Source: Bosea vaviloviae
Lineage (GTDB): Bacteria > Pseudomonadota > Alphaproteobacteria > Rhizobiales > Beijerinckiaceae
DNA: 64,000 nucleotides
Assembly (NCBI RefSeq): GCF_001741865.1
Contig: NZ_CP017147.1
Location: forward strand, 62,001-126,000
Direction: 5' to 3'
In this document: one piece after another, positions 1-64,000 of the stretch
Position numbering within the stretch: the first letter of the stretch is position 1
Layout: every line of letters begins with the position of its first letter
Program-made: the position numbers and the translations under genes
The notes under the pieces: generated by a model
Seen by the model: only the letters and a program-made list of their open reading frames with translations
Database searches by the model: none
What the model was told of the DNA's origin: nothing

Positions 1-411
1 CGAGGGCACCTCAATCTCAGACCAGATGGCCTGGCGCTCTCAATGCGCCCATGGCTGGTGGGACAGGGTCAGCCCGACGCCTGCCGACCTGCCGGGCGGC
101 AAGCCGCGCCCGTCCATTCCGCAGCCGGCAGCCAACACGCCGTTCTGGGACCAGGCTTGCGCCAACTTCTGCCGCTGAAACGGCCGTCAAGACGATCCTG
201 TACCATGCATCTGAGCCATTTGGATAAGACGCCCCGCCTTGCAACCCTAGCAAATCCGCTACCCAGCTTGCTCGCATTCCAATAAGCTCCGTCCCAATCG
301 GGACCAAGTTCCGGCCGGGCCGAGGCTCGCGCCATGGTCCCATGAAAAGATCGGACGGAGTTGGGCCTGAACGACCCCGATCCGCGCGATCACAAACTGG
401 GGAAGCTGATC
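1..411. other. Non-coding upstream region
   Basis: No reading frame here has convincing codon use or recognisable protein features. The overlapping short frames on both strands read as arginine- and alanine-rich shadow peptides. The stretch presumably holds the promoter of the dipeptide operon that starts at 412. A purine-rich ribosome binding site (GGGGAAG, about 399-405) is the only clear signal. The region could also hold the edge of something outside the window. Confidence 0.5.
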
Positions 412-2004
412 ATGAAGAAGATTTTGCTGGCCACGCTCTCGGCGTCGGCCTTGATCGCGGCACAGCCGCTGATGGCCAAGACCCTGATCTATTGCTCCGA
501 AGGCAGCCCCGAGAATTTCGCGCCGAGCATCAACACCACCGGCACCTCCTTCGACGCCAACACCCAGATCTACGACACCATCGTGCAGTTCGAGCGCGGC
601 GGCACCAAGGTCGAGCCGGCGCTCGCCCAGAAATGGGAGATCTCGGCGGACGGGCTGACCTACACCTTCAGCCTGCGCAAGGGCGTGAAGTGGCACAACA
701 CTCGCGCCTTCAAGCCGACGCGCGACTTCAACGCCGACGACTTCATCTTCATGATCGACCGGCAGTGGAAGGAGAGCGACCCGTATTTCAAAGTCACCAG
801 CTCGAACCACTCCTATTTCAACGACATGGGCATGCCCAAGCTGCTGAAATCGGTCGAGAAGGTCGACGACTACACCGTCAAGATCACGCTCAACCAGCCC
901 GAGGCGCCGTTCCTCTCCGACCTCGCGATGCAGTATGCCAGCATCCAGTCCAAGGAATATGCCGACGCCATGCTCAAGGCCGGCACGCCTGAAAAGATCG
1001 ACCAGGATCCGATCGGCACCGGCCCGTTCTCGCTGGTGCAGTACCAGAAGGACGCGATCATCCGCTACAAGGCCTTTCCGGATTACTGGGCCGGCAAGGC
1101 CAAGATCGACGACCTGATCTTCGCGATCACGCCTGACGCCTCCGTCCGCTGGGCCAAGCTCCAGAAGGGCGAATGCCATGTCATGCCCTATCCGAATCCG
1201 GCCGATCTGGACGCGATCAGGAAGGACGCCAATGTCCAGATCCTGGAGCAGCCGGGTCTGAACATCGGCTACCTCGCCTACAACACCACCAAGAAGCCCT
1301 TCGACAACGTCAAGGTCCGCCACGCGGTCAATATGGCGATCAACAAGAAGGCGATCATCGACGCGGTCTATCTGTCGAGCGGCATCGCCGCGATCAACCC
1401 GATCCCGCCCTCGATGTGGTCCTATAACGAGACCATCAAGGATGATCCCTTCGATCCGGACGCCGCCAAGAAGGCGCTGGCCGAGGCGGGCTATCCCAAC
1501 GGGATGGAGATCGACCTCTGGGCGATGCCGGTGCAGCGTCCGTATAATCCCAACGCCAAGCGCATCGCCGAACTGATGCAGGCCGACCTCGCCAAGGTCG
1601 GCGTCAAGGCCGAGATCAAGAGCTTTGAGTGGGGCGAGTACCGCAAGCGCATGCAGAATGGCGAACACCAGACCGGCATGCTCGGCTGGACCGGCGACAA
1701 TGGCGATCCCGACAACTTCCTGCACACCCTGCTCGGCTGCGATTCCGCCAAGACCAACGGCTCGAACGTCGCCAAGTTCTGCTTCCCGGCCTTCGAGGAG
1801 CTGGTGCAGAAGGCCAAGACGATCTCCGACCCGGCGCAACGCACCGAGCTCTATCGCCAGGCTCAGGTGATCTTCAAGGAGCAGTCGCCCTGGTTCACCA
1901 TTGCGCATGCGGTGCAGTTGAAGCCGATCCGCAAGGAGGTGAAGGACTTCAAGCTTTCGCCCTTCAGCCGCCATGTCTTCTACGGCGTCGACATCGCCAA
2001 TTGA
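412..2004 (+). CDS. dppA: Dipeptide ABC transporter substrate-binding protein (DppA)
   Basis: A periplasmic family 5 solute-binding protein of 530 residues that delivers di-/oligopeptides to a DppBCDF membrane complex. It begins with a Sec signal peptide (MKKILLATL..., cleavage likely near residue 22), followed by the DppA hallmark TLIYCSEGSPE. Further DppA-like blocks include RKGVKWH, KPTRDFNADD, DPIGTGPF, MPYPNPADL, WAMPVQRPYNPNA and GWTGDNGDPDNF, and these match E. coli DppA closely from memory. The ATG at 412 is preferred over the upstream TTG because it follows GGGGAAG and starts the signal peptide. It heads the operon and is separated from the second binding protein by a terminator-like hairpin. 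The call is firm; the exact peptide (or haem) ligand is not visible. Confidence 0.93.
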   Translation: MKKILLATLSASALIAAQPLMAKTLIYCSEGSPENFAPSINTTGTSFDANTQIYDTIVQFERGGTKVEPALAQKWEISADGLTYTFSLRKGVKWHNTRAFKPTRDFNADDFIFMIDRQWKESDPYFKVTSSNHSYFNDMGMPKLLKSVEKVDDYTVKITLNQPEAPFLSDLAMQYASIQSKEYADAMLKAGTPEKIDQDPIGTGPFSLVQYQKDAIIRYKAFPDYWAGKAKIDDLIFAITPDASVRWAKLQKGECHVMPYPNPADLDAIRKDANVQILEQPGLNIGYLAYNTTKKPFDNVKVRHAVNMAINKKAIIDAVYLSSGIAAINPIPPSMWSYNETIKDDPFDPDAAKKALAEAGYPNGMEIDLWAMPVQRPYNPNAKRIAELMQADLAKVGVKAEIKSFEWGEYRKRMQNGEHQTGMLGWTGDNGDPDNFLHTLLGCDSAKTNGSNVAKFCFPAFEELVQKAKTISDPAQRTELYRQAQVIFKEQSPWFTIAHAVQLKPIRKEVKDFKLSPFSRHVFYGVDIAN

Positions 2005-2034
2005 GGCCTCGGCCCGCCTGATGCACTGACGGTT

Positions 2035-2064
2035 GGGCGCGGCTTTCGAGCCGCGCCCGTTTTG
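2035..2064 (+). terminator. Hairpin with TTCG tetraloop and T-run
   Basis: A perfect 10-bp GC-rich stem (2035-2044 with 2049-2058) closed by a TTCG tetraloop is followed by GTTTTGC. This is a classical intrinsic terminator or attenuator. It sits between the first dppA and the rest of the operon, so it probably sets a high binding-protein to permease ratio. Confidence 0.75.
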
Positions 2065-2065
2065 C

Positions 2066-2114
2066 TAGAGCGTTTTCGAGCGAAGTAGCTACCGGTTCGC
2101 GTGAAGAAAACGCG
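2066..2114 (+). repeat. TAGAGC intergenic repeat, copy A
   Basis: A 49-bp element starting TAGAGCGTTTTCGAGCGAAG and ending GAAGAAAACGCG, with terminal inverted arms GCGTTTTC and GAAAACGC. Near-identical copies occur at 10563, 22218 and 34418. The following bases up to about 2178 (with GCGGAAACCGGCTTTCGCATCCTGCTC) resemble the related element at 26593-26640, so this is a composite of intergenic repeats. Confidence 0.85.
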
Positions 2115-2206
2115 TAAAAAGACAAAGAGCCCAGCGCGGATTTTACAAAAGCGGAAACCGGCTTTCGCATCCTGCTCGGCCTTTGATTGTCTTCGGAGAG
2201 ACCACC

Positions 2207-3823
2207 ATGTCCGTTCGCATGTTCGCCGCCGCTGCGGCCCTTGGCTTGAGCGCCCTCCTGCAGCCGAGTACGGCTGGCGCGCAAACCCTCGTCGTCTGTT
2301 CCGAAGCGAGTCCCGATTTCCTCAATCCGCAATTCTCGTCGCAGAACACCGCCTATGATGTCGCGGCCCAGATCTACGACAAGCTGGTCACGACCGAGCG
2401 CGGCGGCTCGCAGATCATTCCCAGCCTCGCCGAATCCTGGACGATCTCGGATGACGGCCTGACCTACACCTTCAAGCTGCGCCGCGGCGTGAAGTGGCAC
2501 TCCAGCAAGATCTTCACGCCGACGCGCGACTTCAACGCCGACGACGCGGTCTTCACGATCACGCGGATGTTCGACGAGAACCACCCCTATTACAAAGTCG
2601 GCGGCTCGAATTACCAATTCTTCGGCGAGATCGTGAAGCCGAGCCTGAAGGCGGTCGAGAAGCTCGACGACTACACCCTCAAGCTCACGCTGACCAAGCC
2701 CTACGCACCGCTCCTGAGCGCGCTCTCGGTCGAGCCGATGTCGATCCTCTCGGCCGAATATGCCGATGCGATGATGAAGGCGGGCACGCCCGAGCAGGTC
2801 AATCAGGCGCCGATCGGCACCGGCCCCTTCTCCCTCGTCATCTATCAGAAGGATGCGACGATCCGCTTCAAGGCGGTGCCGGACCATTGGACCAAGGCAG
2901 TCGGCAATCGCGACCGCATGGCGCTGGTCAACGACCTGATCTTCGTGATCACGCCCGACGCCTCGGTGCGCTACGCCAAGGTCAAGTCCGGCGAGTGCCA
3001 GATCGCGCGCTATCCCAATCCCGGCGACCTGCCGGCGATGCGGGCCGACACCAACCTGACCATGCTCTCGGGCAGCATTGCCGATCAGAGCTTCCTTGCC
3101 TTCAACCAGCAGAAGAAGCCCTTCGACGACAAGCGCGTGCGCGAGGCGCTGGTTTACGCGACCAATATCCCCGCCATCATCGACGCGGTCTATCAGGGCA
3201 CCGGCAAGCAGGCGGCGGCGCTCGTGCCGCCCTCGCTGTGGTCGCATGACGACGCCTTGAAGCCGCGCCCCTACGACCCCGAGAAGGCCAAGGCGCTGCT
3301 CGCCGAGGCCGGCTACCCCAACGGTTTCAAGACCGTGCTCTGGGCCATTCCGGTGGTGCGCGCCTATATGCCCAATGGCCGGCGCGCCGCCGAACTGATC
3401 CAGGCCGATTGGGCCAAGATCGGCGTCCAGGCCGAGATCCAGAGCTATGAATGGGGCGAATATCTCAAGCGCGGCCGTGCCGGCGACCATGAGGTCGGCA
3501 TGTTCGGCTATACCTGGGACTATCCCGATCCGAGCCAGATCCTGCTCTCGGGCTGGCATTGCGACGGCGTCAAATCCGGCGCCAACCGGGCGCGCTGGTG
3601 CAACAAGGAGTTCTCCGATCTCCTGACCAAGGCCAACACGATCACCGACCAGGCCGAGCGCACCAAGATGTTCGTGCGCATGCAGGAAATCTTCCAGGAG
3701 GATGTCGGCGGACTGCTCTTCGCCAATGCGCAGGCTTTCACGCCGGTGCGCAAGGACGTCAAAGACTACAAGATCCACTTCTTCGGCGGCCAGCCCTTCG
3801 TCGGCGTCTCGCTGGCGAAATGA
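2207..3823 (+). CDS. dppA: Second dipeptide ABC transporter substrate-binding protein (DppA paralogue)
   Basis: A family 5 periplasmic binding protein of 538 residues, clearly paralogous to the preceding gene. It shares RRGVKWH, TPTRDFNADD, APIGTGPFSLV, ITPDASVRYAK, RYPNPGDLPA and YEWGEYLKR. The signal peptide spans residues 1-26 (cleavage after AGA, before QTLVVCSEASPD). The ATG at 2207 follows GGAGAG with good spacing, whereas the upstream TTG lacks one. Its tandem position suggests the shared DppBCDF channel takes two ligands or ligand classes. Divergence in the pocket region (YTWDYPDPS here against GWTGDNGDPD in the first copy) supports a different specificity. Confidence 0.9.
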   Translation: MSVRMFAAAAALGLSALLQPSTAGAQTLVVCSEASPDFLNPQFSSQNTAYDVAAQIYDKLVTTERGGSQIIPSLAESWTISDDGLTYTFKLRRGVKWHSSKIFTPTRDFNADDAVFTITRMFDENHPYYKVGGSNYQFFGEIVKPSLKAVEKLDDYTLKLTLTKPYAPLLSALSVEPMSILSAEYADAMMKAGTPEQVNQAPIGTGPFSLVIYQKDATIRFKAVPDHWTKAVGNRDRMALVNDLIFVITPDASVRYAKVKSGECQIARYPNPGDLPAMRADTNLTMLSGSIADQSFLAFNQQKKPFDDKRVREALVYATNIPAIIDAVYQGTGKQAAALVPPSLWSHDDALKPRPYDPEKAKALLAEAGYPNGFKTVLWAIPVVRAYMPNGRRAAELIQADWAKIGVQAEIQSYEWGEYLKRGRAGDHEVGMFGYTWDYPDPSQILLSGWHCDGVKSGANRARWCNKEFSDLLTKANTITDQAERTKMFVRMQEIFQEDVGGLLFANAQAFTPVRKDVKDYKIHFFGGQPFVGVSLAK

Positions 3824-3832
3824 CCTGAAAAA

Positions 3833-3863
3833 CCGGACGCGGCCCTCTCAACGCCGCGCCCGG
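3833..3863 (+). terminator. GC-rich hairpin after second dppA
   Basis: The arms CCGG-A-CGCGGC and GCCGCG-C-CCGG form a 10-bp stem with one internal mismatch and a 9-base loop. No long T-run follows, so it may act as an mRNA-stabilising or attenuating hairpin between the binding-protein genes and dppB. Confidence 0.4.
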
Positions 3864-3982
3864 ATTGCCTAATCCACAGGCAGGATTTGCAGGTGCGCTC
3901 GAGCTCGTTGTAACAGGACCAAATAAAATCTGTCGCGACGATCGGTTCACGCGGCGAACAGGCCGACAAGACTGGGGCTCCG

Positions 3983-4993
3983 ATGCTTCGCTTCATCCTC
4001 ACACGCGTCAGTCTCGTGATCCCGACCTTCATCGGCATCACGATGCTGGCCTTCTTCCTGATCCGGCTCGTGCCTGGCGATCCGATCGAGACCATGGCCG
4101 GCGAGCGCGGCATCGACGCGACGCGCCATGAGATGCTGCGCAAGGAGCTCGGCCTCGACCAGCCCCTGCTCGTCCAGTACGGCATCTATATCGGCCGCGT
4201 GCTGCATGGCGATCTCGGCAAGTCGATCGTCACCCGCGAGAGCGTGATCTCGGAATTCAACGCGCTTTTCCCGGCGACGATCGAGCTCGCGCTCTGCGCC
4301 ATCTTCATCGCGCTCGCGATCGGACTGCCCGCCGGCATCATCGCCGCGGTCAAGCGAAACTCCATCTTCGACCACGGCGTGATGGGCCTGTCGCTGACGG
4401 GCTATTCGATGCCGATCTTCTGGTGGGGCCTGCTGCTGATCCTGCTGTTTTCGGTCCAGCTCGGTATCACGCCGGTCTCGGGCCGCATCGCGGTTCAATA
4501 TTACATCGAGCCCGTCACCGGTTTCCTCACCGTCGACAGCCTGCTGGCGGGCGATTGGGACGCCTTCAAATCGGCGCTGTCGCATCTCGTTCTGCCCTCG
4601 ATCGTGCTCGGCACCGTGCCGCTTGCCGTGATCGCACGCATGACGCGTTCGGCCATGCTGGAGGTGCTGGGCGAGGACTATATCCGCACTGCGCGCGCCA
4701 AGGGCATGGCGCCGTTGCGCGTCGTCGCGCTGCACGCCCTGCGCAACGCTTTGATTCCGGTGATCACGGTGATCGGCCTGCAGGTCGGCGTGCTGTTCAC
4801 CGGCGCGATCCTGACCGAGACGATCTTCTCCTGGCCGGGCATCGGCAAATGGCTGATCGAGGCGATCAGCCGGCGCGACTACCCGATCCTGCAAGGCGGC
4901 ACGCTCTTGATCGGCGTCGTGGTGATGAGCGTCAATCTGTTCGTCGATCTGCTTTACGGCCTGATCAACCCCCGCATCCGCCATGCACGTTGA
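3983..4993 (+). CDS. dppB: Dipeptide ABC transporter permease DppB
   Basis: An inner-membrane permease of 336 residues, the usual DppB length. It opens with a first membrane helix (MLRFILTRVSLVIPTFIGIT), has the conserved LVPGDPIE loop after it, and carries the cytoplasmic EAA-type coupling loop around residues 230-250 (YIRTARAKGM...HALRNALIPV). The C-terminal LINPRIRHAR ending is typical. It forms a heterodimer channel with DppC. The gene lies 159 bp after the second dppA and 13 bp before dppC, so it is part of the same operon with an internal gap. The ribosome binding site is weak. Confidence 0.93.
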   Translation: MLRFILTRVSLVIPTFIGITMLAFFLIRLVPGDPIETMAGERGIDATRHEMLRKELGLDQPLLVQYGIYIGRVLHGDLGKSIVTRESVISEFNALFPATIELALCAIFIALAIGLPAGIIAAVKRNSIFDHGVMGLSLTGYSMPIFWWGLLLILLFSVQLGITPVSGRIAVQYYIEPVTGFLTVDSLLAGDWDAFKSALSHLVLPSIVLGTVPLAVIARMTRSAMLEVLGEDYIRTARAKGMAPLRVVALHALRNALIPVITVIGLQVGVLFTGAILTETIFSWPGIGKWLIEAISRRDYPILQGGTLLIGVVVMSVNLFVDLLYGLINPRIRHAR

Positions 4994-5006
4994 GGGGCGC
5001 TGAACC

Positions 5007-5918
5007 ATGACCGCTGAAACCCTGGAAGCCCCGAGCGCAACCGTCCCGGCGGGCGCCCCGCCTCATCCCTTGCGCGAGTTCTGGAGCTATTTCAGCGCCA
5101 ATCGCGGCGCGGTTGCCGGCCTTATCGTCATCGTCATCGTGCTGCTGGCGGCCGTCTTCGCCGAGGTGCTGGCGCCGCATTCGCCCTATCTGACCAACAA
5201 CGCCGTCTTCCTGAAGCCGCCGGCCTGGCAGGAAGGCGGCTCGTGGAGCTATCCGCTCGGCACCGACGCGATTGGCCGCGACATCCTCTCGCGCCTGCTC
5301 TATGGCGCGCGCCTCTCGCTGGTCATCGGCATCGCCGTGGTGGCGCTCGCCATGGCGCTGGGCATCGTGCTCGGCCTGGTCGCGGGCTTCTTCAAGGGCA
5401 TCACCGAAATCGTCATCATGCGATTGATGGACATCGTGCTGACGATGCCGAGCCTGCTGCTCGCCATCGTCATCGTCGCGATCCTGGGGCCGGGCCTGAT
5501 GAACGCGATGCTGGCCGTCGCGATCGTGGTTCTGCCGCATTATGTCCGGATCACGCGCGCCGCCGTCATCGCCGAGACCTCGAAGGACTATGTCGTCGCC
5601 GCCAAGGTCAGCGGCGCGGGCACCTTGCGATTGATGTTCAGCGAAGTGCTGCCCAACTGCACCGCCCCCTTGATCGTGCAAGCGACGCTCGGCGTCTCCA
5701 CAGCGATCCTGGACGCCGCAGCGCTGGGCTTCCTCGGCCTGGGCGCGCAGCCGCCGACGCCTGAATGGGGCACGATGCTGGCCGATGCGCGTGAGTTCGT
5801 GCTGCGCGCCTGGTGGGTGGTGACGCTGCCGGGTCTGGCGATCCTGATCACCGTGCTCGCTTTCAACCTGCTCGGGGATGGCTTGCGCGACGCCCTCGAC
5901 CCCAAACTGAAACGCTAG
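5007..5918 (+). CDS. dppC: Dipeptide ABC transporter permease DppC
   Basis: A 303-residue permease of the DppC/OppC family and the partner of DppB. Visible features are a cytoplasmic N-terminal stretch, a first helix ([20 protein letters not shown]), the periplasmic [19 protein letters not shown] motif ([19 protein letters not shown]), and the EAA loop near residues 190-210 ([14 protein letters not shown]). The conserved C-terminal [15 protein letters not shown] follows. A good GAGGGG ribosome site precedes the ATG. Only 4 bases separate it from dppD. Confidence 0.93.
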
Positions 5919-5922
5919 AACA

Positions 5923-6948
5923 ATGCCGCTGCTCGAAATCGAGAATCTGAGCGTCGAATTCCCGACCTCCGCCGGCACGCTGAAGGCCGTCGATCGCATC
6001 AGCCTGACGCTCGACGAGGGCGAGATCCTCGGCGTCGTCGGCGAGTCCGGCTCCGGCAAGAGCGTCACCATGCTCGCGCTGATGGGCCTCGTCGCCTATC
6101 CCGGCAAGATCACCGCCGACCGCCTGATGTTCGGCGGACGCGACCTGCTCGCCATGTCCGACCGGGAGCGTCGCAAGCTCACCGGCAAGGATGTCGCGAT
6201 GATCTTCCAGGAGCCGAGCACCAGCCTCAATCCCTGCTTCACCATCGGCTTCCAGATCGCCGAGACGCTCAGGAAGCATGAGGGCATGGACGGCAAGGCG
6301 GCGCGCCGGCGCGCGATCGAACTGCTCGAGCAGGTCGGCATTCCCGCTCCCGAGAGCCGGATGAAGGCCTATCCGCACCAGTTGTCGGGCGGCATGAACC
6401 AGCGCGTGATGATCGCCATGGCGATCGCCTGCAATCCGCGGCTGCTGATCGCCGACGAGCCGACCACCGCGCTCGACGTCACCATCCAGGCGCAGATCCT
6501 CGATCTCCTGATCTCGCTGCAGCGCGAGCGCGACATGGCGCTGGTCCTGATCACCCATAATATGGGCGTGGTCGCCGAGACGGCGCAGCACATCATGGTG
6601 ATGTATGCCGGCCAGATCATGGAGGAGCGCAACGTCGCTTCGCTGTTCGCGGCCCCGCAGCACCCCTATTCCGCCGCGCTGCTGGCCGCCCTGCCCGAGC
6701 GCAGCGAGGGCGAGCACCGGCTCGCGACCATTCCTGGCATGGTGCCGGGCCTGCATGACCGGCCCAAGGGCTGCCTGTTCAGCCCGCGCTGCGCCTATGC
6801 CACCGACCATTCCCGCCTGGTCCAGCCGGAGCTGCGGCCTTGGCAGGACGGGCAGATCCGCTGCCATTACCCGCTCGGTGATCCGCAGCGCGACGCCCTG
6901 CGCGCGGTCGGCGGCAATCAGCTCGCGGCCCCGGAGACGACGCCGTGA
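5923..6948 (+). CDS. dppD: Dipeptide ABC transporter ATPase DppD
   Basis: A 341-residue ATPase subunit. Walker A GESGSGKS lies near residue 41, the Q-loop is [11 protein letters not shown], the signature LSGGMNQR is near 154, and Walker B with D-loop is [13 protein letters not shown]. The C-terminal oligopeptide-transporter extension carries Cys-rich [12 protein letters not shown] typical of DppD/OppD. It powers import as a heterodimer with DppF. Its stop overlaps the GTG start of dppF by 4 bases (GTGA), implying translational coupling. It may also energise the two ATPase-less peptide permease pairs elsewhere in the window (inference). Confidence 0.93.
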
Positions 6949-7925
6949 CGAACCCGGTCATCGATGCGCGCGAACTGACGCAAACCTATCCGGTCAAGCG
7001 CGGCCTGTTCCGTGCGCCGGCGAGCCTGCAGGCCGTCAGCCGCGTCTCCTTCACCGTCGCCCCCGGCAAGACACTCGCCGTCGTCGGCGAATCCGGCTGC
7101 GGGAAATCGACGCTCGCCCGGATGGCCACCCTGATCGAGACCCCGACATCGGGCACGCTGACGCTCGACGGCCTCGACGCGATCCACCCGCCTTCTTCCG
7201 AAAGGACGAGGCTGCGCCGTACGGTGCAGATGGTCTTCCAGAACCCTTACGGCTCGCTCAATCCGCGCAAGCGCATCGGCGCGATCCTTGAGGAGCCGCT
7301 GCTGATCAACACCAAGCTGAGCAAGGCCGAGCGCACCGAGAAGGCGCGCGCTATCATGGCCAAGGTCGGCCTGCGCCCCGAGCATTACAGCCGCTACCCG
7401 CATATGTTCTCAGGCGGCCAGCGCCAGCGCATCGCGATCGCCCGCTCGCTGATCCTCTCGCCGAAACTGCTGGTCGCCGACGAGCCGGTCTCGGCGCTCG
7501 ACGTCTCGATCCAGGCCCAGGTGCTCAACCTGCTCGCCGACATCCAGGACGAGTTCGGGCTGGCTTATCTCTTCATCTCGCATGATCTCGGCGTCGTCCG
7601 GCACATCGCCCATGACGTGATGGTGATGTATCTCGGCCATGCCATCGAGCACGGCCCCAAGCAGGCCATCTTCGCCCGCCCGCTGCACCCCTATACCCAG
7701 GCTCTGCTCGCCTCGACGCCGCGCGTCACCACGGAAAAGCGCGAGCGCATCGTGCTGAAGGGCGAATTGCCCTCGCCGCTGAACCCGCCCAAGGGCTGCG
7801 TCTTCTCGACCCGCTGCCCGCATGTGACGGATCTTTGCCGCAGCGAGCGCCCGCCGGCCCGGGAGCTCGACCAGCGCCTCGTCGCCTGCCACTACGCCGA
7901 GCGCTTCCTCGCGCAAGCCGCCTGA
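6945..7925 (+). CDS. dppF: Dipeptide ABC transporter ATPase DppF
   Basis: The 326-residue second ATPase of the importer. It has Walker [10 protein letters not shown] near residue 48, Q-loop [14 protein letters not shown] (a strong DppF/OppF signature), signature FSGGQRQR, Walker [16 protein letters not shown], and the C-terminal oligo-HPY segment with [11 protein letters not shown]. The GTG start overlaps the dppD stop. It is the last gene of the operon and is followed by a strong hairpin terminator shared with the convergent gene. Confidence 0.93.
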
Positions 7926-7950
7926 GCCGAGAGACCGAGCCCATACGAAA

Positions 7951-7979
7951 AAGGCGGCGCGGATGAACCGCGCCGCCTT
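7951..7979. terminator. Bidirectional intrinsic terminator
   Basis: A perfect 12-bp stem (AAGGCGGCGCGG at 7951-7962, CCGCGCCGCCTT at 7968-7979) with a 5-base loop, preceded by an A-run and followed by T-rich sequence. It lies between dppF (+) and the convergent binding-protein gene (-) and can terminate both. Confidence 0.85.
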
Positions 7980-8011
7980 CTCGTTTCGGGCTGAACCGGC
8001 CAGCGGAAGAC

Positions 8012-9226
8012 TTATTTCCGCTTGGTGCCGACTTCCTCGTCCCAACGGCGGAAGGCCACCACCATCTTGTCGGGCGTCAGCGGCGTCTCGATCGGATTAT
8101 TGGCGATCAGGTCGGCATATTCGGGCCGGCCATATTCGGCGATCGCCTTCTGGCTGCTTTCCGGCGCCATCGAGAGCGGCACGTCCTTCACGGCCGGACC
8201 CGGATAGAAATAGCCCTCGTCATAGGTAAAGGCTTGCTGCGCCGGTGTCAGCGTGTGGCTGATCAGGTCGAGGATGACGGCGAGTTTCTCGCTGGAGACG
8301 CCTTTGGGCACGAACATGTACTGGGCGTCGGAGACCCAGTGGAAGCCCTTCAGTGTCTGGATCTTGGCTTCCTTCGGCACGATGCCGAGCGCACGCGGAT
8401 TGATGTCCCAGCCGGTGGTCGAGACGATCATGTCGCGCGAGCCGTCGCCGAGCTCCTTCATCGTCGCGCCGGTGCCGGTCGGGTAGTATTCGATGTTCTG
8501 TCCGAGCTCCTTGAGATAAGCCCAGGTCTTGTCCCAGCCATTGACCGGATCCTTGGGATCCTTGTCGCCGAGCAGATAGGGCAGCCCCATGATGAAGGTG
8601 CGGCCCGGGCCGGAATTGGCCGGACGGGCATAGAGGAAGCGGTTGGGGTTCTGCTTGGTCCAGGTCAGCAGCTCCTCGACCGTGGTCGGCGGCGTCTTGA
8701 CCTTGGCCGGCATGTATTCGAGCAGCGGTCCGGAGGGGTAGTAGACCACGCACATGCCCTGGCCGCCGCCGAGATTATGCATGTCGAGCGCGGCCTTGAG
8801 CAGGATCTTGGTCGGATCGGGCAGCGATGCGGCGTGAGCCGGCAGGAGCGGCTCCCAGAGCTTCTGCTCGATACCGGCCGAGAGCGCATCCAGGCCGCCG
8901 ATGATGAGGTCGATATCGACCCGGCCGGCCTCCTGCATCGCCTTGATCTTGCCCGGCAGCTCCGGTGCCGGCGCCTTGGTGAAGGTCATGCGCGAGACCA
9001 GATTCTTCTTGGCGTCGCGATAATTCTCGAGCGGCTTCTGCAGCAAAGCGAGCGCGCCGCCGACATCGATCACGCTGATCGCAACCGGCGATTTCGGCAG
9101 TGCCAGCGCCTGCGCGAAGGCGCCCGTCGCACCCAGGGCCGGCAGGGTCGCCAGCACGGCTGCGCCGCCTTCGACGAATTGCCGGCGCGAAGCGCCCGGC
9201 TTCCTTGTCCTCTGATCGTCTGTCAT
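8012..9226 (-). CDS. ABC transporter substrate-binding protein, family 1 (orphan)
   Basis: A 404-residue extracellular binding protein of the broad family 1 / spermidine-putrescine-like type. The N terminus has a twin-arginine-like signal (SRRQF at 13-17, then a hydrophobic stretch ending FAQA). The mature part contains VAISVIDVGGALAL, NSGPGRTF, GWDINPRALGIVPKEAKI and FYPGPAVKDVPL. It is strongly similar to the products at 22305 and 12749, forming a three-member paralogue set. There is no permease or ATPase next to it, so it probably feeds the transporter encoded at 14045-16841. It is divergent from the AGE epimerase gene. A GGGAGA ribosome site supports the ATG. Confidence 0.85.
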   Translation of the reverse strand: MTDDQRTRKPGASRRQFVEGGAAVLATLPALGATGAFAQALALPKSPVAISVIDVGGALALLQKPLENYRDAKKNLVSRMTFTKAPAPELPGKIKAMQEAGRVDIDLIIGGLDALSAGIEQKLWEPLLPAHAASLPDPTKILLKAALDMHNLGGGQGMCVVYYPSGPLLEYMPAKVKTPPTTVEELLTWTKQNPNRFLYARPANSGPGRTFIMGLPYLLGDKDPKDPVNGWDKTWAYLKELGQNIEYYPTGTGATMKELGDGSRDMIVSTTGWDINPRALGIVPKEAKIQTLKGFHWVSDAQYMFVPKGVSSEKLAVILDLISHTLTPAQQAFTYDEGYFYPGPAVKDVPLSMAPESSQKAIAEYGRPEYADLIANNPIETPLTPDKMVVAFRRWDEEVGTKRK

Positions 9227-9422
9227 GGTTTGTCTCCCTTGCTTGGTTGTTTCGTCAGGCTGGAACTCCGTCGAGTCAGGCCTGCCGTCGTCGGCCGCAG
9301 CACCAATCTGGATGCGGAAATGAAAGGACGCGTGGTCGCGCCACGCACTTGTCGAAGCTCGCGGCGTCCCGATACATCACCTTCGAGATGTTCCGCCGCC
9401 GAGGCCCGCAAAGGACGACGCC

Positions 9423-10565
9423 ATGCCTGCCGACACCGCCGAGACGCTTTCGGGCTGGCTGAGGGAAACGCTGCTGCCGGGCTGGCTCGCGCGCGTCTAC
9501 GACCCCGCGCGGCCCGGCTTCGTCGAGATGCTCGAGCCCGGCGGCGCGGCCTCCGGCAGCGACATCCGCAGCACGCTGGTAACCGCGCGCCTGACCTACG
9601 CCTTCAGCCACGCGCATCTGCTCGGCGTGCCCGGTGCGCTGGACGCCGCACGCCACGGCATGGCCTTCCTCTGGGAGACCTGCCGGCGCCCCGATGGCCG
9701 CTTCAGCCATCGCTGCAGGGCCAGCGGAGAGCTGGTCGATGCGCGGTCCGATTTCTACGATCTCGCCTTCGTATTGTTCTCGCTCGGCTGGTTCGCTAGG
9801 GCGAGCGGTGATGGCCAGGCCTTGGCGCGAGCCGAAGAGGTGATGGGCTTCATCGAGACGCAGCTCGCCCATCGCGATGGCGGCTTCGGGGAGGATACGC
9901 TGGGCACCCTGCCGCGTCGGCAGAACCCGCATATGCACCTGCTCGAAGCCTGCCACGCTCTGGCCGAGGCCAGCGGCGACAGGCGCTGGCTCGCCCGCGC
10001 GGACGCCGTCGTCGCGCTGATGCGCAGGCGCATGCTCGACGAGGCGACGGATTCGCTCGGAGAGTTTTTCGGCGAGGATTGGAGTGCCTGGCCGGAGCCG
10101 CGCGGCCTCGTCCGCGAGCCCGGCCACCATTACGAATGGACCTGGCTGCTCTACCACCATGAGCGGCTGACGCATTCCGCCAGCGCCCGCATCGACGCTC
10201 GCCGGCTCTACGGCTTTGCCGAGCGGCACCGCGATCAGGGCCCGACGCATCCCGTCATCAACGAGATCGACCCCAACGGAGCGGTTTTGAACGGCGCGGC
10301 GCTGCTTTGGCCCCAGACCGAATATCTCAAGGCGCTCGTCGCACGGATCGAGTTCGAGGGCGACGAGGCCGCGTCCGACCGGCTCGACGGCCATCTGGGC
10401 CTGATGTTCGAGCGCTTCGTCGATCGCAAGACCGGGCTTTGGGTCAACCAGATCGACAGCGCCGGGCAGGCCATCATCGAGCCAGTTCCGGTGCGCGTGC
10501 TCTACCATCTGCTGCTCGCCTGCGCCGAGATCGTGCGGCTGCGGCCGGAGACCCGGCTGCCCTAG
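9423..10565 (+). CDS. AGE family sugar epimerase/isomerase
   Basis: A 380-residue (alpha/alpha)6-barrel protein of the N-acylglucosamine 2-epimerase / mannose isomerase family, near the usual 390-420. Catalytic-type histidine motifs are visible: NPHMHLLEACHAL in the middle and EPGHHYEWTWLL about 60 residues later. An early RLTYAFSHAH segment is also typical. It would interconvert aldose and ketose, or 2-epimerise a sugar, in the cytosol. Its neighbours (uxuA, a sugar ABC system, Gfo/Idh oxidoreductases) suggest a hexose or uronate-derived substrate. The TAG stop is supplied by the downstream repeat. The exact substrate cannot be told. Confidence 0.85.
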   Translation: MPADTAETLSGWLRETLLPGWLARVYDPARPGFVEMLEPGGAASGSDIRSTLVTARLTYAFSHAHLLGVPGALDAARHGMAFLWETCRRPDGRFSHRCRASGELVDARSDFYDLAFVLFSLGWFARASGDGQALARAEEVMGFIETQLAHRDGGFGEDTLGTLPRRQNPHMHLLEACHALAEASGDRRWLARADAVVALMRRRMLDEATDSLGEFFGEDWSAWPEPRGLVREPGHHYEWTWLLYHHERLTHSASARIDARRLYGFAERHRDQGPTHPVINEIDPNGAVLNGAALLWPQTEYLKALVARIEFEGDEAASDRLDGHLGLMFERFVDRKTGLWVNQIDSAGQAIIEPVPVRVLYHLLLACAEIVRLRPETRLP

Positions 10566-10611
10566 AGCGTTTTCGAGCGAAGTGGACACCGGTTCGCGTG
10601 AAGAAAACGCG
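10563..10611 (+). repeat. TAGAGC intergenic repeat, copy B
   Basis: A near-identical copy of the 49-bp element at 2066. Its first three bases (TAG) are the stop codon of the epimerase gene. Confidence 0.88.
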
Positions 10612-10624
10612 CCAAAACAAAAGG

Positions 10625-10667
10625 CTAGAGCAATTGAACGATCCAATTGGATCGGAAATCGCTCTAG
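10625..10667. repeat. Second palindromic intergenic element
   Basis: CTAGAGC at 10625-10631 and GCTCTAG at 10661-10667 bound a 29-base interior containing GATCCAATTGGATC, itself palindromic. It follows repeat copy B between convergent genes and could act as a bidirectional terminator or a mobile palindromic unit. Confidence 0.7.
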
Positions 10668-10693
10668 AACGCTTGAGCGGCGCGAGCCTGGCC

Positions 10694-11722
10694 TCATGGC
10701 GCGGCTCCCTCGCCAGCCTTCCAGCCTGCTGCCGCGAGGATATCGTCGACAAGCCGCTGAGAGGTCAGCGCCTCCTCGCCGGTCACGACCGGATCGCGGC
10801 CCTGCCTGATCGCATCCAGGAAATCCGCGATCACGGCGCGATGGGCGTCATGCGGGAAATCCATGATGTTGGCGCCGCTGCCGGTCGAGCCCTCGGCCTC
10901 GACGATCTCGGAACGACCGTCGAGGAACGATAATTCCAGCCGGCCGCCGACCAATGCGGCAAATCCTTTGCTGCCGATGATCTCGATGCGCTCGGGGTGG
11001 CCGGGATAGGCGGCCGTGGTCGCGACCAATGTCGCGGGCGCACCACTACCGGTTTCGAGCAGGGCCGAAACGTAGTCCTCCGTCTCCATGCGGTGCAAAG
11101 TCGTGATGCGGGCCTGCGCCGCGACGACCTTGGAAACGCCGACCAGCGAACGAAACAGGTCGAGCGAATGGATCGCCTGCGTCAGCAAGACGCCGCCGCC
11201 ATCGCGCGCCAGCGTGCCGCGCCCCGGCTCGTCGTAATAGGATTGCGGCCGCCACCACGGCACGCGCAGGAAGGCGGCCTCGACGCTGCCGAGTTCGCCG
11301 CCGTCCAGCGCCGCCTTGAGGCGAAGGCTCGCCGGCCTGAAGCGATGCTGCAGCACGACGCCAAAGACCTTGCCGGCCTTTCGCGCTACCTCGACGAGGC
11401 GCGCGCCACGCGCGCTCGTCAATTCCAGCGGCTTCTCGACCAGGACATGCTTGCCGGCTTCGAGACAGCGTGCCGATGCATCGAGATGGCTGCTCGGCGG
11501 CGTCAGAACGATCGCCGCATCGACGGCGGGGTCCGCCAGCACGGCGTCGAGATCGGTCGTCACAGGGAAGGGAAACTGCCGGGCAAAGGCGTCACCGCGC
11601 ACCTGCGAGCGGCTGACCGCCCAGCGCACTTGGCTGCGATCCGCGAGATCAAGCAGGCTCTTGGAATGCGGCAGCGAAGCCGGCCCAAGCCCGATGATGG
11701 CGATGCCGACCTTGCCCGTCAC
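10694..11722 (-). CDS. Gfo/Idh/MocA family oxidoreductase
   Basis: A 342-residue NAD(P)-dependent sugar/cyclitol dehydrogenase-type protein. The N-terminal Rossmann fold starts KVGIAIIGLGPAS. The family signature VEKPLEL (catalytic-type Lys) lies near residue 95, and a GGGVLLTQAIHSLDL helix lies in the C-terminal domain with the conserved His of this family. The GTG at 11722 is chosen because it overlaps the stop of the upstream oxidoreductase gene by 4 bases (GTGA). The longer open frame upstream belongs to another reading frame's gene. It is the last gene of the six-gene minus-strand sugar operon. The substrate is unknown. Confidence 0.85.
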   Translation of the reverse strand: MTGKVGIAIIGLGPASLPHSKSLLDLADRSQVRWAVSRSQVRGDAFARQFPFPVTTDLDAVLADPAVDAAIVLTPPSSHLDASARCLEAGKHVLVEKPLELTSARGARLVEVARKAGKVFGVVLQHRFRPASLRLKAALDGGELGSVEAAFLRVPWWRPQSYYDEPGRGTLARDGGGVLLTQAIHSLDLFRSLVGVSKVVAAQARITTLHRMETEDYVSALLETGSGAPATLVATTAAYPGHPERIEIIGSKGFAALVGGRLELSFLDGRSEIVEAEGSTGSGANIMDFPHDAHRAVIADFLDAIRQGRDPVVTGEEALTSQRLVDDILAAAGWKAGEGAAP

Positions 11723-12747
11723 GCGACCAGACTCCCTGGCGTTTTCCCCTGCAACCCAACAGCCTTGGCCTGCGCCTCCAGCGCCAAACGGCAGACCGTG
11801 AAGACATGGGCCTGCGCCATGGCCATTTCCGTCCGCGCGCCGATATCGGCGACGAGATTGCGGAAATAGGTCAATGGCTCCTGTGAAGCGTCGATATGGC
11901 GCGTGCCAGTCTTGTCGACGAGGAAGACATGGTCGGTTCCCGCTCGGCCTGCGATATCGACGTATTTGCGCAGCTCGATCGTGCCTTCTGTCCCCAGGAT
12001 GGTGAGCCGGCCATCGCCCCATGTCGGCAGGCCATCGGCGGTGAACCAGTCGACGCGGATATAGCCGCCAGCCTGCGGGCTGCGCAGCAGGATCTCGCCG
12101 AAATCCTCGAAATCCGGCAGATCGTTTACGCCGAAATGGCCGGTGGCCGAGGCCACGATCTCGGCCTCGCGCGAACCGGTGAAGTGCAGGAACTGGTCGA
12201 TTTGATGCGAGGCGATATCGGTCAGGATGCCGCCGAACCTGGCCTTGTCGAAGAACCATTCGGGCCGGATCGCGCGATTGAGCCGATGCGGACCAAGTCC
12301 GATCGTCTGCACGACGCGCCCGATCGCTCCGTCCGCGATCAATTTGCCGGCGATGATGGTCGCGGGAACGATGAAGCGCTCGGAGAAGCAGACCGAGAAG
12401 ATGCGGCCGGTCTCCACTACGACCGCCTCGACCTCGGCCAGTTGCGCCAGCGTGGTGACGCCGGGCTTGTCGACCATGACATCCTTGCCGGCCCGCATCG
12501 CGCGGATCGCGAGCGCGGCGCGCTCATCGGGAATGCCGGCGCAGACGATCAGCTCGACCGAGGGATCGTCGAGAAGTTCGTCCGTGCTGCGCGGCGCGAG
12601 AGCGGGAAAGCGCTCGCGGAAGCCTGAAAGCACGCGCTCGTCGCTGGTCCGCGGATCGAAGCCGACGCATTGCGCGCCGGCCTCGATGAGTCCGCCCACC
12701 ATGTGGAAGATATGGCGGTGGTCCAGCCCTGCAGCGGCGAAGCGCAT
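11719..12747 (-). CDS. Gfo/Idh/MocA family oxidoreductase
   Basis: A 342-residue protein of the same superfamily. The Rossmann start is unusual (RFAAAGLDHRHIFHM instead of a glycine-rich GxGxxG). VDKPGVT replaces the usual EKP motif, and GGILTDIASHQIDQFL supplies the C-terminal domain His. It sits 1 base after the binding-protein gene and overlaps the next oxidoreductase gene by 4 bases, so the two enzymes are almost certainly co-translated. The pair may carry out sequential oxidation and reduction on one imported sugar (inference). The altered nucleotide-binding loop makes cofactor preference uncertain. Confidence 0.82.
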   Translation of the reverse strand: MRFAAAGLDHRHIFHMVGGLIEAGAQCVGFDPRTSDERVLSGFRERFPALAPRSTDELLDDPSVELIVCAGIPDERAALAIRAMRAGKDVMVDKPGVTTLAQLAEVEAVVVETGRIFSVCFSERFIVPATIIAGKLIADGAIGRVVQTIGLGPHRLNRAIRPEWFFDKARFGGILTDIASHQIDQFLHFTGSREAEIVASATGHFGVNDLPDFEDFGEILLRSPQAGGYIRVDWFTADGLPTWGDGRLTILGTEGTIELRKYVDIAGRAGTDHVFLVDKTGTRHIDASQEPLTYFRNLVADIGARTEMAMAQAHVFTVCRLALEAQAKAVGLQGKTPGSLVA

Positions 12748-12748
12748 C

Positions 12749-13933
12749 CTATTTCGGTGCTCCGTGCCCGACGCCGATCTCCTGGTCCCAGCGCCGGAAG
12801 GCGGCGACGAGACGCTCCGGCGTCAAGGGCGGCCTGGTCGGCAGCTTGGCGATGAGGTCGTCATATTCCGGCCGGCCATATTCCTTGAGGACGTCGCGGC
12901 TCTCCTGCGGCGCCATGGCAAGCGTTACGCCCTTCACCGCCGGCCCTGGGTAGAAATAGCCCTTGTCATAGGTCGCGGCCTGCGCCTCGGGCTTCAGCAT
13001 ATGCGACATCAGCGCCAGCAGCACGGCGATCTTGTCGGCCGGCACGCCCTTGGGGATGCACATGAACTGGGTGTCGGGAATCCAGTGCGTGTTGGCGAGC
13101 ACGAAGACCTTGGCCTCCTTCGGCACGATGCCGAGCGCGCGCGGATTGATGTCCCAGCCCAGCGTCGAGACGATGACGTCGCGCGTGCCCTCGCCGAGTT
13201 CCTTCATCGTCGGCGTGGTGCCGCCTGGATAGTAGTCGATGCCGGTGCCGAGCTCCTTGAGATAGGCCCAGCTCTTGTCCCAGCCCTTCATCGGGTCGGA
13301 CGGATCGGTGTCGTTCAGGATGTAAGGCAGGCCCTGCAGGAAGGTCCAGCCGGGGCCGGAATTGACCGGCCGGGCATAGGTGAAGCGCTTCGGGTTCTGC
13401 TTGACGTAAGCCAGGAACTCCTCGGCCGTCTTGGGCACGACCTTGAGGCGTTCGGGCGCATATTCGAAAAGCGGGCCCGACGGCGAATAGACGACGGCGA
13501 CGCCTTCGTTCTGGCCAAAATTGCGCTGCATCATCAGCGCCTGCTCGTGATAGACCTCCTCGGCCTTGGGCAGTTTCGCCGTATGCGATTTCCAGACATC
13601 GACCCACAGGCCCTGCTGGATGCCGTCCGACATCGCGCCCGGCCCGGTCAGGACGAGGTCGATATCGACGCGGTTGGCCTCCTGCTGCGCCTTGAGCTTC
13701 GCCGGCAGTTCCGGTGAGGGTGCCCGCGAAAAATTCAATCGCGAGATCAGCTTGGGATTGTCTTTGCCGAAGCGCTCGATCGCGGCCTGCGTCAATTGCA
13801 GATTGCCCGCGACATCGATGATGTTGAGCGCCACCGGCGCGGCCTGGGCGCGGGCCCCCGTCGCTGCCAGCGCGGCAAGTCCCGCCGCGCCGGCCACGAC
13901 GCGTCTGCGTGTCGGATATGTCGAATTTGTCAT
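12749..13933 (-). CDS. ABC transporter substrate-binding protein, family 1
   Basis: A 394-residue periplasmic binding protein with an N-terminal twin-arginine-like signal (TRRRVVAGAAGL..., cleavage near ARAQA). The mature part shares NIIDVAGNLQL, NSGPGWTFLQGLPYI, LGWDINPRALGIVPKEAKV and GYFYPGPAVKGV with the two orphan homologues in this window. The ATG at 13933 is preferred over the upstream start because a GGGAGAG ribosome site sits just before it and the signal peptide begins there. It lies in one operon with the permeases and ATPase at 14045-16841, so it is the cognate receptor. Confidence 0.87.
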   Translation of the reverse strand: MTNSTYPTRRRVVAGAAGLAALAATGARAQAAPVALNIIDVAGNLQLTQAAIERFGKDNPKLISRLNFSRAPSPELPAKLKAQQEANRVDIDLVLTGPGAMSDGIQQGLWVDVWKSHTAKLPKAEEVYHEQALMMQRNFGQNEGVAVVYSPSGPLFEYAPERLKVVPKTAEEFLAYVKQNPKRFTYARPVNSGPGWTFLQGLPYILNDTDPSDPMKGWDKSWAYLKELGTGIDYYPGGTTPTMKELGEGTRDVIVSTLGWDINPRALGIVPKEAKVFVLANTHWIPDTQFMCIPKGVPADKIAVLLALMSHMLKPEAQAATYDKGYFYPGPAVKGVTLAMAPQESRDVLKEYGRPEYDDLIAKLPTRPPLTPERLVAAFRRWDQEIGVGHGAPK

Positions 13934-14044
13934 GGCTCTCTCCCTGAAGGTTCGACCCTCTATCCGCCCCCTTTGACAGGGCACGCCGGGGCCTTGAATT
14001 CATCCCTCCGCAGCCGGCGCCGCGCCGGCTGCGCTAGTTTCCCG

Positions 14045-14878
14045 TCAGCGTCGCCCTCCCCGCCCGACGATCTGCGTCGGGTTGACGAAGCGCAGCGCGA
14101 TCACGAGCCAGATCAGCGTCGTGACCATGTAGACCACCGCCATCGCGTCGATCGATTGCACGGCGCGCACGCCGGCAGCGAAGACGGCGTAGTAGAGCGC
14201 CACGACCAGCGTCTGGCTGGTCGGCCCCGCGGTGAGGAAGGTCAATTCGAACATCGCGATGGTGCGCACCAGCACGAGCAGGAGCGAGGCGAGAATGCCC
14301 GGCATCAGCAAGGGCAGGAGCACATGCACGAAGAGCTTGAAGGTGTTGGCGCCGAAGACGCGCGCCGCCGCCTCGATCTTGGTGTCGATCTGCTCGATGA
14401 AGGGGATCATCACCAGGATGACGAAGGGCACTGTCGGCACCAGATTGGCGAGCACGACGCCCGACATCTGCCCGGCGAGGCCGAGCCGGTAGAGCACTGT
14501 CGCCAACGGAATGCCGAAGGTGATCGGCGGCACCAGGAGCGGCAGCAGGAACAGCAGCATGACGAGCCGCTTGCCGGGGAACTCGCGCCGCGCCAGCGCA
14601 TAGGCAGCGGGCACGCCGATCAATCCCGACAGCAGGACCACCAAGAAGACGATCTGGAAGGTGACGCTCAGCACCTCGTCGAGCTGGAACTCGGCCCAGG
14701 CGGCCGAGTACCAGCGTATGGTCCAGCCAGCCGGGAACCATGTCCCAAGCCAGCGCGTGGCGAAGGAGCTCGTCACCACGGTGGCGATCATCCCCAGCAG
14801 GTTGAGCAGGAAGAAGCCGATGACAGCCCAGTTGGCGGCGGCCCAGAGCTTCGTCGAGAGGCGGGTATCTGCAACCAT
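14045..14878 (-). CDS. ABC transporter permease (PotC-like)
   Basis: A 277-residue inner-membrane permease of the binding-protein-dependent type, with about six hydrophobic segments. The coupling loop EAAARVFGANTFKLFVHVLLP lies around residues 170-190. It pairs with the permease encoded just upstream (5-base gap) to form the channel for the family 1 receptor at 12749. The similarity is to spermidine/putrescine and sugar systems, and the operon's oxidoreductases favour a sugar ligand. Confidence 0.85.
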   Translation of the reverse strand: MVADTRLSTKLWAAANWAVIGFFLLNLLGMIATVVTSSFATRWLGTWFPAGWTIRWYSAAWAEFQLDEVLSVTFQIVFLVVLLSGLIGVPAAYALARREFPGKRLVMLLFLLPLLVPPITFGIPLATVLYRLGLAGQMSGVVLANLVPTVPFVILVMIPFIEQIDTKIEAAARVFGANTFKLFVHVLLPLLMPGILASLLLVLVRTIAMFELTFLTAGPTSQTLVVALYYAVFAAGVRAVQSIDAMAVVYMVTTLIWLVIALRFVNPTQIVGRGGRR

Positions 14879-14883
14879 GATCG

Positions 14884-15774
14884 TCAGCCCTTCCCGCCGC
14901 CGGCCGGGCCGCGATAAAGCAGGCCGCGCGCGCTCAGGACCAGGACGACGATCCCGAGCTGAACCACGCCCATGATCATCGCCACCGCCGAGGCCATCGA
15001 ATAATCATACTCCTCGAAGGCGGCCTGATAGGCTGCGATCGAGATCACCCGCGTCGGGCCCGCCGGCGCACCCAGCAGCACGGCCGACGGAAAGACCGAG
15101 AAGGCCTGCACGAAGCTGAGGCAGAAGGTGATCGCCAGCCCCGGCAGCAGCAGCGGGAACATGATGGTCTTGAAACGCTGCCAGGGGCCTGCCCCCAGCG
15201 TCGCCGCCGCCCGCTCCAGCGCCGGATCGATGCCCGAGAGATAGGACAGCGTCAGCAGGAAGGTGAAAGGGAAGCCGGTGATCACCAGCGAGAGCATGAC
15301 GCCCCAGTAATTGTGCAGAAGCTTGATCGGAGTCGAGATCAGGCCGAGCGTCAGCAGGGTCCGGTTGAACCAGCCCTGCGGGCCGAGATAGTTCAACAAC
15401 CCCTGCGCGACCAGCACGGTGCCGAGCGTGATCGGGATCACCAGCAGCGTCGTCAGCAGGCGCTGGTGTTGCAGCAGCCTGACGCGGAAGGCGATCGGGA
15501 CCGCGAAGAGCAAGGTCAGGAGCGTCACCGGCAAAGCGAGCCAGAGCGTCGTCGCGATCGTGCCGTAGAGGAACGAATCTGAGAAGAACTTGGTGTAGTT
15601 CGCCAGCGCGCCGCCGCTCTTGGGGTTGAAGGACAAGACCAGGCCGTAAAGGAACGGGTAGACGAACAGCGCCAGCAGGAACAGCACCGCCGGCAGGACC
15701 AGCAGGGTCAAGCCGTCGACGCCGCGAGCCGCAAGCCGCTGCTGCAGCGGGATCGTGTCGGGAACAGCGCTCAT
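14884..15774 (-). CDS. ABC transporter permease (PotB-like)
   Basis: A 296-residue permease with a long first hydrophobic block (GLTLLVLPAVLFLLALFVYPFLY) and the EAA-type loop LERAAATLGAGPWQRFKTIMFP around residues 185-205. Its start overlaps the ATPase stop by 4 bases (ATGA). It is the partner of the permease encoded at 14045. Confidence 0.85.
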   Translation of the reverse strand: MSAVPDTIPLQQRLAARGVDGLTLLVLPAVLFLLALFVYPFLYGLVLSFNPKSGGALANYTKFFSDSFLYGTIATTLWLALPVTLLTLLFAVPIAFRVRLLQHQRLLTTLLVIPITLGTVLVAQGLLNYLGPQGWFNRTLLTLGLISTPIKLLHNYWGVMLSLVITGFPFTFLLTLSYLSGIDPALERAAATLGAGPWQRFKTIMFPLLLPGLAITFCLSFVQAFSVFPSAVLLGAPAGPTRVISIAAYQAAFEEYDYSMASAVAMIMGVVQLGIVVLVLSARGLLYRGPAGGGKG

Positions 15775-16841
15775 GCCGCCCCCCCGCCGAAGACGAGCAC
15801 GCGCTCGGGATCGGCTCCGAGCGTGACATTCGTGCCGGGTTCCAGCTTGGTGTGAGCCAGGAAGGACAGGTTGGTGCCGTCCTCCATACGCGCGAAGCCG
15901 ACGAATTCACGGCCGCGAAACTCGGTCGAGATGATCGTCGCCTTGAGCCCGCCTTCGGTGCTCGGATTCAGATCTTCCGGCCGGATCGCGACATGGCAGG
16001 CCGCGCCCGCAGCGACCGTGCCGCGAACCCGCCCGGTCACGCTGGCCGGGCCGACCGAGACTTGCGCCACGCCGCCCTCGACGGAGGTAACGCGCCCGGC
16101 CACGACGTTGCGGAAGCCCATGAACTCGGCGACGTCGAGATGATCGGGCCGCGAGAACAGGTCCTCCGGCCCGCCGACCTGGCGGACCTCGCCATCGCGC
16201 ATCACCACGATGCGGTCGGCGAGCGACAGGGCCTCTTCCTGGTCATGCGTGACATAGATCGTGGTCGCGCCGAGCGTGTTGTGGATGCGGCGGATCTCGG
16301 CACGCATCTCGAGGCGCAGCTTGGCGTCGAGATTGGACAAGGGCTCGTCCATCAGCACCAGCGGCGGCTCGACAACGATGGCGCGGGCGATCGCGACGCG
16401 CTGCTGCTGGCCGCCGGAAAGCTGGCCGGGGAGCTTGTCGACCTGGCTCTGCAGATGCACCAGCGCGGCCGCCTCGTCGACGCGCTTGTCGATCTCGGCC
16501 TTGGGTAGGCCGCGCATCTTGAGCCCGAAGCCGATATTGCGGCGGACATTCATATGCGGAAACAGCGCATAGTTCTGGAACACCATGCCGAAGCCGCGCT
16601 CTTCGGGCCGCAGCGGGTCGATACGCTTGTCGTCGAGCCAGATGCCGCCGCCCGTTGCGGGCAGGAGACCGGCGATCAGGTTCAGCGTCGTCGACTTGCC
16701 GCAGCCGGATGGGCCGAGAAGCGCGATGAACTCGCCTTTCTTGATCGTCAGGGAGACGTCCTTCAGCGCGTTGTGCGTGCCGAAATCGCGACTGAGTCGA
16801 TCGAGCCTGAGCTCGCGGAAATTCGCTGCGTGTATTGTCAT
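15771..16841 (-). CDS. Sugar/polyamine ABC transporter ATPase (UgpC/PotA-type)
   Basis: A 356-residue ATPase. Walker A GPSGCGKST lies near residue 45, Q-loop VFQNYALFPHM (typical of MalK/UgpC/PotA), signature LSGGQQQR, Walker B VLMDEPLSNLDAKLR, and an H-loop in THDQEEALSLADR. A C-terminal TOBE domain ends IRPEDLNPS...LGADPERVLVF. The ATG at 16841 is taken; an in-frame GTG 9 bases upstream is possible. It is the first gene of the six-gene minus-strand operon, divergent from the GntR gene. Confidence 0.88.
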   Translation of the reverse strand: MTIHAANFRELRLDRLSRDFGTHNALKDVSLTIKKGEFIALLGPSGCGKSTTLNLIAGLLPATGGGIWLDDKRIDPLRPEERGFGMVFQNYALFPHMNVRRNIGFGLKMRGLPKAEIDKRVDEAAALVHLQSQVDKLPGQLSGGQQQRVAIARAIVVEPPLVLMDEPLSNLDAKLRLEMRAEIRRIHNTLGATTIYVTHDQEEALSLADRIVVMRDGEVRQVGGPEDLFSRPDHLDVAEFMGFRNVVAGRVTSVEGGVAQVSVGPASVTGRVRGTVAAGAACHVAIRPEDLNPSTEGGLKATIISTEFRGREFVGFARMEDGTNLSFLAHTKLEPGTNVTLGADPERVLVFGGGAA

Positions 16842-17182
16842 GGAAGCCACGGGATTGAGGGCAGGCGCAGGCCGCCTGGAGCAGGCGGCAGCGAAGCGTT
16901 GAACAAGGGAATGGGGCCGAGCGAAAACACGGGCACGATCATGCGCTGAGAGGCGAGACGGCGAGCGCTGCTGCTGGGAGAGCGCACTCGAGGCGAGATG
17001 CGTCCGCGCTGGTCCTGTCCCGTGCCATGGCCTCTTCCCCGATCATGTCCGCCGCTGTGTTGTTTCATTCGGACATCGCGCCGGGTCTCCCCTTTGCTAC
17101 CTCCGTGACGCCTTCCGCCCGAGGACGGTTGACGCTCTGATCGCGGCATTGGTATGCTAGTATACTAGCGAGTGAGAATGCA
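16842..17182. promoter_or_regulatory. Divergent control region of the sugar operon and gntR-uxuA
   Basis: This 341-bp gap has no credible gene. On the plus strand a sigma70-like promoter is visible: TTGACG at 17129-17134 and TATGCT at 17153-17158, spacing 18. It overlaps a perfect palindrome (17156-17169). The minus-strand promoter of the ABC operon should also lie here but no clear boxes were found. Confidence 0.55.
17156..17169. promoter_or_regulatory. Perfect 14-bp palindrome, likely GntR operator
   Basis: GCTAGTATACTAGC is fully self-complementary and is preceded directly by ATTGGTAT. The core GTATAC is the typical half-site junction of FCD-type GntR regulators. It overlaps the -10 box and lies 13 bases before the GntR start codon, as expected for autoregulation and for repression of uxuA. 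Confidence 0.7.
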
Positions 17183-17878
17183 ATGACCTTCTCCACGGCG
17201 GGACAAAGCGCCGATCAGATTTACCGTGCGCTTCGGGCCAATATCCTCGATGCCGCGATCTTGCCGGGCAAGGCGATGTCGGAGGCGCGCATGGCAGCGC
17301 AATTCGGGGTCAGCCGCACGCCGGTGCGAGAAGCCTTCAAGCGATTGGTCGATGAGGGCTTCCTCCTCGTGCGGCCGCAAGCAGGCACCTTCGTCGCACC
17401 GATCGACCTCGCAGCCGTCCATGACAGCCAGTTCGTGCGCGAAACACTGGAATGCCGCACCGTCGTCCTGGCGGCCGAGCGTATCGACGCCGCCGGCAAG
17501 GCGCGGCTCGACGCTCTCGTCGCGCAGCAGGGCCAGGCCATGGCGGCAGGCGACCGCAAGGGCTTCTTTCGCCTGGACGAGAGCTTCCATGCCGAACTGT
17601 CGCGCCTTGCCGGCTACCCTTCGGTCTGGAGCATGATCGAGGCCGTCAAGGCGCAGCTCGACCGGGTGCGCTGCCTCTCGCTGGAGACGCCGTCCTGGTC
17701 GGACATGATCCTCAGGGAGCACCAGGAGATCGCGGCTTGTGTCGGCCGCGGCGATGCAAGCGGCGCGGAAGCCGCGATGCGCGCCCATCTGCGCACCGTT
17801 TTCGACGCGATCGAGGCGATCGCACAAGCGCATGTCGACGCCTTCGACAAGAGCAGACTCGGCCCGCCACGGGACTGA
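17183..17878 (+). CDS. GntR family transcriptional regulator, FCD domain
   Basis: A 231-residue repressor. The winged helix at about residues 10-70 contains MAAQFGVSRTPVREAFKRLVDEGFL, the textbook GntR recognition segment. The C-terminal FCD ligand domain carries the metal-binding pattern in LDESFHAELSRLAG, REHQEIAACVGRGD and AMRAHLRTV. It lies directly upstream of uxuA and divergent from the ABC operon, so it probably responds to a uronate or its derivative, as UxuR/ExuR do (inference). A perfect palindrome overlaps its promoter. Confidence 0.9.
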   Translation: MTFSTAGQSADQIYRALRANILDAAILPGKAMSEARMAAQFGVSRTPVREAFKRLVDEGFLLVRPQAGTFVAPIDLAAVHDSQFVRETLECRTVVLAAERIDAAGKARLDALVAQQGQAMAAGDRKGFFRLDESFHAELSRLAGYPSVWSMIEAVKAQLDRVRCLSLETPSWSDMILREHQEIAACVGRGDASGAEAAMRAHLRTVFDAIEAIAQAHVDAFDKSRLGPPRD

Positions 17879-17923
17879 GACAAGATACTGGCGGCGCAGC
17901 AAGCGCCCGCAGGGAGAGACGTT

Positions 17924-19123
17924 ATGGAAGAAACTTGGCGCTGGTTCGGCCCGAACGACGCGGTCGGGCTGTCGCAGATCCGGCAGACGGGCGCGCGCGG
18001 GATCGTCACCTCCCTGCACGACATCCCCTATGGCGAGGTCTGGAGCATTGCCGCGATCGAGGAGCGCAAGGCGCTGATCGCAGCCGACCCGTCGCTCGGC
18101 CTGCGCTGGAGCGTGGTCGAGAGCCTGCCGATCCATGAGCGGATCAAGCTGAACGAAGGCGACCTCGCCCCGCTCTTCGAGAATTACCGCGCCTCGATGC
18201 GCAACCTCGCCGCCTGCGGCGTCAAGACGATCTGCTACAACTTCATGCCGGTACTGGACTGGACGCGCACCGAACTCGCCCATCCCTTGCCCGGCGGCGG
18301 CCGCGCCTTGCGTTTCGGCATCGTCGAGTTCGCGGCCTTCGACTGCTACATGCTGGAGCGGCCGGGCGCGGAAGCCGAATTTGCTCCCGCCACCCTGGAA
18401 GCCGCGCGGCATTGGGCCAAGGCCGCCTCCGAGAGCACCAAGGCCCAGCTGCTGGCGACGATCATGGCCGGGCTGCCCGGCGCCTTCGACCGCTACGACA
18501 TCCCCGGCCTCCGGCGCATGCTCGACCGCTATCGCGGCATTACGCCGGCGATCCTGCGCGAGAACCTGGCGCGCTTCCTGCGCGAGATCATCCCGACCGC
18601 CGAAGAGCTCGGCATGCGCTTCGCCATCCATCCCGACGATCCGCCACGCTCGCTGATGGGCCTGCCGCGCATCGTCTCGGGCGGCGACGACATCGCCTTC
18701 GTGCTCGGCGCGGTAGACAGCATCGCCAACGGGTTGACCCTGTGCTCGGGCTCGCTCGGCGCCGGCCCGCACAACGACGTGCCCGCCATCGCCAAGCGCT
18801 TCGCCAGCCGCATCCATTTCGCGCATCTGCGCAATGTCGCCAAGGAGCCGGACGGCTCCTTCATGGAAGCCGACCATCTCGACGGCGACACCGACATGGT
18901 CGCGCTGGTCTCGGTGCTGCTGGAGGAGCAGGAGCGCCGCCGCCTCGCGGGCGATGAAAACTGGCGCATCCCGATGCGGCCCGACCATGGCCATGAACTG
19001 CTCGACGACATCGGCAGGCCGACCCATCCCGGTTACCCGATCATCGGCAGGCTTAAAGGCCTGGCGGAATTGCGCGGCGTGATGCGGGCCGTATCCTCGC
19101 CCAAGGGCTGGCCGCTGTCCTGA
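17924..19123 (+). CDS. uxuA: Mannonate dehydratase UxuA
   Basis: A 399-residue TIM-barrel enzyme, the usual UxuA length, that dehydrates D-mannonate to 2-keto-3-deoxygluconate in hexuronate breakdown. Recognisable UxuA blocks are TWRWFGPNDAV, IVTSLHDIPYGEVW, ICYNFMPVLDWTRT, AIHPDDPPRSLMGLPRI with metal-binding His/Asp, FCSGS-like LTLCSGSLGAGPHND, and RPDHGHELLDD near the end. It is co-directional with the GntR gene 45 bases upstream. The KDG kinase/aldolase step may be served by dgoK-dgoA at 41956-43526 or by genes outside the window. Confidence 0.95.
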   Translation: MEETWRWFGPNDAVGLSQIRQTGARGIVTSLHDIPYGEVWSIAAIEERKALIAADPSLGLRWSVVESLPIHERIKLNEGDLAPLFENYRASMRNLAACGVKTICYNFMPVLDWTRTELAHPLPGGGRALRFGIVEFAAFDCYMLERPGAEAEFAPATLEAARHWAKAASESTKAQLLATIMAGLPGAFDRYDIPGLRRMLDRYRGITPAILRENLARFLREIIPTAEELGMRFAIHPDDPPRSLMGLPRIVSGGDDIAFVLGAVDSIANGLTLCSGSLGAGPHNDVPAIAKRFASRIHFAHLRNVAKEPDGSFMEADHLDGDTDMVALVSVLLEEQERRRLAGDENWRIPMRPDHGHELLDDIGRPTHPGYPIIGRLKGLAELRGVMRAVSSPKGWPLS

Positions 19124-19124
19124 A

Positions 19125-20309
19125 TCACGGCCCCTTCAGGAGTGCCTCAGTGGCGCGGCGGAGCAACGGCGCCGCCGCGCCCTGGATCTCGTGATCCTGG
19201 CTCGCGCGCACGCTGGTCAGTTGCGGCACCGCGAGCCCTTCCATCGCGCCCTCCGCCCGAAACAGCGCATCGAAATGCGCCCAGAGCCGGGCATTGGCGA
19301 CCAGCGGGCCGCTGACGATGATGCGTTGGGGAAAGAGCAGGCGGCAGGCATTGGCCAGCGCCCGCGCCAGGATGCGCGCCGCCGCGTCGATCTCGGGCAC
19401 GCGCATCAGGTCGCGGCCGGAGAACTGCTCGCCGAGATCGGCCTCATCCTCGTCAAGCTCGGGCCAATGGCCGCGCAGGACCGGCAGCAGCGCCCACAGC
19501 GCCGCTCCGGTCTCCAGGCAAGCGGTGTTGCCACAACCGCAGCGCCGCTCGCCAAGCACCGAGAAACGCCAATGGCCGATCTCCCCGAACGGGCCACCGG
19601 CCGGCGCCAGGGGCTCGCCATCGACCGCATGGGCGAGGCCGATGCCCCAGCCCCAATGCAGCAGCAGCGTACCGCCCGAGAAGCGCCCGGGATCACGCGC
19701 GACCCGAGCCCGCAATTCGGCGTCGAGATTGCGGCAGATCTCGACCGGGCCGGCGACGCGGTCGAGCAGGGCCTGGATGTCGAGATTGCGCATGCGCGGC
19801 CAGCGCGAGGCCATCAGCCAGCGCTTCTCCCGCAGGTCGAGCAGGCCCGATAGCGAAACCACGGTACCGGCATGGGCCATGCCGAGCGGCGTCGCCTCCT
19901 TCAGCTCGGCCGCCAGGCCGCACATCGCGCGCGACATCGCCTCGTTGTCGGCCTCGGGCGAGATCGCGACCCCCCGCTCGGCGATGATCTGGCCGTTGAG
20001 GTCGACCAAGGCACCCATCAGCGACTGGCTGACGACATGGATCACGCTACCGCCAATGCGCCGCGTATTGGCGATCAGCACGCCCGCCGGCCGGCCCCGC
20101 CCCGCCGTTTCCCCAACGCTTTCGACGATGAGGCGGCGCGCCGCCAGATCGGCGACGACACGCGAGACGGTGGTGGAGCGCAAACCCGAAAGCCGCCCGG
20201 CCTCGGCGCGCGACTGGGCCAGCCCCGTAGCGACCAGCCCGTAGACCCGGGCGCGGTCACGCTCATGGGCATTGGAGAAGACGCTCTCGTCGAGGCTCGC
20301 AAGCGCCAT
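19125..20309 (-). CDS. ROK family transcriptional regulator (NagC/XylR type)
   Basis: A 394-residue repressor. The N-terminal winged helix is at about residues 15-75 (GRLSGLRSTTVSRVVADLAARRLI). The C-terminal ROK sugar-kinase-like domain has the zinc-binding CGCGNTACLE motif. The phosphate-binding DLNGQ segment is present, but the rest of the kinase site looks degenerate, as in regulators. The ATG at 20309 is chosen for its AAGGGAG ribosome site. It is divergent from nagB-nagA and so most likely senses GlcNAc-6-P or a related amino sugar. A repeated GTTCAAAAA box lies in the shared promoter. Confidence 0.88.
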   Translation of the reverse strand: MALASLDESVFSNAHERDRARVYGLVATGLAQSRAEAGRLSGLRSTTVSRVVADLAARRLIVESVGETAGRGRPAGVLIANTRRIGGSVIHVVSQSLMGALVDLNGQIIAERGVAISPEADNEAMSRAMCGLAAELKEATPLGMAHAGTVVSLSGLLDLREKRWLMASRWPRMRNLDIQALLDRVAGPVEICRNLDAELRARVARDPGRFSGGTLLLHWGWGIGLAHAVDGEPLAPAGGPFGEIGHWRFSVLGERRCGCGNTACLETGAALWALLPVLRGHWPELDEDEADLGEQFSGRDLMRVPEIDAAARILARALANACRLLFPQRIIVSGPLVANARLWAHFDALFRAEGAMEGLAVPQLTSVRASQDHEIQGAAAPLLRRATEALLKGP

Positions 20310-20318
20310 AGCACTCCC

Positions 20319-20342
20319 TTTTAGAACATTGCCGTTCAAAAA
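20319..20342. promoter_or_regulatory. Inverted repeat, likely ROK operator
   Basis: TTTTAGAAC (20319-20327) and GTTCAAAAA (20334-20342) form 9-bp arms with one mismatch and a 6-base spacer, directly upstream of the ROK ribosome site. A further GTTCAAAAA copy lies at 20414-20422, just before the nagB start codon. This layout suggests one repressor controlling both directions. Confidence 0.6.
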
Positions 20343-20426
20343 TATCGATTGCCTTTATTGTGCGCCTTTCTAAACTCGATCGACAGGTTTTCAAACAAAA
20401 ACAAGCGCAATCGGTTCAAAAATACC

Positions 20427-21170
20427 ATGCTCGACATTCGCATCGTTCCCGACAAGGTGACCCTCGGCGCCCAGGCTGCCGCGCTCGGCGCGGCCGCGAT
20501 CCGCGAGGCGCTGGCGCGCCATGGCGAGGCAACGATCATCGTCGCCACCGGCGCGAGCCAGTTCGAGGTGCTGCAGCATCTCGTCGCGGCCGAGGGTATC
20601 GACTGGTCGAAGGTCACGGCCTTCCATCTCGACGAATATGTCGGCCTGAGCGAGGCCCATCCGGCGAGCTTCCGGCGCTATCTGCGCGAGCGTTTCGTTG
20701 CTCCCCTGGGTGGAGCGGTCACATTCATCCCTGTCGATGGCGAAAACGACCCGCAACCGGAGACGCAGCGGCTGAACGCGCTGATCGCCGGCCAGCGCAT
20801 CGATGTCTGCTTCGCCGGTATCGGCGAGAATTGCCACCTCGCCTTCAACGATCCGCCGGCCGATTTCGAGACGACCGAGCCCTATATCGTGGTGACGCTG
20901 GACGAAGCTTGCCGCCGCCAGCAATTCGGCGAAGGCTGGTTCGAGAGCCTCACAGCCGTGCCGCAGCGCGCGATCTCGATGAGCGTGCGGCAGATCATGA
21001 CGAGCAAGCTGATCGTCCTCTCCGTGCCCGACGAGCGCAAGGCCAGGGCGACCCGCGACGCCGTCGAAGGCCCGGTGAGCCCGCTGCACCCGGCCTCGAT
21101 CCTGCAGACCCACCCCAACACGGTGCTGTTCCTCGACCCGCCGGCGGCGTCGCTGCTGGCCAAGGCCTGA
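20427..21170 (+). CDS. nagB: Glucosamine-6-phosphate deaminase NagB
   Basis: A 247-residue cytosolic enzyme that converts glucosamine-6-phosphate to fructose-6-phosphate and ammonia. The motifs [21 protein letters not shown] (proton-shuttle Asp region) and [14 protein letters not shown] are visible. Compared with the E. coli DGHIAFNEP loop, the Asp is Asn and the Glu is Asp, a variant seen in the [12 protein letters not shown] subfamily of NagB. The ATG at 20427 is taken because the upstream TTG extension shows no family similarity. It is 9 bases upstream of nagA. Confidence 0.9.
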
Positions 21171-21179
21171 GGCGGCGCG

Positions 21180-22220
21180 ATGCGGATCTCGGCCGGTCTC
21201 GTCGATCTCCAGGTCAACGGCTTCGCCGGCGTCGACTTCAATTCCGGCACGATCACCGCCGCCGAATTGGACCGGGCGCTGGAAGCGATGCTCGCGACCG
21301 GCGTCACGACCTGCCTGCCGACGATCATCACCGCCCATCCCGATGAATTGGAAGCGCGCTTCAAGGCGCTCGACGCCGCGGTCGCCGCCAGCCGGCTGGG
21401 GCCGGCGATGTGCCCCGGCTACCATCTCGAAGGCCCCTTCCTGAATCCCGCCGCCGGCTATGCCGGCTGCCACCCGCCCGACGCGATGACGGCAGCCGAT
21501 TCCGGACTCGTCGAGCGCCTACAGAAGGGGCTCAAGCGGCCGATCCTGATGGTGACGGTCGCGCCGGAAATCGCGGGCGCCGCGGCGCTGATCCAGGCCA
21601 TGGCCCGGCAAGGGCGCATCGTCGCGCTCGGCCACACCGCCGCCGATTTCGATCAGGTCGCGGCGGCAGCCAATGCCGGCGCCACGCTCTCGACCCATCT
21701 CGGCAACGGCATGCCGCAGACCGCCCACAAGCTCGCCAACCCGATCTTCGCCCAGCTCGCCGAGGATCGGATGTGGGCGAGCTTCATCGCCGACGGCATT
21801 CACATCCATCCCAAAGCCCTGCAATCGCTGATCCGGGCGAAGGGATTTGCACGCTCGATCCTCGTCACCGACGCGGTGGTCGGCGCGGCAGCCGGGCCGG
21901 GCCGCTACGATTTCGCCGGCATGAGCGTCGAGCGCCTCGCCGACGGCTCGGTCCGGCAGACTGGCACCGCCCTGCTCGCAGGCTCGGCGCTGTGCCTCGA
22001 TGCAGCCATCCGCAACGTCGTCACCTGGGGGCTCGCAACCCCGGATGAAGCGATCGCGATGGCCTCGCGCCACCCGCTTGCCGTGCTTGCGCCGGCCTTG
22101 GCCGCTCATGGCATCGCACTCGCGGACAGCGAGGTCGAATGGTCCGACGCTCTCAAGGTCCGGCGCGTGCGGATCGACAGAATCGAACGCCGTTTCGGCA
22201 CGATCGAGACGGTGCATTAG
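21180..22220 (+). CDS. nagA: N-acetylglucosamine-6-phosphate deacetylase NagA (short form)
   Basis: A 346-residue amidohydrolase that deacetylates GlcNAc-6-P, the step before NagB. The motifs LVDLQVNGFAGVDFN, YHLEGPFLNP (metal-ligand Glu), ALGHTAADF, THLGNGMPQ and LVTDAVVGAA (catalytic Asp) are all present. The protein begins right at the metal-site strand, so it lacks most of the N-terminal beta-sandwich half found in the 380-residue form. The second nagA at 43601 is full length. The TAG stop is the first three bases of repeat copy C. Confidence 0.9.
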   Translation: MRISAGLVDLQVNGFAGVDFNSGTITAAELDRALEAMLATGVTTCLPTIITAHPDELEARFKALDAAVAASRLGPAMCPGYHLEGPFLNPAAGYAGCHPPDAMTAADSGLVERLQKGLKRPILMVTVAPEIAGAAALIQAMARQGRIVALGHTAADFDQVAAAANAGATLSTHLGNGMPQTAHKLANPIFAQLAEDRMWASFIADGIHIHPKALQSLIRAKGFARSILVTDAVVGAAAGPGRYDFAGMSVERLADGSVRQTGTALLAGSALCLDAAIRNVVTWGLATPDEAIAMASRHPLAVLAPALAAHGIALADSEVEWSDALKVRRVRIDRIERRFGTIETVH

Positions 22221-22266
22221 AGCGTTTTCGAGCGAAGTGGATACCGGTTCGCGTGAAGAAAACGCG
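22218..22266 (+). repeat. TAGAGC intergenic repeat, copy C
   Basis: Another near-identical copy of the 49-bp element (GCGTTTTC ... GAAAACGC arms). Its TAG is the nagA stop codon, and the element ends 38 bases before the next start codon. Confidence 0.88.
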
Positions 22267-22304
22267 TTGGAACTAGCCAGTCACAACAACAGGGGAGAGA
22301 CCGG

Positions 22305-23498
22305 ATGAAACAGGATCTTACGAGCATCAACCGCCGCACAGTGCTGGGCGGTCTGGGCGCAATCGCAGCCGGTGCACCGGGCGCTTTCGCCGCTTCGCCT
22401 CCACTGCCGAGCGCGCCGGTCACGATCAGCATCATCGATGTCGGTGGTGCGCTCGCCCTGATGCAGAAAGCCTTCGAGGATTACCGCACGGCCAACCCCA
22501 AGCTGGTCTCGCGCATCGCCTTCGTGAAGGCGCCCGCACCTGAGCTCGCCAGCAAGATCAAGGCGCAGCAGGATGCCGGCCGCGCCGACATTGACCTCGT
22601 CCTCACCGGCAGCGATGGCCTCGCGGCCGGGCTCGACCAGAAGCTCTGGCTGAAGATCCTGCCCGACTTCGCCGACAAATTCCCAAAGATCGAAGAGAAC
22701 TACGAGCCGGCGGCGCTCAACCTGCATAAGGTCCAGGGCGACGGCTTCGGCGTCGTGGTCAATTACTACCCGTCAGGCCCCCTGCTCGAATACGCCCCCG
22801 AGCGGGTGAAGGCCGTGCCGACGACGGCCGAAGAGCTGCTCGCCTGGGCCAAGGCCAATCCGGGCCGCTTCATGTATGCCCGCCCGACCAATTCGGGACC
22901 GGGCCGCACCTTCATGATGGGCCTGCCCTATATCCTTGGTGACAAGGACCCGCAGGACCCGGTCGGTGGCTGGGACAAGACCTGGGCCTATCTCCAGGAA
23001 CTCGGCCAATACATCGAATATTACCCGGCCGGCACCGGCGCGACGATGAAGGAGTTCGGCGACGGCTCGCGCGACATCATCATCTCGACCACCGGCTGGG
23101 ACATCAATCCACGCGCGCTCGGCATCGTCCCGAAGGAGGCGAAGATCCAGACCCTGAAAGGCTTCCACTGGGTCTCGGATGCCTTCTTCATGTGCGTGCC
23201 CAAGGGCGTCCCCAATGACCGCCTCGCCGTGGTCCTCGACATGATGGCCTATGTGCTGACGCCCAAGGCGCAGGCCTATGCCTATGACGAGGGCTATCTC
23301 TATCCGGGCCCGGCGGTGAAGAACGTGCCGCTCTCGCTCGCCCCGGAAAGCAGCCAGAAGGTCATCGCCGAATTCGGCCGCCCGGAATATGCCGACCTCA
23401 TCGCCAATAATCCGATCGAGCTGCCGCTGAAGCCCGAGAAGATGGTCGTGGCCTTCCGCAAATGGGACGAGCTGGTCGGCGCAAAGCGCGCGCGATAG
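22305..23498 (+). CDS. ABC transporter substrate-binding protein, family 1 (orphan)
   Basis: A 397-residue periplasmic binding protein with a signal containing INRRTVLGGLGAIAAG and cleavage near GAFAA. It is highly similar to the product at 8012: ISIIDVGGALALMQK, NSGPGRTFMMGLPYI, STTGWDINPRALGIVPKEAKIQTLKGFHWVSD and the C-terminal ANNPIELPLKPEKMVVAFRKWDE. It is more distant from the one at 12749. The GGGGAGAG ribosome site is strong. No permease or ATPase is adjacent. It follows the nagBA pair, so it may be an alternative receptor for the transporter at 14045-16841 tuned to another sugar (inference). Confidence 0.85.
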   Translation: MKQDLTSINRRTVLGGLGAIAAGAPGAFAASPPLPSAPVTISIIDVGGALALMQKAFEDYRTANPKLVSRIAFVKAPAPELASKIKAQQDAGRADIDLVLTGSDGLAAGLDQKLWLKILPDFADKFPKIEENYEPAALNLHKVQGDGFGVVVNYYPSGPLLEYAPERVKAVPTTAEELLAWAKANPGRFMYARPTNSGPGRTFMMGLPYILGDKDPQDPVGGWDKTWAYLQELGQYIEYYPAGTGATMKEFGDGSRDIIISTTGWDINPRALGIVPKEAKIQTLKGFHWVSDAFFMCVPKGVPNDRLAVVLDMMAYVLTPKAQAYAYDEGYLYPGPAVKNVPLSLAPESSQKVIAEFGRPEYADLIANNPIELPLKPEKMVVAFRKWDELVGAKRAR

Positions 23499-23509
23499 GG
23501 CGTAAGCTT

Positions 23510-23720
23510 CGCCGCGCAGATCCGGGATCCATCGCTGGGCGTCATTCTCGGGCAGTTCTCTCAAGAACGAACACTTGCCCCGAGAATCTCATGACCAGAG
23601 CACTCTGGTTTACGAGATGGTCGGGTCAAGCCCGACCATGACGCGCTTCGGATCCCGGACCGGCGCGGAGTTTATCCTTGGGCTGATCGCAGATCGGACC
23701 CGAGGGCCCCGCCCGGGGTG
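23510..23720. repeat. Palindromic intergenic repeat mosaic
   Basis: This gap carries several nested inverted repeats. ATTCTCGGGCA (23544-23554) faces TGCCCCGAGAAT (23576-23587) with an inner GTTCT/AGAAC stem. ATGGTCGGG (23617-23625) faces CCCGACCAT (23631-23639). GATCCGGGATCCAT-like and CGGATCCCGGAC boxes flank them. Such modules are widespread between genes in Hyphomicrobiales. No gene is seen. Confidence 0.65.
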
Positions 23721-23784
23721 ACCGCGTGTTTACATGGGGAGCCCAATCACCCGAATTGAGCCCGATTATTTCAGGTCAGCCCCT

Positions 23785-24612
23785 TCAGGTGATGCGGCGC
23801 ACGCTCTCGGCGATTTCCTCCGGCTCGAAGAGCCGCTTCCAGTCCGGCTTGAGGATCGTGTCCTTGCCGAAGACGATCGCTTTGTTGCAAGCGTCGGAGA
23901 ACACGCCCTGGACCTGCTCGAAGGTCACGGCGGCGAGGATGTTCATATGGCCGAGCAGGAAATCGCGCGCCGCCTCGCGCGGCACGCCGCGCGCGATCGC
24001 CTCCTCCATCGCCTCGCGCATCGCATCCAGCAGCGTAGCGCAGACGGTCTCCGACAGGCCCGGCTCCAGGATCGCCATCTGCTCGACCGTGACCCGGTGC
24101 GAGCGCATCACCGGCGCCCAGATCGCACGCGCGACCTCCTCGCCGAGCGCATAATGCGCGTCGGGCCCTTGCATCAATGCGTTGACGATATGCTGCTTGG
24201 CGGCGATGCCGCCGAAATGGTCCGCCTTCGCCGCCGGATCGGTCTCGTCGTTGAAGATCGGCGGATGGCAGGGATGGGTGACGAAATAGGTGATGTCGGC
24301 GCGCTCAGGCAGGTGGCCGGCATGCGGGGCAGCCGCATCGAGGATGACGACCATGGTGCCGGGGGCGAGCTTCGGCACGAGGTCATGCGCGACCGCGCCG
24401 ACAGCGGTGTCCGGCACCGCCAACACCACCACATCGGCTCCCTGGATGGCCTCGGCCGCGTCGACGCAATCCATGCCATAGGCCTGCTTCACGCGCTCGC
24501 GGCCGGACTGACTGACCTCGACATGGCGCGTCTGGAAACGCGATCCGGCCAGGTTGCGCCCAAGCCGCATCCCCATCTTTCCGCCAGCGCCGAACAATGC
24601 AACGACCGTCAT
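23785..24612 (-). CDS. NAD-binding phosphogluconate-dehydrogenase-like oxidoreductase
   Basis: A 275-residue protein. The N-terminal Rossmann domain (VVALFGAGGKMGMRLGRNL; VVVLAVPDTAVGAVA) is followed by a helical C-terminal domain of the phosphogluconate-dehydrogenase C-terminal type (FVTHPCHPPIFNDE; HYALGEEVARAIWAPVMR; GHMNILAAVTFEQVQG). The arrangement resembles sugar-acid oxidoisomerases such as the D-apionate enzyme, but that is a family-level guess. The ATG at 24612 has a GGGAGAG ribosome site. It stands alone, with a tandem ATTGGTATGC repeat in its promoter that looks like GntR half-sites. Confidence 0.75.
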   Translation of the reverse strand: MTVVALFGAGGKMGMRLGRNLAGSRFQTRHVEVSQSGRERVKQAYGMDCVDAAEAIQGADVVVLAVPDTAVGAVAHDLVPKLAPGTMVVILDAAAPHAGHLPERADITYFVTHPCHPPIFNDETDPAAKADHFGGIAAKQHIVNALMQGPDAHYALGEEVARAIWAPVMRSHRVTVEQMAILEPGLSETVCATLLDAMREAMEEAIARGVPREAARDFLLGHMNILAAVTFEQVQGVFSDACNKAIVFGKDTILKPDWKRLFEPEEIAESVRRIT

Positions 24613-24649
24613 GCGTCTCTCCCGATAGCCACCTGCTTGAGCAGGCTGT

Positions 24650-24681
24650 TTGGTATGCAAGCTGATTGGTATGCAAGCTGA
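24650..24681 (-). repeat. Perfect 16-bp tandem repeat with GntR-like half-site
   Basis: Two exact copies of TTGGTATGCAAGCTGA lie 38 bases upstream of the dehydrogenase start codon. TTGGTAT matches the box beside the GntR palindrome at 17149. It may be a duplicated operator or a short tandem duplication by slippage. Confidence 0.7.
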
Positions 24682-24780
24682 TTGATGTGATTGAACCCGG
24701 CGCATCCTGAGAGACGGCCGGCTGGGATCAAAGCGGCTGCACCAGCACCTGGCAAGCCATGGAATTCCCTGCGTCGGCAG

Positions 24781-25212
24781 CTAGCGCTCGATCCGCGTCG
24801 AGAGGATGATCGAGGACATCGTCCGCTCGACGCCCTCCAACCCGCCGATCCGGTCGATAAGCTGGTCGAGCTCGCCGATCGAGGGCGCCACCACGATCGC
24901 GATCATGTCGAAATGCCCGCTGACGGAATGCAACGTCCGGACCTCGGGAATCCGACGCAGCTCCGTCTCGACCTTGGGCGCGAGCTTCGGCATCGCCGTG
25001 ATCAGCACATGCGCCTTGACCAGCCCCTTCTCATGATCGTCGGAGAGGCGCGCGGTATAGCCGGCGATAACGCCGCGCCGCTCCAGCCGCTCGATCCGAC
25101 TTTGTACGGTGGTGCGCGACAGGCCGAGCTTGCGGCCGAGCTCGGCGACCGAGGCGCGGGCGTTCTCGGTCAAGAGCACGAGCAGGAGGCGGTCAGTCTG
25201 ATCGATCGTCAT
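24781..25212 (-). CDS. Lrp/AsnC family transcriptional regulator
   Basis: A 143-residue feast/famine regulator. The N-terminal helix-turn-helix (ASVAELGRKLGLSRTTVQSRIERLERRGVI) is followed by the C-terminal alpha-beta effector domain (KAHVLITAMPKLAPKVETEL; SGHFDMIAIV). The length is typical. It is divergent from the saccharopine-dehydrogenase-like gene 122 bases away, which it most likely controls in response to an amino acid such as lysine (inference). The ATG at 25212 is chosen over the TTG 9 bases upstream. Confidence 0.88.
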   Translation of the reverse strand: MTIDQTDRLLLVLLTENARASVAELGRKLGLSRTTVQSRIERLERRGVIAGYTARLSDDHEKGLVKAHVLITAMPKLAPKVETELRRIPEVRTLHSVSGHFDMIAIVVAPSIGELDQLIDRIGGLEGVERTMSSIILSTRIER

Positions 25213-25334
25213 CTTGTACAATGCTTACGGCGATCTGCCGAAAAATGCCATATGAATCGTCGTGTTCATGGCTTCTATCCGATGAAGCCGCGAGCGACCA
25301 TCGTTTTCAGGAATAGCAGCTGAGGACGAAGACG

Positions 25335-26459
25335 ATGCGGGACGTGGTGGTGGTTGGCGCGGGAAAGATCGGGGCGACGATCGCCGATCTGCTCGGCGGA
25401 AGCGGCGATTACCGCGTCGTCGTGGCGGATCGTTCCGACGTTCAGCTCGCCGGCATCCGCAAGAGCACGACCGTCTCGACCCAGACGATCGACATCGCCG
25501 ATGCCGCAGCCTTGAACCGCTTGCTCGCCGGCCGCTTCGCCGTGCTGAGTGCCGCGCCCTACGATCTGACGACGTTGATCGCAGAAGCTGCCGCCCCGCT
25601 CGGCGTGCATTATCTCGACCTGACCGAGGATGTCGCGAGCACGAAGCGCGTCAAGGAGCTGGCTGTCGAGGCCAAGGCCGCGCTGATCCCGCAATGCGGC
25701 CTCGCGCCCGGCTTCATCTCGATCGTCGCGGCCGATCTGGCGCGCGATTTCGACACGCTGGACTCGCTCAAGCTCAGGGTCGGCGCCTTGCCGCAATATC
25801 CCTCCAACGCGCTCGGCTACAACCTGACCTGGAGCACGGACGGGATCATCAACGAATATTGCGAGCCCTGCGAGGCGATCGCCAATGGCGAGCATGTCCT
25901 CGTCCCGGCGCTGGAGGAGCGCGAGGAGTTTTCGCTCGACGGCGTCACCTACGAGGCCTTCAACACCTCGGGCGGGCTCGGCACGCTCTGCGAGACGCTG
26001 GCCGGCAAGGTCCGCACGCTGAACTACCGCACCATCCGCTACCCCGGCCATTGCGCCCTCATGAAGGTGCTGCTGCAGGATCTGCGCCTGGCCGATCGTC
26101 GCGACGTGCTGAAGGACATCTTCGAGAACGCACTGCCGAGCACCTTGCAGGACGTCGTCATCGTCTTCGTCACGGTGAGCGGACGCAAAGGTGGCCGCCT
26201 CGTGCAGGAGACCTACGCCCACAAGATCTATAGCGGCCTGGTCGACGGCGTGACGCGCAGCGCCATCCAGATCACCACCGCGGCGGGCATCTGCACGGTG
26301 CTCGATCTGCTCGCCGATGGCACGCTCCCGCAAAGCGGCTTCGTCCGACAGGAGGACATCACGCTTCAGGCCTTCCTCGCCAACCGCTTCGGCAAGGTCT
26401 ATGCCCGAGCGCAAGACCATGGCGACATGCCGGCGAGTGGGACCAGCCGCGCCGCCTGA
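25335..26459 (+). CDS. Saccharopine dehydrogenase family protein
   Basis: A 374-residue cytosolic oxidoreductase. The N-terminal NAD(P) site is VVVGAGKIGATIADLLGG. Central blocks include YLDLTEDVASTKRVKELA and IPQCGLAPGFISIVAADL, which are typical of the lysine 6-dehydrogenase / saccharopine reductase-like group. The neighbour Lrp regulator favours amino-acid catabolism, for example oxidation of lysine or an ornithine-like substrate, but the exact substrate cannot be read from the sequence. The ATG has a GAGGACGAAGACG leader. Confidence 0.8.
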   Translation: MRDVVVVGAGKIGATIADLLGGSGDYRVVVADRSDVQLAGIRKSTTVSTQTIDIADAAALNRLLAGRFAVLSAAPYDLTTLIAEAAAPLGVHYLDLTEDVASTKRVKELAVEAKAALIPQCGLAPGFISIVAADLARDFDTLDSLKLRVGALPQYPSNALGYNLTWSTDGIINEYCEPCEAIANGEHVLVPALEEREEFSLDGVTYEAFNTSGGLGTLCETLAGKVRTLNYRTIRYPGHCALMKVLLQDLRLADRRDVLKDIFENALPSTLQDVVIVFVTVSGRKGGRLVQETYAHKIYSGLVDGVTRSAIQITTAAGICTVLDLLADGTLPQSGFVRQEDITLQAFLANRFGKVYARAQDHGDMPASGTSRAA

Positions 26460-26592
26460 CAAGGCGGCGAGCATATCCGCCCGGGCTCGGCAAGCGCCCG
26501 AATGCAGGGAGCACATGCACGCAAGGGAATTGGCAGCACCCCGAACGACCGGCCACAACAGTCGAAAAGGGTATTGGGACAGGAAACGACCA

Positions 26593-26640
26593 GAGCAGGA
26601 TGCGAGAAGGCCGGCACCGGCTTTCGCGTGAAACCTGCTC
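26593..26640. repeat. GAGCAGG...CCTGCTC intergenic palindrome
   Basis: Arms GAGCAGG (26593-26599) and CCTGCTC (26634-26640) enclose a GCCGGCACCGGC core and GCTTTCGCGTG. It is related to the tail of the composite at 2140-2178 and to the 35315-35366 element. It lies in the 211-bp gap before the M81 gene, which holds no other visible feature. Confidence 0.6.
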
Positions 26641-26670
26641 TTCATCCGGCTCTGGGAGGGCAACGAGGCG

Positions 26671-28143
26671 ATGGGGCTGCGCGTACTGATCGCGGAATTC
26701 ATGCATGAGACGAACACCTTCAGTGTTCAGCTCACCGGCCAGGACGCCTTCGAGGCGCATGGCGTCTATCTCGGCAACGCGATTCCACAAGCCTTTCGTG
26801 GCACGCGAACCGCAATGGGCGCAGCCTTCGAGGCCGCCGAGAGTTTCGGCTGGAACCTGGTTCATCCGCTCGTGACGGGTGCCAACCCCTCCGGCCGCGT
26901 CTTGGACGCGGCTTTCGAGCTCTTCGCCGGCCATATCCTCGACGCCAGCGCCGGCGTCGATGGCGTATTGCTGCATCTCCACGGTGCGATGGCGACGGAA
27001 AGCTCCGATGATGGCGAGGGCGAGTTGCTCGCCCGGCTGCGCAAGCGGCTCGGTCCCGATACCCCGATCGTCGCTGTGCTCGACCTCCACGCCACCCTGA
27101 CGCAGCTCATGGCCGACAGCGCCAATGCGCTGATCTCCTACCGCACCTATCCCCATATCGATCAGTACGAGCGGAGCTGGCAGGGCGCGCGCTTGCTCGA
27201 GAGGGCCATGGCCGGCGAGATCAGCCCGAAGGTCGCGGTCGCCCGCCGCCCGATCCTCTACGCGCTCGACGGCGGCCGCACGACCTCGCCGCCCTTCAAG
27301 GAATTGCTGCGTCGAGGCGACGCCCTGGAGGCCTCCGGCGAGGCGCTGGTCGTCAGCGTGCAGGCCGGCTTCTCCTCCGCCGATGTCCACGATATCGGCC
27401 CCTCCGTCGCCGTCACCGCCAATGATCGCGGCCAGGCTCAGGCCATCGCCGAGGAGCTGATGGACTATGCCTGGGAGCAGCGGCATTTCTCCTCGATCAG
27501 CTTCACGCCGCTGGCTGAAGCCATGGCCCGCGCCAAGGCTGGCGAAGGGCGACATGACAAGCCGCTATTGATCTCGGACTATTCCGACAATCCGGGTTCC
27601 GGCGCCTATGGCGACGCGACCAATCTGCTGCGCGCCGTGCTCGATGCCGGGCTCCGCAATGTCGGCTTCCACGCGATCCGCGATCCGCAGGCCGCTCTTG
27701 CAGCCCAGGCAGCTGGCGTCGGCAACCGGGTCAGGCTCGAGCTCGGCGGCAAGGTCGATCCATCGACGGGCGGCGGACCGCTCGATCTCGATGCCCATGT
27801 CGTGGCGCTGACCGACGGCCACTTCATCGCCTATGGCCCGATGGGCGGCGGCGTCTGGCGCAATTACGGCCTCTCGGCCCTGCTGCGCGTCGATGATGTC
27901 GAGATCATCGTGATCACTCATAACGGCCAGGCGATCGATCTCGCCCAGTTCACCTCGCTCGGCGTCGATCTGGCCCGCAAATCGACCCTGATCGTCAAAT
28001 CGATGCAGCATTTCCGCGCCGCCTTCGAGCCCGTCGCATGCGAGGTGCTGGAGGTCGACACCGGCGCGCTCTCGACCCGCAACTTCAAGACCCGGCCCTA
28101 CCGCAAGGTGCGCCGGCCGATCTTCCCGCTCGACGACATCTGA
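26671..28143 (+). CDS. M81 family metallopeptidase (MlrC-like)
   Basis: A 490-residue protein of the microcystinase C / DUF1485 family, two-domain and about the usual length. Family motifs are IAEFMHETNTFS at the N terminus, LHLHGAMATE, VAVLDLHATLT with zinc-type Asp/His, ISYRTYPHIDQYE, and SDYSDNPGSGAYGDAT at the start of the C-terminal domain. The real substrates of most such proteins are unknown and are probably small linear or cyclic peptide-like amides. The next genes encode an amidohydrolase and a peptide importer, which supports uptake and breakdown of peptides or N-acyl amino acids. Confidence 0.88.
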   Translation: MGLRVLIAEFMHETNTFSVQLTGQDAFEAHGVYLGNAIPQAFRGTRTAMGAAFEAAESFGWNLVHPLVTGANPSGRVLDAAFELFAGHILDASAGVDGVLLHLHGAMATESSDDGEGELLARLRKRLGPDTPIVAVLDLHATLTQLMADSANALISYRTYPHIDQYERSWQGARLLERAMAGEISPKVAVARRPILYALDGGRTTSPPFKELLRRGDALEASGEALVVSVQAGFSSADVHDIGPSVAVTANDRGQAQAIAEELMDYAWEQRHFSSISFTPLAEAMARAKAGEGRHDKPLLISDYSDNPGSGAYGDATNLLRAVLDAGLRNVGFHAIRDPQAALAAQAAGVGNRVRLELGGKVDPSTGGGPLDLDAHVVALTDGHFIAYGPMGGGVWRNYGLSALLRVDDVEIIVITHNGQAIDLAQFTSLGVDLARKSTLIVKSMQHFRAAFEPVACEVLEVDTGALSTRNFKTRPYRKVRRPIFPLDDI

Positions 28144-28194
28144 CGACGACCGGCCGTGAAGCGCCGGCAACCACAAGACAACCGGAGGACAGCG

Positions 28195-28236
28195 ATGACC
28201 AAGGCGAGCGAAGTGGCAGCGAGGTCCCGCCCATGA
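28195..28236 (+). CDS. Possible 13-codon leader ORF
   Basis: An ATG 8 bases after a strong GGAGGAC ribosome site opens a frame of 13 codons (MTKASEVAARSRP), whose TGA overlaps the ATG of the amidohydrolase gene (ATGA). The main gene itself has only a moderate GAGGT site. It may serve translational coupling, or mark an ancestral start lost by frameshift. There is no evidence that the peptide itself has a function. Confidence 0.35.
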   Translation: MTKASEVAARSRP

Positions 28237-29861
28237 GCGTGCAGGCCGATATCGTATTGCGGAACGGCCCGATCTGGTGCGGCCGCGAGGATGGGGTCAA
28301 GCAGGCGCTGGCGCTCTGGCAGGGCAAGGTGCTCACTGCCGGCCAAGACAGCGAGATCGCGCCGCTGATCGGCCCCAGGACACGGGTCATCGATCTGAAG
28401 GGGCGGCTGGCGACGCCGGGCCTGAACGATTCCCATCTCCATCTGGTCTCCCTCGGGCTGACCATGGACTGGGTCGATTCAAAGCCTGCCGCCGCGCCGA
28501 CGCTGGAAGCATTGCTCGGCGCCATCGCAACCCGCGCCGCCAAGGCCAAGCCCGGCGAATGGATCCTCTCGCGCGGCTACGACCAGACCAAGCTCGACAC
28601 CGGCCGTCATCCCTTCCGCGAGGAACTCGACCGCGCAGCCCCTGATAATCCGGTCATGCTGGTGCGCACCTGCGGCCATATCGCGATCTGCAATTCGGCG
28701 GCGCTCGCGCTCGGCGGCATCGACGAAGCCTCGCCGACGCCGCAAGGCGGCCTGATCGAGCAACAGAACGGCCGGCTCACCGGCCTGCTCGCCGAGAACG
28801 CCCGTGCCCCGATCCAGGCCGTGATCCCGCTGCCGAGCGAGGCCGAGATCGTCGCCGCGATCGAGCGCGCCGGGCATTACCTGCTCTCGCTCGGCATCAC
28901 CAGCTGCATGGACGCCGCCGTCGGCCAGAAGGCGGGCTTTGCCGAGATCGCTGCCTATCACCGCGCCAAGCGTGACGGCCGCCTGCCGGTGCGCACCTGG
29001 CTGACGCTGCTTGGCGACGAGGGCCGCTCGATCGTGCCGCAATGCCATGCCGCCGGGCTGATCTCGGGCACCGGCGACGACATGCTGATGATCGGCGCGG
29101 TCAAGCTTTTCCTCGACGGTTCGGCCGGCGGCCGCACCGCCTGGATGAGCCAGCCCTATCTCGGCGAAGACAAGACCACCGGCGTCTGGATGCTGGACGA
29201 TGCCGAGCTCGAGCGCATGGTCATGGATATCCATGCCAAAGGCTATCAGCTCGCCTGCCACGCCATCGGCGACGCCGCGATCGAGCAATTGATCGCGGCC
29301 TATGAAAAGGCGCTCAAGGCCCATCCCGATCCGAACCGGCGCCATCGCGTCGAACATTGCGGTTTCTCGACGCCCAAGCAGCATGAGCGCATGGTCGCGG
29401 CCGGCATCTATCCCTGCCCGCAGCAGGTCTTCATCCACGATTTCGGCGATGCCTATGTCAAGGTGCTCGGGCCGGAACGGGCTTTGCCGAGCTATCCGTT
29501 CAAGACCTGGTTCGATCTCGGCCTGAAGCCCGCGACCGGCAGCGACGCGCCGGTCTGCGACCCAAATCCCTTCCCGAACTTCCACGCCATGCTGACCCGC
29601 CAGACCTGGCGCGGCACGGTGATGGACGAGGCCCAGCGCGTCTCGATCGAACAGGCGCTGCAGGCCTATACCGAATTCGGCGCCTTCTCGCAGAAGCAGG
29701 AGGCCGTGAAGGGGAGGCTCGCCCCTGGTTTCCTGGCTGATGTCGCCGTGTTCTCGCGCGACCTGTTGACGGCGGCGCCCGACGAGATCTTGAAAGACAC
29801 ATGCTGCGATCTGACGATCCTGAACGGGCGGATCGTCCATGATCGTCTCGGTCTCGCCTGA
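28233..29861 (+). CDS. Amidohydrolase family protein (YtcJ-like)
   Basis: A 542-residue metal-dependent hydrolase with the composite barrel of the YtcJ/NfdA group. The metal motif NDSHLHL is near residue 70, GAVKLFLDGSAGGRTAWM is in the middle, the VEHCGF His and the catalytic-type Asp in GSDAPV follow, and SIEQALQAYT ends in the FLADVAVFSRDLL segment that closes the beta-sandwich. It probably cleaves an amide or N-formyl/N-acyl bond. The start at 28233 follows GAGGT and overlaps a short upstream frame. It is followed after 113 bases by a peptide-binding protein gene, so the product may act on imported amides. Confidence 0.85.
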   Translation: MSVQADIVLRNGPIWCGREDGVKQALALWQGKVLTAGQDSEIAPLIGPRTRVIDLKGRLATPGLNDSHLHLVSLGLTMDWVDSKPAAAPTLEALLGAIATRAAKAKPGEWILSRGYDQTKLDTGRHPFREELDRAAPDNPVMLVRTCGHIAICNSAALALGGIDEASPTPQGGLIEQQNGRLTGLLAENARAPIQAVIPLPSEAEIVAAIERAGHYLLSLGITSCMDAAVGQKAGFAEIAAYHRAKRDGRLPVRTWLTLLGDEGRSIVPQCHAAGLISGTGDDMLMIGAVKLFLDGSAGGRTAWMSQPYLGEDKTTGVWMLDDAELERMVMDIHAKGYQLACHAIGDAAIEQLIAAYEKALKAHPDPNRRHRVEHCGFSTPKQHERMVAAGIYPCPQQVFIHDFGDAYVKVLGPERALPSYPFKTWFDLGLKPATGSDAPVCDPNPFPNFHAMLTRQTWRGTVMDEAQRVSIEQALQAYTEFGAFSQKQEAVKGRLAPGFLADVAVFSRDLLTAAPDEILKDTCCDLTILNGRIVHDRLGLA

Positions 29862-29974
29862 AACCATCTCCGAGAGGGAGGACGCGCGCCTGAACTCCGT
29901 TATAGTTCCAAATGGAAGTAATCGATTCCGGCAAGAACGCCGGGACGGAATTTAAAAAACTGGGAGGAACTACC

Positions 29975-31576
29975 GTGCTCAAGAAATTAGTCTTCACGAC
30001 CGCGCTGACGCTGGCAGCGTTCAGCGTGCAAAACTTCGGCGCCCAGGCACAGGAACCGCGCCGGGGCGGCACCATCCGCTTCACCGCGCCTTATGCGGCG
30101 TCCTTCGTCAGCAATGACAGCCACGTCTCCAACCAGATCCAGGACGACATCTACGGCAAGGCGCTGCACCGCTCGCTCTACAATTGGGATTCAGCCAACA
30201 ACAAGCCGGTGCTGGAGCTCGCCAAGAGCGTCGAGGTTTCGGCCGACGGCCTCGTCCACACCTTCAAGCTCAGGGACGACGCGCTCTTCCATAACGGCCG
30301 CAAGATGGTCGCCGACGACATCATCTGGACCTTCACGCGCCTGATGGACGGCTCGAAGAGCTATCCCGCCGCGCGCTATGTTCGTCTGCTCAAGGGTGCG
30401 ATCGATGTCGAGAAGGGCCAGGCCAAGGAGATCTCCGGCCTGAAGAAGATCGACGATTTTACGCTCGAGATGACCTTCACCGAGCGCACCGAGCCCGGCT
30501 TCCTCTTCAACGCCGCGACGACGTCGATCTACCCCGCCAAGGAGGCCCAGGCCCCCGACTTCTTCAACAAGCCCATCGGGCTCGGTCCGTTCAAATTCGT
30601 CGAGCATGTTCCCGGCTCGCGCATGGTCTTCGAGCGCTGGGAGAAGTTCTATAAACCCGGCAAGCCCTATGCCGACAAGCTGGTGATCTCGCCGATGGGC
30701 GAGGCTGCTGCCCGCGACGTCGCCTTCCGCAACAAGGAGATCGACGTCTCGATCCTGGGGCCGACGCAATATGTCGCCTACAAGGCCGACCCCAACCTGT
30801 CGAAGGGCATCCTTGAGGTCGCCGAGGTTTTCACCCGCAATATGGGCATGAATCCAGGCTTCAAGCCCTTTGCCGACAAGCGCGTGCGCCAGGCGATCAA
30901 CCACGCCATCGACAGCGAATTGATCATCAAGCGCCTCGTCCGCGACAAGGCCTATCGCGCAACCGGCTGGCTGCCGCTCTCCTCGCCGGCCTATGACAAG
31001 GCGATGCAGCCCTATGACTTCAATCCCGAGAAGGCCAAGAAGCTCCTGACCGAGGCCGGCTATCCCGACGGCTTCGAATTCGAATGGACGGCGACGCCCA
31101 ATGAGAGCTGGGGCATGCCGATCGTCGAGGCGACGATCCCGATGCTGGCCAAGGTCGGCATCAAGGTGAAGGTCAAGCCGGTCGAGGGCTCGGCGCTGGG
31201 TGGCATCGTCGCGAAGGGCGATTTCCAGGCTTATATCTGGTCGAACACCTCGGGCCCCGATCCGCTGACGGCGATGAAGTGCTTCCACTCGGCGACGCCG
31301 CAGAGCGCCTGCAACTACACCACCTACAAGAACCCCACGGTCGACAAGCTCCTCGACGAGGCCGGCACCACCGGCGACGTCAACAAGCGCCTCGACCTCG
31401 TCAAACAGGCCAATGCGATCGTCTATGCCGACGCGCCGGTCTGGTTCTTCAACTACAACAAGGCGGTGCTGGCCTATCAGCCCTGGCTGCACGGCCTGCA
31501 GCCGAACGCGACGGAGCTTGCCCTGCAATATTTCGAGGATCTCTGGATCGACGCCTCGTCGCCTGCGGCGAAGTAA
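29975..31576 (+). CDS. Peptide ABC transporter substrate-binding protein, family 5
   Basis: A 533-residue periplasmic binding protein distinct from the DppA pair. The signal peptide is LKKLVFTTALTLAAFSVQNFGAQA. The mature part starts EPRRGGTIRF and includes LAKSVEVSADGLVHTFKLRDDALFHNGR, PIGLGPFKFVEHV, KRVRQAINHAID and EAGYPDGFEF. The GTG at 29975 is preferred over the ATG at 29912 because GGGAGG lies at the right distance and the signal peptide begins there. It is followed by two permease genes but no ATPase genes. Confidence 0.88.
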   Translation: MLKKLVFTTALTLAAFSVQNFGAQAQEPRRGGTIRFTAPYAASFVSNDSHVSNQIQDDIYGKALHRSLYNWDSANNKPVLELAKSVEVSADGLVHTFKLRDDALFHNGRKMVADDIIWTFTRLMDGSKSYPAARYVRLLKGAIDVEKGQAKEISGLKKIDDFTLEMTFTERTEPGFLFNAATTSIYPAKEAQAPDFFNKPIGLGPFKFVEHVPGSRMVFERWEKFYKPGKPYADKLVISPMGEAAARDVAFRNKEIDVSILGPTQYVAYKADPNLSKGILEVAEVFTRNMGMNPGFKPFADKRVRQAINHAIDSELIIKRLVRDKAYRATGWLPLSSPAYDKAMQPYDFNPEKAKKLLTEAGYPDGFEFEWTATPNESWGMPIVEATIPMLAKVGIKVKVKPVEGSALGGIVAKGDFQAYIWSNTSGPDPLTAMKCFHSATPQSACNYTTYKNPTVDKLLDEAGTTGDVNKRLDLVKQANAIVYADAPVWFFNYNKAVLAYQPWLHGLQPNATELALQYFEDLWIDASSPAAK

Positions 31577-31598
31577 CCCTCCCGCGCCAAGTCCCTGC

Positions 31599-31622
31599 GC
31601 CCGGCGGCTCGTTCCGCCGGGC
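31599..31622 (+). terminator. Hairpin between binding protein and permease genes
   Basis: A perfect 9-bp GC stem (GCCCGGCGG with CCGCCGGGC) with a 6-base loop and no long T-run. It probably tunes expression, keeping the binding protein in excess over the permeases. Confidence 0.5.
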
Positions 31623-31644
31623 GGTTCATGGCCAGGAGCTCCCC

Positions 31645-32580
31645 ATGCTGCCCTATGTCTTCAAGCGATTGCTGCAGGCCGTGCCGATCCTGCTCGCCGT
31701 CGCGGCGCTGGTCTTCGTGATGTTCAGCGTGATCCCCGGCGACTTCGCATCCACACAGTCGTCCGATGGCCGCTCGGTCATCGATGCGGAGGCGGTGGCG
31801 CGGATGAATATGCAGTTCGGTCTCGACGAACCCGTGCATGTGCGCTTTGGCAAATATGCCGCGAAACTGCTGACGTTGGACCTTGGGACATCCTTCAGGA
31901 CACGTCAGCCCGTGGTCAACTCACTGTCGGAGCGGATCTGGCCTAGCTTGCAGCTAGCCATGGCCGCGATGCTGTTTGCGATCGCCTTCGGCGTCCCGCT
32001 TGGCTTTCTTGCTGCTCTCAAGCCCGGCGGATGGGTCGACATGCAGTCGATGGTCGTCGCCGTCTCCGGCCTGTCTCTGCCGCAGTTCTGGCTCGGCCTG
32101 ATGCTGATGTACACCTTCGCCCTGTTGCTCGGCTGGTTCCCCAGTTTCGGCTATGGCGACGGCAATCCGCGCTATCTCGTGCTGCCGGCTGTCGCGCTCG
32201 GCGTGGCGCCGCTGGCCCTGCTGGCACGAACCACGCGGGCTGCCGTGCTCGAGGTGATGAACGCAGACTTCGTCCGCACAGCGCGCGCCAAAGGCAACAG
32301 CGAAGTCCGGGTGATGCGCTGGCATGTGGCGCGCAACGCGGCTGTCATCGTGCTGACGACGCTCGGCCTGCAGTTCGGCTCGATCATGGGCGGCGCCGTC
32401 GTGATCGAGAAGCTGTTCGCCTGGCCGGGAATCGGGTCGCTGCTGGTCGATAGCGTCTCGTTGCGCGACATACCCGTCGTCCAAGCCTGCATCCTGCTGC
32501 TCGTGCTGTTCTTTCTCATCGTCAATATCATCGTGGACGTGCTCTGCGCGTTGATCGATCCACGCATCAAGTACAGCTAG
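31645..32580 (+). CDS. Peptide ABC transporter permease (DppB-like)
   Basis: A 311-residue permease with first helix MLPYVFKRLLQAVPILL, the SVIPGDF loop and the coupling segment FVRTARAKGNSEVRVMRWHVARNA. The C-terminal LIDPRIKYS is typical of the DppB group. The ATG at 31645 follows AGGAG. It pairs with the product encoded 14 bases downstream. No ATPases are encoded in this operon. Confidence 0.9.
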   Translation: MLPYVFKRLLQAVPILLAVAALVFVMFSVIPGDFASTQSSDGRSVIDAEAVARMNMQFGLDEPVHVRFGKYAAKLLTLDLGTSFRTRQPVVNSLSERIWPSLQLAMAAMLFAIAFGVPLGFLAALKPGGWVDMQSMVVAVSGLSLPQFWLGLMLMYTFALLLGWFPSFGYGDGNPRYLVLPAVALGVAPLALLARTTRAAVLEVMNADFVRTARAKGNSEVRVMRWHVARNAAVIVLTTLGLQFGSIMGGAVVIEKLFAWPGIGSLLVDSVSLRDIPVVQACILLLVLFFLIVNIIVDVLCALIDPRIKYS

Positions 32581-32594
32581 GGTCGAGCAAACCT

Positions 32595-33416
32595 ATGAAA
32601 TTTAGAGCTAATCTCTGGATCGGCGGCGTGCTTTTCGCAGCGGTGATCGTCGGTGGCACTCTGGCGCCCTGGCTGGCGCATACAGATCCGGTCATGGACG
32701 CCAACCTGATGAATGCCGAGGTGCCGCCCGGCGCCGAGTTCTGGTTCGGCACCGACGCGCAGGGGCGCGACATCTACAGCCGCGTGCTCTACGGCGCGCG
32801 CATCTCGTTGACCGTCGGCATCGTCTCGCAGTTGATCAACACCCTGATCGGGGTCGCACTCGGCATGTCGGCGGGCTATTGGGGCGGCTGGTGGGATGAT
32901 TTCGTCAACGGCCTGACCAATCTGATGCTCTCGATCCCTTCGCTGATCTTCGCGCTCGCCATCATGGCGATCCTGCAGCCCGGCCTGACCAGCCTCCTGA
33001 TCGCGCTCGGCCTGACCAACTGGTCCTATACCTGCCGACTTTCGCGGGCGGCGACGCTTTCGATCAAGCAGCAGGGCTATGTCGAGGCGGCGCGCTCCTT
33101 CGGCAGCGGCAATACGCGGATCATGCTCAAACAAATCCTGCCCAATATCGCCGGCCCGATCATCGTCATCGGCACGCTGGGAATGGGCGGGGCGGTGCTG
33201 GCGGAGGCTGCCCTGTCCTTCCTGGGCTTGGGCATCCGCCCGCCTTTCCCGAGCTGGGGCTCGATGCTCTCCGATGCGCGCGACCAGATCACTACCGCGC
33301 CCTGGATCTCGGTCTTTCCGGGGCTTGCCATTTTCATGACCGTGCTCGGCCTCAACTTGCTGGGTGACGGCCTGCGCGACATCCTCGACCCCCACTCGCA
33401 AACGCGCCGCGCTTGA
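32595..33416 (+). CDS. Peptide ABC transporter permease (DppC-like)
   Basis: A 273-residue DppC-type permease, slightly shorter than most because the cytoplasmic N terminus is minimal. FGTDAQGRDIYSRVLYGARISL, the EAA-type loop YVEAARSFGSGNTRIMLKQILP and [14 protein letters not shown] are present. The AEVPPGAEFWFGTDAQG stretch is typical. It is the third gene of an ATPase-less importer. Confidence 0.9.
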   Translation: MKFRANLWIGGVLFAAVIVGGTLAPWLAHTDPVMDANLMNAEVPPGAEFWFGTDAQGRDIYSRVLYGARISLTVGIVSQLINTLIGVALGMSAGYWGGWWDDFVNGLTNLMLSIPSLIFALAIMAILQPGLTSLLIALGLTNWSYTCRLSRAATLSIKQQGYVEAARSFGSGNTRIMLKQILPNIAGPIIVIGTLGMGGAVLAEAALSFLGLGIRPPFPSWGSMLSDARDQITTAPWISVFPGLAIFMTVLGLNLLGDGLRDILDPHSQTRRA

Positions 33417-33448
33417 GCGGCGATCGACTCCCGGAACCAAAACCGACC

Positions 33449-34420
33449 ATGACGACGAAACCCAGCCCTGACGCCGCAATCGATCTCGCGCCGCTGGAAA
33501 GCGTGCGCTTCCACGGCCTCAAGGCCGGCCCGAAGCTGATCGTGCTCGGCGCAGTCCATGGCAACGAGACCTGCGGCCCCGACGCAATCGCCCGCGCCAT
33601 TGCCGATTGCCGGGAGGGCCGGCTGACGGTCCTGCGCGGCGAGGTCACTTTCGTGCCCGTCGCCAATCCCAAGGCCTATCGGCAGAACACCCGTGAGGGC
33701 GACCGCAACCTCAACCGCGACCTGCGCGAGAAGCCCCTGCCCGCCGATAACGAGGACCGTATCGGCAACCGCCTCTGCGCCCTGCTGCGCCAGCACGATG
33801 TCCTGCTCGACATCCACTCCTTCAAGGGCGAGGGCGAACCCTTCGTCTTCTTCGGCCCCGAGAACAACACCGGCGAGCTCGAAGCCTTCCGCCACGCCAC
33901 GGAGGAAGCGGCCTTCGCCGCCTGCCTCGGCCCCGACGTCCTGACCCATGGCTGGCTTCCCATCTATGCCCGCCAGATCGCGGCGCGCGAGCGGTTGAAC
34001 CTGCCGCCGCTCTCGCTCACGGAGGGTTTCGGCACCACGGAATATATGCGCTTCGCCGGGGGCTACGGCGTCACCCTGGAATGCGGCCGGCATGACGACC
34101 CCAACTCGGCGAATGTCGGCTATGCCGCGATCCGCAACGCGCTCAGCCATCTCGGGCTGGTCGATGCGCCGCCGCTCGCGCCCTTGCAGCGCACGGTGAT
34201 CGACATGGTCGATCAGGTGCTCTGCGAGGCAGAAGGCGACCGTCTCGAAGGGATCTGGAAGACCGGCGACCGCATCGCAGCTGGCCAGGTGATCGCGCGG
34301 CGCGCCAATGGCGACCCGGTCGCGGCAGCCCACGACGGCTTCACCATCTTTCCCAACGCCACCGCGAAGCTCGGCGAAGGCATCTGCTGTCTCGGCGTGG
34401 CGAGTGCGCGCCGCCCCTAG
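33449..34420 (+). CDS. Succinylglutamate desuccinylase/aspartoacylase family hydrolase
   Basis: A 323-residue M14-like zinc carboxypeptidase-fold deacylase. Zinc ligands are visible in GAVHGNET, with the substrate-binding NLNRDL motif about 60 residues on, DIHSFKGEGEPFVFF for the third ligand, and a C-terminal beta barrel. The family removes succinyl, acetyl or aspartyl groups from N-acyl amino acids. It closes the operon of an amidohydrolase and a peptide importer, so it fits release of free amino acids from imported N-acyl compounds (inference). The ATG at 33449 is chosen over an upstream TTG. The TAG stop is part of repeat copy D. Confidence 0.85.
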   Translation: MTTKPSPDAAIDLAPLESVRFHGLKAGPKLIVLGAVHGNETCGPDAIARAIADCREGRLTVLRGEVTFVPVANPKAYRQNTREGDRNLNRDLREKPLPADNEDRIGNRLCALLRQHDVLLDIHSFKGEGEPFVFFGPENNTGELEAFRHATEEAAFAACLGPDVLTHGWLPIYARQIAARERLNLPPLSLTEGFGTTEYMRFAGGYGVTLECGRHDDPNSANVGYAAIRNALSHLGLVDAPPLAPLQRTVIDMVDQVLCEAEGDRLEGIWKTGDRIAAGQVIARRANGDPVAAAHDGFTIFPNATAKLGEGICCLGVASARRP

Positions 34421-34466
34421 AGCATTTTCGAGCGAAGTGGACACCGGTTCGCGTGAAGAAAATGCG
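34418..34466 (+). repeat. TAGAGC intergenic repeat, copy D
   Basis: A copy of the 49-bp element with compensating changes in both arms (GCATTTTC and GAAAATGC), so the stem is preserved although the sequence differs from copies A-C. It supplies the TAG stop of the upstream gene and lies between convergent genes. Confidence 0.88.
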
Positions 34467-34485
34467 ATAAAACAGGGAGCTAGAT

Positions 34486-35172
34486 CTAGACGATCTCGGA
34501 GACCAGCTTCGCGATCAGGCTGTTGGACAGGATGACCGGCAGCCCGGACGCCTCCGCCGCCTCGCGGCGATGGCTCTCGACGAAGCCCATGCAGTCCATC
34601 AGCAGGATCTGCGCGCCGCGCTCGGCGAGATCGCGCGCGGCCTCCGCCAGCGCCGGGCTCGGCTCCGCATAGGGAGAGGCCGCGCCATGGAGCGGCTCCT
34701 GGCCGAGCGCCGCCCATTTGCCGGCTTCGCTGGCGATCTGCTCGGGGATCGGCACGATGATGCCGAGCCGCGCCCCATGCGTCAGGGCTGCGACCGTCGG
34801 CGGCAGGATGCGGTCGGGCTCGATCAGGCGCGCCCGCTCGCAGGAGAGCGTCTCGAAATGGCCGGTGCAGAGCATCAGGATCGTGCTGCAGCCCTCGGCT
34901 TCCAGCATGGCGAGCTTGGCCTGCGCCGCCGCTTCCGTCTTGCTCCTGTCGATGATGACCGAGGAGCCGTCGAGCAGTTTGGTGATCAGCATGGCCTCGC
35001 CCGGACGGGCTGCGAAATCGCGCTCGATCTCGGCTCGGCTCAAACCGTCAAGCACGCCGGCATGACGGCGCGGCGTCCCCGCATCGATGACGGCGTCGAG
35101 AATGGGCGTGATGTCGGCGCGCGGCGCCTGGCCGATGGTGAGCGTGCCGAGTTTGCGGGCCGTCATCGTCAT
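34486..35172 (-). CDS. AroM family protein
   Basis: A 228-residue protein matching the AroM family, whose biochemical role is unknown. The N-terminal KLGTLTIGQAPRADITP is the family hallmark. LMLCTGHFETL and the C-terminal LLMDCMGFVESHR (Cys-containing, racemase-like) are also present. It lies downstream of an OPT transporter and a hydantoinase/oxoprolinase, and AroM-like genes are often found with such genes. The Cys-containing Asp/Glu-racemase-like architecture could fit handling of an amino-acid derivative (inference). Confidence 0.82.
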   Translation of the reverse strand: MTMTARKLGTLTIGQAPRADITPILDAVIDAGTPRRHAGVLDGLSRAEIERDFAARPGEAMLITKLLDGSSVIIDRSKTEAAAQAKLAMLEAEGCSTILMLCTGHFETLSCERARLIEPDRILPPTVAALTHGARLGIIVPIPEQIASEAGKWAALGQEPLHGAASPYAEPSPALAEAARDLAERGAQILLMDCMGFVESHRREAAEASGLPVILSNSLIAKLVSEIV

Positions 35173-35240
35173 GGTGGGATCTCGTCGTTATGGGGCAGCC
35201 TGCGTGCCGGGAGGAGCCCCGGCACGCAGGCTCGGGCGCT

Positions 35241-35368
35241 AGAGCCGGACGATTTCAGATCGGGTCACAAAGTGATCCGATCTGAAATCTGAATCCGTCT
35301 CTCATCAAAAAGGTAGAGCAGCATCGATTGTGAAAAACCGGTTCCCACTTTTTCGCCTCCTGCTCTAG
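35241..35368. repeat. Intergenic hairpin element plus TAGAGCAGG palindrome
   Basis: GATTTCAGATCGG (35251-35263) is perfectly complementary to CCGATCTGAAATC (35277-35289), and the loop continues as TCAC/GTGA, giving a long near-perfect hairpin. A second unit, GAGCAG (35315) to CTGCTCTAG (35360-35368), contains ACCGGTTCCCACTTTTTCG. On the minus strand this unit starts TAGAGCAGG, and its TAG is the stop codon of the OPT gene. Confidence 0.75.
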
Positions 35369-37035
35369 CGCTTGAAGCCCTTCAGCACGGAGTCGAAGAA
35401 GCTGAAGATCGCGTCGCCCGCGATGACGCCGGCGGCAAAGACCTCCATGTCGCCTTCGCCGCTCGCGCCGCGCAGCTTCTCCCAGATCAACCGGCAGACG
35501 ATGCCGAACAGCACGGCCCAGCCCGCCATCGGGAAGTTGATCAGCAGGCCGGTCGCGAAGAGCACGCCGATCTGGCGCTTGGGACCACCGGTGAACTGCA
35601 GGATCGCACCCGGAATCGCCCACATGAACAGCGACCAGGCAACGCCCGGCGCAACGCCGGCCTTGATCGTCGCCGCATAGACCTTGTCGACCGGAGCGAC
35701 GAGGTTCTGGGCGAAATAGCTCTGATAGGAGACCAGGACCACGATGCCGGCGATGACGAAGGCGAACATCGCCGCAAAGAGCTGCTGGCGGCGACCGTCG
35801 AGCTCGAAGGCGGGATCGACGCCATTGCCGCGCAGGATGTAGCCGGCCTTGAGGTCGTAGCCCATATCGGCGAAGGCCGGCCCCGTCGCGGCGGAGAAGC
35901 CGACGAGCAAGGCCAGAGCCGGGATGGGGAAGCCGATCAGCATGCCGATGATCAGCGTGATCAGCGCTACCGCGAAGGCCGGGAACCAGCCGGAATGCAT
36001 CGCCGCCAGGCCGACGATCAATTCATGCACATAGGCCGCAAAGGCCGCATAGAGCACGAACAGGGTCAGCATGCCGATCGACATGTCGCTCATCAGCCCG
36101 CCGGCCACAGCGATGAACACGGCGATGACGAGATAGCCGATGGTGCCCAGGCCGAGCGCGCGGCGCACCGCGGCGTCCGACGTACCCGCGGCAGCCTCGG
36201 CCTTCCGGGCGGCTTCGTTGCGCTGCATCAGCAGCTGCACCACCTGGAACAGTGCCACGACACCCGCGCCGATCATGAAGCCGTGCGGGATATAGGCCGC
36301 CATCAGATCGCCCTTGGGGATCAGCGTGGCGAAGGTCTCATTGTTGAAGAGCTGGCCGGAATAACCGCGCAGCAGCAGGCCGATGCCGAACATCGTCAGC
36401 GCCCAGATATTGCCGATGAAGGCCACACCGAAAGCCGACATCGGAATGCCCGAGACGGCGGTCGAGCCGACGAAGCCGATCGCAGCCAGCGGGATCTTGA
36501 TGAAGGACACGGCGATGCCGGTGACGAAGCCGACACCCATCAGCACGGCCTTGCGGCCACCCTCGTCACCGGCCTTGATCGCCTCGGCGGCGGCGACGCC
36601 GGGAGGCCAGGCCCCGGTCGCGGGGAAGACGCGCGAGTCGAACATCCGGTAAAGCAGATAGGCGTCGAGCAGCATCGCCATGAAGGCGCCGGCGAACATC
36701 GGCAGGACCAGATCGGGACGCCCGAGCAGGAAGGGAATGCCGATCGGCAGGAGCAGGCTGTTGGCGGCGCCGAAGGTCGCCGACGAGATCGCGCTCTGCG
36801 CCAGGTTCTGCACATGGATCGAGCGGTAGCGCAGGAACAGCCCGAGCGGCAGGCGCGCCAGTGCCATCGCCGCCATCGCGCCGATCAGCGAGGTGTTGGC
36901 GGTGACGCCGAGCGACACCAGCAATTGCATGCCGATGATGGCGCCGAAGACGCTGAGGATGCCGATCAGCACCAGCGTCGCCGGCTCGAACAGGCTCGGG
37001 TGCTTCTGCGGCCCCGCCCCGGTAGGTTCAGTCAT
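35365..37035 (-). CDS. OPT family oligopeptide transporter
   Basis: A 556-residue polytopic membrane protein with roughly 14 hydrophobic segments and no ABC or signal features. OPT-like features are the N-terminal LFEPATLVLIGILSVFGAIIG, LLLPIGIPFLLGRPDLVLPM and AWPPGVAAAEAIKAGDEGG, a match to the conserved pro-rich PPG loop. It probably imports a small peptide or peptide-like compound by proton symport. It sits 53 bases downstream of the fused hydantoinase/oxoprolinase, suggesting uptake of its substrate. The stop lies inside an intergenic repeat. Confidence 0.85.
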   Translation of the reverse strand: MTEPTGAGPQKHPSLFEPATLVLIGILSVFGAIIGMQLLVSLGVTANTSLIGAMAAMALARLPLGLFLRYRSIHVQNLAQSAISSATFGAANSLLLPIGIPFLLGRPDLVLPMFAGAFMAMLLDAYLLYRMFDSRVFPATGAWPPGVAAAEAIKAGDEGGRKAVLMGVGFVTGIAVSFIKIPLAAIGFVGSTAVSGIPMSAFGVAFIGNIWALTMFGIGLLLRGYSGQLFNNETFATLIPKGDLMAAYIPHGFMIGAGVVALFQVVQLLMQRNEAARKAEAAAGTSDAAVRRALGLGTIGYLVIAVFIAVAGGLMSDMSIGMLTLFVLYAAFAAYVHELIVGLAAMHSGWFPAFAVALITLIIGMLIGFPIPALALLVGFSAATGPAFADMGYDLKAGYILRGNGVDPAFELDGRRQQLFAAMFAFVIAGIVVLVSYQSYFAQNLVAPVDKVYAATIKAGVAPGVAWSLFMWAIPGAILQFTGGPKRQIGVLFATGLLINFPMAGWAVLFGIVCRLIWEKLRGASGEGDMEVFAAGVIAGDAIFSFFDSVLKGFKR

Positions 37036-37088
37036 AGGTAGTCCCCCTCTTTGCCCCTTTCGGGCTTGAACGCCGATTGGCGATGATC

Positions 37089-40000
37089 TCAGCCGGAGGC
37101 AAACGCGCCGGACTTGGTCTCCTGCTTGTCCTGCAGCGCCTCTCCGCTCGCGACGCCGTAGTCGCGCCTGGCAGCCTCAGGCGAAACGAAGCCCAGGGCG
37201 ATGTCGCGGGCGATGGCGTCGGGTGAGCGTTTCGAAGCCGCGCCGTAGCCGGCACCGCCGGCCAGGACGAGCTCGACTATCTCTTGGGGATGCATGACCT
37301 GGACCAGTTGGCCGGTGCCGACATCCTTGAGCACGTCGCCGGCCTCATTGAGCACCCGGCCCGAGGCACCGCCGCCCGGCTTGCCGCCGAACAGACCGGG
37401 GATCGGGTTGTTGACGCCCTCAGGATAAAGCGAGACCAGTGTCGGCAGGCCGTCGGCCGCGAGCTTGCGCAGCTTGACGCGCTGGCCGAGGCCGCCGCGC
37501 TGCTGGCCGGCGCCGCCGGAATCCTGGAGATAGGTCTTCTCGACGACCAGTACGGGAACGCGCGCCTCGAAGGTCTCGATCGAGGTGTTGGCGGCCGAAG
37601 TCGGGTAGAGCAGGCCCGATTTGCCATCGCCATGGGCGGAGCCGCCCTGGCCACCGCCGACGAAGAGCATGTCGGAATAGGTGCTGCCGGCCTCGTCCCG
37701 ACCATAGACATTGGCCGCCACGGGCAGGCCGGTGAAGGCCTGGACCTGTTTCGGTGCGGCCTGCGACAGCGCCCGGAAGATGTTGGGCGCGATGTACCAG
37801 CCGGTGCGGGTGCGCAAATTGACCGCCAGCGGCTTGTCGCAGTTCAGGATCGAGCCCTTGGGCACATCGAGCGTGAAGGCGCGGTAGCAACCGGCATTGC
37901 CGCGCACATTCGGCGTCAGCATGCATTTCAGCGGGTAGGTCGCATGCGCGCTGGTGTAGTTCAGCGTGCAGTTCAGCCCGCCCTGCGCCAGCTGCGGCGG
38001 CGCTCCGGCGAAGTCGAGATGGATGGTGTCGCCCTTCACCGTCAGCGCCAGCGGATAGGTCATCGGCGTGCCCAACGGGTTGTTCGAGACGGTCCCGTGA
38101 TAGGTCCCGTCCGGCAGCGCCGAGATCGCCTCGCGCATCGCCTTTTCCGAACGGTTCTGCACCACGAAGGCGAGCGCGCGCAGATCCTGCATACCGTAAT
38201 CGGCCATGAAGGATTGCAGGCGCTCGGCGCCGATGGCGTTGGCCGCCACGAAGGAGTGCAGGTCGCCGAGCACCTGCTCGGAATTGCGGACGTTCTCAGC
38301 CAGCAGCCTGACCAGCGTTTCGTTGATCCGGCCAGCCTCGTAGAGCTTCATCGGCGGGATCTGGAAGCCTTCCTCATAGATCTCGCGGGCCCGCAACGAG
38401 TCCTTGGTGCCGCCGATGTCGGAGACATGGCCTACGGTACCCATCAGGCCGACGACGCGCTCGCCGAGGAAGACCGGCGTGACGATGGCGATGTCGAAGA
38501 GATGGCCGGCGCAGAGCCAGGGATCGTTGGTGATCAACACGTCGCCGGGCTTCAGCGTCTCGGCCGGGTAGCGCTCCAGCAGCGCCTTGACCGCGCGCGG
38601 CAGCGTCAGGTTGAACACCGGCATGGCGCGCGGGCTATGCGCCAGCGTCTCGCCCTCCGGATCGAGCAATTCGCAGGCGAAGTCCTGTGATTCCGAGATC
38701 ACCAGCGAGAAGGCGGTGCGGCAGACGGTCAGCCACATCTCCTCGACGACGTTGACGAGGCGGCTCCACATGATCTCGAGCGAGATCGGATCGGCCTCGA
38801 TGCGGCGCGCCGCTTCCGCCATCGGCATGTCGGCGGTGATGGTGACTTCGGCCGCGCTGGTGCTGGCGACGCTGATCAGCAGGTTCATGACCTCGTCGAT
38901 CGCCACCGTGTCGCCCGGCGGCACGATCGTCGTCGCCTCGCGCTCCTCGATGATGGCCGGCCCGCTGATGTGGTCGCCGGGACGCAGCGCATAGCGGTCA
39001 TAGACCGTGGCCGCGCTCCAGCCGGTCTCGAACCAGGCCTGGCGGCTGCCCTTGATCTTGGCGCTGGCCTCGCCCCCCCCAGTGGCGCCGGAGAGCGAGA
39101 GCGTCGGCGCAGGGCCGACGCAGCGGACGCGGAAATTGATCGCCTCCAGCCGCGCGCCCTCATAGACCGAGGTGTAACGGGCCGAATAGGCCTTGGCGAA
39201 GGCGGCGCGGATTGCCTCCAGGCTCGACGCGTCGATCGTCCCGGCCGGAAGATCGACCGCGATATCGTGCATCTGGCCGACGAGGCGCATATCGGCCGAG
39301 CGCTCGACGGCGATGTCGGCCGGCTTCACGCCGGCGTCGAGAAGATGCTTGCGCCCTTCCGCCTCCAGCTCGGCCAGCATGGCGTTGACTGAAGCAGCGT
39401 CGAAGCCGTCAGTGAATTCGACCGGCAGCGAACGGACGAGATCGAAGGACAGCGGCGCGGCCAGGAAGCCGAGCGCCGAAGCCGCGCCCGAGGCCGGCGG
39501 GATGATGACCTGGCTGACGCCGAGCACGCGCGCGACATCGACCGCATGCGCCGGACCGGCGCCGCCGAAGCCGACCATGGCGTAACGGCGGGGGTCCTTG
39601 CCCTTCTCGACGAGATGGACGCGGGCGGCAGCGCCCATGCTCTCGGTCACGACCTTATGGATGCCCCAGGCGGCCTCCTCGATGGAAAGGCCGAGTGGGG
39701 TCGCGATCGAGGCGACGGCCTTGCGAGCGGCTTCGAGATCGAGCGCCATGCGCCCGCCGAGGAAGAAGCCTGGATCATAATAGCCGAGCACGAGATTGGC
39801 GTCGGTCACGGTCGGCTTGGTGCCGCCCATGCCGTAGCAGGCCGGGCCCGGATCGGAGCCGGCCGAATGCGGGCCGACCTTGAGCAGGCCGACTTCGTCG
39901 ATCGCCGCAATCGAGCCGCCGCCGGCGCCAATCTCGATCATGTCGATGACGGGCGCCTTGATCGGCAGGCCGGAGCCCTTGGCGAAGCGGTTGACGCGGC

Positions 40001-40940
40001 CGGCCTCGAGCATCGGCGCGATCTCGGCGCGGCCGTCCTCGATCATGCAGGCCTTGGCGGTGGTGCCGCCCATGTCGAAGGAGATCACATCCTTGTGGCC
40101 GGCGAGTTCGCCGAACAGGGCCGTCGCGAGCCCGCCGCCCGCCGGGCCGCTTTCCAGCAGGCGGATCGGGAAGGCACGCGCCGTCTCCGGCGAGACCAGG
40201 CCGCCGGCCGAATGCATCAGGCGTAGCGCGCCGGCAAAGGAACGGGCCGCGAGTTCGCGCTGCAGCCGCTCAAGATAGCGCCCCATCAAGGGCTGGACAT
40301 AGGCGTTGGCCGCCGTGGTGACGAAGCGCTGATATTCCCAGATCTCGGCGACGACCTCGCTGGAAATCGAGACGGTCAGCTCCGGGAAGGCCTCGCGGAC
40401 GATGCGGCCGGCCTCGCGCTCATGGGCGGTGTTGCGATAGCTGTTCAGGAAGCAGATCGCGATCGCCTCGCAGCCGGCGGCGGCGAGTTCGCCGGCAGCC
40501 TTGCGCACGGCATGCGCGTCCAGGGCCGTGACGACCTTGCCGTCGCGGTCGATGCGCTCGGCCACTTCGAGCCGATGCTCGCGCGAGACCAGCGGCTCCG
40601 GGAAGGTCAGGAACAGATCGTAGATGTCGTAGCGCTGCTCGGTTCCCATCTCCAGGATGTCGCGGAAGCCCTGGGTGGTGATCAGGCCGAGCTTGGCGCC
40701 CTTGCGCTCGATCACGGCATTGGTCACCAGCGTGGTGCCGTGGACGATATCGCCGATCTCGGCCAGCGTGATGCCGGCCATGGCAACGAGTTCCTCAAGG
40801 CCGATCAAAGCGGCCTCGGACGGGTCGTGCGGCGTGGTCAGGCGCTTGTGCAGCCGGACCGAACGCTCCACGCCGTCATAGAGGATGAAATCGGTGAAGG
40901 TGCCGCCGATGTCGAAGCCGATGCGCCAACGCGTGCTCAT
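37089..40940 (-). CDS. Fused hydantoinase/oxoprolinase (HyuA-HyuB)
   Basis: A 1283-residue ATP-dependent ring-opening enzyme. The HyuA half starts with the phosphate-binding FDIGGTFTDF (residues 8-17). The central hydantoinase A domain has ISFDMGGTTAKACMI and GAGGGSIAAID, and the HyuA C-terminal domain ends near 690. The HyuB half begins about 720 (SLEIMWSRLVNVVEEM) and includes FACELLDPEGETLAHS and TNDPWLCAGHLFDI. Like eukaryotic 5-oxoprolinase it carries both subunits in one chain, whereas many bacteria keep them split. It opens 5-oxoproline, hydantoin or a related lactam. It is co-oriented with its IclR regulator and the OPT transporter. ATG 40940 is chosen; a GTG lies 9 bases upstream. 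Confidence 0.9.
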   Translation of the reverse strand: MSTRWRIGFDIGGTFTDFILYDGVERSVRLHKRLTTPHDPSEAALIGLEELVAMAGITLAEIGDIVHGTTLVTNAVIERKGAKLGLITTQGFRDILEMGTEQRYDIYDLFLTFPEPLVSREHRLEVAERIDRDGKVVTALDAHAVRKAAGELAAAGCEAIAICFLNSYRNTAHEREAGRIVREAFPELTVSISSEVVAEIWEYQRFVTTAANAYVQPLMGRYLERLQRELAARSFAGALRLMHSAGGLVSPETARAFPIRLLESGPAGGGLATALFGELAGHKDVISFDMGGTTAKACMIEDGRAEIAPMLEAGRVNRFAKGSGLPIKAPVIDMIEIGAGGGSIAAIDEVGLLKVGPHSAGSDPGPACYGMGGTKPTVTDANLVLGYYDPGFFLGGRMALDLEAARKAVASIATPLGLSIEEAAWGIHKVVTESMGAAARVHLVEKGKDPRRYAMVGFGGAGPAHAVDVARVLGVSQVIIPPASGAASALGFLAAPLSFDLVRSLPVEFTDGFDAASVNAMLAELEAEGRKHLLDAGVKPADIAVERSADMRLVGQMHDIAVDLPAGTIDASSLEAIRAAFAKAYSARYTSVYEGARLEAINFRVRCVGPAPTLSLSGATGGGEASAKIKGSRQAWFETGWSAATVYDRYALRPGDHISGPAIIEEREATTIVPPGDTVAIDEVMNLLISVASTSAAEVTITADMPMAEAARRIEADPISLEIMWSRLVNVVEEMWLTVCRTAFSLVISESQDFACELLDPEGETLAHSPRAMPVFNLTLPRAVKALLERYPAETLKPGDVLITNDPWLCAGHLFDIAIVTPVFLGERVVGLMGTVGHVSDIGGTKDSLRAREIYEEGFQIPPMKLYEAGRINETLVRLLAENVRNSEQVLGDLHSFVAANAIGAERLQSFMADYGMQDLRALAFVVQNRSEKAMREAISALPDGTYHGTVSNNPLGTPMTYPLALTVKGDTIHLDFAGAPPQLAQGGLNCTLNYTSAHATYPLKCMLTPNVRGNAGCYRAFTLDVPKGSILNCDKPLAVNLRTRTGWYIAPNIFRALSQAAPKQVQAFTGLPVAANVYGRDEAGSTYSDMLFVGGGQGGSAHGDGKSGLLYPTSAANTSIETFEARVPVLVVEKTYLQDSGGAGQQRGGLGQRVKLRKLAADGLPTLVSLYPEGVNNPIPGLFGGKPGGGASGRVLNEAGDVLKDVGTGQLVQVMHPQEIVELVLAGGAGYGAASKRSPDAIARDIALGFVSPEAARRDYGVASGEALQDKQETKSGAFASG

Positions 40941-40945
40941 GGAGC

Positions 40946-41737
40946 TCACTCCGCGATAGAGGATGAGAGGGGGATGAAGCGGGGATCCTTGGTGATGGCG
41001 GCGATCGCGGCCGCTCCCTGACCAAGGGAGGCGATGATGGCGGCCCGCTCGGCCGCACTGGCCATCGCCGCCGGAAAGGAAATGCAGAGCGCGACCTCGT
41101 CGCCGCTGACGGGATCGCCGACCGCGACCGAAATCGCGCCGACGCCGCGGACGGCCTCGTCCTCGGATTCGGCATAGCCGCGGGCACGCTCGGCCGCGAG
41201 GCGGGCGAACAATTCGTCGAAACTCTGCGGCGCCGTGGCCGATGGCGGCGCGAAGCCGCCGGCATAGAGGCGGCGGATCTCGTCATCGGGCAGCCGCGCC
41301 AGCAAAGCCCGGCCGGTGCTGGAGGCGAAAGCCGCGATCCTGTCGCCGATCGCTGTAACCACCCGCAGCGCATGGCGGCCGGGATGAGCGGTAACACCGA
41401 TGATGTCGGTGCCCTGGCGTACGCTGATATAGCCGGTATGGCCGATCTCGGCCGAGACACGCGCAACGACCGCGTCGGCGCGATCGATCAGGGAAGCCGA
41501 GAAGCGGTAGACCTGCCCAGCCTGATGCAAGAGAACGCTGGGCCGGTAGCGCTTGCTGTCGCCGACCGTCTCCAGAAGCCCGGCATCCCGCATCGTCCGC
41601 AGCAGCCGCGACGCGTTGCTTTTCGGCATGTCGAGCAAAGCGACAAGGTCCGTAACCGTCACATCGTGACGCGTGCTGGAGAAGCAACGAAGCACATCAG
41701 CGGCTGCGAGCAGGATGGACAATCGAGCGCATCTCAT
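40946..41737 (-). CDS. IclR family transcriptional regulator
   Basis: A 263-residue regulator with an N-terminal winged helix (VTVTDLVALLDMPKSNASRLLRTM) and a C-terminal effector domain (VARVSAEIGHTGYISVRQG; SSTGRALLARLP; AISVAVGDPVSGDEVALCISFP). It lies 5 bases upstream of the hydantoinase/oxoprolinase gene and so very likely controls that operon. A 21-bp palindrome begins 2 bases before the ATG. This leaves no room for a ribosome site between operator and start, so a leaderless transcript or a slightly later start (for example TTG) is possible. Confidence 0.88.
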   Translation of the reverse strand: MRCARLSILLAAADVLRCFSSTRHDVTVTDLVALLDMPKSNASRLLRTMRDAGLLETVGDSKRYRPSVLLHQAGQVYRFSASLIDRADAVVARVSAEIGHTGYISVRQGTDIIGVTAHPGRHALRVVTAIGDRIAAFASSTGRALLARLPDDEIRRLYAGGFAPPSATAPQSFDELFARLAAERARGYAESEDEAVRGVGAISVAVGDPVSGDEVALCISFPAAMASAAERAAIIASLGQGAAAIAAITKDPRFIPLSSSIAE

Positions 41738-41738
41738 A

Positions 41739-41759
41739 AAGTTCCATTAAATGGAACTT
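41739..41759. promoter_or_regulatory. 21-bp palindrome, likely IclR operator
   Basis: AAGTTCCATT-A-AATGGAACTT is perfectly palindromic around one central base and abuts the IclR start codon. A further GGAAC half-site follows at about 41775. Its position is ideal for autorepression. Confidence 0.72.
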
Positions 41760-41872
41760 AAGTTGCAATAACAGGAACATATACGCCGCTGCGATCGGGA
41801 GTCAATCGAGCCATCACGGCCCGACATGTCCCGCTCGCCCGCGAGATCGCTTCATGCAGGCAACCACATGCA

Positions 41873-41900
41873 AAAGCCGCGCGAGGAGGCGCGCGGCTTT
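41873..41900 (-). terminator. Intrinsic terminator of nagA-dgoK-dgoA
   Basis: An 11-bp stem (AAAGCCGCGCG with CGCGCGGCTTT) around a 6-base loop. On the minus strand it ends in TTTTGC, placing it 56 bases after the dgoA stop. Confidence 0.75.
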
Positions 41901-41955
41901 GCAAAAATCTTCGTGGGAACAGAGGTTCTAGCTAGCGGGCGTCAGGCCACGCGCT

Positions 41956-42567
41956 TCAGACGAGCACCTGCGCAAAAGCCTGCGCCGTGGCGCGGATCTG
42001 CTCGCGTGTCATGCCGGGCTTGTAGAGCGCCGAGCCGAGGCCGAAGCCGCCGGCGCCGGCCTTGCGATAGGCCTCGACCTTGTCGGGGCTGATCCCGCCG
42101 ACCGGGACGAGCAATGTCCCCGGCGGCAGCACGGCGCGCCAGGCGCCGACCACGGCAGGCGGCATCTGCTCGGCCGGGAACATCTTCAGCGCATCGGCCC
42201 CGTTGGCGAGCGCCGCGAACGCCTCTGTCGGCGTCGCGACGCCGGGCACGCAGGTCAAGGCGCGCTCCTTGGCCGCCCGCACGACCGCCCCGTCGCTATG
42301 CGGCATCAGGATCAGGCGCCCGCCCGCTTGCTCGACCGAGGCCACGGCGTCGGGGCTCATCACCGTGCCCGCGCCGATCAGGATGTCGGGAAAGGCGCGC
42401 GCCAGCGCCTCGATGCTGCGCAGCGGCTCGGGCGAGTTCAACGGCACCTCGACGATGCGAAAACCCGCCGCGATCAATTCCTCGGTGAGGCCGACGACCT
42501 CGTCGGGCTTCACGCCGCGCAGGATGGCGATAAACGGAAAAGCGCGGAGCGCATCGTGAAAGCTCAT
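41956..42567 (-). CDS. dgoA: 2-dehydro-3-deoxy-6-phosphogalactonate aldolase (KDPG aldolase family)
   Basis: A 203-residue class I aldolase, the usual length. FIAILRGVKPDEVV, FRIVEVPLNSPEPLRSI (catalytic Glu), IGAGTVMSP, PGVATPTEAFAALANGADALKMFPAE (Schiff-base Lys) and PVGGISPD match DgoA rather than Eda. It cleaves 2-keto-3-deoxy-6-phosphogalactonate to pyruvate and glyceraldehyde-3-phosphate. It lies 8 bases after dgoK in the same operon. Confidence 0.92.
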   Translation of the reverse strand: MSFHDALRAFPFIAILRGVKPDEVVGLTEELIAAGFRIVEVPLNSPEPLRSIEALARAFPDILIGAGTVMSPDAVASVEQAGGRLILMPHSDGAVVRAAKERALTCVPGVATPTEAFAALANGADALKMFPAEQMPPAVVGAWRAVLPPGTLLVPVGGISPDKVEAYRKAGAGGFGLGSALYKPGMTREQIRATAQAFAQVLV

Positions 42568-42575
42568 GCTGGACC

Positions 42576-43526
42576 TCAGGCGATCAAGGCGTTGCGGCGG
42601 GCGATGTCGAACAGGCCGAGAAAGGCTGCATCGTCGATCCAGGCGCTGTCGATCCCGGCGGCCTGGAGGCAGAGCCGATAGGAACGCGCCAGATCCTCGC
42701 GGCAGATCAATTGAACGGGACCGGGCGCACGATCGCCGATCAGTGCCTTCGCCTCGCGCACCTCCTCGCCGATCAGCAGGCCGGAGAGATAGCTCGGCAA
42801 CTCCTCGCTGGTGAATCGGTGGAACAGCCCGGTCGTCCTGACCGAGAACAGACGGTGCAGCAGCGCACCCGCTTCGTCAGAGAGCGCGAGCCTGCAGCCC
42901 GCCTCGAAGGCGGCGGGAGCGAAAGGCGGCTCGCTCTCCTCCGGCATCAGCTTGCCCAGGATCGAATGCCGCTTGAGCAAACCGTAGAGCTCGCCGGTCA
43001 TGAAAGTGTGGAAGCGGGCGATCCTCCCCTCCTCGACCACGACCCATTTGCTGTGTGTGCCCGGTAGCACGAAGACGCCGCTGGCTTGCTCGTTGCTGGC
43101 TTGCCCATTGAGGCGCAGGCCGCCGAAAACCTGGACCTCCTCGCCCCGGATGACATCCGGCGCTGGCCCGGCCTGATCGCTGACGAGGCCCGGCACGAGG
43201 CCGATCCGGCCGCGCCCTTCCACGTCGATATAAGCGATGCCGCGCGCCAGATCCTCAAAACTGGCGGGGCAGGCGACATAGGGAGCCTCGCACCAGCCCT
43301 GGCGGCTGCCGACCATGCCCGATGCCAGGACGGTCGCCGTGGGATGGCGGTCGAGCCAGGGGCCGAACAGGCTCTCGAAGCGCTCGGCATAGTCGCGCCC
43401 CAGCATCGCCATGACGCCGTCGCCCGATTGCAGCCGGTCGAGGATGGTGCCGTCGCGGTGCATCAGCGCCGCCCGCAGCGATGAGGTGCCCCAGTCGATG
43501 GCGATCAGATGCGAGGCTGGGCTCAT
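42576..43526 (-). CDS. dgoK: 2-dehydro-3-deoxygalactonokinase
   Basis: A 316-residue sugar-acid kinase of the DgoK family. The start IAIDWGTSSLRAAL is the phosphate-binding loop. ASGMVGSRQGW, FVLPGTHSKWV and RFHTFMTGELYGLL are typical blocks. It phosphorylates 2-keto-3-deoxygalactonate ahead of DgoA. A 15-bp imperfect tandem duplication inside the gene gives the peptide repeat GQASNEQASG near residue 145. The operon mixes this pathway with nagA, which suggests a galactosamine- or galactonate-like branch (inference). Confidence 0.92.
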   Translation of the reverse strand: MSPASHLIAIDWGTSSLRAALMHRDGTILDRLQSGDGVMAMLGRDYAERFESLFGPWLDRHPTATVLASGMVGSRQGWCEAPYVACPASFEDLARGIAYIDVEGRGRIGLVPGLVSDQAGPAPDVIRGEEVQVFGGLRLNGQASNEQASGVFVLPGTHSKWVVVEEGRIARFHTFMTGELYGLLKRHSILGKLMPEESEPPFAPAAFEAGCRLALSDEAGALLHRLFSVRTTGLFHRFTSEELPSYLSGLLIGEEVREAKALIGDRAPGPVQLICREDLARSYRLCLQAAGIDSAWIDDAAFLGLFDIARRNALIA

Positions 43527-43600
43527 GGGCGTAAAGGTCCGGCGTAAAATCAGGCGGCCGGAGTTATGCAGCCTGCGGGCGAAGCCGCAAGCGCGGATCG

Positions 43601-44836
43601 TCAGGGTCGCCCATCGATCCAGGTCGCGAGCACGCTTGTCGCGTCAAAGGCGACAAGATCGGCCCGGTAGCCGGGCACGATCCGTCCAAGCTCCTTGTCC
43701 AACCCGAGAAAGCGCGCCGGCGTCCGCGAGGCCATGATCAGCGCATCCTCGATCGTCACGCCCATCAGCCTGACCGCGTTGCGCACGGCCTCGATCATGC
43801 CGAGATGCGCGCCTGCGAGCGTGCCTTGCGCATCGGTCAAACGCCCATCCTCCAGCGTGATGGCGCGGCCATGCAGCAGGAAGGATGCCTTGTCGGAGCC
43901 GACAAGCGACATCGCATCGGTGACCAGCATCAGCCTGTCGCGCCCCATGGCACGGAAGGCGGCGCGCAGATTGACCGGGTCGACATGCAGGCCGTCGCAG
44001 ATGATCCCGGCGAAGAGGCGTTCATCCGCCAGCGTCGCGCCGACGACGCCCGGCGTGCGCGGCGTCATCTGCGACATCGCATTGAAGAGATGCGTCACAC
44101 CCGTCGCGCCATCGTCCACGGCCGCCGCGACCTCAGCCGCGGTTGCATCGCTATGGCCGATCGCGATGCGCATGCCCGCAGCGGCGAGCCGTTTCAGGAC
44201 GGCCCCGTCGACCTGTTCCGGCGCGAGCGTCAGGAACGAACGGCCCGTCATGCCGAACCGCGCCAACAGCGCGATCTCCGCCTCGGCGGGCAAGCGGATA
44301 TGCGGCAGTGGATGGATGCCCTTGCGCGCCGGATTCAGAAAGGGGCCTTCGAGATGAAAGCCCAGCACGCCCGGGACCGCCAGCGCCTCGCCGGCGATCG
44401 CGGCGAGCTTGGCCAGGCGGTCCGGTGCGTCGGTGATCAATGTCGGCAGCAGCCCGGTCGTGCCGAAACGGCGATGCGCAGAGGCAATCGTGCGGACCGC
44501 CTCGACGGAGGGATCGTCATTGAGCAGGACGCCCCCGCCGCCATTGACCTGGGTGTCGATGAAGCCCGGTGCGAGCAGGCTGCCGGCCGGCAGTTGCCTT
44601 GCAGGCAGCCCCGCTGGCGCAGCGCCCGGCTCATGCAGCGCGACGATGATGCCACCGGCGATCTCGACCGAGCACGGTCCCAGCATCCGCTCGCCGTCGA
44701 AGAGCTGCGACGCCGTGATCAGATGCGGGCCTTGGATCAGATGAGGGCCTTGCCAAGAAGGAGAGGGATCGCGATGCAAGGGCTGAGGACCGTTCGCGCG
44801 GCGCGACGCCGCCTTGTTGTGGTCTTGTCTTGACAA
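43601..44836 (-). CDS. nagA: N-acetylglucosamine-6-phosphate deacetylase NagA (full length)
   Basis: A 411-residue amidohydrolase with both the N-terminal beta-sandwich half (LITASQLFDGERM) and the barrel. FIDTQVNGGGGVLLND, FHLEGPFLNPARKG, IAIGHSDATAAEVAAA, THLFNAMSQM and LVTDAMSLVG give the metal and catalytic residues. It is clearly different from the short NagA at 21180. The start is uncertain. The only upstream initiation codon is a TTG inside a 22-bp palindrome, and the first 40 residues are low-complexity with an 18-bp tandem duplication (QGPHLIQGPHLI), so the real start is probably later, near residue 35. Confidence 0.85.
   Translation of the reverse strand: MSRQDHNKAASRRANGPQPLHRDPSPSWQGPHLIQGPHLITASQLFDGERMLGPCSVEIAGGIIVALHEPGAAPAGLPARQLPAGSLLAPGFIDTQVNGGGGVLLNDDPSVEAVRTIASAHRRFGTTGLLPTLITDAPDRLAKLAAIAGEALAVPGVLGFHLEGPFLNPARKGIHPLPHIRLPAEAEIALLARFGMTGRSFLTLAPEQVDGAVLKRLAAAGMRIAIGHSDATAAEVAAAVDDGATGVTHLFNAMSQMTPRTPGVVGATLADERLFAGIICDGLHVDPVNLRAAFRAMGRDRLMLVTDAMSLVGSDKASFLLHGRAITLEDGRLTDAQGTLAGAHLGMIEAVRNAVRLMGVTIEDALIMASRTPARFLGLDKELGRIVPGYRADLVAFDATSVLATWIDGRP
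44718..44753 (-). repeat. 18-bp tandem duplication near the nagA start
   Basis: GATCAGATGCGGGCCTTG and GATCAGATGAGGGCCTTG lie head to tail with one mismatch and encode the repeated QGPHLI of the N-terminal extension. Confidence 0.85.
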
Positions 44837-44841
44837 GACCA
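44820..44841. promoter_or_regulatory. 22-bp palindrome, likely NagR/DasR-type operator
   Basis: TGGTCTTGTC-TT-GACAAGACCA is a perfect inverted repeat between the divergent nagA and murA genes. The outer TGGTCT/AGACCA matches the known consensus of HutC-type GlcNAc regulators (DasR, NagR/YvoA). A gene of that family ends the murA operon. Confidence 0.78.
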
Positions 44842-44877
44842 GTATAACACCATTCAGCTCGTCACAAGAGGAACCTC

Positions 44878-46137
44878 ATGGATCGGCTCAGGATCGTCGG
44901 CGGCAAGCGGTTGGAAGGCGCGGTGACCATCGCCGGCGCCAAGAATGCGAGTCTGCCCCAGATCGCAGCAGCCCTTTTGAGCGACCAGCCGCTGACGCTG
45001 ACCAACCTCCCCGCCGTGAGCGATATCGACAACATGCTGGCGGTCGTCCACGCTCATGGCGCGACGGTCACGCGCCATGATCCTCATTCCGCCACGATCG
45101 ACGCCGGCCCGGCCAATGGCGGCGAAACGCCCTACGACACCGTCCGGCGCATGCGCGCGACCGTGCTCGTGCTCGGCCCCTTGCTCGCCCGTTTCGGAGC
45201 GACGCGGGTCTCGCTGCCCGGCGGCTGCGCCATCGGCGCGCGCCCGGTCGACCTCCACGTCAAGGCATTGATGGCGCTGGGCGCCAGGATCGAGATCGAA
45301 GGCGGCACGATCGTCGCCGAGGCAAATGCGGGGCTGAAGGGCGCGCGCATCGTGCTCGGCTCGCCCTCGGTCGGCGCGACCGAGACCGCGATGATGGCCG
45401 CGACCCGCGCCAAGGGCGAGACCGAAATCGTCAACGCGGCGCGCGAGCCGGAGGTCGCCGACCTCGCCGATTGCCTGATCGCCATGGGCGCGCGCATCGA
45501 AGGCGCCGGCACGCACCGCATCCTGATTGCCGGCGACACCGATTTCCGCGCAACGCAACACCAGATCATCCCCGATCGCATCGAGGCCGGAACCTATGCC
45601 ATCGCCGCCGCCATCACCGGCGGCCAGCTTGAACTGACCCATGCCAGGCTCGAACAGATGGCCTCGGTCGCGCAGGTGCTCGAGGCAGCCGGCGTCAGGA
45701 TCTGGCCGGGCGATCGCGGCCTGATCGTCTCCGGCGACGGCGCCCTCACCGGCGTCGACATCAGCACCGAGCCCTATCCGGGTTTCCCGACGGATCTGCA
45801 GGCGCAGTTCATGGCCCTGATGACGCAAGCCGCCGGCGCGGCGATGATCCGCGAGACCGTATTCGAGAACCGGTTCATGCATGTGCCCGAGCTCCAGAGG
45901 CTCGGCGCCAACATCACGCTGCAGGCGACGACCGCGCTGGTGCGCGGCGGCTCGCCCCTCAGGGGCGCGCAGGTGATGGCGACCGATCTGCGCGCCTCGG
46001 TCTGCCTCGTTCTCGCGGCCTTGGTCGCCGAGGGCGAGACCATCATCAACCGCGTTTACCATCTCGATCGCGGCTATGAGCAGCTCGACGTCAAGCTCCG
46101 CCGCTGCGGCGCCGACATCACCCGATTGAAGGATTGA
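44878..46137 (+). CDS. murA: UDP-N-acetylglucosamine 1-carboxyvinyltransferase (MurA)
   Basis: A 419-residue enolpyruvyl transferase, exactly the usual length. The N-terminal MDRLRIVGGKRLEGAVTIAGAKNASLP carries the catalytic Lys22-type residue. The PEP-adduct cysteine is in LPGGCAIGARPVDLH (near 116), and EPYPGFPTDLQAQFMAL supplies the catalytic Asp. It transfers enolpyruvate from PEP to UDP-GlcNAc in peptidoglycan synthesis. Placement in an amino-sugar salvage operon (nagK, murQ, gntR follow) is unusual. It may be a second MurA rather than the housekeeping copy. AGAGG precedes the ATG. Confidence 0.93.
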   Translation: MDRLRIVGGKRLEGAVTIAGAKNASLPQIAAALLSDQPLTLTNLPAVSDIDNMLAVVHAHGATVTRHDPHSATIDAGPANGGETPYDTVRRMRATVLVLGPLLARFGATRVSLPGGCAIGARPVDLHVKALMALGARIEIEGGTIVAEANAGLKGARIVLGSPSVGATETAMMAATRAKGETEIVNAAREPEVADLADCLIAMGARIEGAGTHRILIAGDTDFRATQHQIIPDRIEAGTYAIAAAITGGQLELTHARLEQMASVAQVLEAAGVRIWPGDRGLIVSGDGALTGVDISTEPYPGFPTDLQAQFMALMTQAAGAAMIRETVFENRFMHVPELQRLGANITLQATTALVRGGSPLRGAQVMATDLRASVCLVLAALVAEGETIINRVYHLDRGYEQLDVKLRRCGADITRLKD

Positions 46138-46142
46138 GCGCG

Positions 46143-47018
46143 GTGTCGGGGCAAGCGCGTCATTATCTGGGCGTCGATGGCGGCGGCACGGGCTGCCGTG
46201 CGCGGCTTGAGACAGAAACGGGCGAGGTGCTCGGCCAGGGTCTTTCCGGTCCGGCGGCGACGCGGTTCGGCATCGACAAGGCCTGGGCCTCGATTATGAC
46301 GGCAGTCGAGGCCGCCCTGGAGGAGGCCGGTATTGCCGGTGAGGCGCGTGGCGCCATCCGCGCCGGCATCGGGCTTGCGGGGCTCGGCCGCAAGGGCGCG
46401 CTGGAGGCTCTGCAGGCCCTGCCCCACCCCTTCGCCGGCATCGCTTTCACCAGCGACGGCTTCGCCGCCTGCCTCGGCGCGCATTCCGGCCAGGACGGCG
46501 CGATCGTGATCGCCGGCACGGGCTCGATGGGGATCGGCCGCGTCGAAGGGCGCGAGCTGCGTGTCGGCGGCTATGGCTTCCCGATTTCGGACGAAGGCAG
46601 CGGCGCCGATCTCGGCCTGCAAGCCGTCAGGCTCGCCTTGCGGGCCCATGACGGCCGCCATGAACGCACCGCTTTGCTCGGCGAAGTGATGCAGCGCTTC
46701 CAGAACGAGCCGGCGGAAGCCGTCGCCTGGATGGACCGCGCCACGGCGACGGACTACGCGACCTTCGCTCCCCTGGTGATGCGCCATGCCAATCAGGGCG
46801 ACGCAGCCGGCCGGCGCATCGTCCAGAGCGCGGCCGAGCAGATCGACGGGCTCGTGCGCGCCTTGTTCGACCAGGGCGCGCCGCGCGTCACACTGCTCGG
46901 CGGCCTGTCGAGCGCGATCGAACCCTGGCTCTCGCCCGATGTCCGCCATCGCCTCAAGCCCGCCGACGGCGATGCAGTCTCGGGCGCGATCATCCTGGCG
47001 CGGACGCTGGCCGCCTAG
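46143..47018 (+). CDS. N-acetylglucosamine kinase-like ATPase (BadF/BcrA family)
   Basis: A 291-residue ASKHA-fold kinase. The phosphate loop is LGVDGGGTGCRARL, followed by GIGLAGLGRKGALEAL, IVIAGTGSMGIG (second phosphate motif) and GGYGFPISDEGSGADLGLQAVRLA, all typical of bacterial GlcNAc/GlcN kinases of this family. The GTG at 46143 is taken because AAGGA lies 9 bases upstream; the TTG inside the murA stop lacks one. In the murA-murQ operon it probably makes GlcNAc-6-P for NagA and for sensing by the GntR regulator (inference). Confidence 0.85.
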   Translation: MSGQARHYLGVDGGGTGCRARLETETGEVLGQGLSGPAATRFGIDKAWASIMTAVEAALEEAGIAGEARGAIRAGIGLAGLGRKGALEALQALPHPFAGIAFTSDGFAACLGAHSGQDGAIVIAGTGSMGIGRVEGRELRVGGYGFPISDEGSGADLGLQAVRLALRAHDGRHERTALLGEVMQRFQNEPAEAVAWMDRATATDYATFAPLVMRHANQGDAAGRRIVQSAAEQIDGLVRALFDQGAPRVTLLGGLSSAIEPWLSPDVRHRLKPADGDAVSGAIILARTLAA

Positions 47019-47181
47019 AGATTGTTATGGACTCCGGGGACGCCTTCGCCAGCGCGTCCATGCCGGTCAGCGGCGCCATGCCGAGGCAGGCGGCGACGAA
47101 GGGAAACCGTGCGATCCGGCTGTCCCTGGCGATGCGTCAGACCCGGCTGGAGCGGATTGGCGATTGCGATCGCTTGGACTA

Positions 47182-47223
47182 ATTGGTATCTCTGAATTCG
47201 TAAAAGGCATTTAACTGGTATCT
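47182..47223 (+). promoter_or_regulatory. Two directly repeated GntR-like half-sites before murQ
   Basis: ATTGGTATCT (47182-47191) and ACTGGTATCT (47214-47223) lie 32 bp apart, about three helical turns, just before the murQ start codon in the 222-bp nagK-murQ gap. They match the recurring (A/T)TTGGTA(T) box of the window. Confidence 0.5.
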
Positions 47224-47240
47224 TGAGAGCTTGCCGCAAA

Positions 47241-48134
47241 ATGGCGACCGAAGACGTCGATCCCCGATTCACCGATCTCGACGCCTGGCCCTTCGCCAGC
47301 GCCATGGAAGCGATGTGGGACGGCCAGATGGCCGCCGTCGCCGCCGTCCGCAGCGCCCTGCCCGCGCTGACCGCAGCAGCCGCTGCGGCAGCCGAAGTTC
47401 TCGGCGAGAGCGGGCGACTGGTCTATGTCGGAGCGGGCACCTCGGGCCGCGTTGCGGTGCAGGACGGCGCCGAATTGCCGCCGACCTTCGACTGGCCGCT
47501 CGAACGCATCGTCTTCGCCATGGCCGGCGGCCAGGACGCATTGATCTCCAGCGTCGAAGGCGCCGAGGACGACACCGCCGACGGCATCCGGCGCATGGAA
47601 GAAGCGCGGATCGGCCCTGCCGATGTGGTGATCGGAGTAGCGGCCAGCGGCACGACGCCCTTTACCGTCGCGGCGGTCCAGCGCGCGACGGAGCGCGGTG
47701 CGGTGACGATCGGCATCGCCAACAATGCCGGCGCGCCATTGCTGGCGGCGGCGCGGTTTCCGGTGCTGGTCGAGACCGGCAGCGAATTGATCGCGGGCTC
47801 GACCCGGATGAAGGCCGGCACCGCCCAGAAGGTCGTGCTCAATCTGATCTCGACCGGCATCATGCTCCGGCTCGGCCGCGTCTATCGCGGCATGATGGTC
47901 AATATGCGCACCGCCAATGCCAAGCTGAAGCTGCGGGCGCAGCAGATGGTTGCGCGCATCGCCGGCTGCGATGTCGAGGAGGCGGCGGCTGCGCTGCAGA
48001 TCACGCATGGCGACATCAAGCTCGCGACGCTGGTCGTGCTCGGCTATGCGCCCGAGGCGGCGGCCGGGATTCTCGCGCGCAGCGGCGGCAATCTGCGCGT
48101 CGCGCTCTCCGATATCGCCGACGGGACGCTCTGA
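47241..48134 (+). CDS. murQ: N-acetylmuramic acid 6-phosphate etherase MurQ
   Basis: A 297-residue SIS-domain lyase that splits MurNAc-6-P into GlcNAc-6-P and D-lactate during wall recycling. Signatures are LVYVGAGTSGRVAVQDGAELPPTF (active-site Glu), GAEDDTADG, GVAASGTTPFTVAA, GSELIAGSTRMKAGTAQK and VNMRTANAKL. The N terminus is more divergent than in E. coli. The ATG at 47241 is used because the upstream TTG extension overlaps a repeated box. Its stop shares bases with the next ATG (TGATG), so translation is coupled to the regulator. Confidence 0.93.
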   Translation: MATEDVDPRFTDLDAWPFASAMEAMWDGQMAAVAAVRSALPALTAAAAAAAEVLGESGRLVYVGAGTSGRVAVQDGAELPPTFDWPLERIVFAMAGGQDALISSVEGAEDDTADGIRRMEEARIGPADVVIGVAASGTTPFTVAAVQRATERGAVTIGIANNAGAPLLAAARFPVLVETGSELIAGSTRMKAGTAQKVVLNLISTGIMLRLGRVYRGMMVNMRTANAKLKLRAQQMVARIAGCDVEEAAAALQITHGDIKLATLVVLGYAPEAAAGILARSGGNLRVALSDIADGTL

Positions 48135-48901
48135 TGCTGCGCATCACCAAGGGCCAACTCATCGAGGCGAGCCCGACGCCGCTCTATCTGCAACTGGCCG
48201 AATTGATCCGCGCCCAGGTCCGCGACGGCGCGATCAAGACTGGCGACGCGCTGCCCTCGGAGCGCGAATTATCGGACGCGATCGGGATTTCGCGTGTCAC
48301 CGTGCGCAAATCGCTGGATGTGCTGCTGCGGGAGGGCCTGCTCTCGCGCAAGCATGGTTCGGGCACCTATATCGCGCCGCGCATCGAACAGCCGGCAGCG
48401 CTGCTCGCCGGGTTCTCGGCCGACATGGCGATCCGCGGCCATGCTGCGGGCTCGATCTGGGTGGAGAAGGCGACCGGCCTGCCCACACCCGACGAGGCCA
48501 TGGCGCTGGCGCTCTCGCTCGACCAACCCGTGCACCGCCTGACGCGCGTGCGCACCGCCGATGACGAGCCCCTCGCGATCGAGCGCGCCGTCATCCCCGC
48601 GCGTCATCTGCCCTCGCTCGACGAGGTCGGCATCTCGCTCTACGCCGCGCTGGAGGCGCGCGGCGCCAAGCCCGTGCGCGGCCTGCAGCGCCTGCAAGCC
48701 TCGCTCGCGACTGCACCCGAGGCGAAACTGCTATCCGTGCCGGTAGGCGCCGCCATCCTGCGGATCGAGCGCCGCGGCTTCCTGCCCAATGGCACGCCGG
48801 TCGAGTTCACCCGCTCGGCCTATCGCGGCGACCGCTACGATTTCGTCGTCGAGGTGCGCGAATTGCGCAGCGAGGGCGGCAAGGTCGAGAGCGGGACCTG
48901 A
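48134..48901 (+). CDS. GntR family regulator, HutC/UTRA type (likely NagR-like)
   Basis: A 255-residue regulator. The winged helix at about residues 15-75 has PLYLQLAELIRAQVRDG and LSDAIGISRVTVRKSLDVLLREGLLSRKHGSGTYI. The UTRA effector domain ends GFLPNGTPVEFTRSAYRGDRYDF, the conserved sugar-phosphate pocket segment of NagR/DasR-like proteins. It ends the murA-nagK-murQ operon. The NagR-like palindrome at 44820 is its likely operator. Its effector domain closely resembles that of the second regulator at 53586, so both probably sense amino-sugar phosphates. Confidence 0.9.
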   Translation: MLRITKGQLIEASPTPLYLQLAELIRAQVRDGAIKTGDALPSERELSDAIGISRVTVRKSLDVLLREGLLSRKHGSGTYIAPRIEQPAALLAGFSADMAIRGHAAGSIWVEKATGLPTPDEAMALALSLDQPVHRLTRVRTADDEPLAIERAVIPARHLPSLDEVGISLYAALEARGAKPVRGLQRLQASLATAPEAKLLSVPVGAAILRIERRGFLPNGTPVEFTRSAYRGDRYDFVVEVRELRSEGGKVESGT

Positions 48902-48907
48902 CAGCGG

Positions 48908-49342
48908 TCAGGTCCGCTCGTAGCGAACGAAATCGCACTCCGCCCCGGCGAAAGGCCGGGAATAGCGCGCGACGACGCGCCAGCCTGCGCGCTCATAGAA
49001 GCGTCGCGCGGCCAGGTTGACCGCGAAGGTTTCGAGCGACCGCGCACCCCGATCCTGCACGTCGCCAAGCAACCTCGCCCCGACGCCCCTGCCCTGCGCG
49101 CTGCGATCGACGAAGAACATGTCGACATGCCCATCCGTGACCAGCGCGAAGCCAAGCGGAACGGCATCCGCAACGATCCTGACGCGCGGCCAGGCCTCGC
49201 TGAAGCGTGCCCGGAAATGCGCCTCGTCGAAGGGCGCCCAGTCGCAATCCGGCAAGAGCGACGCGAAGACCGCGCGATAATTGTCGAGCGCCACTGCGGT
49301 CAGCCAGGCGACATCGTCGGTGGTAGCGTCGCGGCAGATCAC
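48908..49342 (-). CDS. GNAT family N-acetyltransferase
   Basis: A 144-residue single-domain acetyltransferase. The acetyl-CoA loop is VDRSAQGRGVGARLLGDV, preceded by the beta-strand HVDMFFV and followed by FAVNLAARRFYERAGWRVVARYSR. The acceptor is unknown. The GTG at 49342 overlaps the stop of the permease gene by 4 bases (GTGA), so it is co-translated with a dipeptide-type importer. It may acetylate an imported amine or amino acid (inference). Confidence 0.85.
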   Translation of the reverse strand: MICRDATTDDVAWLTAVALDNYRAVFASLLPDCDWAPFDEAHFRARFSEAWPRVRIVADAVPLGFALVTDGHVDMFFVDRSAQGRGVGARLLGDVQDRGARSLETFAVNLAARRFYERAGWRVVARYSRPFAGAECDFVRYERT

Positions 49343-50208
49343 TGTTCGCCTCGCAGGCGCGGATCGAGCGTGTCGCGCAGGACATCGCCGAGCAGGTTGA
49401 GCGCGAAGGCCAGGATCAGGATCGCGACCCCTGAGAACACCGCGCTCCAGGGCGAGAGCAGCAGCACATTGCGCCCCTCCGACAGCATGGTGCCCAGCGA
49501 CGGCGCCGGAGGCTGCGTGCCGAGCCCGAGGAAGGACAGGGACGCCTCGACCAGGATCGCGGCCGAGAGCAACAGGCTCGTCTGCACCAGCAGCACGCTC
49601 GCCAGGTTGGGCAGCATGTGGACGAAGATGATGCGCGCGTCGGAGGCCCCGATCGCACGCGCATTCATCACGAAATCGCTCTCGGCCACGACCAGCGCCG
49701 GCCCGCGCAGCAAGCGCGCGAAGATCGGCGTGTAGACCACCGCGATCGCGATCGCGGTCGGGCCGGAACCCGGACCCAGCATCGCGATGACGCCGATAGC
49801 GAGCAGGATCACCGGGAAGGCGAAGAGCACATCCATGCAGCGCATGACGATGCGCTCGGTCCAGCCGCGATAATAGGCCGCGACGAGGCCAAGCGTGCCG
49901 CCGATCAGGAGCGCAACGATCACCGCCGCAGCCGAGATGCCCAGCGAAGCGCGCAGGCCGTGGATCAATCGCGACAGCAGATCGCGGCCGAACTGGTCGG
50001 CGCCAAGCCAATGCGCCGCGCTCGGGCCCTTCAACCGGGCCAGGATGTCCTGCGCCAGCGGATCGTAAGGTGAGATCCAGGGTGCCAGCACCGCGACGAG
50101 GACGAGCCCAATCACGGCGCTCGCCGCTACGATCAGCAGCTTTGGCGTCTTGCCTGTCTTTGGCATCTTGCCTGTCTTTGGCGTCTTGCCGGCCATGGCG
50201 GCGCTCAC
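49339..50208 (-). CDS. Peptide ABC transporter permease (DppC-like)
   Basis: A 289-residue DppC-type permease with WLGADQFGRDLLSRLIHGLRASLG, an EAA-type loop DFVMNARAIGASDARIIFVHMLP and FALNLLGDVLRDTLDPRLRG. The N terminus contains a peptide repeat made by an 18-bp unit repeated three times (PKTGK). The GTG at 50208 overlaps the upstream stop (GTGA); an in-frame ATG lies at 50196. No receptor or ATPase gene accompanies the permease pair. Confidence 0.9.
   Translation of the reverse strand: MSAAMAGKTPKTGKMPKTGKTPKLLIVAASAVIGLVLVAVLAPWISPYDPLAQDILARLKGPSAAHWLGADQFGRDLLSRLIHGLRASLGISAAAVIVALLIGGTLGLVAAYYRGWTERIVMRCMDVLFAFPVILLAIGVIAMLGPGSGPTAIAIAVVYTPIFARLLRGPALVVAESDFVMNARAIGASDARIIFVHMLPNLASVLLVQTSLLLSAAILVEASLSFLGLGTQPPAPSLGTMLSEGRNVLLLSPWSAVFSGVAILILAFALNLLGDVLRDTLDPRLRGEQ
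50141..50194 (-). repeat. 18-bp unit repeated three times inside permease gene
   Basis: Three head-to-tail copies of TTTGGCGTCTTGCCTGTC with one to three mismatches per unit. They encode the TPKTGKMPKTGKTPK stretch at the cytoplasmic N terminus. Confidence 0.85.
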
Positions 50209-51170
50209 AGCCGCACGCGCGGGTCGATCAGCACATACAGCAGATCGACCACGAAATTGACGAGCACGAAGGCGAAGGTGACGACGAGGATGGTCGCCTG
50301 CACCAGCGGATAATTGCGTTCGGCGATGGCCCCCAGGATCAATCGCCCGAGGCCCGGAATGGCAAAGACCTGCTCCACCACGATGGCGCCGCCGAGCAGA
50401 TAGCCGGTCATGATGCCCGCGCTGGTCACGAACGGGATCAGCGCATTGCGCAGCGCATGCCGGTACAGGATGCGCCGCTCCGGCAGGCCCTTGGCGCGGG
50501 CGGTGCGGACATAGTCCTGCTGCAGCGCGTCGAGCATGGCCGAGCGCACCAGGCGGGAGAGATTGGCCAGGATCGGCAGGGCCAGCGCCACCGCCGGCAG
50601 CAGCAGCTTTGCGATATTGCCGAGCGGGTCTTCGCTGAACGGGACATAGCCGAGAAGCTGCCAGTCCGGCGCCAGCGTCGTCAGCGCCAGGATCATCATG
50701 ATGCCGAGCCAGAAGGAGGGGATGGTGAGCCCCGCCACCGAGCCTACCCGCAAGGCGGTATCCCAGGCCTTGCCGCGCAAGCGCGCCATCAGCACGCCCA
50801 GCGGCAGCGACAGGCCGGCTCCCACGATCAGCGCCAGCATGGTGAGCTGGATCGTCGGCCACATATGGCCCGTGATCTCCTCGGAGACCGGCCGCCTCGT
50901 CCACAGCGACACGCCGAGATCGCCCGTCAGCACGCCGCCGAGCCAGCTGAAATACTGCAGCACCACCGGCTGATCGAGCCCGATCCGGCTGCGCAGCGCC
51001 GCGACCCGATCGGGCGTCACCTCGGTATTGGCGCCCAGCATGATCGCGACCGCGTCGCCCGGGATCAGCCGGATCATCAGGAAGGTCAGCACCGACACGC
51101 CAAACAAGACGACGGCGAGATCAAGCGCGCGGTTGGCAAGGAAGCGGTTGGCAAGGAAAGAGCTGCGCAT
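50205..51170 (-). CDS. Peptide ABC transporter permease (DppB-like)
   Basis: A 321-residue DppB-type permease. LFGVSVLTFLMIRLIPGDAVAIM, the coupling loop DYVRTARAKGLPERRILYRHALRNA and LLYVLIDPRVRL are all present. The N terminus carries FLANRFLANR, produced by a 15-bp tandem duplication of the DNA (51130-51159). It is the first gene of a permease-permease-GNAT operon. An inverted repeat containing ATTGGTA lies 92 bases upstream. Confidence 0.9.
   Translation of the reverse strand: MRSSFLANRFLANRALDLAVVLFGVSVLTFLMIRLIPGDAVAIMLGANTEVTPDRVAALRSRIGLDQPVVLQYFSWLGGVLTGDLGVSLWTRRPVSEEITGHMWPTIQLTMLALIVGAGLSLPLGVLMARLRGKAWDTALRVGSVAGLTIPSFWLGIMMILALTTLAPDWQLLGYVPFSEDPLGNIAKLLLPAVALALPILANLSRLVRSAMLDALQQDYVRTARAKGLPERRILYRHALRNALIPFVTSAGIMTGYLLGGAIVVEQVFAIPGLGRLILGAIAERNYPLVQATILVVTFAFVLVNFVVDLLYVLIDPRVRL
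51130..51159 (-). repeat. 15-bp tandem duplication in permease N terminus
   Basis: CGGTTGGCAAGGAAG is followed directly by CGGTTGGCAAGGAAA, giving the peptide repeat FLANR-FLANR. Confidence 0.85.
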
Positions 51171-51776
51171 GACGCGGTTTGACTGACCTGGTTTCGACTG
51201 CAAGCGCGGATGGAGACTGCCCGTGCATCGGGCGGACGATGCCAGCGTCCATCTGGTTCTGAATTGGTAATCTTCGATAATACCAATTGCAAGCCACTTA
51301 CGCCGATACTCGCCCGCAGCTCCGAAATCCTCAGGGGCGTCGGCAGGAAATAGCACGCCCGCAATCGCATCGCCGGCGTCAACGACAGCCCATGCCGCAT
51401 ATCGATCCATGGCCAGCAGCCCGTGCTGCCGCCATCGACGCAAAGAGGGCGCTTCACGAGCCCTGAGTGGAATTACCTCTGCCGCGCCGATCGTTCAATG
51501 CTTCCATCGCGGATTGGGCTGCCCTTAACGATGATCCGGTCCATCCTTGACTATCTACCCCAAGCTGCGGCTATCTGGTTTCATATTGGTATTGCTGCAG
51601 GCAATCGTACCGATGATTTCGCCTTGCCTCGCCGCAGGTATTCGCGAGCGGCCGCTGTGCCGCACGCAAGCGCTCGAACCCATAAGTTTGAACCCAAGGC
51701 TTTCCCAAACCCAAGGCTTACCAAACCCAAGGCTTTACCGAACCAAAGGCTTTGCAGCATCCCCAGGAGGCAAGCG
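51171..51776. promoter_or_regulatory. 606-bp divergent control region (permeases / Ubl-E1 unit)
   Basis: No gene is supported here. The frame running into the Ubl gene translates to low-complexity sequence without family features. AATTGGTA (51262-51269) and TACCAATT (51281-51288) form a perfect 8-bp inverted repeat with an 11-base spacer. A second TATTGGTATTGC box at 51584-51595 faces GCAATCGTACCGAT. From 51686 to 51756 four degenerate 16-17 bp units of the type CAAACCCAAGGCTT are repeated. A strong AGGAGG ribosome site for the Ubl gene lies at 51763-51769. Confidence 0.6.
51686..51756 (+). repeat. Degenerate 16-17 bp tandem repeat
   Basis: About four copies of a unit like TTTCCCAAACCCAAGGC lie head to tail just upstream of the Ubl gene. 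The unit length is not a multiple of three, consistent with non-coding DNA. Confidence 0.75.
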
Positions 51777-52058
51777 ATGAGCAGCACGACAAGCCCCGCC
51801 AGCGATGAGACGACGTCCAGCGCCGTCGTCATCTTCGTCAATCGCAGGCGGTTCGAGGTCAAGCCGGGAGTGACAGGCGCCGGCATCGCCGCCCTGCTCG
51901 GGGTGCCGGCGGAGAACGCTGTGGTCGAGATCGAGGCGGGCGATGGCGAACCCACCGAGTTGGTGCTGGATGCGCCCGTCGCGCTCGCACCTGGCCAGCA
52001 ATTCCTGGTTACGCGCCAATATGTGATGGGCGGATCGCCGGCCGGAGACGGCGCGTGA
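51777..52058 (+). CDS. Ubiquitin-like (multiubiquitin-domain type) protein with Gly-Gly and tail
   Basis: A 93-residue protein. After a 16-residue Ser/Thr-rich leader it shows a beta-grasp pattern: VVIFVNRRRFEVK, a helix TGAGIAALLGV, strands AVVEIEAGDGEPTELVL, and a last strand FLVTRQYVMGG. The layout recalls bacterial multiubiquitin/Ubl domains associated with E1-JAB genes. The Gly-Gly (85-86) is followed by the 7-residue tail SPAGDGA, so it would need trimming before adenylation. A strong AGGAGG site precedes the ATG. Its stop overlaps the E1 gene (GTGA). The alternative is a ThiS/MoaD-like sulfur carrier proprotein. Fold assignment is by pattern only. Confidence 0.75.
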   Translation: MSSTTSPASDETTSSAVVIFVNRRRFEVKPGVTGAGIAALLGVPAENAVVEIEAGDGEPTELVLDAPVALAPGQQFLVTRQYVMGGSPAGDGA

Positions 52059-53557
52059 ACGCCCTCCATCGCATGGCGGAGCCGACGGCGCTGTTGCGCT
52101 TCGCCTCGCCGGAGTTCGACCTCCTAGAGGGCCTCGTCTTCCGACGCTATCCGCGCAAGGAATGGGCGAGTTTCGCGCGTTTCGGCTGGCGCGAGACGCC
52201 GGAGGGACTCGTCGTGACCCTGGCTGCGCTCGACGAGCCGGCTGAGGGCGATCTCGACGACGGCGTCGCGGATGTGAAGATCACGGCCGCCTATTCGCGG
52301 CGGATCGCGCTCGCAGCGGAGCGGCATGCGCTTGGCGTCGGCATCATCCACTCGCATCCCGAAGGCGCTCCGCCCCGGCCAAGCTCCATCGACGATGAGA
52401 TGGATCGTTATTACGCGGAGTATTTTGCCGATTTCGCGCCGGGCCGCCCCTATGTCAGCATCATCATGTCAGAGCTCGCAGGCGACACCGGCAAGGAGAT
52501 CGCGGTCTCGGGCCGGATCTTCCACGGCGGCGTCTGGCGGCAGGCGACACGCGTGGCGGCGGCGCGCCGGCCCGACGTCGTCGCCTGGCCGCGTGGCGAG
52601 CGCCCACCCGCCCCTCCGATACCGCCCGAGCGCGTGGCCCGGCTTACCAGCGCATTCGGCAAGGAGGCCTATCAGCGGCTTCAGCGCGCGACCGTGGCGC
52701 TGATCGGCGCCGGGGGCACCGGCTCGGCCGCGATCCCGATCCTGGCGCGCGCCGGGGTCGGACGCCTGATCGTGATCGATTCCGACCATGCCAGCGAATC
52801 CAATCTGGAAAGACTGCATGGCAGCGTGCCGCAGGACGCGGCGGATGCGGTGCCCAAGGTCACGATCGCGCGTCGCCATGTCGCCGGCATGTCGCCCGAC
52901 GTGATCGTCGAGACCTGGATCGGCCGGCTGCCCCAACCCGAGATCATCGACGCCGTGATCCAGGCCGATGTCCTGATGGGCTGCACCGACCAGCATACGA
53001 GCCGGCTCGCAGTTTCCGACATCGCGCGGCGCTACGCCATGCCGGCGCTCGACATCGGCGGGTTGATCGAAGGCGCGAACGGGGTGGTCACGGGGCAGAT
53101 CGTCCAACTCGTCCGCTTCCTCCCGGAAGATCCCTGCCCGCAGTGCCGGGGCATGATAAACCCGACCCGTTTCCGACAGGAGATGATGTCGACCGACGAG
53201 CGCGAGGCTGCCAAGGCCGAGGCTGAGGCTGCCGTCGCGCGCGGCGAGCGGCCAGACCCGATCGCCGGCGCGATCCCACAGATCGACACGGTGGGCTACA
53301 TCACCACGACGGCGGGAACGCTGGCGGCGGGCTTCGTCATCGGCTGGCTGACCGGGCGCTTCGATCCTAAATTCGAGCGCCTCCAGCTCGATCTCGTGGC
53401 CGAATGCCTCGGCGCCGTCGACCGTCCGCAGCGCCGCAAGGACGATTGCGTCTGCGGCCGGGTGCGCGGCTTCGCCGATCAGGCTGCAGACACGGCTCCC
53501 TTCCAGCCGCCGGTCCATTGGGAGCCGGCCCGAAAGATCGTGGCGGAAAAAGTCTAG
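52055..53557 (+). CDS. JAB (JAMM) peptidase fused to E1-like ThiF adenylyltransferase
   Basis: A 500-residue two-domain enzyme. The N-terminal JAB metalloprotease (about 10-170) has the zinc motif HSH at 99-101, Ser110 and Asp113, one residue more than the usual H-x-H-x7-S-x2-D spacing. The E1/ThiF domain (about 195-490) has the ATP loop GAGGTGS from 218, IDSDHASESNLERLHG, and GCTDQHTSR. A zinc tetrad fits C361, C364, C465 and C467. I see no obvious catalytic cysteine in the crossover loop, so it may adenylate only. The JAB half could trim the Ubl tail that the E1 half then activates. GTG 52055 is coupled to the Ubl stop; an ATG lies at 52073. No E2 is nearby. Confidence 0.85.
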   Translation: MNALHRMAEPTALLRFASPEFDLLEGLVFRRYPRKEWASFARFGWRETPEGLVVTLAALDEPAEGDLDDGVADVKITAAYSRRIALAAERHALGVGIIHSHPEGAPPRPSSIDDEMDRYYAEYFADFAPGRPYVSIIMSELAGDTGKEIAVSGRIFHGGVWRQATRVAAARRPDVVAWPRGERPPAPPIPPERVARLTSAFGKEAYQRLQRATVALIGAGGTGSAAIPILARAGVGRLIVIDSDHASESNLERLHGSVPQDAADAVPKVTIARRHVAGMSPDVIVETWIGRLPQPEIIDAVIQADVLMGCTDQHTSRLAVSDIARRYAMPALDIGGLIEGANGVVTGQIVQLVRFLPEDPCPQCRGMINPTRFRQEMMSTDEREAAKAEAEAAVARGERPDPIAGAIPQIDTVGYITTTAGTLAAGFVIGWLTGRFDPKFERLQLDLVAECLGAVDRPQRRKDDCVCGRVRGFADQAADTAPFQPPVHWEPARKIVAEKV

Positions 53558-53585
53558 GGCAAGGTGGCTTTACGCGAACCTTGCG

Positions 53586-54437
53586 TCAGACCCCCTCGCC
53601 CTCGCCATTGGCCTCGCTCGGGCTGGAACGCAGCGTCGCGACGAAATCATAGCGGTCGCCGCGATAGGCAGAGATGGTGAACTCGATGGGGCGGCCATTG
53701 GCAAGGAAGGCGCGGCGCTCGATCCGGAGCACGGCGCTGCCGGGCGGGATCATCAGCAGCTTGGCTTCCTGCGTGGTGGCGAGCGAAGCGTGCAGACGCT
53801 GCACGCCCCGCGCCGGCCGGCAACCAGCGGTCGCGAGCGCCGCATAGAGCGAATCCCCCACCAGATCCGGCGAGGACAGCAAAGAGGCGGGCACAGCCGC
53901 GATCTCGATGGCCAGCGGTTCGTTCTCGGCCGTGCGGACCCGGGAGAGGCGCAGCACGGACTCGCCGGGATCCAGGCCCAGCGCCAGCGCCTCGCTGGAG
54001 GAGACCCGCGCGATCTCTTTGGAGAGCCAGGTCGAGCCGGCTCGGCGCCCGCGCGAGGACATCTCCTCGGTGAAGCTCGCCAGCACGGAGAGAGGCTGCT
54101 CGATGCGGCGGGTGACATAGGTGCCCGAGCCTTGCCGCCGTGTCAGGATGCCCTCCCGCAGCAGCACCTCGATGGCGCGGCGCACCGTGATACGCGCGAA
54201 ATTGGTCCAGGCCGCGAGGTCGCGCTCCGACGCCAGCGCCTCGTCGGCGCGAAAGACGTCGCGCTGGATCAGGTAGCGAAGGGCCGAGGCGAGCTGCAGA
54301 TAGCGCGGTGTAGCGCCTTCGGGGTTGAGTGCCGCGAGGAGCTCCGTCCGCACATTGCGCCGGACGGCATCGCCCGCTTCAGATGCTTGTTCGGCGACCG
54401 TCGACCGGGCGCGATTCGACGGCTGTTTCGTCATCAT
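53586..54437 (-). CDS. GntR family regulator, HutC/UTRA type (second copy)
   Basis: A 283-residue regulator with a longer N-terminal leader than usual. The winged helix is in LASERDLAAWTNFARITVRRAIEVLLREGIL, and the UTRA domain ends RAFLANGRPIEFTISAYRGDRYDF. Its effector half is strikingly like the regulator at 48134 (shared RVRTAENEPLAIE-type, RGVQRLHASLAT and YRGDRYDF blocks). It is convergent with the JAB-E1 gene (28-base gap) and upstream of the TIM-barrel gene, so it is the probable regulator of the 51-62 kb cluster. ATG 54437 or 54434 are both possible. Confidence 0.88.
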   Translation of the reverse strand: MMTKQPSNRARSTVAEQASEAGDAVRRNVRTELLAALNPEGATPRYLQLASALRYLIQRDVFRADEALASERDLAAWTNFARITVRRAIEVLLREGILTRRQGSGTYVTRRIEQPLSVLASFTEEMSSRGRRAGSTWLSKEIARVSSSEALALGLDPGESVLRLSRVRTAENEPLAIEIAAVPASLLSSPDLVGDSLYAALATAGCRPARGVQRLHASLATTQEAKLLMIPPGSAVLRIERRAFLANGRPIEFTISAYRGDRYDFVATLRSSPSEANGEGEGV

Positions 54438-54725
54438 CCGTTCGTCTGTCAGGTCCGCGCTACGCGAAGCGCACCAGAACTCGGCCGCAGCGTCTCGCGA
54501 CGGGTGCTGCTGCGCCGGGAGCCGACACGCTCCACCCCGCCAGTGCTTGAAAAGCCTCAGGGGCCGCAGACCGAGATTATGCCAGACGAAATTACTTTAA
54601 CATCGATTCATTCCGCGAATACGCCCTTATCCAAAGGCGAAGCTTCCCGTGCGGGCCGGCGTGGGCGGAACCTCGACGCGTGACATGCCGGTCCCGCTTC
54701 GTGCGAGTGACCGGCATCAGGGGCT

Positions 54726-55760
54726 TCAGACCGCCGGCGCCTGGCCGAACAGCGCCGCGAGCCGCTCGAGCGAGCGGAGCTGGGCGCCGTTGTCGACATG
54801 CGTTTCACCGGCTCCCGGCTCGACCTCCAAGACAAGCGTCGGCGTCCCCTGTCCCAGCCGCTCCGGCAGCCGCGTGAAAGGCAGATTGCCCGTACCGATT
54901 TCCAGCCCCTCGCTGACGATGCCCTCGACGAGACGCGGCTCAGGCAGGTTCGGCTCTGCAAGTTCGGCCGCGTCAAGCAGGCAGGCATCCGAGATATGAA
55001 GATAGCTCATCGCGGGATCGACGAAATCGAAGGGCGCCAGCCATTCCGCCTGATCGAGATCGTCCGGCGTGATCCAGGCGAAACGCGGATCGTCCGCCGT
55101 CTCGGTGAAGTGCAGCTTGCGGCGGTTGAACAGATTGGCCGAGAGCGTGGCATGCGCCACGTCGACGAAGGGCTCGACATTGGCCAGCCCTTCCTGCGCG
55201 CAGAAGCGGCGGAAGGCGCTGATCTCCCAGGGAAAGAAATGGTCGAGCGGTCCGCTGAGGTAATTCCGGCCGTCGCGCGGCAAGAGCGAGTAGTGCCCGA
55301 TATTCTCGACCAGCAGCCTGATTTCGGGCGCGAGACGGGCAAGGTCACGGATGATGGCATTAAAGCGCCTGATCGCCTCCGGCTTCGAGAATGCGCGGGG
55401 CGGGCCATCCCCGAAAACCAGGTCGAAATAGCGATGGATCACGACCGCCTCGGCACCGATCTCCGCCGCGAAGGCAATCGCCCTCTGGCATTGGCCCGCG
55501 TCGAAATCGACCTGCGTCACCACGGGCACCTGCTGCACGGGCACATGCACGATCAAGCGCTCGACCGCATGGTGCTCCCGGAGCCGGGCCACCGTCGCGC
55601 GCGAGGCGGCCAGGCCCGCAGCCGTGTCGATGTCGCGCGCGCCGAAGGTATGCAGCTCCAGCACGATGGGTCGGCCGGCGCGGGCAAGCCATGCGGCGCG
55701 CGCCTCCAGTTGAGCGGGATCGGCCAGCGCGGCCTTCAGGGCGAAAACGGCGTTGGTCAT
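54726..55760 (-). CDS. TIM-barrel sugar isomerase/endonuclease-like protein
   Basis: A 344-residue protein of the xylose-isomerase-like (AP endonuclease family 2) barrel fold, judged from successive strand-end residues. These include VLELHTFGARD, LIVHVPVQ, AVVIHRYFD, LLVENIGHYS, EPFVDVAHA, YLHISDACLL and LVLEVEP. The ENIGH and DVAHA segments give plausible metal ligands. The substrate is unknown. GGGAGGG precedes the ATG. It is divergent from the flavoenzyme gene and may belong to a small-molecule pathway with it (inference). Confidence 0.65.
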   Translation of the reverse strand: MTNAVFALKAALADPAQLEARAAWLARAGRPIVLELHTFGARDIDTAAGLAASRATVARLREHHAVERLIVHVPVQQVPVVTQVDFDAGQCQRAIAFAAEIGAEAVVIHRYFDLVFGDGPPRAFSKPEAIRRFNAIIRDLARLAPEIRLLVENIGHYSLLPRDGRNYLSGPLDHFFPWEISAFRRFCAQEGLANVEPFVDVAHATLSANLFNRRKLHFTETADDPRFAWITPDDLDQAEWLAPFDFVDPAMSYLHISDACLLDAAELAEPNLPEPRLVEGIVSEGLEIGTGNLPFTRLPERLGQGTPTLVLEVEPGAGETHVDNGAQLRSLERLAALFGQAPAV

Positions 55761-56148
55761 CGACCCTCCCGGAGCGATCTCGACGCGGTCGAGCAGACAC
55801 CGCTTGTGCCGGAGCGACCGCCGGATTCATGCCTGCGGCCGCGCCGCTCCGATTCAGGATGGCGTTCTCTTTCCCGCCACGCAATAGACAGATTGGTACA
55901 GGATAGGTATTGCTCTTGAGAGGGTTCTCGCCGACGTTTATGACGGCTTTCTGCCGCTGGATGTCCGCCGGGAATTCAGCGTAAGATCTCAAATGTTCCC
56001 ATTTTGGTCACCTCAGAAGCTGAACAGTCCAATTCTACCGATATTATTCGATATTTTATCCATCGTTAGACGGCCCCGCCGCTTGCCAGCACGCCGCAGG
56101 TGAATGCGAAGAGAAATTCGAATTGGTCCTATCTCAGGGAGTGTGACC
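55761..56148. promoter_or_regulatory. 388-bp AT-richer divergent control region
   Basis: No gene is seen. GATTGGTACAGGATAGGTATTGC at about 55891-55913 carries two TTGGTA/GGTATT boxes of the recurring type. The part from 55980 to 56130 is clearly richer in A and T than the surroundings, as expected for promoters or acquired DNA. A GGGAG ribosome site precedes the ATG at 56149. Confidence 0.5.
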
Positions 56149-57393
56149 ATGCAGAATGCTAGCGTATTTCGATCATTCTCCGCCCCGCCCAGCGCCGCGA
56201 CGGAGGAGTCTCGTGCTGCAGCGCTGACGCGGGCCCGGACGCTGATCCCCCTGCTGCGCAGCAAGGCCGGGGACGGGGATCGCGATGCACGGCTCTCGCC
56301 GATCGTCATGGACGCGATGCGTTCGGCCGGGCTGTTCCGGTTGCTGCAGCCGCTGCGTTATGGCGGGCCGGAACTCGAGCCGGAGAGCTTCTTCGTCATC
56401 CAGGCAGCGCTCGCCGAAGGCGACATGTCTGCCGGCTGGCTGCAGGGCGTGATGGGAGTGCTCGCCTTCCACCTCGCATTGTTCGACGAACGCGCGCAGG
56501 ACGATGTCTGGGGCGAGGATCCCGACGCTCTCCTCGCCTGCAGCTACATGCCGACAGGCAAGGCGACGCCGGTCGGCGGCGGCTTCCAGCTCAGCGGACG
56601 CTGGGGCTTCGCCAGCGGCTCCGACTATTGCGACTGGCTGATGCTCGCCGGCAGTGTCAGCCCGGAGACGGCCGGACAGGAAGCGGGCGCGCCAGGTGCG
56701 CCGCCGGATTTGCGCGTCTTCCTCGTGCCCCGCGCCGACGCCCTCGTGCATGACAACTGGGACACCACGGGGCTGCGCGGCACCGGCAGCCAGGATGTCA
56801 CGGTGGAGAGCATCTTCGTTCCCGAGCACCGCACGCACCGGCATGTCGACCGCTTCCTCGGCACCAGCCCAGGGCTCGCGATCAACACGGCCCCACTCTA
56901 CCGGCTGCCGCTGCCGCAACTGCTGTTCCGCACCATCACCATGCCGGCCGTGGGGGCACTGCGCGGATTCCTCGACGCCTTCCTCGATCATAGCCGCGCC
57001 CGCGTCGCCGTCACCGGCCAGGCCGTGGCGCGCGATCCGGTGGCCCAGCTCATCGTCGCCGAGGTCGAGGCTTCGCTCGACGAGATCACCGTCATGATGG
57101 GGCGCAACTTCGCACGGCTGACGGATTATGCCCGTCGCGGCGAGCAGGCGCCGATCCCGCAGCGCATGGTCTACCGCCTGCAGGCGACGATGGCGGCCGA
57201 ACGCTGCACCTTGCTTGCCGCGCGGCTGTTCAAGGCCTGCGGCGCCTCCGGGCTGGCGAAGAGCCATCCTTTCGGGCGGTATCTCGCCGATATCGCCGCC
57301 GCACGTCAGCATGCGGCTAATCAAAACGAAGCTCAGGGGCGCGCGCTTGGCGCATTGATGCTTGGCGTCGGCGCAGAAGATACAGTATTATAG
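56149..57393 (+). CDS. Acyl-CoA dehydrogenase-like flavin monooxygenase/oxidase
   Basis: A 414-residue flavoenzyme of the acyl-CoA-dehydrogenase fold, closest in pattern to HsaA/DszC/SfnB-type FMN monooxygenases. Features are the N-terminal helical part with GLFRLLQPLRYGGPELEP, the flavin/substrate strand block GGGFQLSGRWGFASGSDYCDW, and DNWDTTGLRGTGSQDVTVESIFVPEHRT. The last is the hallmark W-x-x-x-G-x-x-G-T-G-S turn. A C-terminal helical domain follows. It would oxygenate or oxidise a small molecule with reduced flavin from a partner reductase, which is not in the window. The ATG at 56149 follows GGGAG. Confidence 0.78.
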   Translation: MQNASVFRSFSAPPSAATEESRAAALTRARTLIPLLRSKAGDGDRDARLSPIVMDAMRSAGLFRLLQPLRYGGPELEPESFFVIQAALAEGDMSAGWLQGVMGVLAFHLALFDERAQDDVWGEDPDALLACSYMPTGKATPVGGGFQLSGRWGFASGSDYCDWLMLAGSVSPETAGQEAGAPGAPPDLRVFLVPRADALVHDNWDTTGLRGTGSQDVTVESIFVPEHRTHRHVDRFLGTSPGLAINTAPLYRLPLPQLLFRTITMPAVGALRGFLDAFLDHSRARVAVTGQAVARDPVAQLIVAEVEASLDEITVMMGRNFARLTDYARRGEQAPIPQRMVYRLQATMAAERCTLLAARLFKACGASGLAKSHPFGRYLADIAAARQHAANQNEAQGRALGALMLGVGAEDTVL

Positions 57394-57550
57394 CCTATTT
57401 TATGGAATAGTATCCGTAAAATTACTATAATAACCTGATTGACTACTACCATAGATTCGTATTCTCTTCAGATTACAACTGCAGAAAATTGGTGAATTCG
57501 AGAACCTGACGCCTCCAAGCGTCATCGATCAACACCGGAGCGCACAGCCC
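57394..57550. promoter_or_regulatory. AT-rich gap upstream of aminotransferase gene
   Basis: A markedly AT-rich stretch (57394-57480) in GC-rich DNA. TTGACT at 57439-57444 and TATTCT at 57460-57465 make a poor promoter (15-base spacing). No further structure is seen. Confidence 0.35.
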
Positions 57551-58600
57551 ATGTCCGTCGCCACGCCGCCGCCAATGCCCTTCACCGTCGGCTTCGACGA
57601 CCGCGACGAGGACGAGGTCATGGCGCGCTGGCGCAAGGTGCTGCGCTCGCAACGCTGGAGCCATGGCGAACAGATCGAGGAGTTCGAAGCGCTATGGCGG
57701 GACTGGAACGGCCTCGCCGCCGTCGCTTTCGACAACTGGGCCGGGGCCGCGTTGGCCGCGCTGGATTTCGTCGGCGTCGCCGGCGAGACGGTGTTGTGCC
57801 CGTCGAACACTTTCTTGGCGACGCCGCGCGCCTCCCAGCTCGCCGGCGCCGAAATCGTGTTCTACGACTGCAACCGCGAGGATCTCTGCGGCTCCTATGA
57901 CGATTTCGTCGCCAAGGCCGAGATGGTGAAGCCCAAGCTCGCCTGGATCGTTCATATCGGCGGGCACATCGCTTTCGACATCGAGCGCATCGCCACCTAT
58001 TGCCGCGAGAAAGGCATCGTCCTGTTCGAGGACTGCGCCCATGCCGCGGGCGCGGACTGGAACGGCCGCAAGCCCGGGAGCTGGGGCGAGGTTGGCCTCT
58101 ACTCCTTCTATGCCACCAAGACGATCTCCACGGCCGAAGGCGGCATCGCCGTCAGCACCAATGACGAGATGGTGCGGCATCTGCGCAGCTACCGCGATTA
58201 CGGGCGCGGCTCGCGCTACAAGGTGCGCAGCCTCAATCACCGTCTGGATGAGTTCCGGGCCGCGCTGGGCGTGGTGCAGACCCGGCGCCTCGGCGAGATC
58301 GTGGCCTGGAAGCAGGCCTATGCCCGCGACGTGCTGGACCCGCTCCACCCCAACCGCGTGCGCCTGCCCGCCGGCATGTCGAGCGGCTTCTACAAATACA
58401 TCGTCTTCGATGAGATCCCGGTCTCGACCGGCAAGGTCTACGAATTGCCGTGCCATCGCATATTCGGTCAGGACGTCTCGCTGCCGAACACGGAATGGGC
58501 CGCCGCGAACCATTGGTGCGTGCCGATCTATTACCCGCGCGAGGGTGGTTTGCCGGCACAGGACGAGACGAAATTTCTCCGGATGGGGGCTCCGGCTTGA
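57551..58600 (+). CDS. DegT/DnrJ/EryC1/StrS family PLP aminotransferase
   Basis: A 349-residue PLP enzyme of the sugar aminotransferase family. The pattern is RSQRWSHGEQIEEFEALW, a phosphate-binding turn, VLCPSNTFLATPRAS, the cofactor Asp in LFEDCAHAAGADWNGR (about 161) and the Schiff-base Lys in YSFYATKTISTAEGG (about 190). The family usually aminates keto-sugars on nucleotides or modified amino-sugars. It is followed by a radical SAM gene, a pairing known from sugar and aminocyclitol biosynthesis. CCGGAG precedes the ATG. Confidence 0.88.
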   Translation: MSVATPPPMPFTVGFDDRDEDEVMARWRKVLRSQRWSHGEQIEEFEALWRDWNGLAAVAFDNWAGAALAALDFVGVAGETVLCPSNTFLATPRASQLAGAEIVFYDCNREDLCGSYDDFVAKAEMVKPKLAWIVHIGGHIAFDIERIATYCREKGIVLFEDCAHAAGADWNGRKPGSWGEVGLYSFYATKTISTAEGGIAVSTNDEMVRHLRSYRDYGRGSRYKVRSLNHRLDEFRAALGVVQTRRLGEIVAWKQAYARDVLDPLHPNRVRLPAGMSSGFYKYIVFDEIPVSTGKVYELPCHRIFGQDVSLPNTEWAAANHWCVPIYYPREGGLPAQDETKFLRMGAPA

Positions 58601-58938
58601 GCCTCCGGCGCGGTGGATCGTTTGACGTAGTGGTATTAGTTTGATACTAAAGTGGTCCTATTAGAAGACGCGAAAAACAATCTCTCCCGGCTGTCGAGGC
58701 GGCGTCCGCGTGACGCGTCGCGAGGCCATGATCAAACGCGGAATGGAGGTTGACCGGCGCAGCGAGCGCCGTGGTGGGGCGTTTCGAGGTTGCACAGGGT
58801 TGGCCGCTGCAGGGCGGCAAGTATTTCTGCCGTCACAAGTATTTCTGCCGTCAAGAGCAGGCCTGGCGCATGCGCCAGGCGGAAGGCAGGTCGGCCATGG
58901 CAACCGTGCAAAGGCAATTCAACCCGGAGGCCAAGCCT
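58601..58938. promoter_or_regulatory. 338-bp gap with regulated promoter and tandem repeat
   Basis: A sigma70-like promoter, TTGACG (58622-58627) and TACTAA (58645-58650) with 17-base spacing, encloses the inverted element GGTAT-N7-ATACT. An 18-bp tandem duplication follows at 58819-58854. In-frame ATGs at 58750 and 58897 could start the radical SAM protein earlier, but the strong GGAGG site at 58926-58930 favours 58939. Confidence 0.5.
58819..58854 (+). repeat. 18-bp tandem duplication upstream of radical SAM gene
   Basis: AAGTATTTCTGCCGTCAC is followed directly by AAGTATTTCTGCCGTCAA (17 of 18 match). If translated it would read KYFCRH-KYFCRQ. Confidence 0.88.
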
Positions 58939-59895
58939 ATGCTGCATGCAAACACCGCCCAGGGGGCCGCTCCTTCGCCCGTCTGGCTCTGGCTCGATCC
59001 GACGACACGCTGCAATCTGGCGTGTCGCCTTTGCTACACCAAGGAAAGTCACGGCAAGCTCGACCTCGATCCGGCCGATCTGGAGCAGGCGCTGATCAAA
59101 CTCAAGGATTCACCAGCGCTCGAGGTGAAGACCATCCACCTGAACTGGCGCGGCGAGCCCTTGATGAACAACCGTTTCCACGAGCTGCTGGCGGTCACGC
59201 GCGACATCATGCCGGACGTCCAGCTGCAATGGCACACCAACGGCACGATGCTGACCAGGAAGCGGGCGCGGCAGCTGCTCGAAGTGAAGCACCGGCACAA
59301 GATTTTCGTCTCGATCGACGGCGGCAACGCGCTGTCTCACGATCTCAACCGCGGCGAGGGTACGTTCCTGCGCACGCTGCGTGGGCTCGAGATCTTGCTC
59401 GAGGAGGCGGCGGGCGACGAGCACGTCAAGGTCGGTGTTTACCAGATCGATCTCGGCGAGCCGATCGAGAGCTATGATCCGGCTTTCCTGCGCCTGCTCG
59501 AACGCGTCGACGACCACGTCAAGGTCACGCCGCTGCTGCCCGGCGGCGCGCATCACGACGTCGCCTCCCTGTCGGATCTCGAAAGCGACGAGAAGCTGCA
59601 CCAGCGCATGATGCAGGACGTCAACCCCAAATTGCCCGTGCCGAGCGGTGCCTGCTTCTGGGCCGGTCATGTCATGTGCCTGGCGCCGGACGGCAAGGTT
59701 TCGATCTGCATCATCAGCCACGGCCAGCACGGCGTGATCGGCAATCTCTTCGAGGAGAGCGCCGAGCAGGTGCTGGAGCGCGGCCTGGCCTTCCGCGACC
59801 GCATGGAAACGCAGGGCCGCTGCAGCGTCGGCCATTGCAAGACCTGCCGGAAGCCGGTGGGTCAGGTCTACGCCAAGCACCGCCTGGCCGCCTGA
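58939..59895 (+). CDS. Radical SAM/SPASM domain enzyme
   Basis: A 318-residue iron-sulfur enzyme. The radical SAM cluster motif C-x3-C-x2-C is CNLACRLC at residues 25-32, preceded by WLWLDPTTR. HLNWRGEPLMNNRF is the SAM-binding GGE-like strand. A C-terminal SPASM-type cluster region has GACFWAGHVMCLAPDGKVSICII and GRCSVGHCKTCRKP, enough cysteines for an auxiliary 4Fe-4S cluster. Such enzymes modify peptides, amino acids or sugars. No obvious precursor peptide is next to it, though the Ubl protein 7 kb away is a small-protein candidate (inference). Start 58939 is chosen for its ribosome site. Confidence 0.87.
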   Translation: MLHANTAQGAAPSPVWLWLDPTTRCNLACRLCYTKESHGKLDLDPADLEQALIKLKDSPALEVKTIHLNWRGEPLMNNRFHELLAVTRDIMPDVQLQWHTNGTMLTRKRARQLLEVKHRHKIFVSIDGGNALSHDLNRGEGTFLRTLRGLEILLEEAAGDEHVKVGVYQIDLGEPIESYDPAFLRLLERVDDHVKVTPLLPGGAHHDVASLSDLESDEKLHQRMMQDVNPKLPVPSGACFWAGHVMCLAPDGKVSICIISHGQHGVIGNLFEESAEQVLERGLAFRDRMETQGRCSVGHCKTCRKPVGQVYAKHRLAA

Positions 59896-59973
59896 GGCGA
59901 TGAACCGTGATGCGCGCCGCGCTGAATTGACTATGAATCACCAGGATCTGGGGACGGAAAGGGAGTGCGACGC

Positions 59974-61113
59974 ATGAAGCCGGTTTGGGCTATCGGGTTA
60001 ATGACCGGGACAGTTCTCGACGGGATGATCGACGTCGCGTCGATCCGCACCGATGGAGAGAATGTGGCGGAGTTCGGCCACTGGAAGCTGGCTCCGTACA
60101 AGACCGACATCCGTGCCCTGCTCGCGGCCGCGGTCGAGGCGGCGCTGGCCTGGCGCTTCGAAGGGCCGGAGCCCGCCATCTTCGCCGAAGCCGAGGCGGC
60201 ATTGACCCGGGCGCAGTCCGAGGCGGTGGCCGATTTCATGGCGGAGGCCGGCCTGACGCCGTCCGATGTCGCAGCTGTCGGCTTCCACGGGCAGACAGTG
60301 CTGCACCGCGCGCCCGAGCCCGGCCGGCATGGCGACACACGCCAACTCGGCGACGGGCGCCTGATGGCCGATAGGCTCGGCGTCGATGTCGTCTACGATT
60401 TCCGCACCGCCGACATGCGCGCCGGCGGCCATGGCGCGCCGCTCTCGGCGAGCTATCACGTCGCGCTGCTGCGCGGCATCAATGCGGGGCCCGAAACTGC
60501 CGCGCTGAACCTCGGCGGGGTCGGTAACATCACCTGGTGGGCCGGTGGCGAGGAGTTCCACGCCTTCGACACCGGGCCGGCCAACGGACCGATCAACGAC
60601 TGGATCATGCGCCACGGCAAGGGCGAGATGGATGTCGACGGAGCACTGGCGCTCAGCGGCACGGTCGATGAGGAGCGGCTCGCCCGCTTGCTCGACCACC
60701 CCTACCTGACCGCGCCCTATCCGAAATCGCTCGACCGCTACGATTTCACCGCCGACATGGCCGAGGGGCTTTCGCTGGCAGACGGGGCAGCGACGCTGAC
60801 CGCCTTCACCGCCGGCACGGTCGGGCGCTCGCTCGACCAGTTGCCGCAGCGGCCGACGAAGCTCATCGTCTGCGGCGGCGGGCGCAAGAACCCGGCGATC
60901 ATGGCGGCGCTGCCGAAGCGTGCCGGGGCCGAGGTCGTTCCAGCCGAAGCGGTGGGCTTCCGCGGCGATGCGGTCGAGGCCGAATGCTTCGCCTATCTCG
61001 CGGTCCGCGCTTTGCGCGGCATGCCGTTGAGCTTTCCCCTCACCACCGGCGTCGCCGGGCCGATGACCGGAGGGCAGATCGCGACCCGCCCGGCCAGCGC
61101 CAGGCGGGCCTGA
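59974..61113 (+). CDS. anmK: Anhydro-N-acetylmuramic acid kinase AnmK
   Basis: A 379-residue kinase that converts anhydro-MurNAc to MurNAc-6-P, feeding MurQ (gene at 47241). The ATP loop is [20 protein letters not shown], the Rhizobiales form of the SGTS-DG motif. Catalytic Asp-type [34 protein letters not shown] and [13 protein letters not shown] are present. ATG 59974 follows GGGAG with 8-base spacing; a GTG lies 9 bases upstream. It sits between the radical SAM gene and sufE, away from the other salvage genes. Confidence 0.93.
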
Positions 61114-61166
61114 ACCGGCCTGACCAAGCCGTCTGCACGACCAACGTCATCAAGCCGGAGTCGGCC

Positions 61167-61637
61167 ATGACCATGCTCGACAGCCCGATCGAGGAACCCA
61201 TTGCCGAAGTCGCGGCGCGACTCGAAGCCGAGTTCGCCGCCTTCGCGGATTTCACCGAGCGGGTCGGGCATGTGCTCAGCCTCGGCCGCCGCCTGCCGCG
61301 TCTGGCGCCGGAGGATTGCTGCGAGGACAACCGCGTCAAGGGCTGCCAGTCGCAGGTCTGGGTCGTGGCCGAGCATGACGCCGATCAGGACCGCATGCGG
61401 CTCGCGCTGGATTCCGATGCGGTGCTGATGCGCGGCCTGCTCGCCATGCTGCTCAGGCTCTATGGCGATCGGCGGCCGGACGAGATCCTGGCCTACTCGC
61501 CCGAGGTGGTCGAGCGGCTGCTCGTCGGCCGCAGCCTCGCGCCAAGTCGCGCCAACGGGCTGTATCTGGTGGTCAAGCGCATCAGGGCGGCCGCAGCGGC
61601 CGCGTCGGGCGGGCGTCAGATGGCCCACCAACCATGA
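61167..61637 (+). CDS. sufE: SufE family sulfur acceptor protein
   Basis: A 156-residue protein that takes persulfide sulfur from a cysteine desulfurase. The active cysteine is in VKGCQSQVWVV (about Cys60), preceded by RRLPRLAPEDCCEDNR and followed by LLAMLLRLYGDRRPDEIL, matching SufE closely. The usual length is about 140. No desulfurase gene is present. Its stop overlaps the first possible start of the E1-like gene, so sulfur delivery to the E1/MoaD pair is an attractive reading (inference). CCGGAG precedes the ATG. Confidence 0.92.
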   Translation: MTMLDSPIEEPIAEVAARLEAEFAAFADFTERVGHVLSLGRRLPRLAPEDCCEDNRVKGCQSQVWVVAEHDADQDRMRLALDSDAVLMRGLLAMLLRLYGDRRPDEILAYSPEVVERLLVGRSLAPSRANGLYLVVKRIRAAAAAASGGRQMAHQP

Positions 61638-61678
61638 GCGGCAGCGCGCCAGGATCGCATGCAAGGAGGAGCGCCGGA

Positions 61679-62524
61679 ATGCCGATGCCCCAGACGCTGA
61701 GTCCCGAGGAGCTGCAATGGTATCGGCGGCAAACCGTGCTGCCGGAGATCGGCGTCTCCGGCCAGGAAAAGCTCAAGGCGGCCCGGGTCCTGGTGATCGG
61801 CGCCGGCGGGCTGGGCTCGCCGCTGCTGCTGTATCTCGCCGCGGCCGGCATCGGCACGCTGGGCATCGTCGATTTCGACTATGTCGAGATCTCCAACCTG
61901 CACCGGCAGATCCTGCATTCGGTCGAGCGGCTCGACATGCCCAAGACCGAGAGCGCCGAGAGGTCGCTGCGCGCGCTCAACCCGCATGTTGCGATCATCC
62001 GCCACGACATGCCCATCAGCGCGGAGAACGCGGCAGGGCTGGTGCGCGACTACGATATCGTCGCGGACGGCAGCGACAATTTCGCCACCCGGGACGCCGT
62101 GCATTCGGCCTGCCTTGCGGCACGGATCCCGCTGGTCAGCGCCGCGGTACAGCTCACCGACGGGCTGCTTACCACCTTCAAGGCCTATCTCGGCCGGCCG
62201 CACCCTTGCTACCGTTGCCTGTTCCCGGACGCGCCTCCGGCGGCGGTGACCCCGTCCTGCTCCGAAATCGGCGTGCTCGGCCCGGCGGTCGGCGCGCTCG
62301 GCTCGATGCAGGCCATCGAGGTGATCAAGGAGATCCTGGGCACGGGGCCGAGCCTTTCGGGCACGCTGATGATGTACGACGCCTGGCACTGCGCGCTCGA
62401 CGCCATCGCCCTGCCGCGCCGGGCGGGTTGCCTGACCTGCGAAGCGATCGCTCAGCCGCCCGTCACCGGCGGGAACAGCCCAACCTCGTCATCGGAGGCA
62501 AGCTCGTGCGAATTCTCGACGTAA
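61679..62524 (+). CDS. MoeB/ThiF/HesA family E1-like adenylyltransferase
   Basis: A 281-residue enzyme that adenylates the C-terminal glycine of a sulfur carrier. RRQTVLPEIGVSGQEKL, the ATP loop GAGGLGSP (about 42-49), VDFDYVEISNLHRQ, DGSDNFATR, zinc-binding CYRC and CLTC, and the loop cysteine in TPSCSEIGVLG are all as in MoeB. No rhodanese domain follows. The last 24 residues after CEAIA run over the 3' end of the opposite-strand MoaD gene and look like a read-through tail. ATG 61679 is taken for its AAGGAGG site; a 15-residue longer form from ATG 61634 is possible. Confidence 0.9.
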   Translation: MPMPQTLSPEELQWYRRQTVLPEIGVSGQEKLKAARVLVIGAGGLGSPLLLYLAAAGIGTLGIVDFDYVEISNLHRQILHSVERLDMPKTESAERSLRALNPHVAIIRHDMPISAENAAGLVRDYDIVADGSDNFATRDAVHSACLAARIPLVSAAVQLTDGLLTTFKAYLGRPHPCYRCLFPDAPPAAVTPSCSEIGVLGPAVGALGSMQAIEVIKEILGTGPSLSGTLMMYDAWHCALDAIALPRRAGCLTCEAIAQPPVTGGNSPTSSSEASSCEFST

Positions 62525-62703
62525 CGGCGATTGACGGTGAAGCGCATGCTGCCGCGCGCGTCGGCAATCTCGGCCAGGGCCGGATAGCGCGCCGCAAGAT
62601 GCCGCACGAGGTCGTCAACCGTCCGGCATTGCACCGGCAAGGCGATCTCCTCATTGGGGATGCCGGTCTTGGTGCGGAGCCAGGAGAAATAGGAAATTTT
62701 CAT
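62452..62703 (-). CDS. MoaD/ThiS family sulfur carrier protein
   Basis: An 83-residue beta-grasp protein ending in the essential Gly-Gly with no extra residues. The pattern is KISYFSWLRTKTG, a helix TVDDLVRHLAARYP, FTVNRRYVENSHELASDDEVGLFPPVTGG. This matches MoaD/ThiS-like proteins. It converges on the MoeB-like gene and overlaps it by 73 bases. No moaE, thiG or other partner is adjacent. The ATG at 62703 is chosen because a GGAG site precedes it and the fold starts there. Confidence 0.87.
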   Translation of the reverse strand: MKISYFSWLRTKTGIPNEEIALPVQCRTVDDLVRHLAARYPALAEIADARGSMRFTVNRRYVENSHELASDDEVGLFPPVTGG

Positions 62704-62828
62704 ATGGATCTCCATTTCCAAGCGTAATAAATTCTGATAGCGATGATTATGTCAATACAATTCTCCTTCATCAAACTAATATCTACAGTATTTCTATGGA
62801 ATCAGGCCAATAACTGAAGGATGAATTC
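62704..62828. promoter_or_regulatory. AT-rich divergent promoter region
   Basis: 125 bases clearly richer in A/T than the neighbourhood lie between the divergent moaD-like and CoA-transferase genes. Promoters for both must be here. GAAGGA at 62815-62820 is the ribosome site of the plus-strand gene. Confidence 0.5.
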
Positions 62829-64000
62829 ATGTCGGCATCGCTTGACGGGGTAAAGGTAATCGACCTCTCGCGCTATATTGCCGGGCCGTTCTGCGGTCAG
62901 CTTCTGGGCGATCTCGGCGCCGATGTGGTGAAGGTCGAACGCATCGACGGCGGCGAGGAGGGCCGGCGCGTCGGCGAGACGGTGGAGGGAGACACGCTGT
63001 TCTTTCTCTCTGCCAACCGCAACAAGCGCGGCTTCGCCATCGATTTCCGCGACAAGGAGGGCCAGGCGCTGCTCCGGCAGCTCGCCGCTACCGCCGACAT
63101 CCTGATCGAGAACTTCCGGCCCGGCACGATGGAGGCCATGGGGCTCGGCTGGGACGTGCTGAGCGCGCTGAATCCGCGCCTGATCATGGTGCGCATCTCA
63201 GGCTTCGGGCAGGAGGGGCCGCTCGCCCAGCATCCCTGCTTCGACGGCGCCGCCCAGGCTCAGTCCGGCGTCATGGCGATGACCGGACCGGCAGGCGGCG
63301 CGCCGACCATGGCGGGCGTCTTCGTCTGCGACTATTCGACCGCGCTCTACGGCGTTATCGGCACCCTCGCGGCGCTGCATGCGCGCGAGACCAGCGGCCG
63401 CGGCCAGGTCGTCGAGGCGACCCTGATGGATAGCGGCATGGCGCTGATGACCACGGCGATCCCGGAGCGCATCCTCTTCGGCCGCGAGCCGGAGCGCCTT
63501 GGCAACCGTGACCGCTACCTCTCGCCCTCGCACTGCTTCCGCAGCCGGGACGGCATCTGGATCTATATCGTTGCCGGCAACGACGTGCATTTCCCGCGGC
63601 TCGCCGCCGCGATGGGCCGGCCGGAGCTGGCGCAGGATGCGCGCTTCGCCACCTTCGTCGCCCGCAATGCCAATGTCGCCGAGCTGGAGGCGATCATCGA
63701 TGCCTGGGCGGCCGAGCGCGATGGCGAAGCCGTTCTCGAGATCATCCACGCGGCCGACATCCCCTGCGAGCGCGTCGCCACCATCGCCGACGTCATCGCC
63801 AATCCGCAGGTGGTGCATCGCAAGCAGATCGTCGACGTGCCTCACCCGGTGATGGGTTCAGTGCCGTTCCAGGCGCCTGCGGTGCGGCTGCATGGCACGC
63901 CCACCGTCATTCGCCGCGGCGCGCCCGGCCTCGGCGAGCACGGCGCCGAGATCCTGTCGGACTGGCTCGGCATGAGCACCCCCGAGATCGAACGGTTGCA
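62829..64000 (+). CDS. CaiB/BaiF family (family III) CoA transferase, 3' end outside window
   Basis: At least 390 residues are encoded, and the frame stays open to the window end. It begins SLDGVKVIDLSRYIAGPFCGQLLGDLGADVVKVE, the family hallmark, followed by LSANRNKRGFAIDFR, ENFRPGTMEAMGLGW, RISGFGQEGPLAQHPCFD and GRGQVVEATLMDSGMALM, where the catalytic Asp of the family lies. It moves CoA between carboxylic acids. The start at 62829 has GAAGGA 8 bases upstream; the nearer ATG at 62821 is in another frame. Confidence 0.9.
   Translation, partial: MSASLDGVKVIDLSRYIAGPFCGQLLGDLGADVVKVERIDGGEEGRRVGETVEGDTLFFLSANRNKRGFAIDFRDKEGQALLRQLAATADILIENFRPGTMEAMGLGWDVLSALNPRLIMVRISGFGQEGPLAQHPCFDGAAQAQSGVMAMTGPAGGAPTMAGVFVCDYSTALYGVIGTLAALHARETSGRGQVVEATLMDSGMALMTTAIPERILFGREPERLGNRDRYLSPSHCFRSRDGIWIYIVAGNDVHFPRLAAAMGRPELAQDARFATFVARNANVAELEAIIDAWAAERDGEAVLEIIHAADIPCERVATIADVIANPQVVHRKQIVDVPHPVMGSVPFQAPAVRLHGTPTVIRRGAPGLGEHGAEILSDWLGMSTPEIERL

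What the first reader, a model, noticed from the sequence alone, without database searches (positions are those of the whole stretch)
51777..53557. Two-gene Ubl plus JAB-E1 fusion unit without an E2
A 93-residue ubiquitin-like protein and a JAB peptidase/E1 adenylyltransferase fusion overlap by 4 bases. The Ubl has Gly-Gly at 85-86 followed by SPAGDGA, so it is a proprotein, and the fused JAB could be its processing enzyme. The E1 half shows no obvious catalytic cysteine in the crossover loop and no E2 gene is nearby. Known bacterial Ubl conjugation operons usually carry an E2. This may be a minimal E2-less modifier or a CysO/Mec-like sulfur-carrier system.
Basis: partly seen in the sequence, partly recalled or inferred. 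Interest (0 to 1): 0.88.

Follow-up and report, generated by a model that had tools for sequence, protein, structure and literature searches.

The report
E2-less ubiquitin pair in metabolic cluster
A small ubiquitin-like protein and its protease/activating enzyme, relatives of a recently described bacterial ubiquitination system, lack the E2-like partner of their sister branch and sit inside a conserved sulfur- and amino-sugar-type gene cluster, which suggests that bacteria reused a protein-tagging system for small-molecule chemistry.

Summary

The 25 genomes examined split cleanly. Eight encode a Prok-E2_E-like protein, without conserved cysteine, between Ubl and JAB-E1 or fused to the Ubl. 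Seventeen alphaproteobacteria, including this one, show no match to that protein genome-wide. All 17 instead have the JAB-E1 in one gene cluster: TIM barrel, monooxygenase-like, DegT, radical SAM, AnmK, SufE, MoeB-like E1 with cysteine, type III CoA-transferase.

Nine of nine clusters with an intact JAMM site have a tail after Gly-Gly; in seven of seven with a lost site the Ubl ends exactly at Gly-Gly. The tree gives two losses. The JAB is therefore probably a maturation protease with no indispensable deconjugating role.

Best reading (0.5): a Bub-derived Ubl used as a sulfur carrier, or similar activated-carboxylate carrier, in a cluster-encoded pathway. Product and thiocarboxylate are unproven. 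New variant of a known kind.

The parts
51765..51770 (+). ribosome-binding site AGGAGG of the Ubl gene
   Evidence: sequence
51777..52058 (+). single-domain ubiquitin-like protein (BubA/Multi_ubiq type), 93 aa
   Evidence: PF14452 above cut-off; beta-grasp model and multi-ubiquitin fold hits
52029..52034 (+). Gly-Gly, residues 85-86
   Evidence: invariant in 28 of 28 aligned Ubls
52035..52055 (+). C-terminal tail SPAGDGA after Gly-Gly
   Evidence: tail present in 9 of 9 clusters with intact JAMM, absent in 7 of 7 with lost JAMM
52055..53557 (+). JAB-E1 fusion (BubCD homologue), 500 aa
   Evidence: ThiF and Prok-JAB; BubCD by sequence and fold
52349..52393 (+). JAMM metal site H99-S-H101 ... 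S110..D113 (with E36 upstream)
   Evidence: each of these residues conserved in at least 119 of 121 aligned sequences
52622..53479 (+). E1 adenylation domain: GxGGTG, D242, D244, N250, R253, K268, D312; zinc-type cysteines C361, C364, C465, C467
   Evidence: conservation
53150..53344 (+). crossover loop without a conserved cysteine
   Evidence: no Cys in 117 of 121
53586..54437 (-). GntR/UTRA regulator
   Evidence: a similar protein within the fetched region in 15 of 17 genomes including own, not always at this place
54726..55760 (-). AP_endonuc_2-like TIM barrel
   Evidence: 29.9 bits, below cut-off 31.1; 17 of 17 clusters
56149..57393 (+). flavin monooxygenase / acyl-CoA dehydrogenase-like (HsaA-like; NCBIfam match below cut-off)
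   Evidence: 17 of 17 (one match covers only 13%)
57551..58600 (+). DegT/DnrJ/EryC1 aminotransferase
   Evidence: 17 of 17
58750..59895 (+). radical SAM/SPASM protein (start probably near 58879)
   Evidence: 17 of 17
59965..61113 (+). AnmK, anhydro-N-acetylmuramic acid kinase
   Evidence: above cut-off; 17 of 17 (Caulobacter match covers 46%)
61173..61637 (+). SufE sulfur acceptor, conserved GCQS motif
   Evidence: 17 of 17
61634..62524 (+). second E1, MoeB-like, crossover-loop Cys conserved
   Evidence: MoeB subfamily model above cut-off; 17 of 17
62829..64000 (+). type III CoA-transferase (CaiB family), ends 19 bases past the window
   Evidence: 17 of 17
44878..46137 (+). MurA-like enolpyruvyl transferase (EPSP_synthase family)
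   Evidence: 14 of 17, the other 3 lie on contigs of 15-16 kb
46134..47018 (+). BadF-family sugar kinase (nearest NCBIfam model an N-acetylglucosamine kinase, below its cut-off)
   Evidence: 14 of 17
47223..48134 (+). MurQ-like N-acetylmuramic acid 6-phosphate etherase
   Evidence: 14 of 17

Best explanation
The pair is a Bub-type ubiquitin-like module (BubA-like Ubl plus BubCD-like JAB-E1) without the E2-like partner of its sister branch, and it now serves a metabolic gene cluster as a carrier protein. Steps: (1) the JAB domain cuts the short tail off the Ubl and exposes Gly-Gly (supported by matched loss); (2) the E1 domain, with an intact ATP site but no conserved acceptor cysteine, adenylates the terminal glycine (inferred from conserved residues); (3) the adenylate is not passed to an E2 but is attacked by sulfur delivered through SufE and/or the cysteine-bearing MoeB-like E1, giving a Ubl thiocarboxylate (inferred from invariant co-location); (4) the thiocarboxylate donates sulfur to a cluster substrate, possibly a CoA thioester handled by the type III CoA-transferase, as in thiocarboxylic-acid biosynthesis (inferred by analogy); the spent Ubl is recharged without any isopeptidase. 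The substrate is unknown; the enzymes point to amino-sugar or muramic-acid-like chemistry.
For: Eight metabolic genes including SufE, MoeB-like E1 and CoA-transferase lie within about 11 kb of the JAB-E1 in 17 of 17 genomes, in differing orders. In Bosea the JAB-E1 and the radical SAM gene occur in the same 4 of 67 species. No E2-like match in 17 of 17, against 8 of 8 in the other branch, of which only L029 was outside the profile. JAMM lost and Ubl ending at Gly-Gly in 7 of 7; JAMM intact and tail in 9 of 9; two losses on the tree. Clusters without JAMM keep the E1 ATP-site residues and Gly-Gly. Crossover-loop Cys present in the MoeB-like E1 in 17 of 17, not conserved in JAB-E1. A capped sulfur-carrier protein, a JAMM protease, a MoaZ homologue and a type III CoA-transferase take part in thioplatensimycin thioacid formation (PMC6006322, passages). 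PDTC/quinolobactin operons pair Ubl, JAB, E1-rhodanese and a CaiB-like protein (PMC1779556 Table 1 row 4a, passage).
Against: No thiocarboxylate or sulfur transfer has been shown. The Ubl is Multi_ubiq, not ThiS/MoaD, and the solved Bub relatives come from a pathway described as protein conjugation (title only). There are two E1s for one Ubl and I cannot assign roles; the MoeB-like E1 with SufE might act on the substrate or on another Ubl. [quoted passage not shown] No cysteine desulfurase or acyl-CoA synthetase was recognised among the conserved genes scanned. JAMM loss shows only that deconjugation by this enzyme is dispensable; in Stappia and Chelatococcus the N-terminal domain may be a replacement rather than a decayed JAB (such versions are noted in PMC1779556). 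The losses amount to two events (sign test p 0.5).
Confidence: 0.5

Rival explanations
1. E2-less protein modification: the JAB-E1 adenylates the Ubl and the adenylate reacts directly with lysines of one or a few cluster proteins, a permanent or single-target tag that regulates the pathway.
For: Closest solved relatives are BubCD with BubA, from a pathway described as protein conjugation (title seen). An E1 without a conserved crossover Cys is shared with the E2-bearing branch.
Against: No E2-like match in 17 of 17 and JAMM twice dispensable, odd for a reversible modifier. Dedicated SufE and MoeB-like genes are left unexplained.
Confidence: 0.25
2. Small-molecule tether: a pathway amine, such as an amino sugar made by the DegT aminotransferase, is coupled to the Ubl C-terminal glycine, processed while attached, then released.
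For: DegT, radical SAM, monooxygenase-like and sugar-type enzymes are invariant neighbours; an activated Ubl without an acceptor Cys could amidate a small amine.
Against: In clusters with a lost JAMM site the obvious releasing enzyme is gone; SufE stays unexplained.
Confidence: 0.12
3. Defence-type Bub module with a chance metabolic neighbourhood.
For: Bub operons are discussed as putative immune or stress systems (PMC13373217 passages); E1-E2 and JAB models of PADLOC match in part.
Against: Neighbourhood conserved in 17 of 17 genomes with rearrangements; co-occurrence in 4 of 67 Bosea; the named paper says Bub protection against phage has not been demonstrated.
Confidence: 0.05
4. Decaying remnant of a Bub operon.
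For: No E2-like gene; JAB degenerate in some lineages.
Against: E1 ATP-site residues and Ubl Gly-Gly are invariant or nearly so in the rows examined, and the pair is kept across distant genera.
Confidence: 0.03

Closest known systems
Bub (bacterial ubiquitination-like) operons; BubA and BubCD of Citrobacter (PDB 9ea4, 9ea8, 9eae, 9eav)
   Different: One Ubl domain (the Citrobacter BubA fragment in the entries is residues 155-229, so of a longer protein); no match to the sister-branch E2-like protein; conserved metabolic cluster with SufE, MoeB-like E1 and CoA-transferase.
Operon type 6e of Iyer et al. 2006 (PMC1779556): Ubl or polyUbl, inactive E2/RWD, JAB-E1, metal-binding protein Y
   Same: [quoted passage not shown] Ubl in all such neighbourhoods; [quoted passage not shown]
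   Different: No E2/RWD gene, and a cluster that is not mentioned in the section and passages read.
Thioacid systems: thioplatensimycin PtmS1/S2/S4-PtmU4, quinolobactin, PDTC
   Same: Capped Ubl, JAMM protease, type III CoA-transferase or CaiB-like protein, and an E1 (that the MoaZ homologue is an E1 is recalled).
   Different: In PDTC-type operons the Ubl is ThiS/MoaD-like and the E1 carries a rhodanese domain (row 4a); here a Bub-family Ubl and JAB-E1, with SufE and a separate MoeB-like E1.
CysO-Mec+ type operon of actinobacteria (row 4d of PMC1779556; the names CysO and Mec are recalled)
   Same: Ubl plus JAB without an E2.
   Different: No cysteine synthase or ClpS among the conserved genes scanned; different Ubl family.

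Membership tests
Bub / type 6e ubiquitin-like operon | Ubl of the Multi_ubiq family | tested here: met
   30.9 bits, cut-off 24.5; fold
Bub / type 6e ubiquitin-like operon | JAB + E1 homologous to BubCD | tested here: met
Bub / type 6e ubiquitin-like operon | E2-like (BubB / Prok-E2_E / RWD) partner | tested here: not met
   best E 0.09 in 17 genomes, against 8e-35 or better in 8 of 8 E2-bearing relatives, 7 of which made the profile; a BubB of another family could escape, and the own genome has a Prok-E2_B-E1 fusion elsewhere
Bub / type 6e ubiquitin-like operon | metal-binding protein Y (C-x3-C-x35-38-H-x2-C) | not tested
   no search made
Bub / type 6e ubiquitin-like operon | protein conjugation | not testable with these tools
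   needs biochemistry
Sulfur-carrier thioacid system (Qbs/Pdt/Ptm type) | beta-grasp Ubl with Gly-Gly, capped tail and JAMM protease | tested here: met
Sulfur-carrier thioacid system (Qbs/Pdt/Ptm type) | Ubl of the ThiS/MoaD family | tested here: not met
   Multi_ubiq is the only Pfam match at E up to 1
Sulfur-carrier thioacid system (Qbs/Pdt/Ptm type) | dedicated sulfur-delivery protein and E1 | tested here: met
   SufE and MoeB-like E1 in 17 of 17 clusters; gene presence only
Sulfur-carrier thioacid system (Qbs/Pdt/Ptm type) | type III CoA-transferase that accepts sulfur | tested here: inconclusive
   family member present in 17 of 17, single-domain and of unknown substrate
Sulfur-carrier thioacid system (Qbs/Pdt/Ptm type) | Ubl thiocarboxylate | not testable with these tools
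   needs mass spectrometry
CysO-Mec+ | cysteine synthase in the cluster | tested here: not met
   none among the conserved genes scanned
CBASS type II / Bil | active E2 with catalytic Cys in the operon | tested here: not met
   no E2 beside the pair

The most novel reading that the evidence does not exclude
A conjugation-type bacterial ubiquitin system has turned back into a small-molecule carrier: the Bub Ubl, without an E2 and in some lineages without its protease, is the dedicated thiocarboxylate (or other activated-carboxylate) carrier of a new class of biosynthetic gene cluster that links muramic-acid/amino-sugar enzymes, a radical SAM enzyme and a sulfur relay to an unknown product.
Probability: 0.4. 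Interest if true: 0.88.

Novelty: new variant of a known kind. Interest (0 to 1): 0.75.

Why it matters
Ubiquitin systems are thought to have arisen from sulfur-carrier systems. Here a member of a ubiquitination-like family appears to have gone the other way, into metabolism. Evolution has already run two experiments: one branch has no E2-like gene, and the protease is lost exactly where the Ubl is encoded in mature form. That makes it directly testable whether an E1 without a conserved acceptor cysteine can supply an activated Ubl without any E2. The cluster itself is a lead to an undescribed sulfur-containing or amino-sugar metabolite in culturable alphaproteobacteria.

Tried and rejected
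CysO/Mec: rejected as nearest kin (wrong Ubl family, no cysteine synthase). Defence island: PADLOC gave only partial E1-E2 and JAB matches and the neighbourhood is metabolic. Profile of the E2-like protein against PDB: no match up to E 1, so its link to solved BubB is unproven. Profile of the Ubls against PDB: nothing below E 0.32. Profile of the E1 C-terminal half against PDB: four matches at E 0.32 to 0.9, taken as chance, so I could not map Tyr370 of BubCD (mutated in entry 9eav) onto this protein. TIM barrel against PDB: no match up to E 0.01. Sampling 385 genomes of the class and 397 of the order found the JAB-E1 and the radical SAM gene only in the own genome: rare, and no cluster without the pair, but little power, and only a few candidates per genome were scored. 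The whole-genome PF14452 search found only the plasmid protein and missed the window Ubl; the PF14462 search missed 3 of 7 sister-branch E2-like genes that one search found: first-look filters lose weak matches. The scan used two peptide patterns, so relatives without them are missed. One search used wrong column numbers; its JAMM table and tree were discarded and redone. In one search one blastp command failed; the Ubl search was redone. In one search two of the 26 queries (GntRa, GNAT) were cut in a wrong frame or end and contained stops; their rows are not used. Rows dropped: L030-L044 (15 of 38 loci) as weak E1-only matches; Sphingopyxis from the tail/JAMM count (contig ends inside the JAB-E1) and, with the truncated P0021, from the change count; four near-duplicate rows before the tree. 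One search missed the Ubl of L017 by its text pattern; one search found it.

Full report

Relatives split in two. One pattern scan of the species-genome collection gave 38 loci, of which I kept 23 as true relatives. The genus search gave four Bosea genomes, two of them the same records as two of the loci. That makes 25 genomes. In eight (L014-L020 and L029, all MAGs, titled as several phyla) a Prok-E2_E-like protein lies between the Ubl and the JAB-E1, or is fused behind the Ubl domain in L029. Among the seven free-standing ones no cysteine is at an invariant position, matching the inactive E2/RWD of operon type 6e in Iyer et al. 2006 (PMC1779556, section 14 read whole, Table 1 in passages). 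A profile of those seven finds 8 of 8 of these genomes at E 8e-35 or better (L029 being the only one not in the profile) and none of the 17 others better than 0.09. The own genome does hold an unrelated Prok-E2_B-E1 fusion. The window belongs to the 17, which include Bosea, Salinarimonas, Nitrospirillum, Caulobacter, Sphingopyxis, Stappia and Chelatococcus (record titles).

The cluster. I fetched up to 20 kb on each side in all 17, less where contigs end, and searched them with 26 window proteins, two of them unusable. TIM barrel, DegT, radical SAM, AnmK, SufE, MoeB-like E1, CoA-transferase and the monooxygenase-like protein are present in 17 of 17 (the AnmK match in Caulobacter covers 46%, the monooxygenase match in one MAG 13%). 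The Ubl is found in 16 of 17; the Sphingopyxis contig ends inside the JAB-E1. MurA, the BadF kinase and MurQ are found in 14 of 17; the other three lie on short contigs. A GntR-like regulator is found in 15 of 17. Gene order and strand differ between lineages, which argues for selected linkage. In Bosea, 4 of 67 species have the JAB-E1 and the same 4 have the radical SAM gene. None of the eight E2-bearing loci showed these metabolic genes within the up to 6 kb held on each side, though several of those contigs are short.

Protease and tail. In the 16 clusters where both ends can be read, nine have the full JAMM site and a Ubl tail of 2 to 7 residues after Gly-Gly. In seven (Caulobacter, four Stappia, Chelatococcus, one Rhodobacteraceae MAG) the JAMM residues are gone and the Ubl stops exactly after Gly-Gly. 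In Caulobacter the domain is still recognisable with its ligands replaced; in the other six the N-terminal part is too diverged to align well, and for the one scanned (L025) Pfam finds no JAB, so replacement is possible. The tree of the E1 part gives two changes, and in both the tail changes with the site. Two events cannot reach significance by a sign test, but the match is exact and predicted by the maturation role. Three further Ubl/JAB-E1 pairs that share a longest-contig length (P0125/P0004, P0126/P0007, P0128/P0012) are also tailed with intact JAMM; that pairing is an inference. In the E2-bearing branch the JAMM motif is intact in 8 of 8 and 6 of 7 free-standing Ubls have a tail. The exception, L020, ends at Gly-Gly with an intact JAMM, which fits an added deconjugating role where an E2-like protein remains; that is a single case.

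What it does. If JAMM can be lost once the tail is gone, nothing in those cells needs this enzyme to take the Ubl off targets. With no E2-like partner and with SufE, a cysteine-bearing MoeB-like E1 and a type III CoA-transferase always at hand, a carrier role is the simplest account. The nearest worked example is thioplatensimycin, where a capped sulfur-carrier protein, a JAMM protease, a MoaZ homologue and a type III CoA-transferase make a thiocarboxylic acid (PMC6006322, passages only). I put this at 0.5. Direct protein modification (0.25) and covalent tethering of a pathway amine (0.12) remain open. The assignment of the two E1s, the sulfur step and the product are inference.

What is known. 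Bub is defined as a family of putative immune pathways, with hundreds of operons found, in PMC13373217 (passages); the papers that describe it (Ye et al. 2026, Gong et al. 2025) are not held and I saw only their titles. Three literature searches aimed at this combination listed no paper on an E2-less Bub pair in such a cluster (one search listed none at all); only listings were read, and the library lacks most subscription journals.

Verdict. The parts are known families; the arrangement, the absent E2-like partner, the tail-protease co-loss and the metabolic context make it a new variant with a testable function.

Noticed in passing
G000 plasmid C2, L050:6587-9063: The same genome carries a separate four-gene set on its 340-kb second contig: a Multi_ubiq protein (249 aa), a 109-aa and a 172-aa protein and an E1 (299 aa). 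The 172-aa protein has a JAMM-like HTH motif by eye (no significant Pfam or NCBIfam match), so this looks like an unfused Bub operon.
   Followed up: partly
L054:5343-7133 (G000 C1, near 4.186 Mb): A 597-aa Prok-E2_B plus ThiF protein elsewhere in the same chromosome; by recall it resembles CBASS Cap2-type E2-E1 fusions.
   Followed up: no
L018, L019, L020 (related pieces in L014, L017): E2-bearing relatives have a conserved divergent neighbour of about 505 aa; two were scanned without a significant Pfam match and one without an NCBIfam match. A small protein and a regulator (XRE-type in L020) recur beside it; a QQQDxGxSACAT motif hints at a papain-like cysteine peptidase (by eye).
   Followed up: partly
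P0092 (781 aa): A relative of the JAB-E1 whose precomputed domains include PF18928 beyond the JAB and E1.
   Followed up: no
window 43601-48134 and 59965-61113: A muramic-acid/amino-sugar set (NagA-like, MurA-like with its PGGC motif, BadF kinase, MurQ, AnmK) travels with the Ubl cluster across distant genera; what the MurA-like enzyme does there is unexplained.
   Followed up: partly
L088:280-1305 (just past the window end): A SIS-domain protein after the CoA-transferase has a similar protein in 13 of 17 neighbourhoods.
   Followed up: partly
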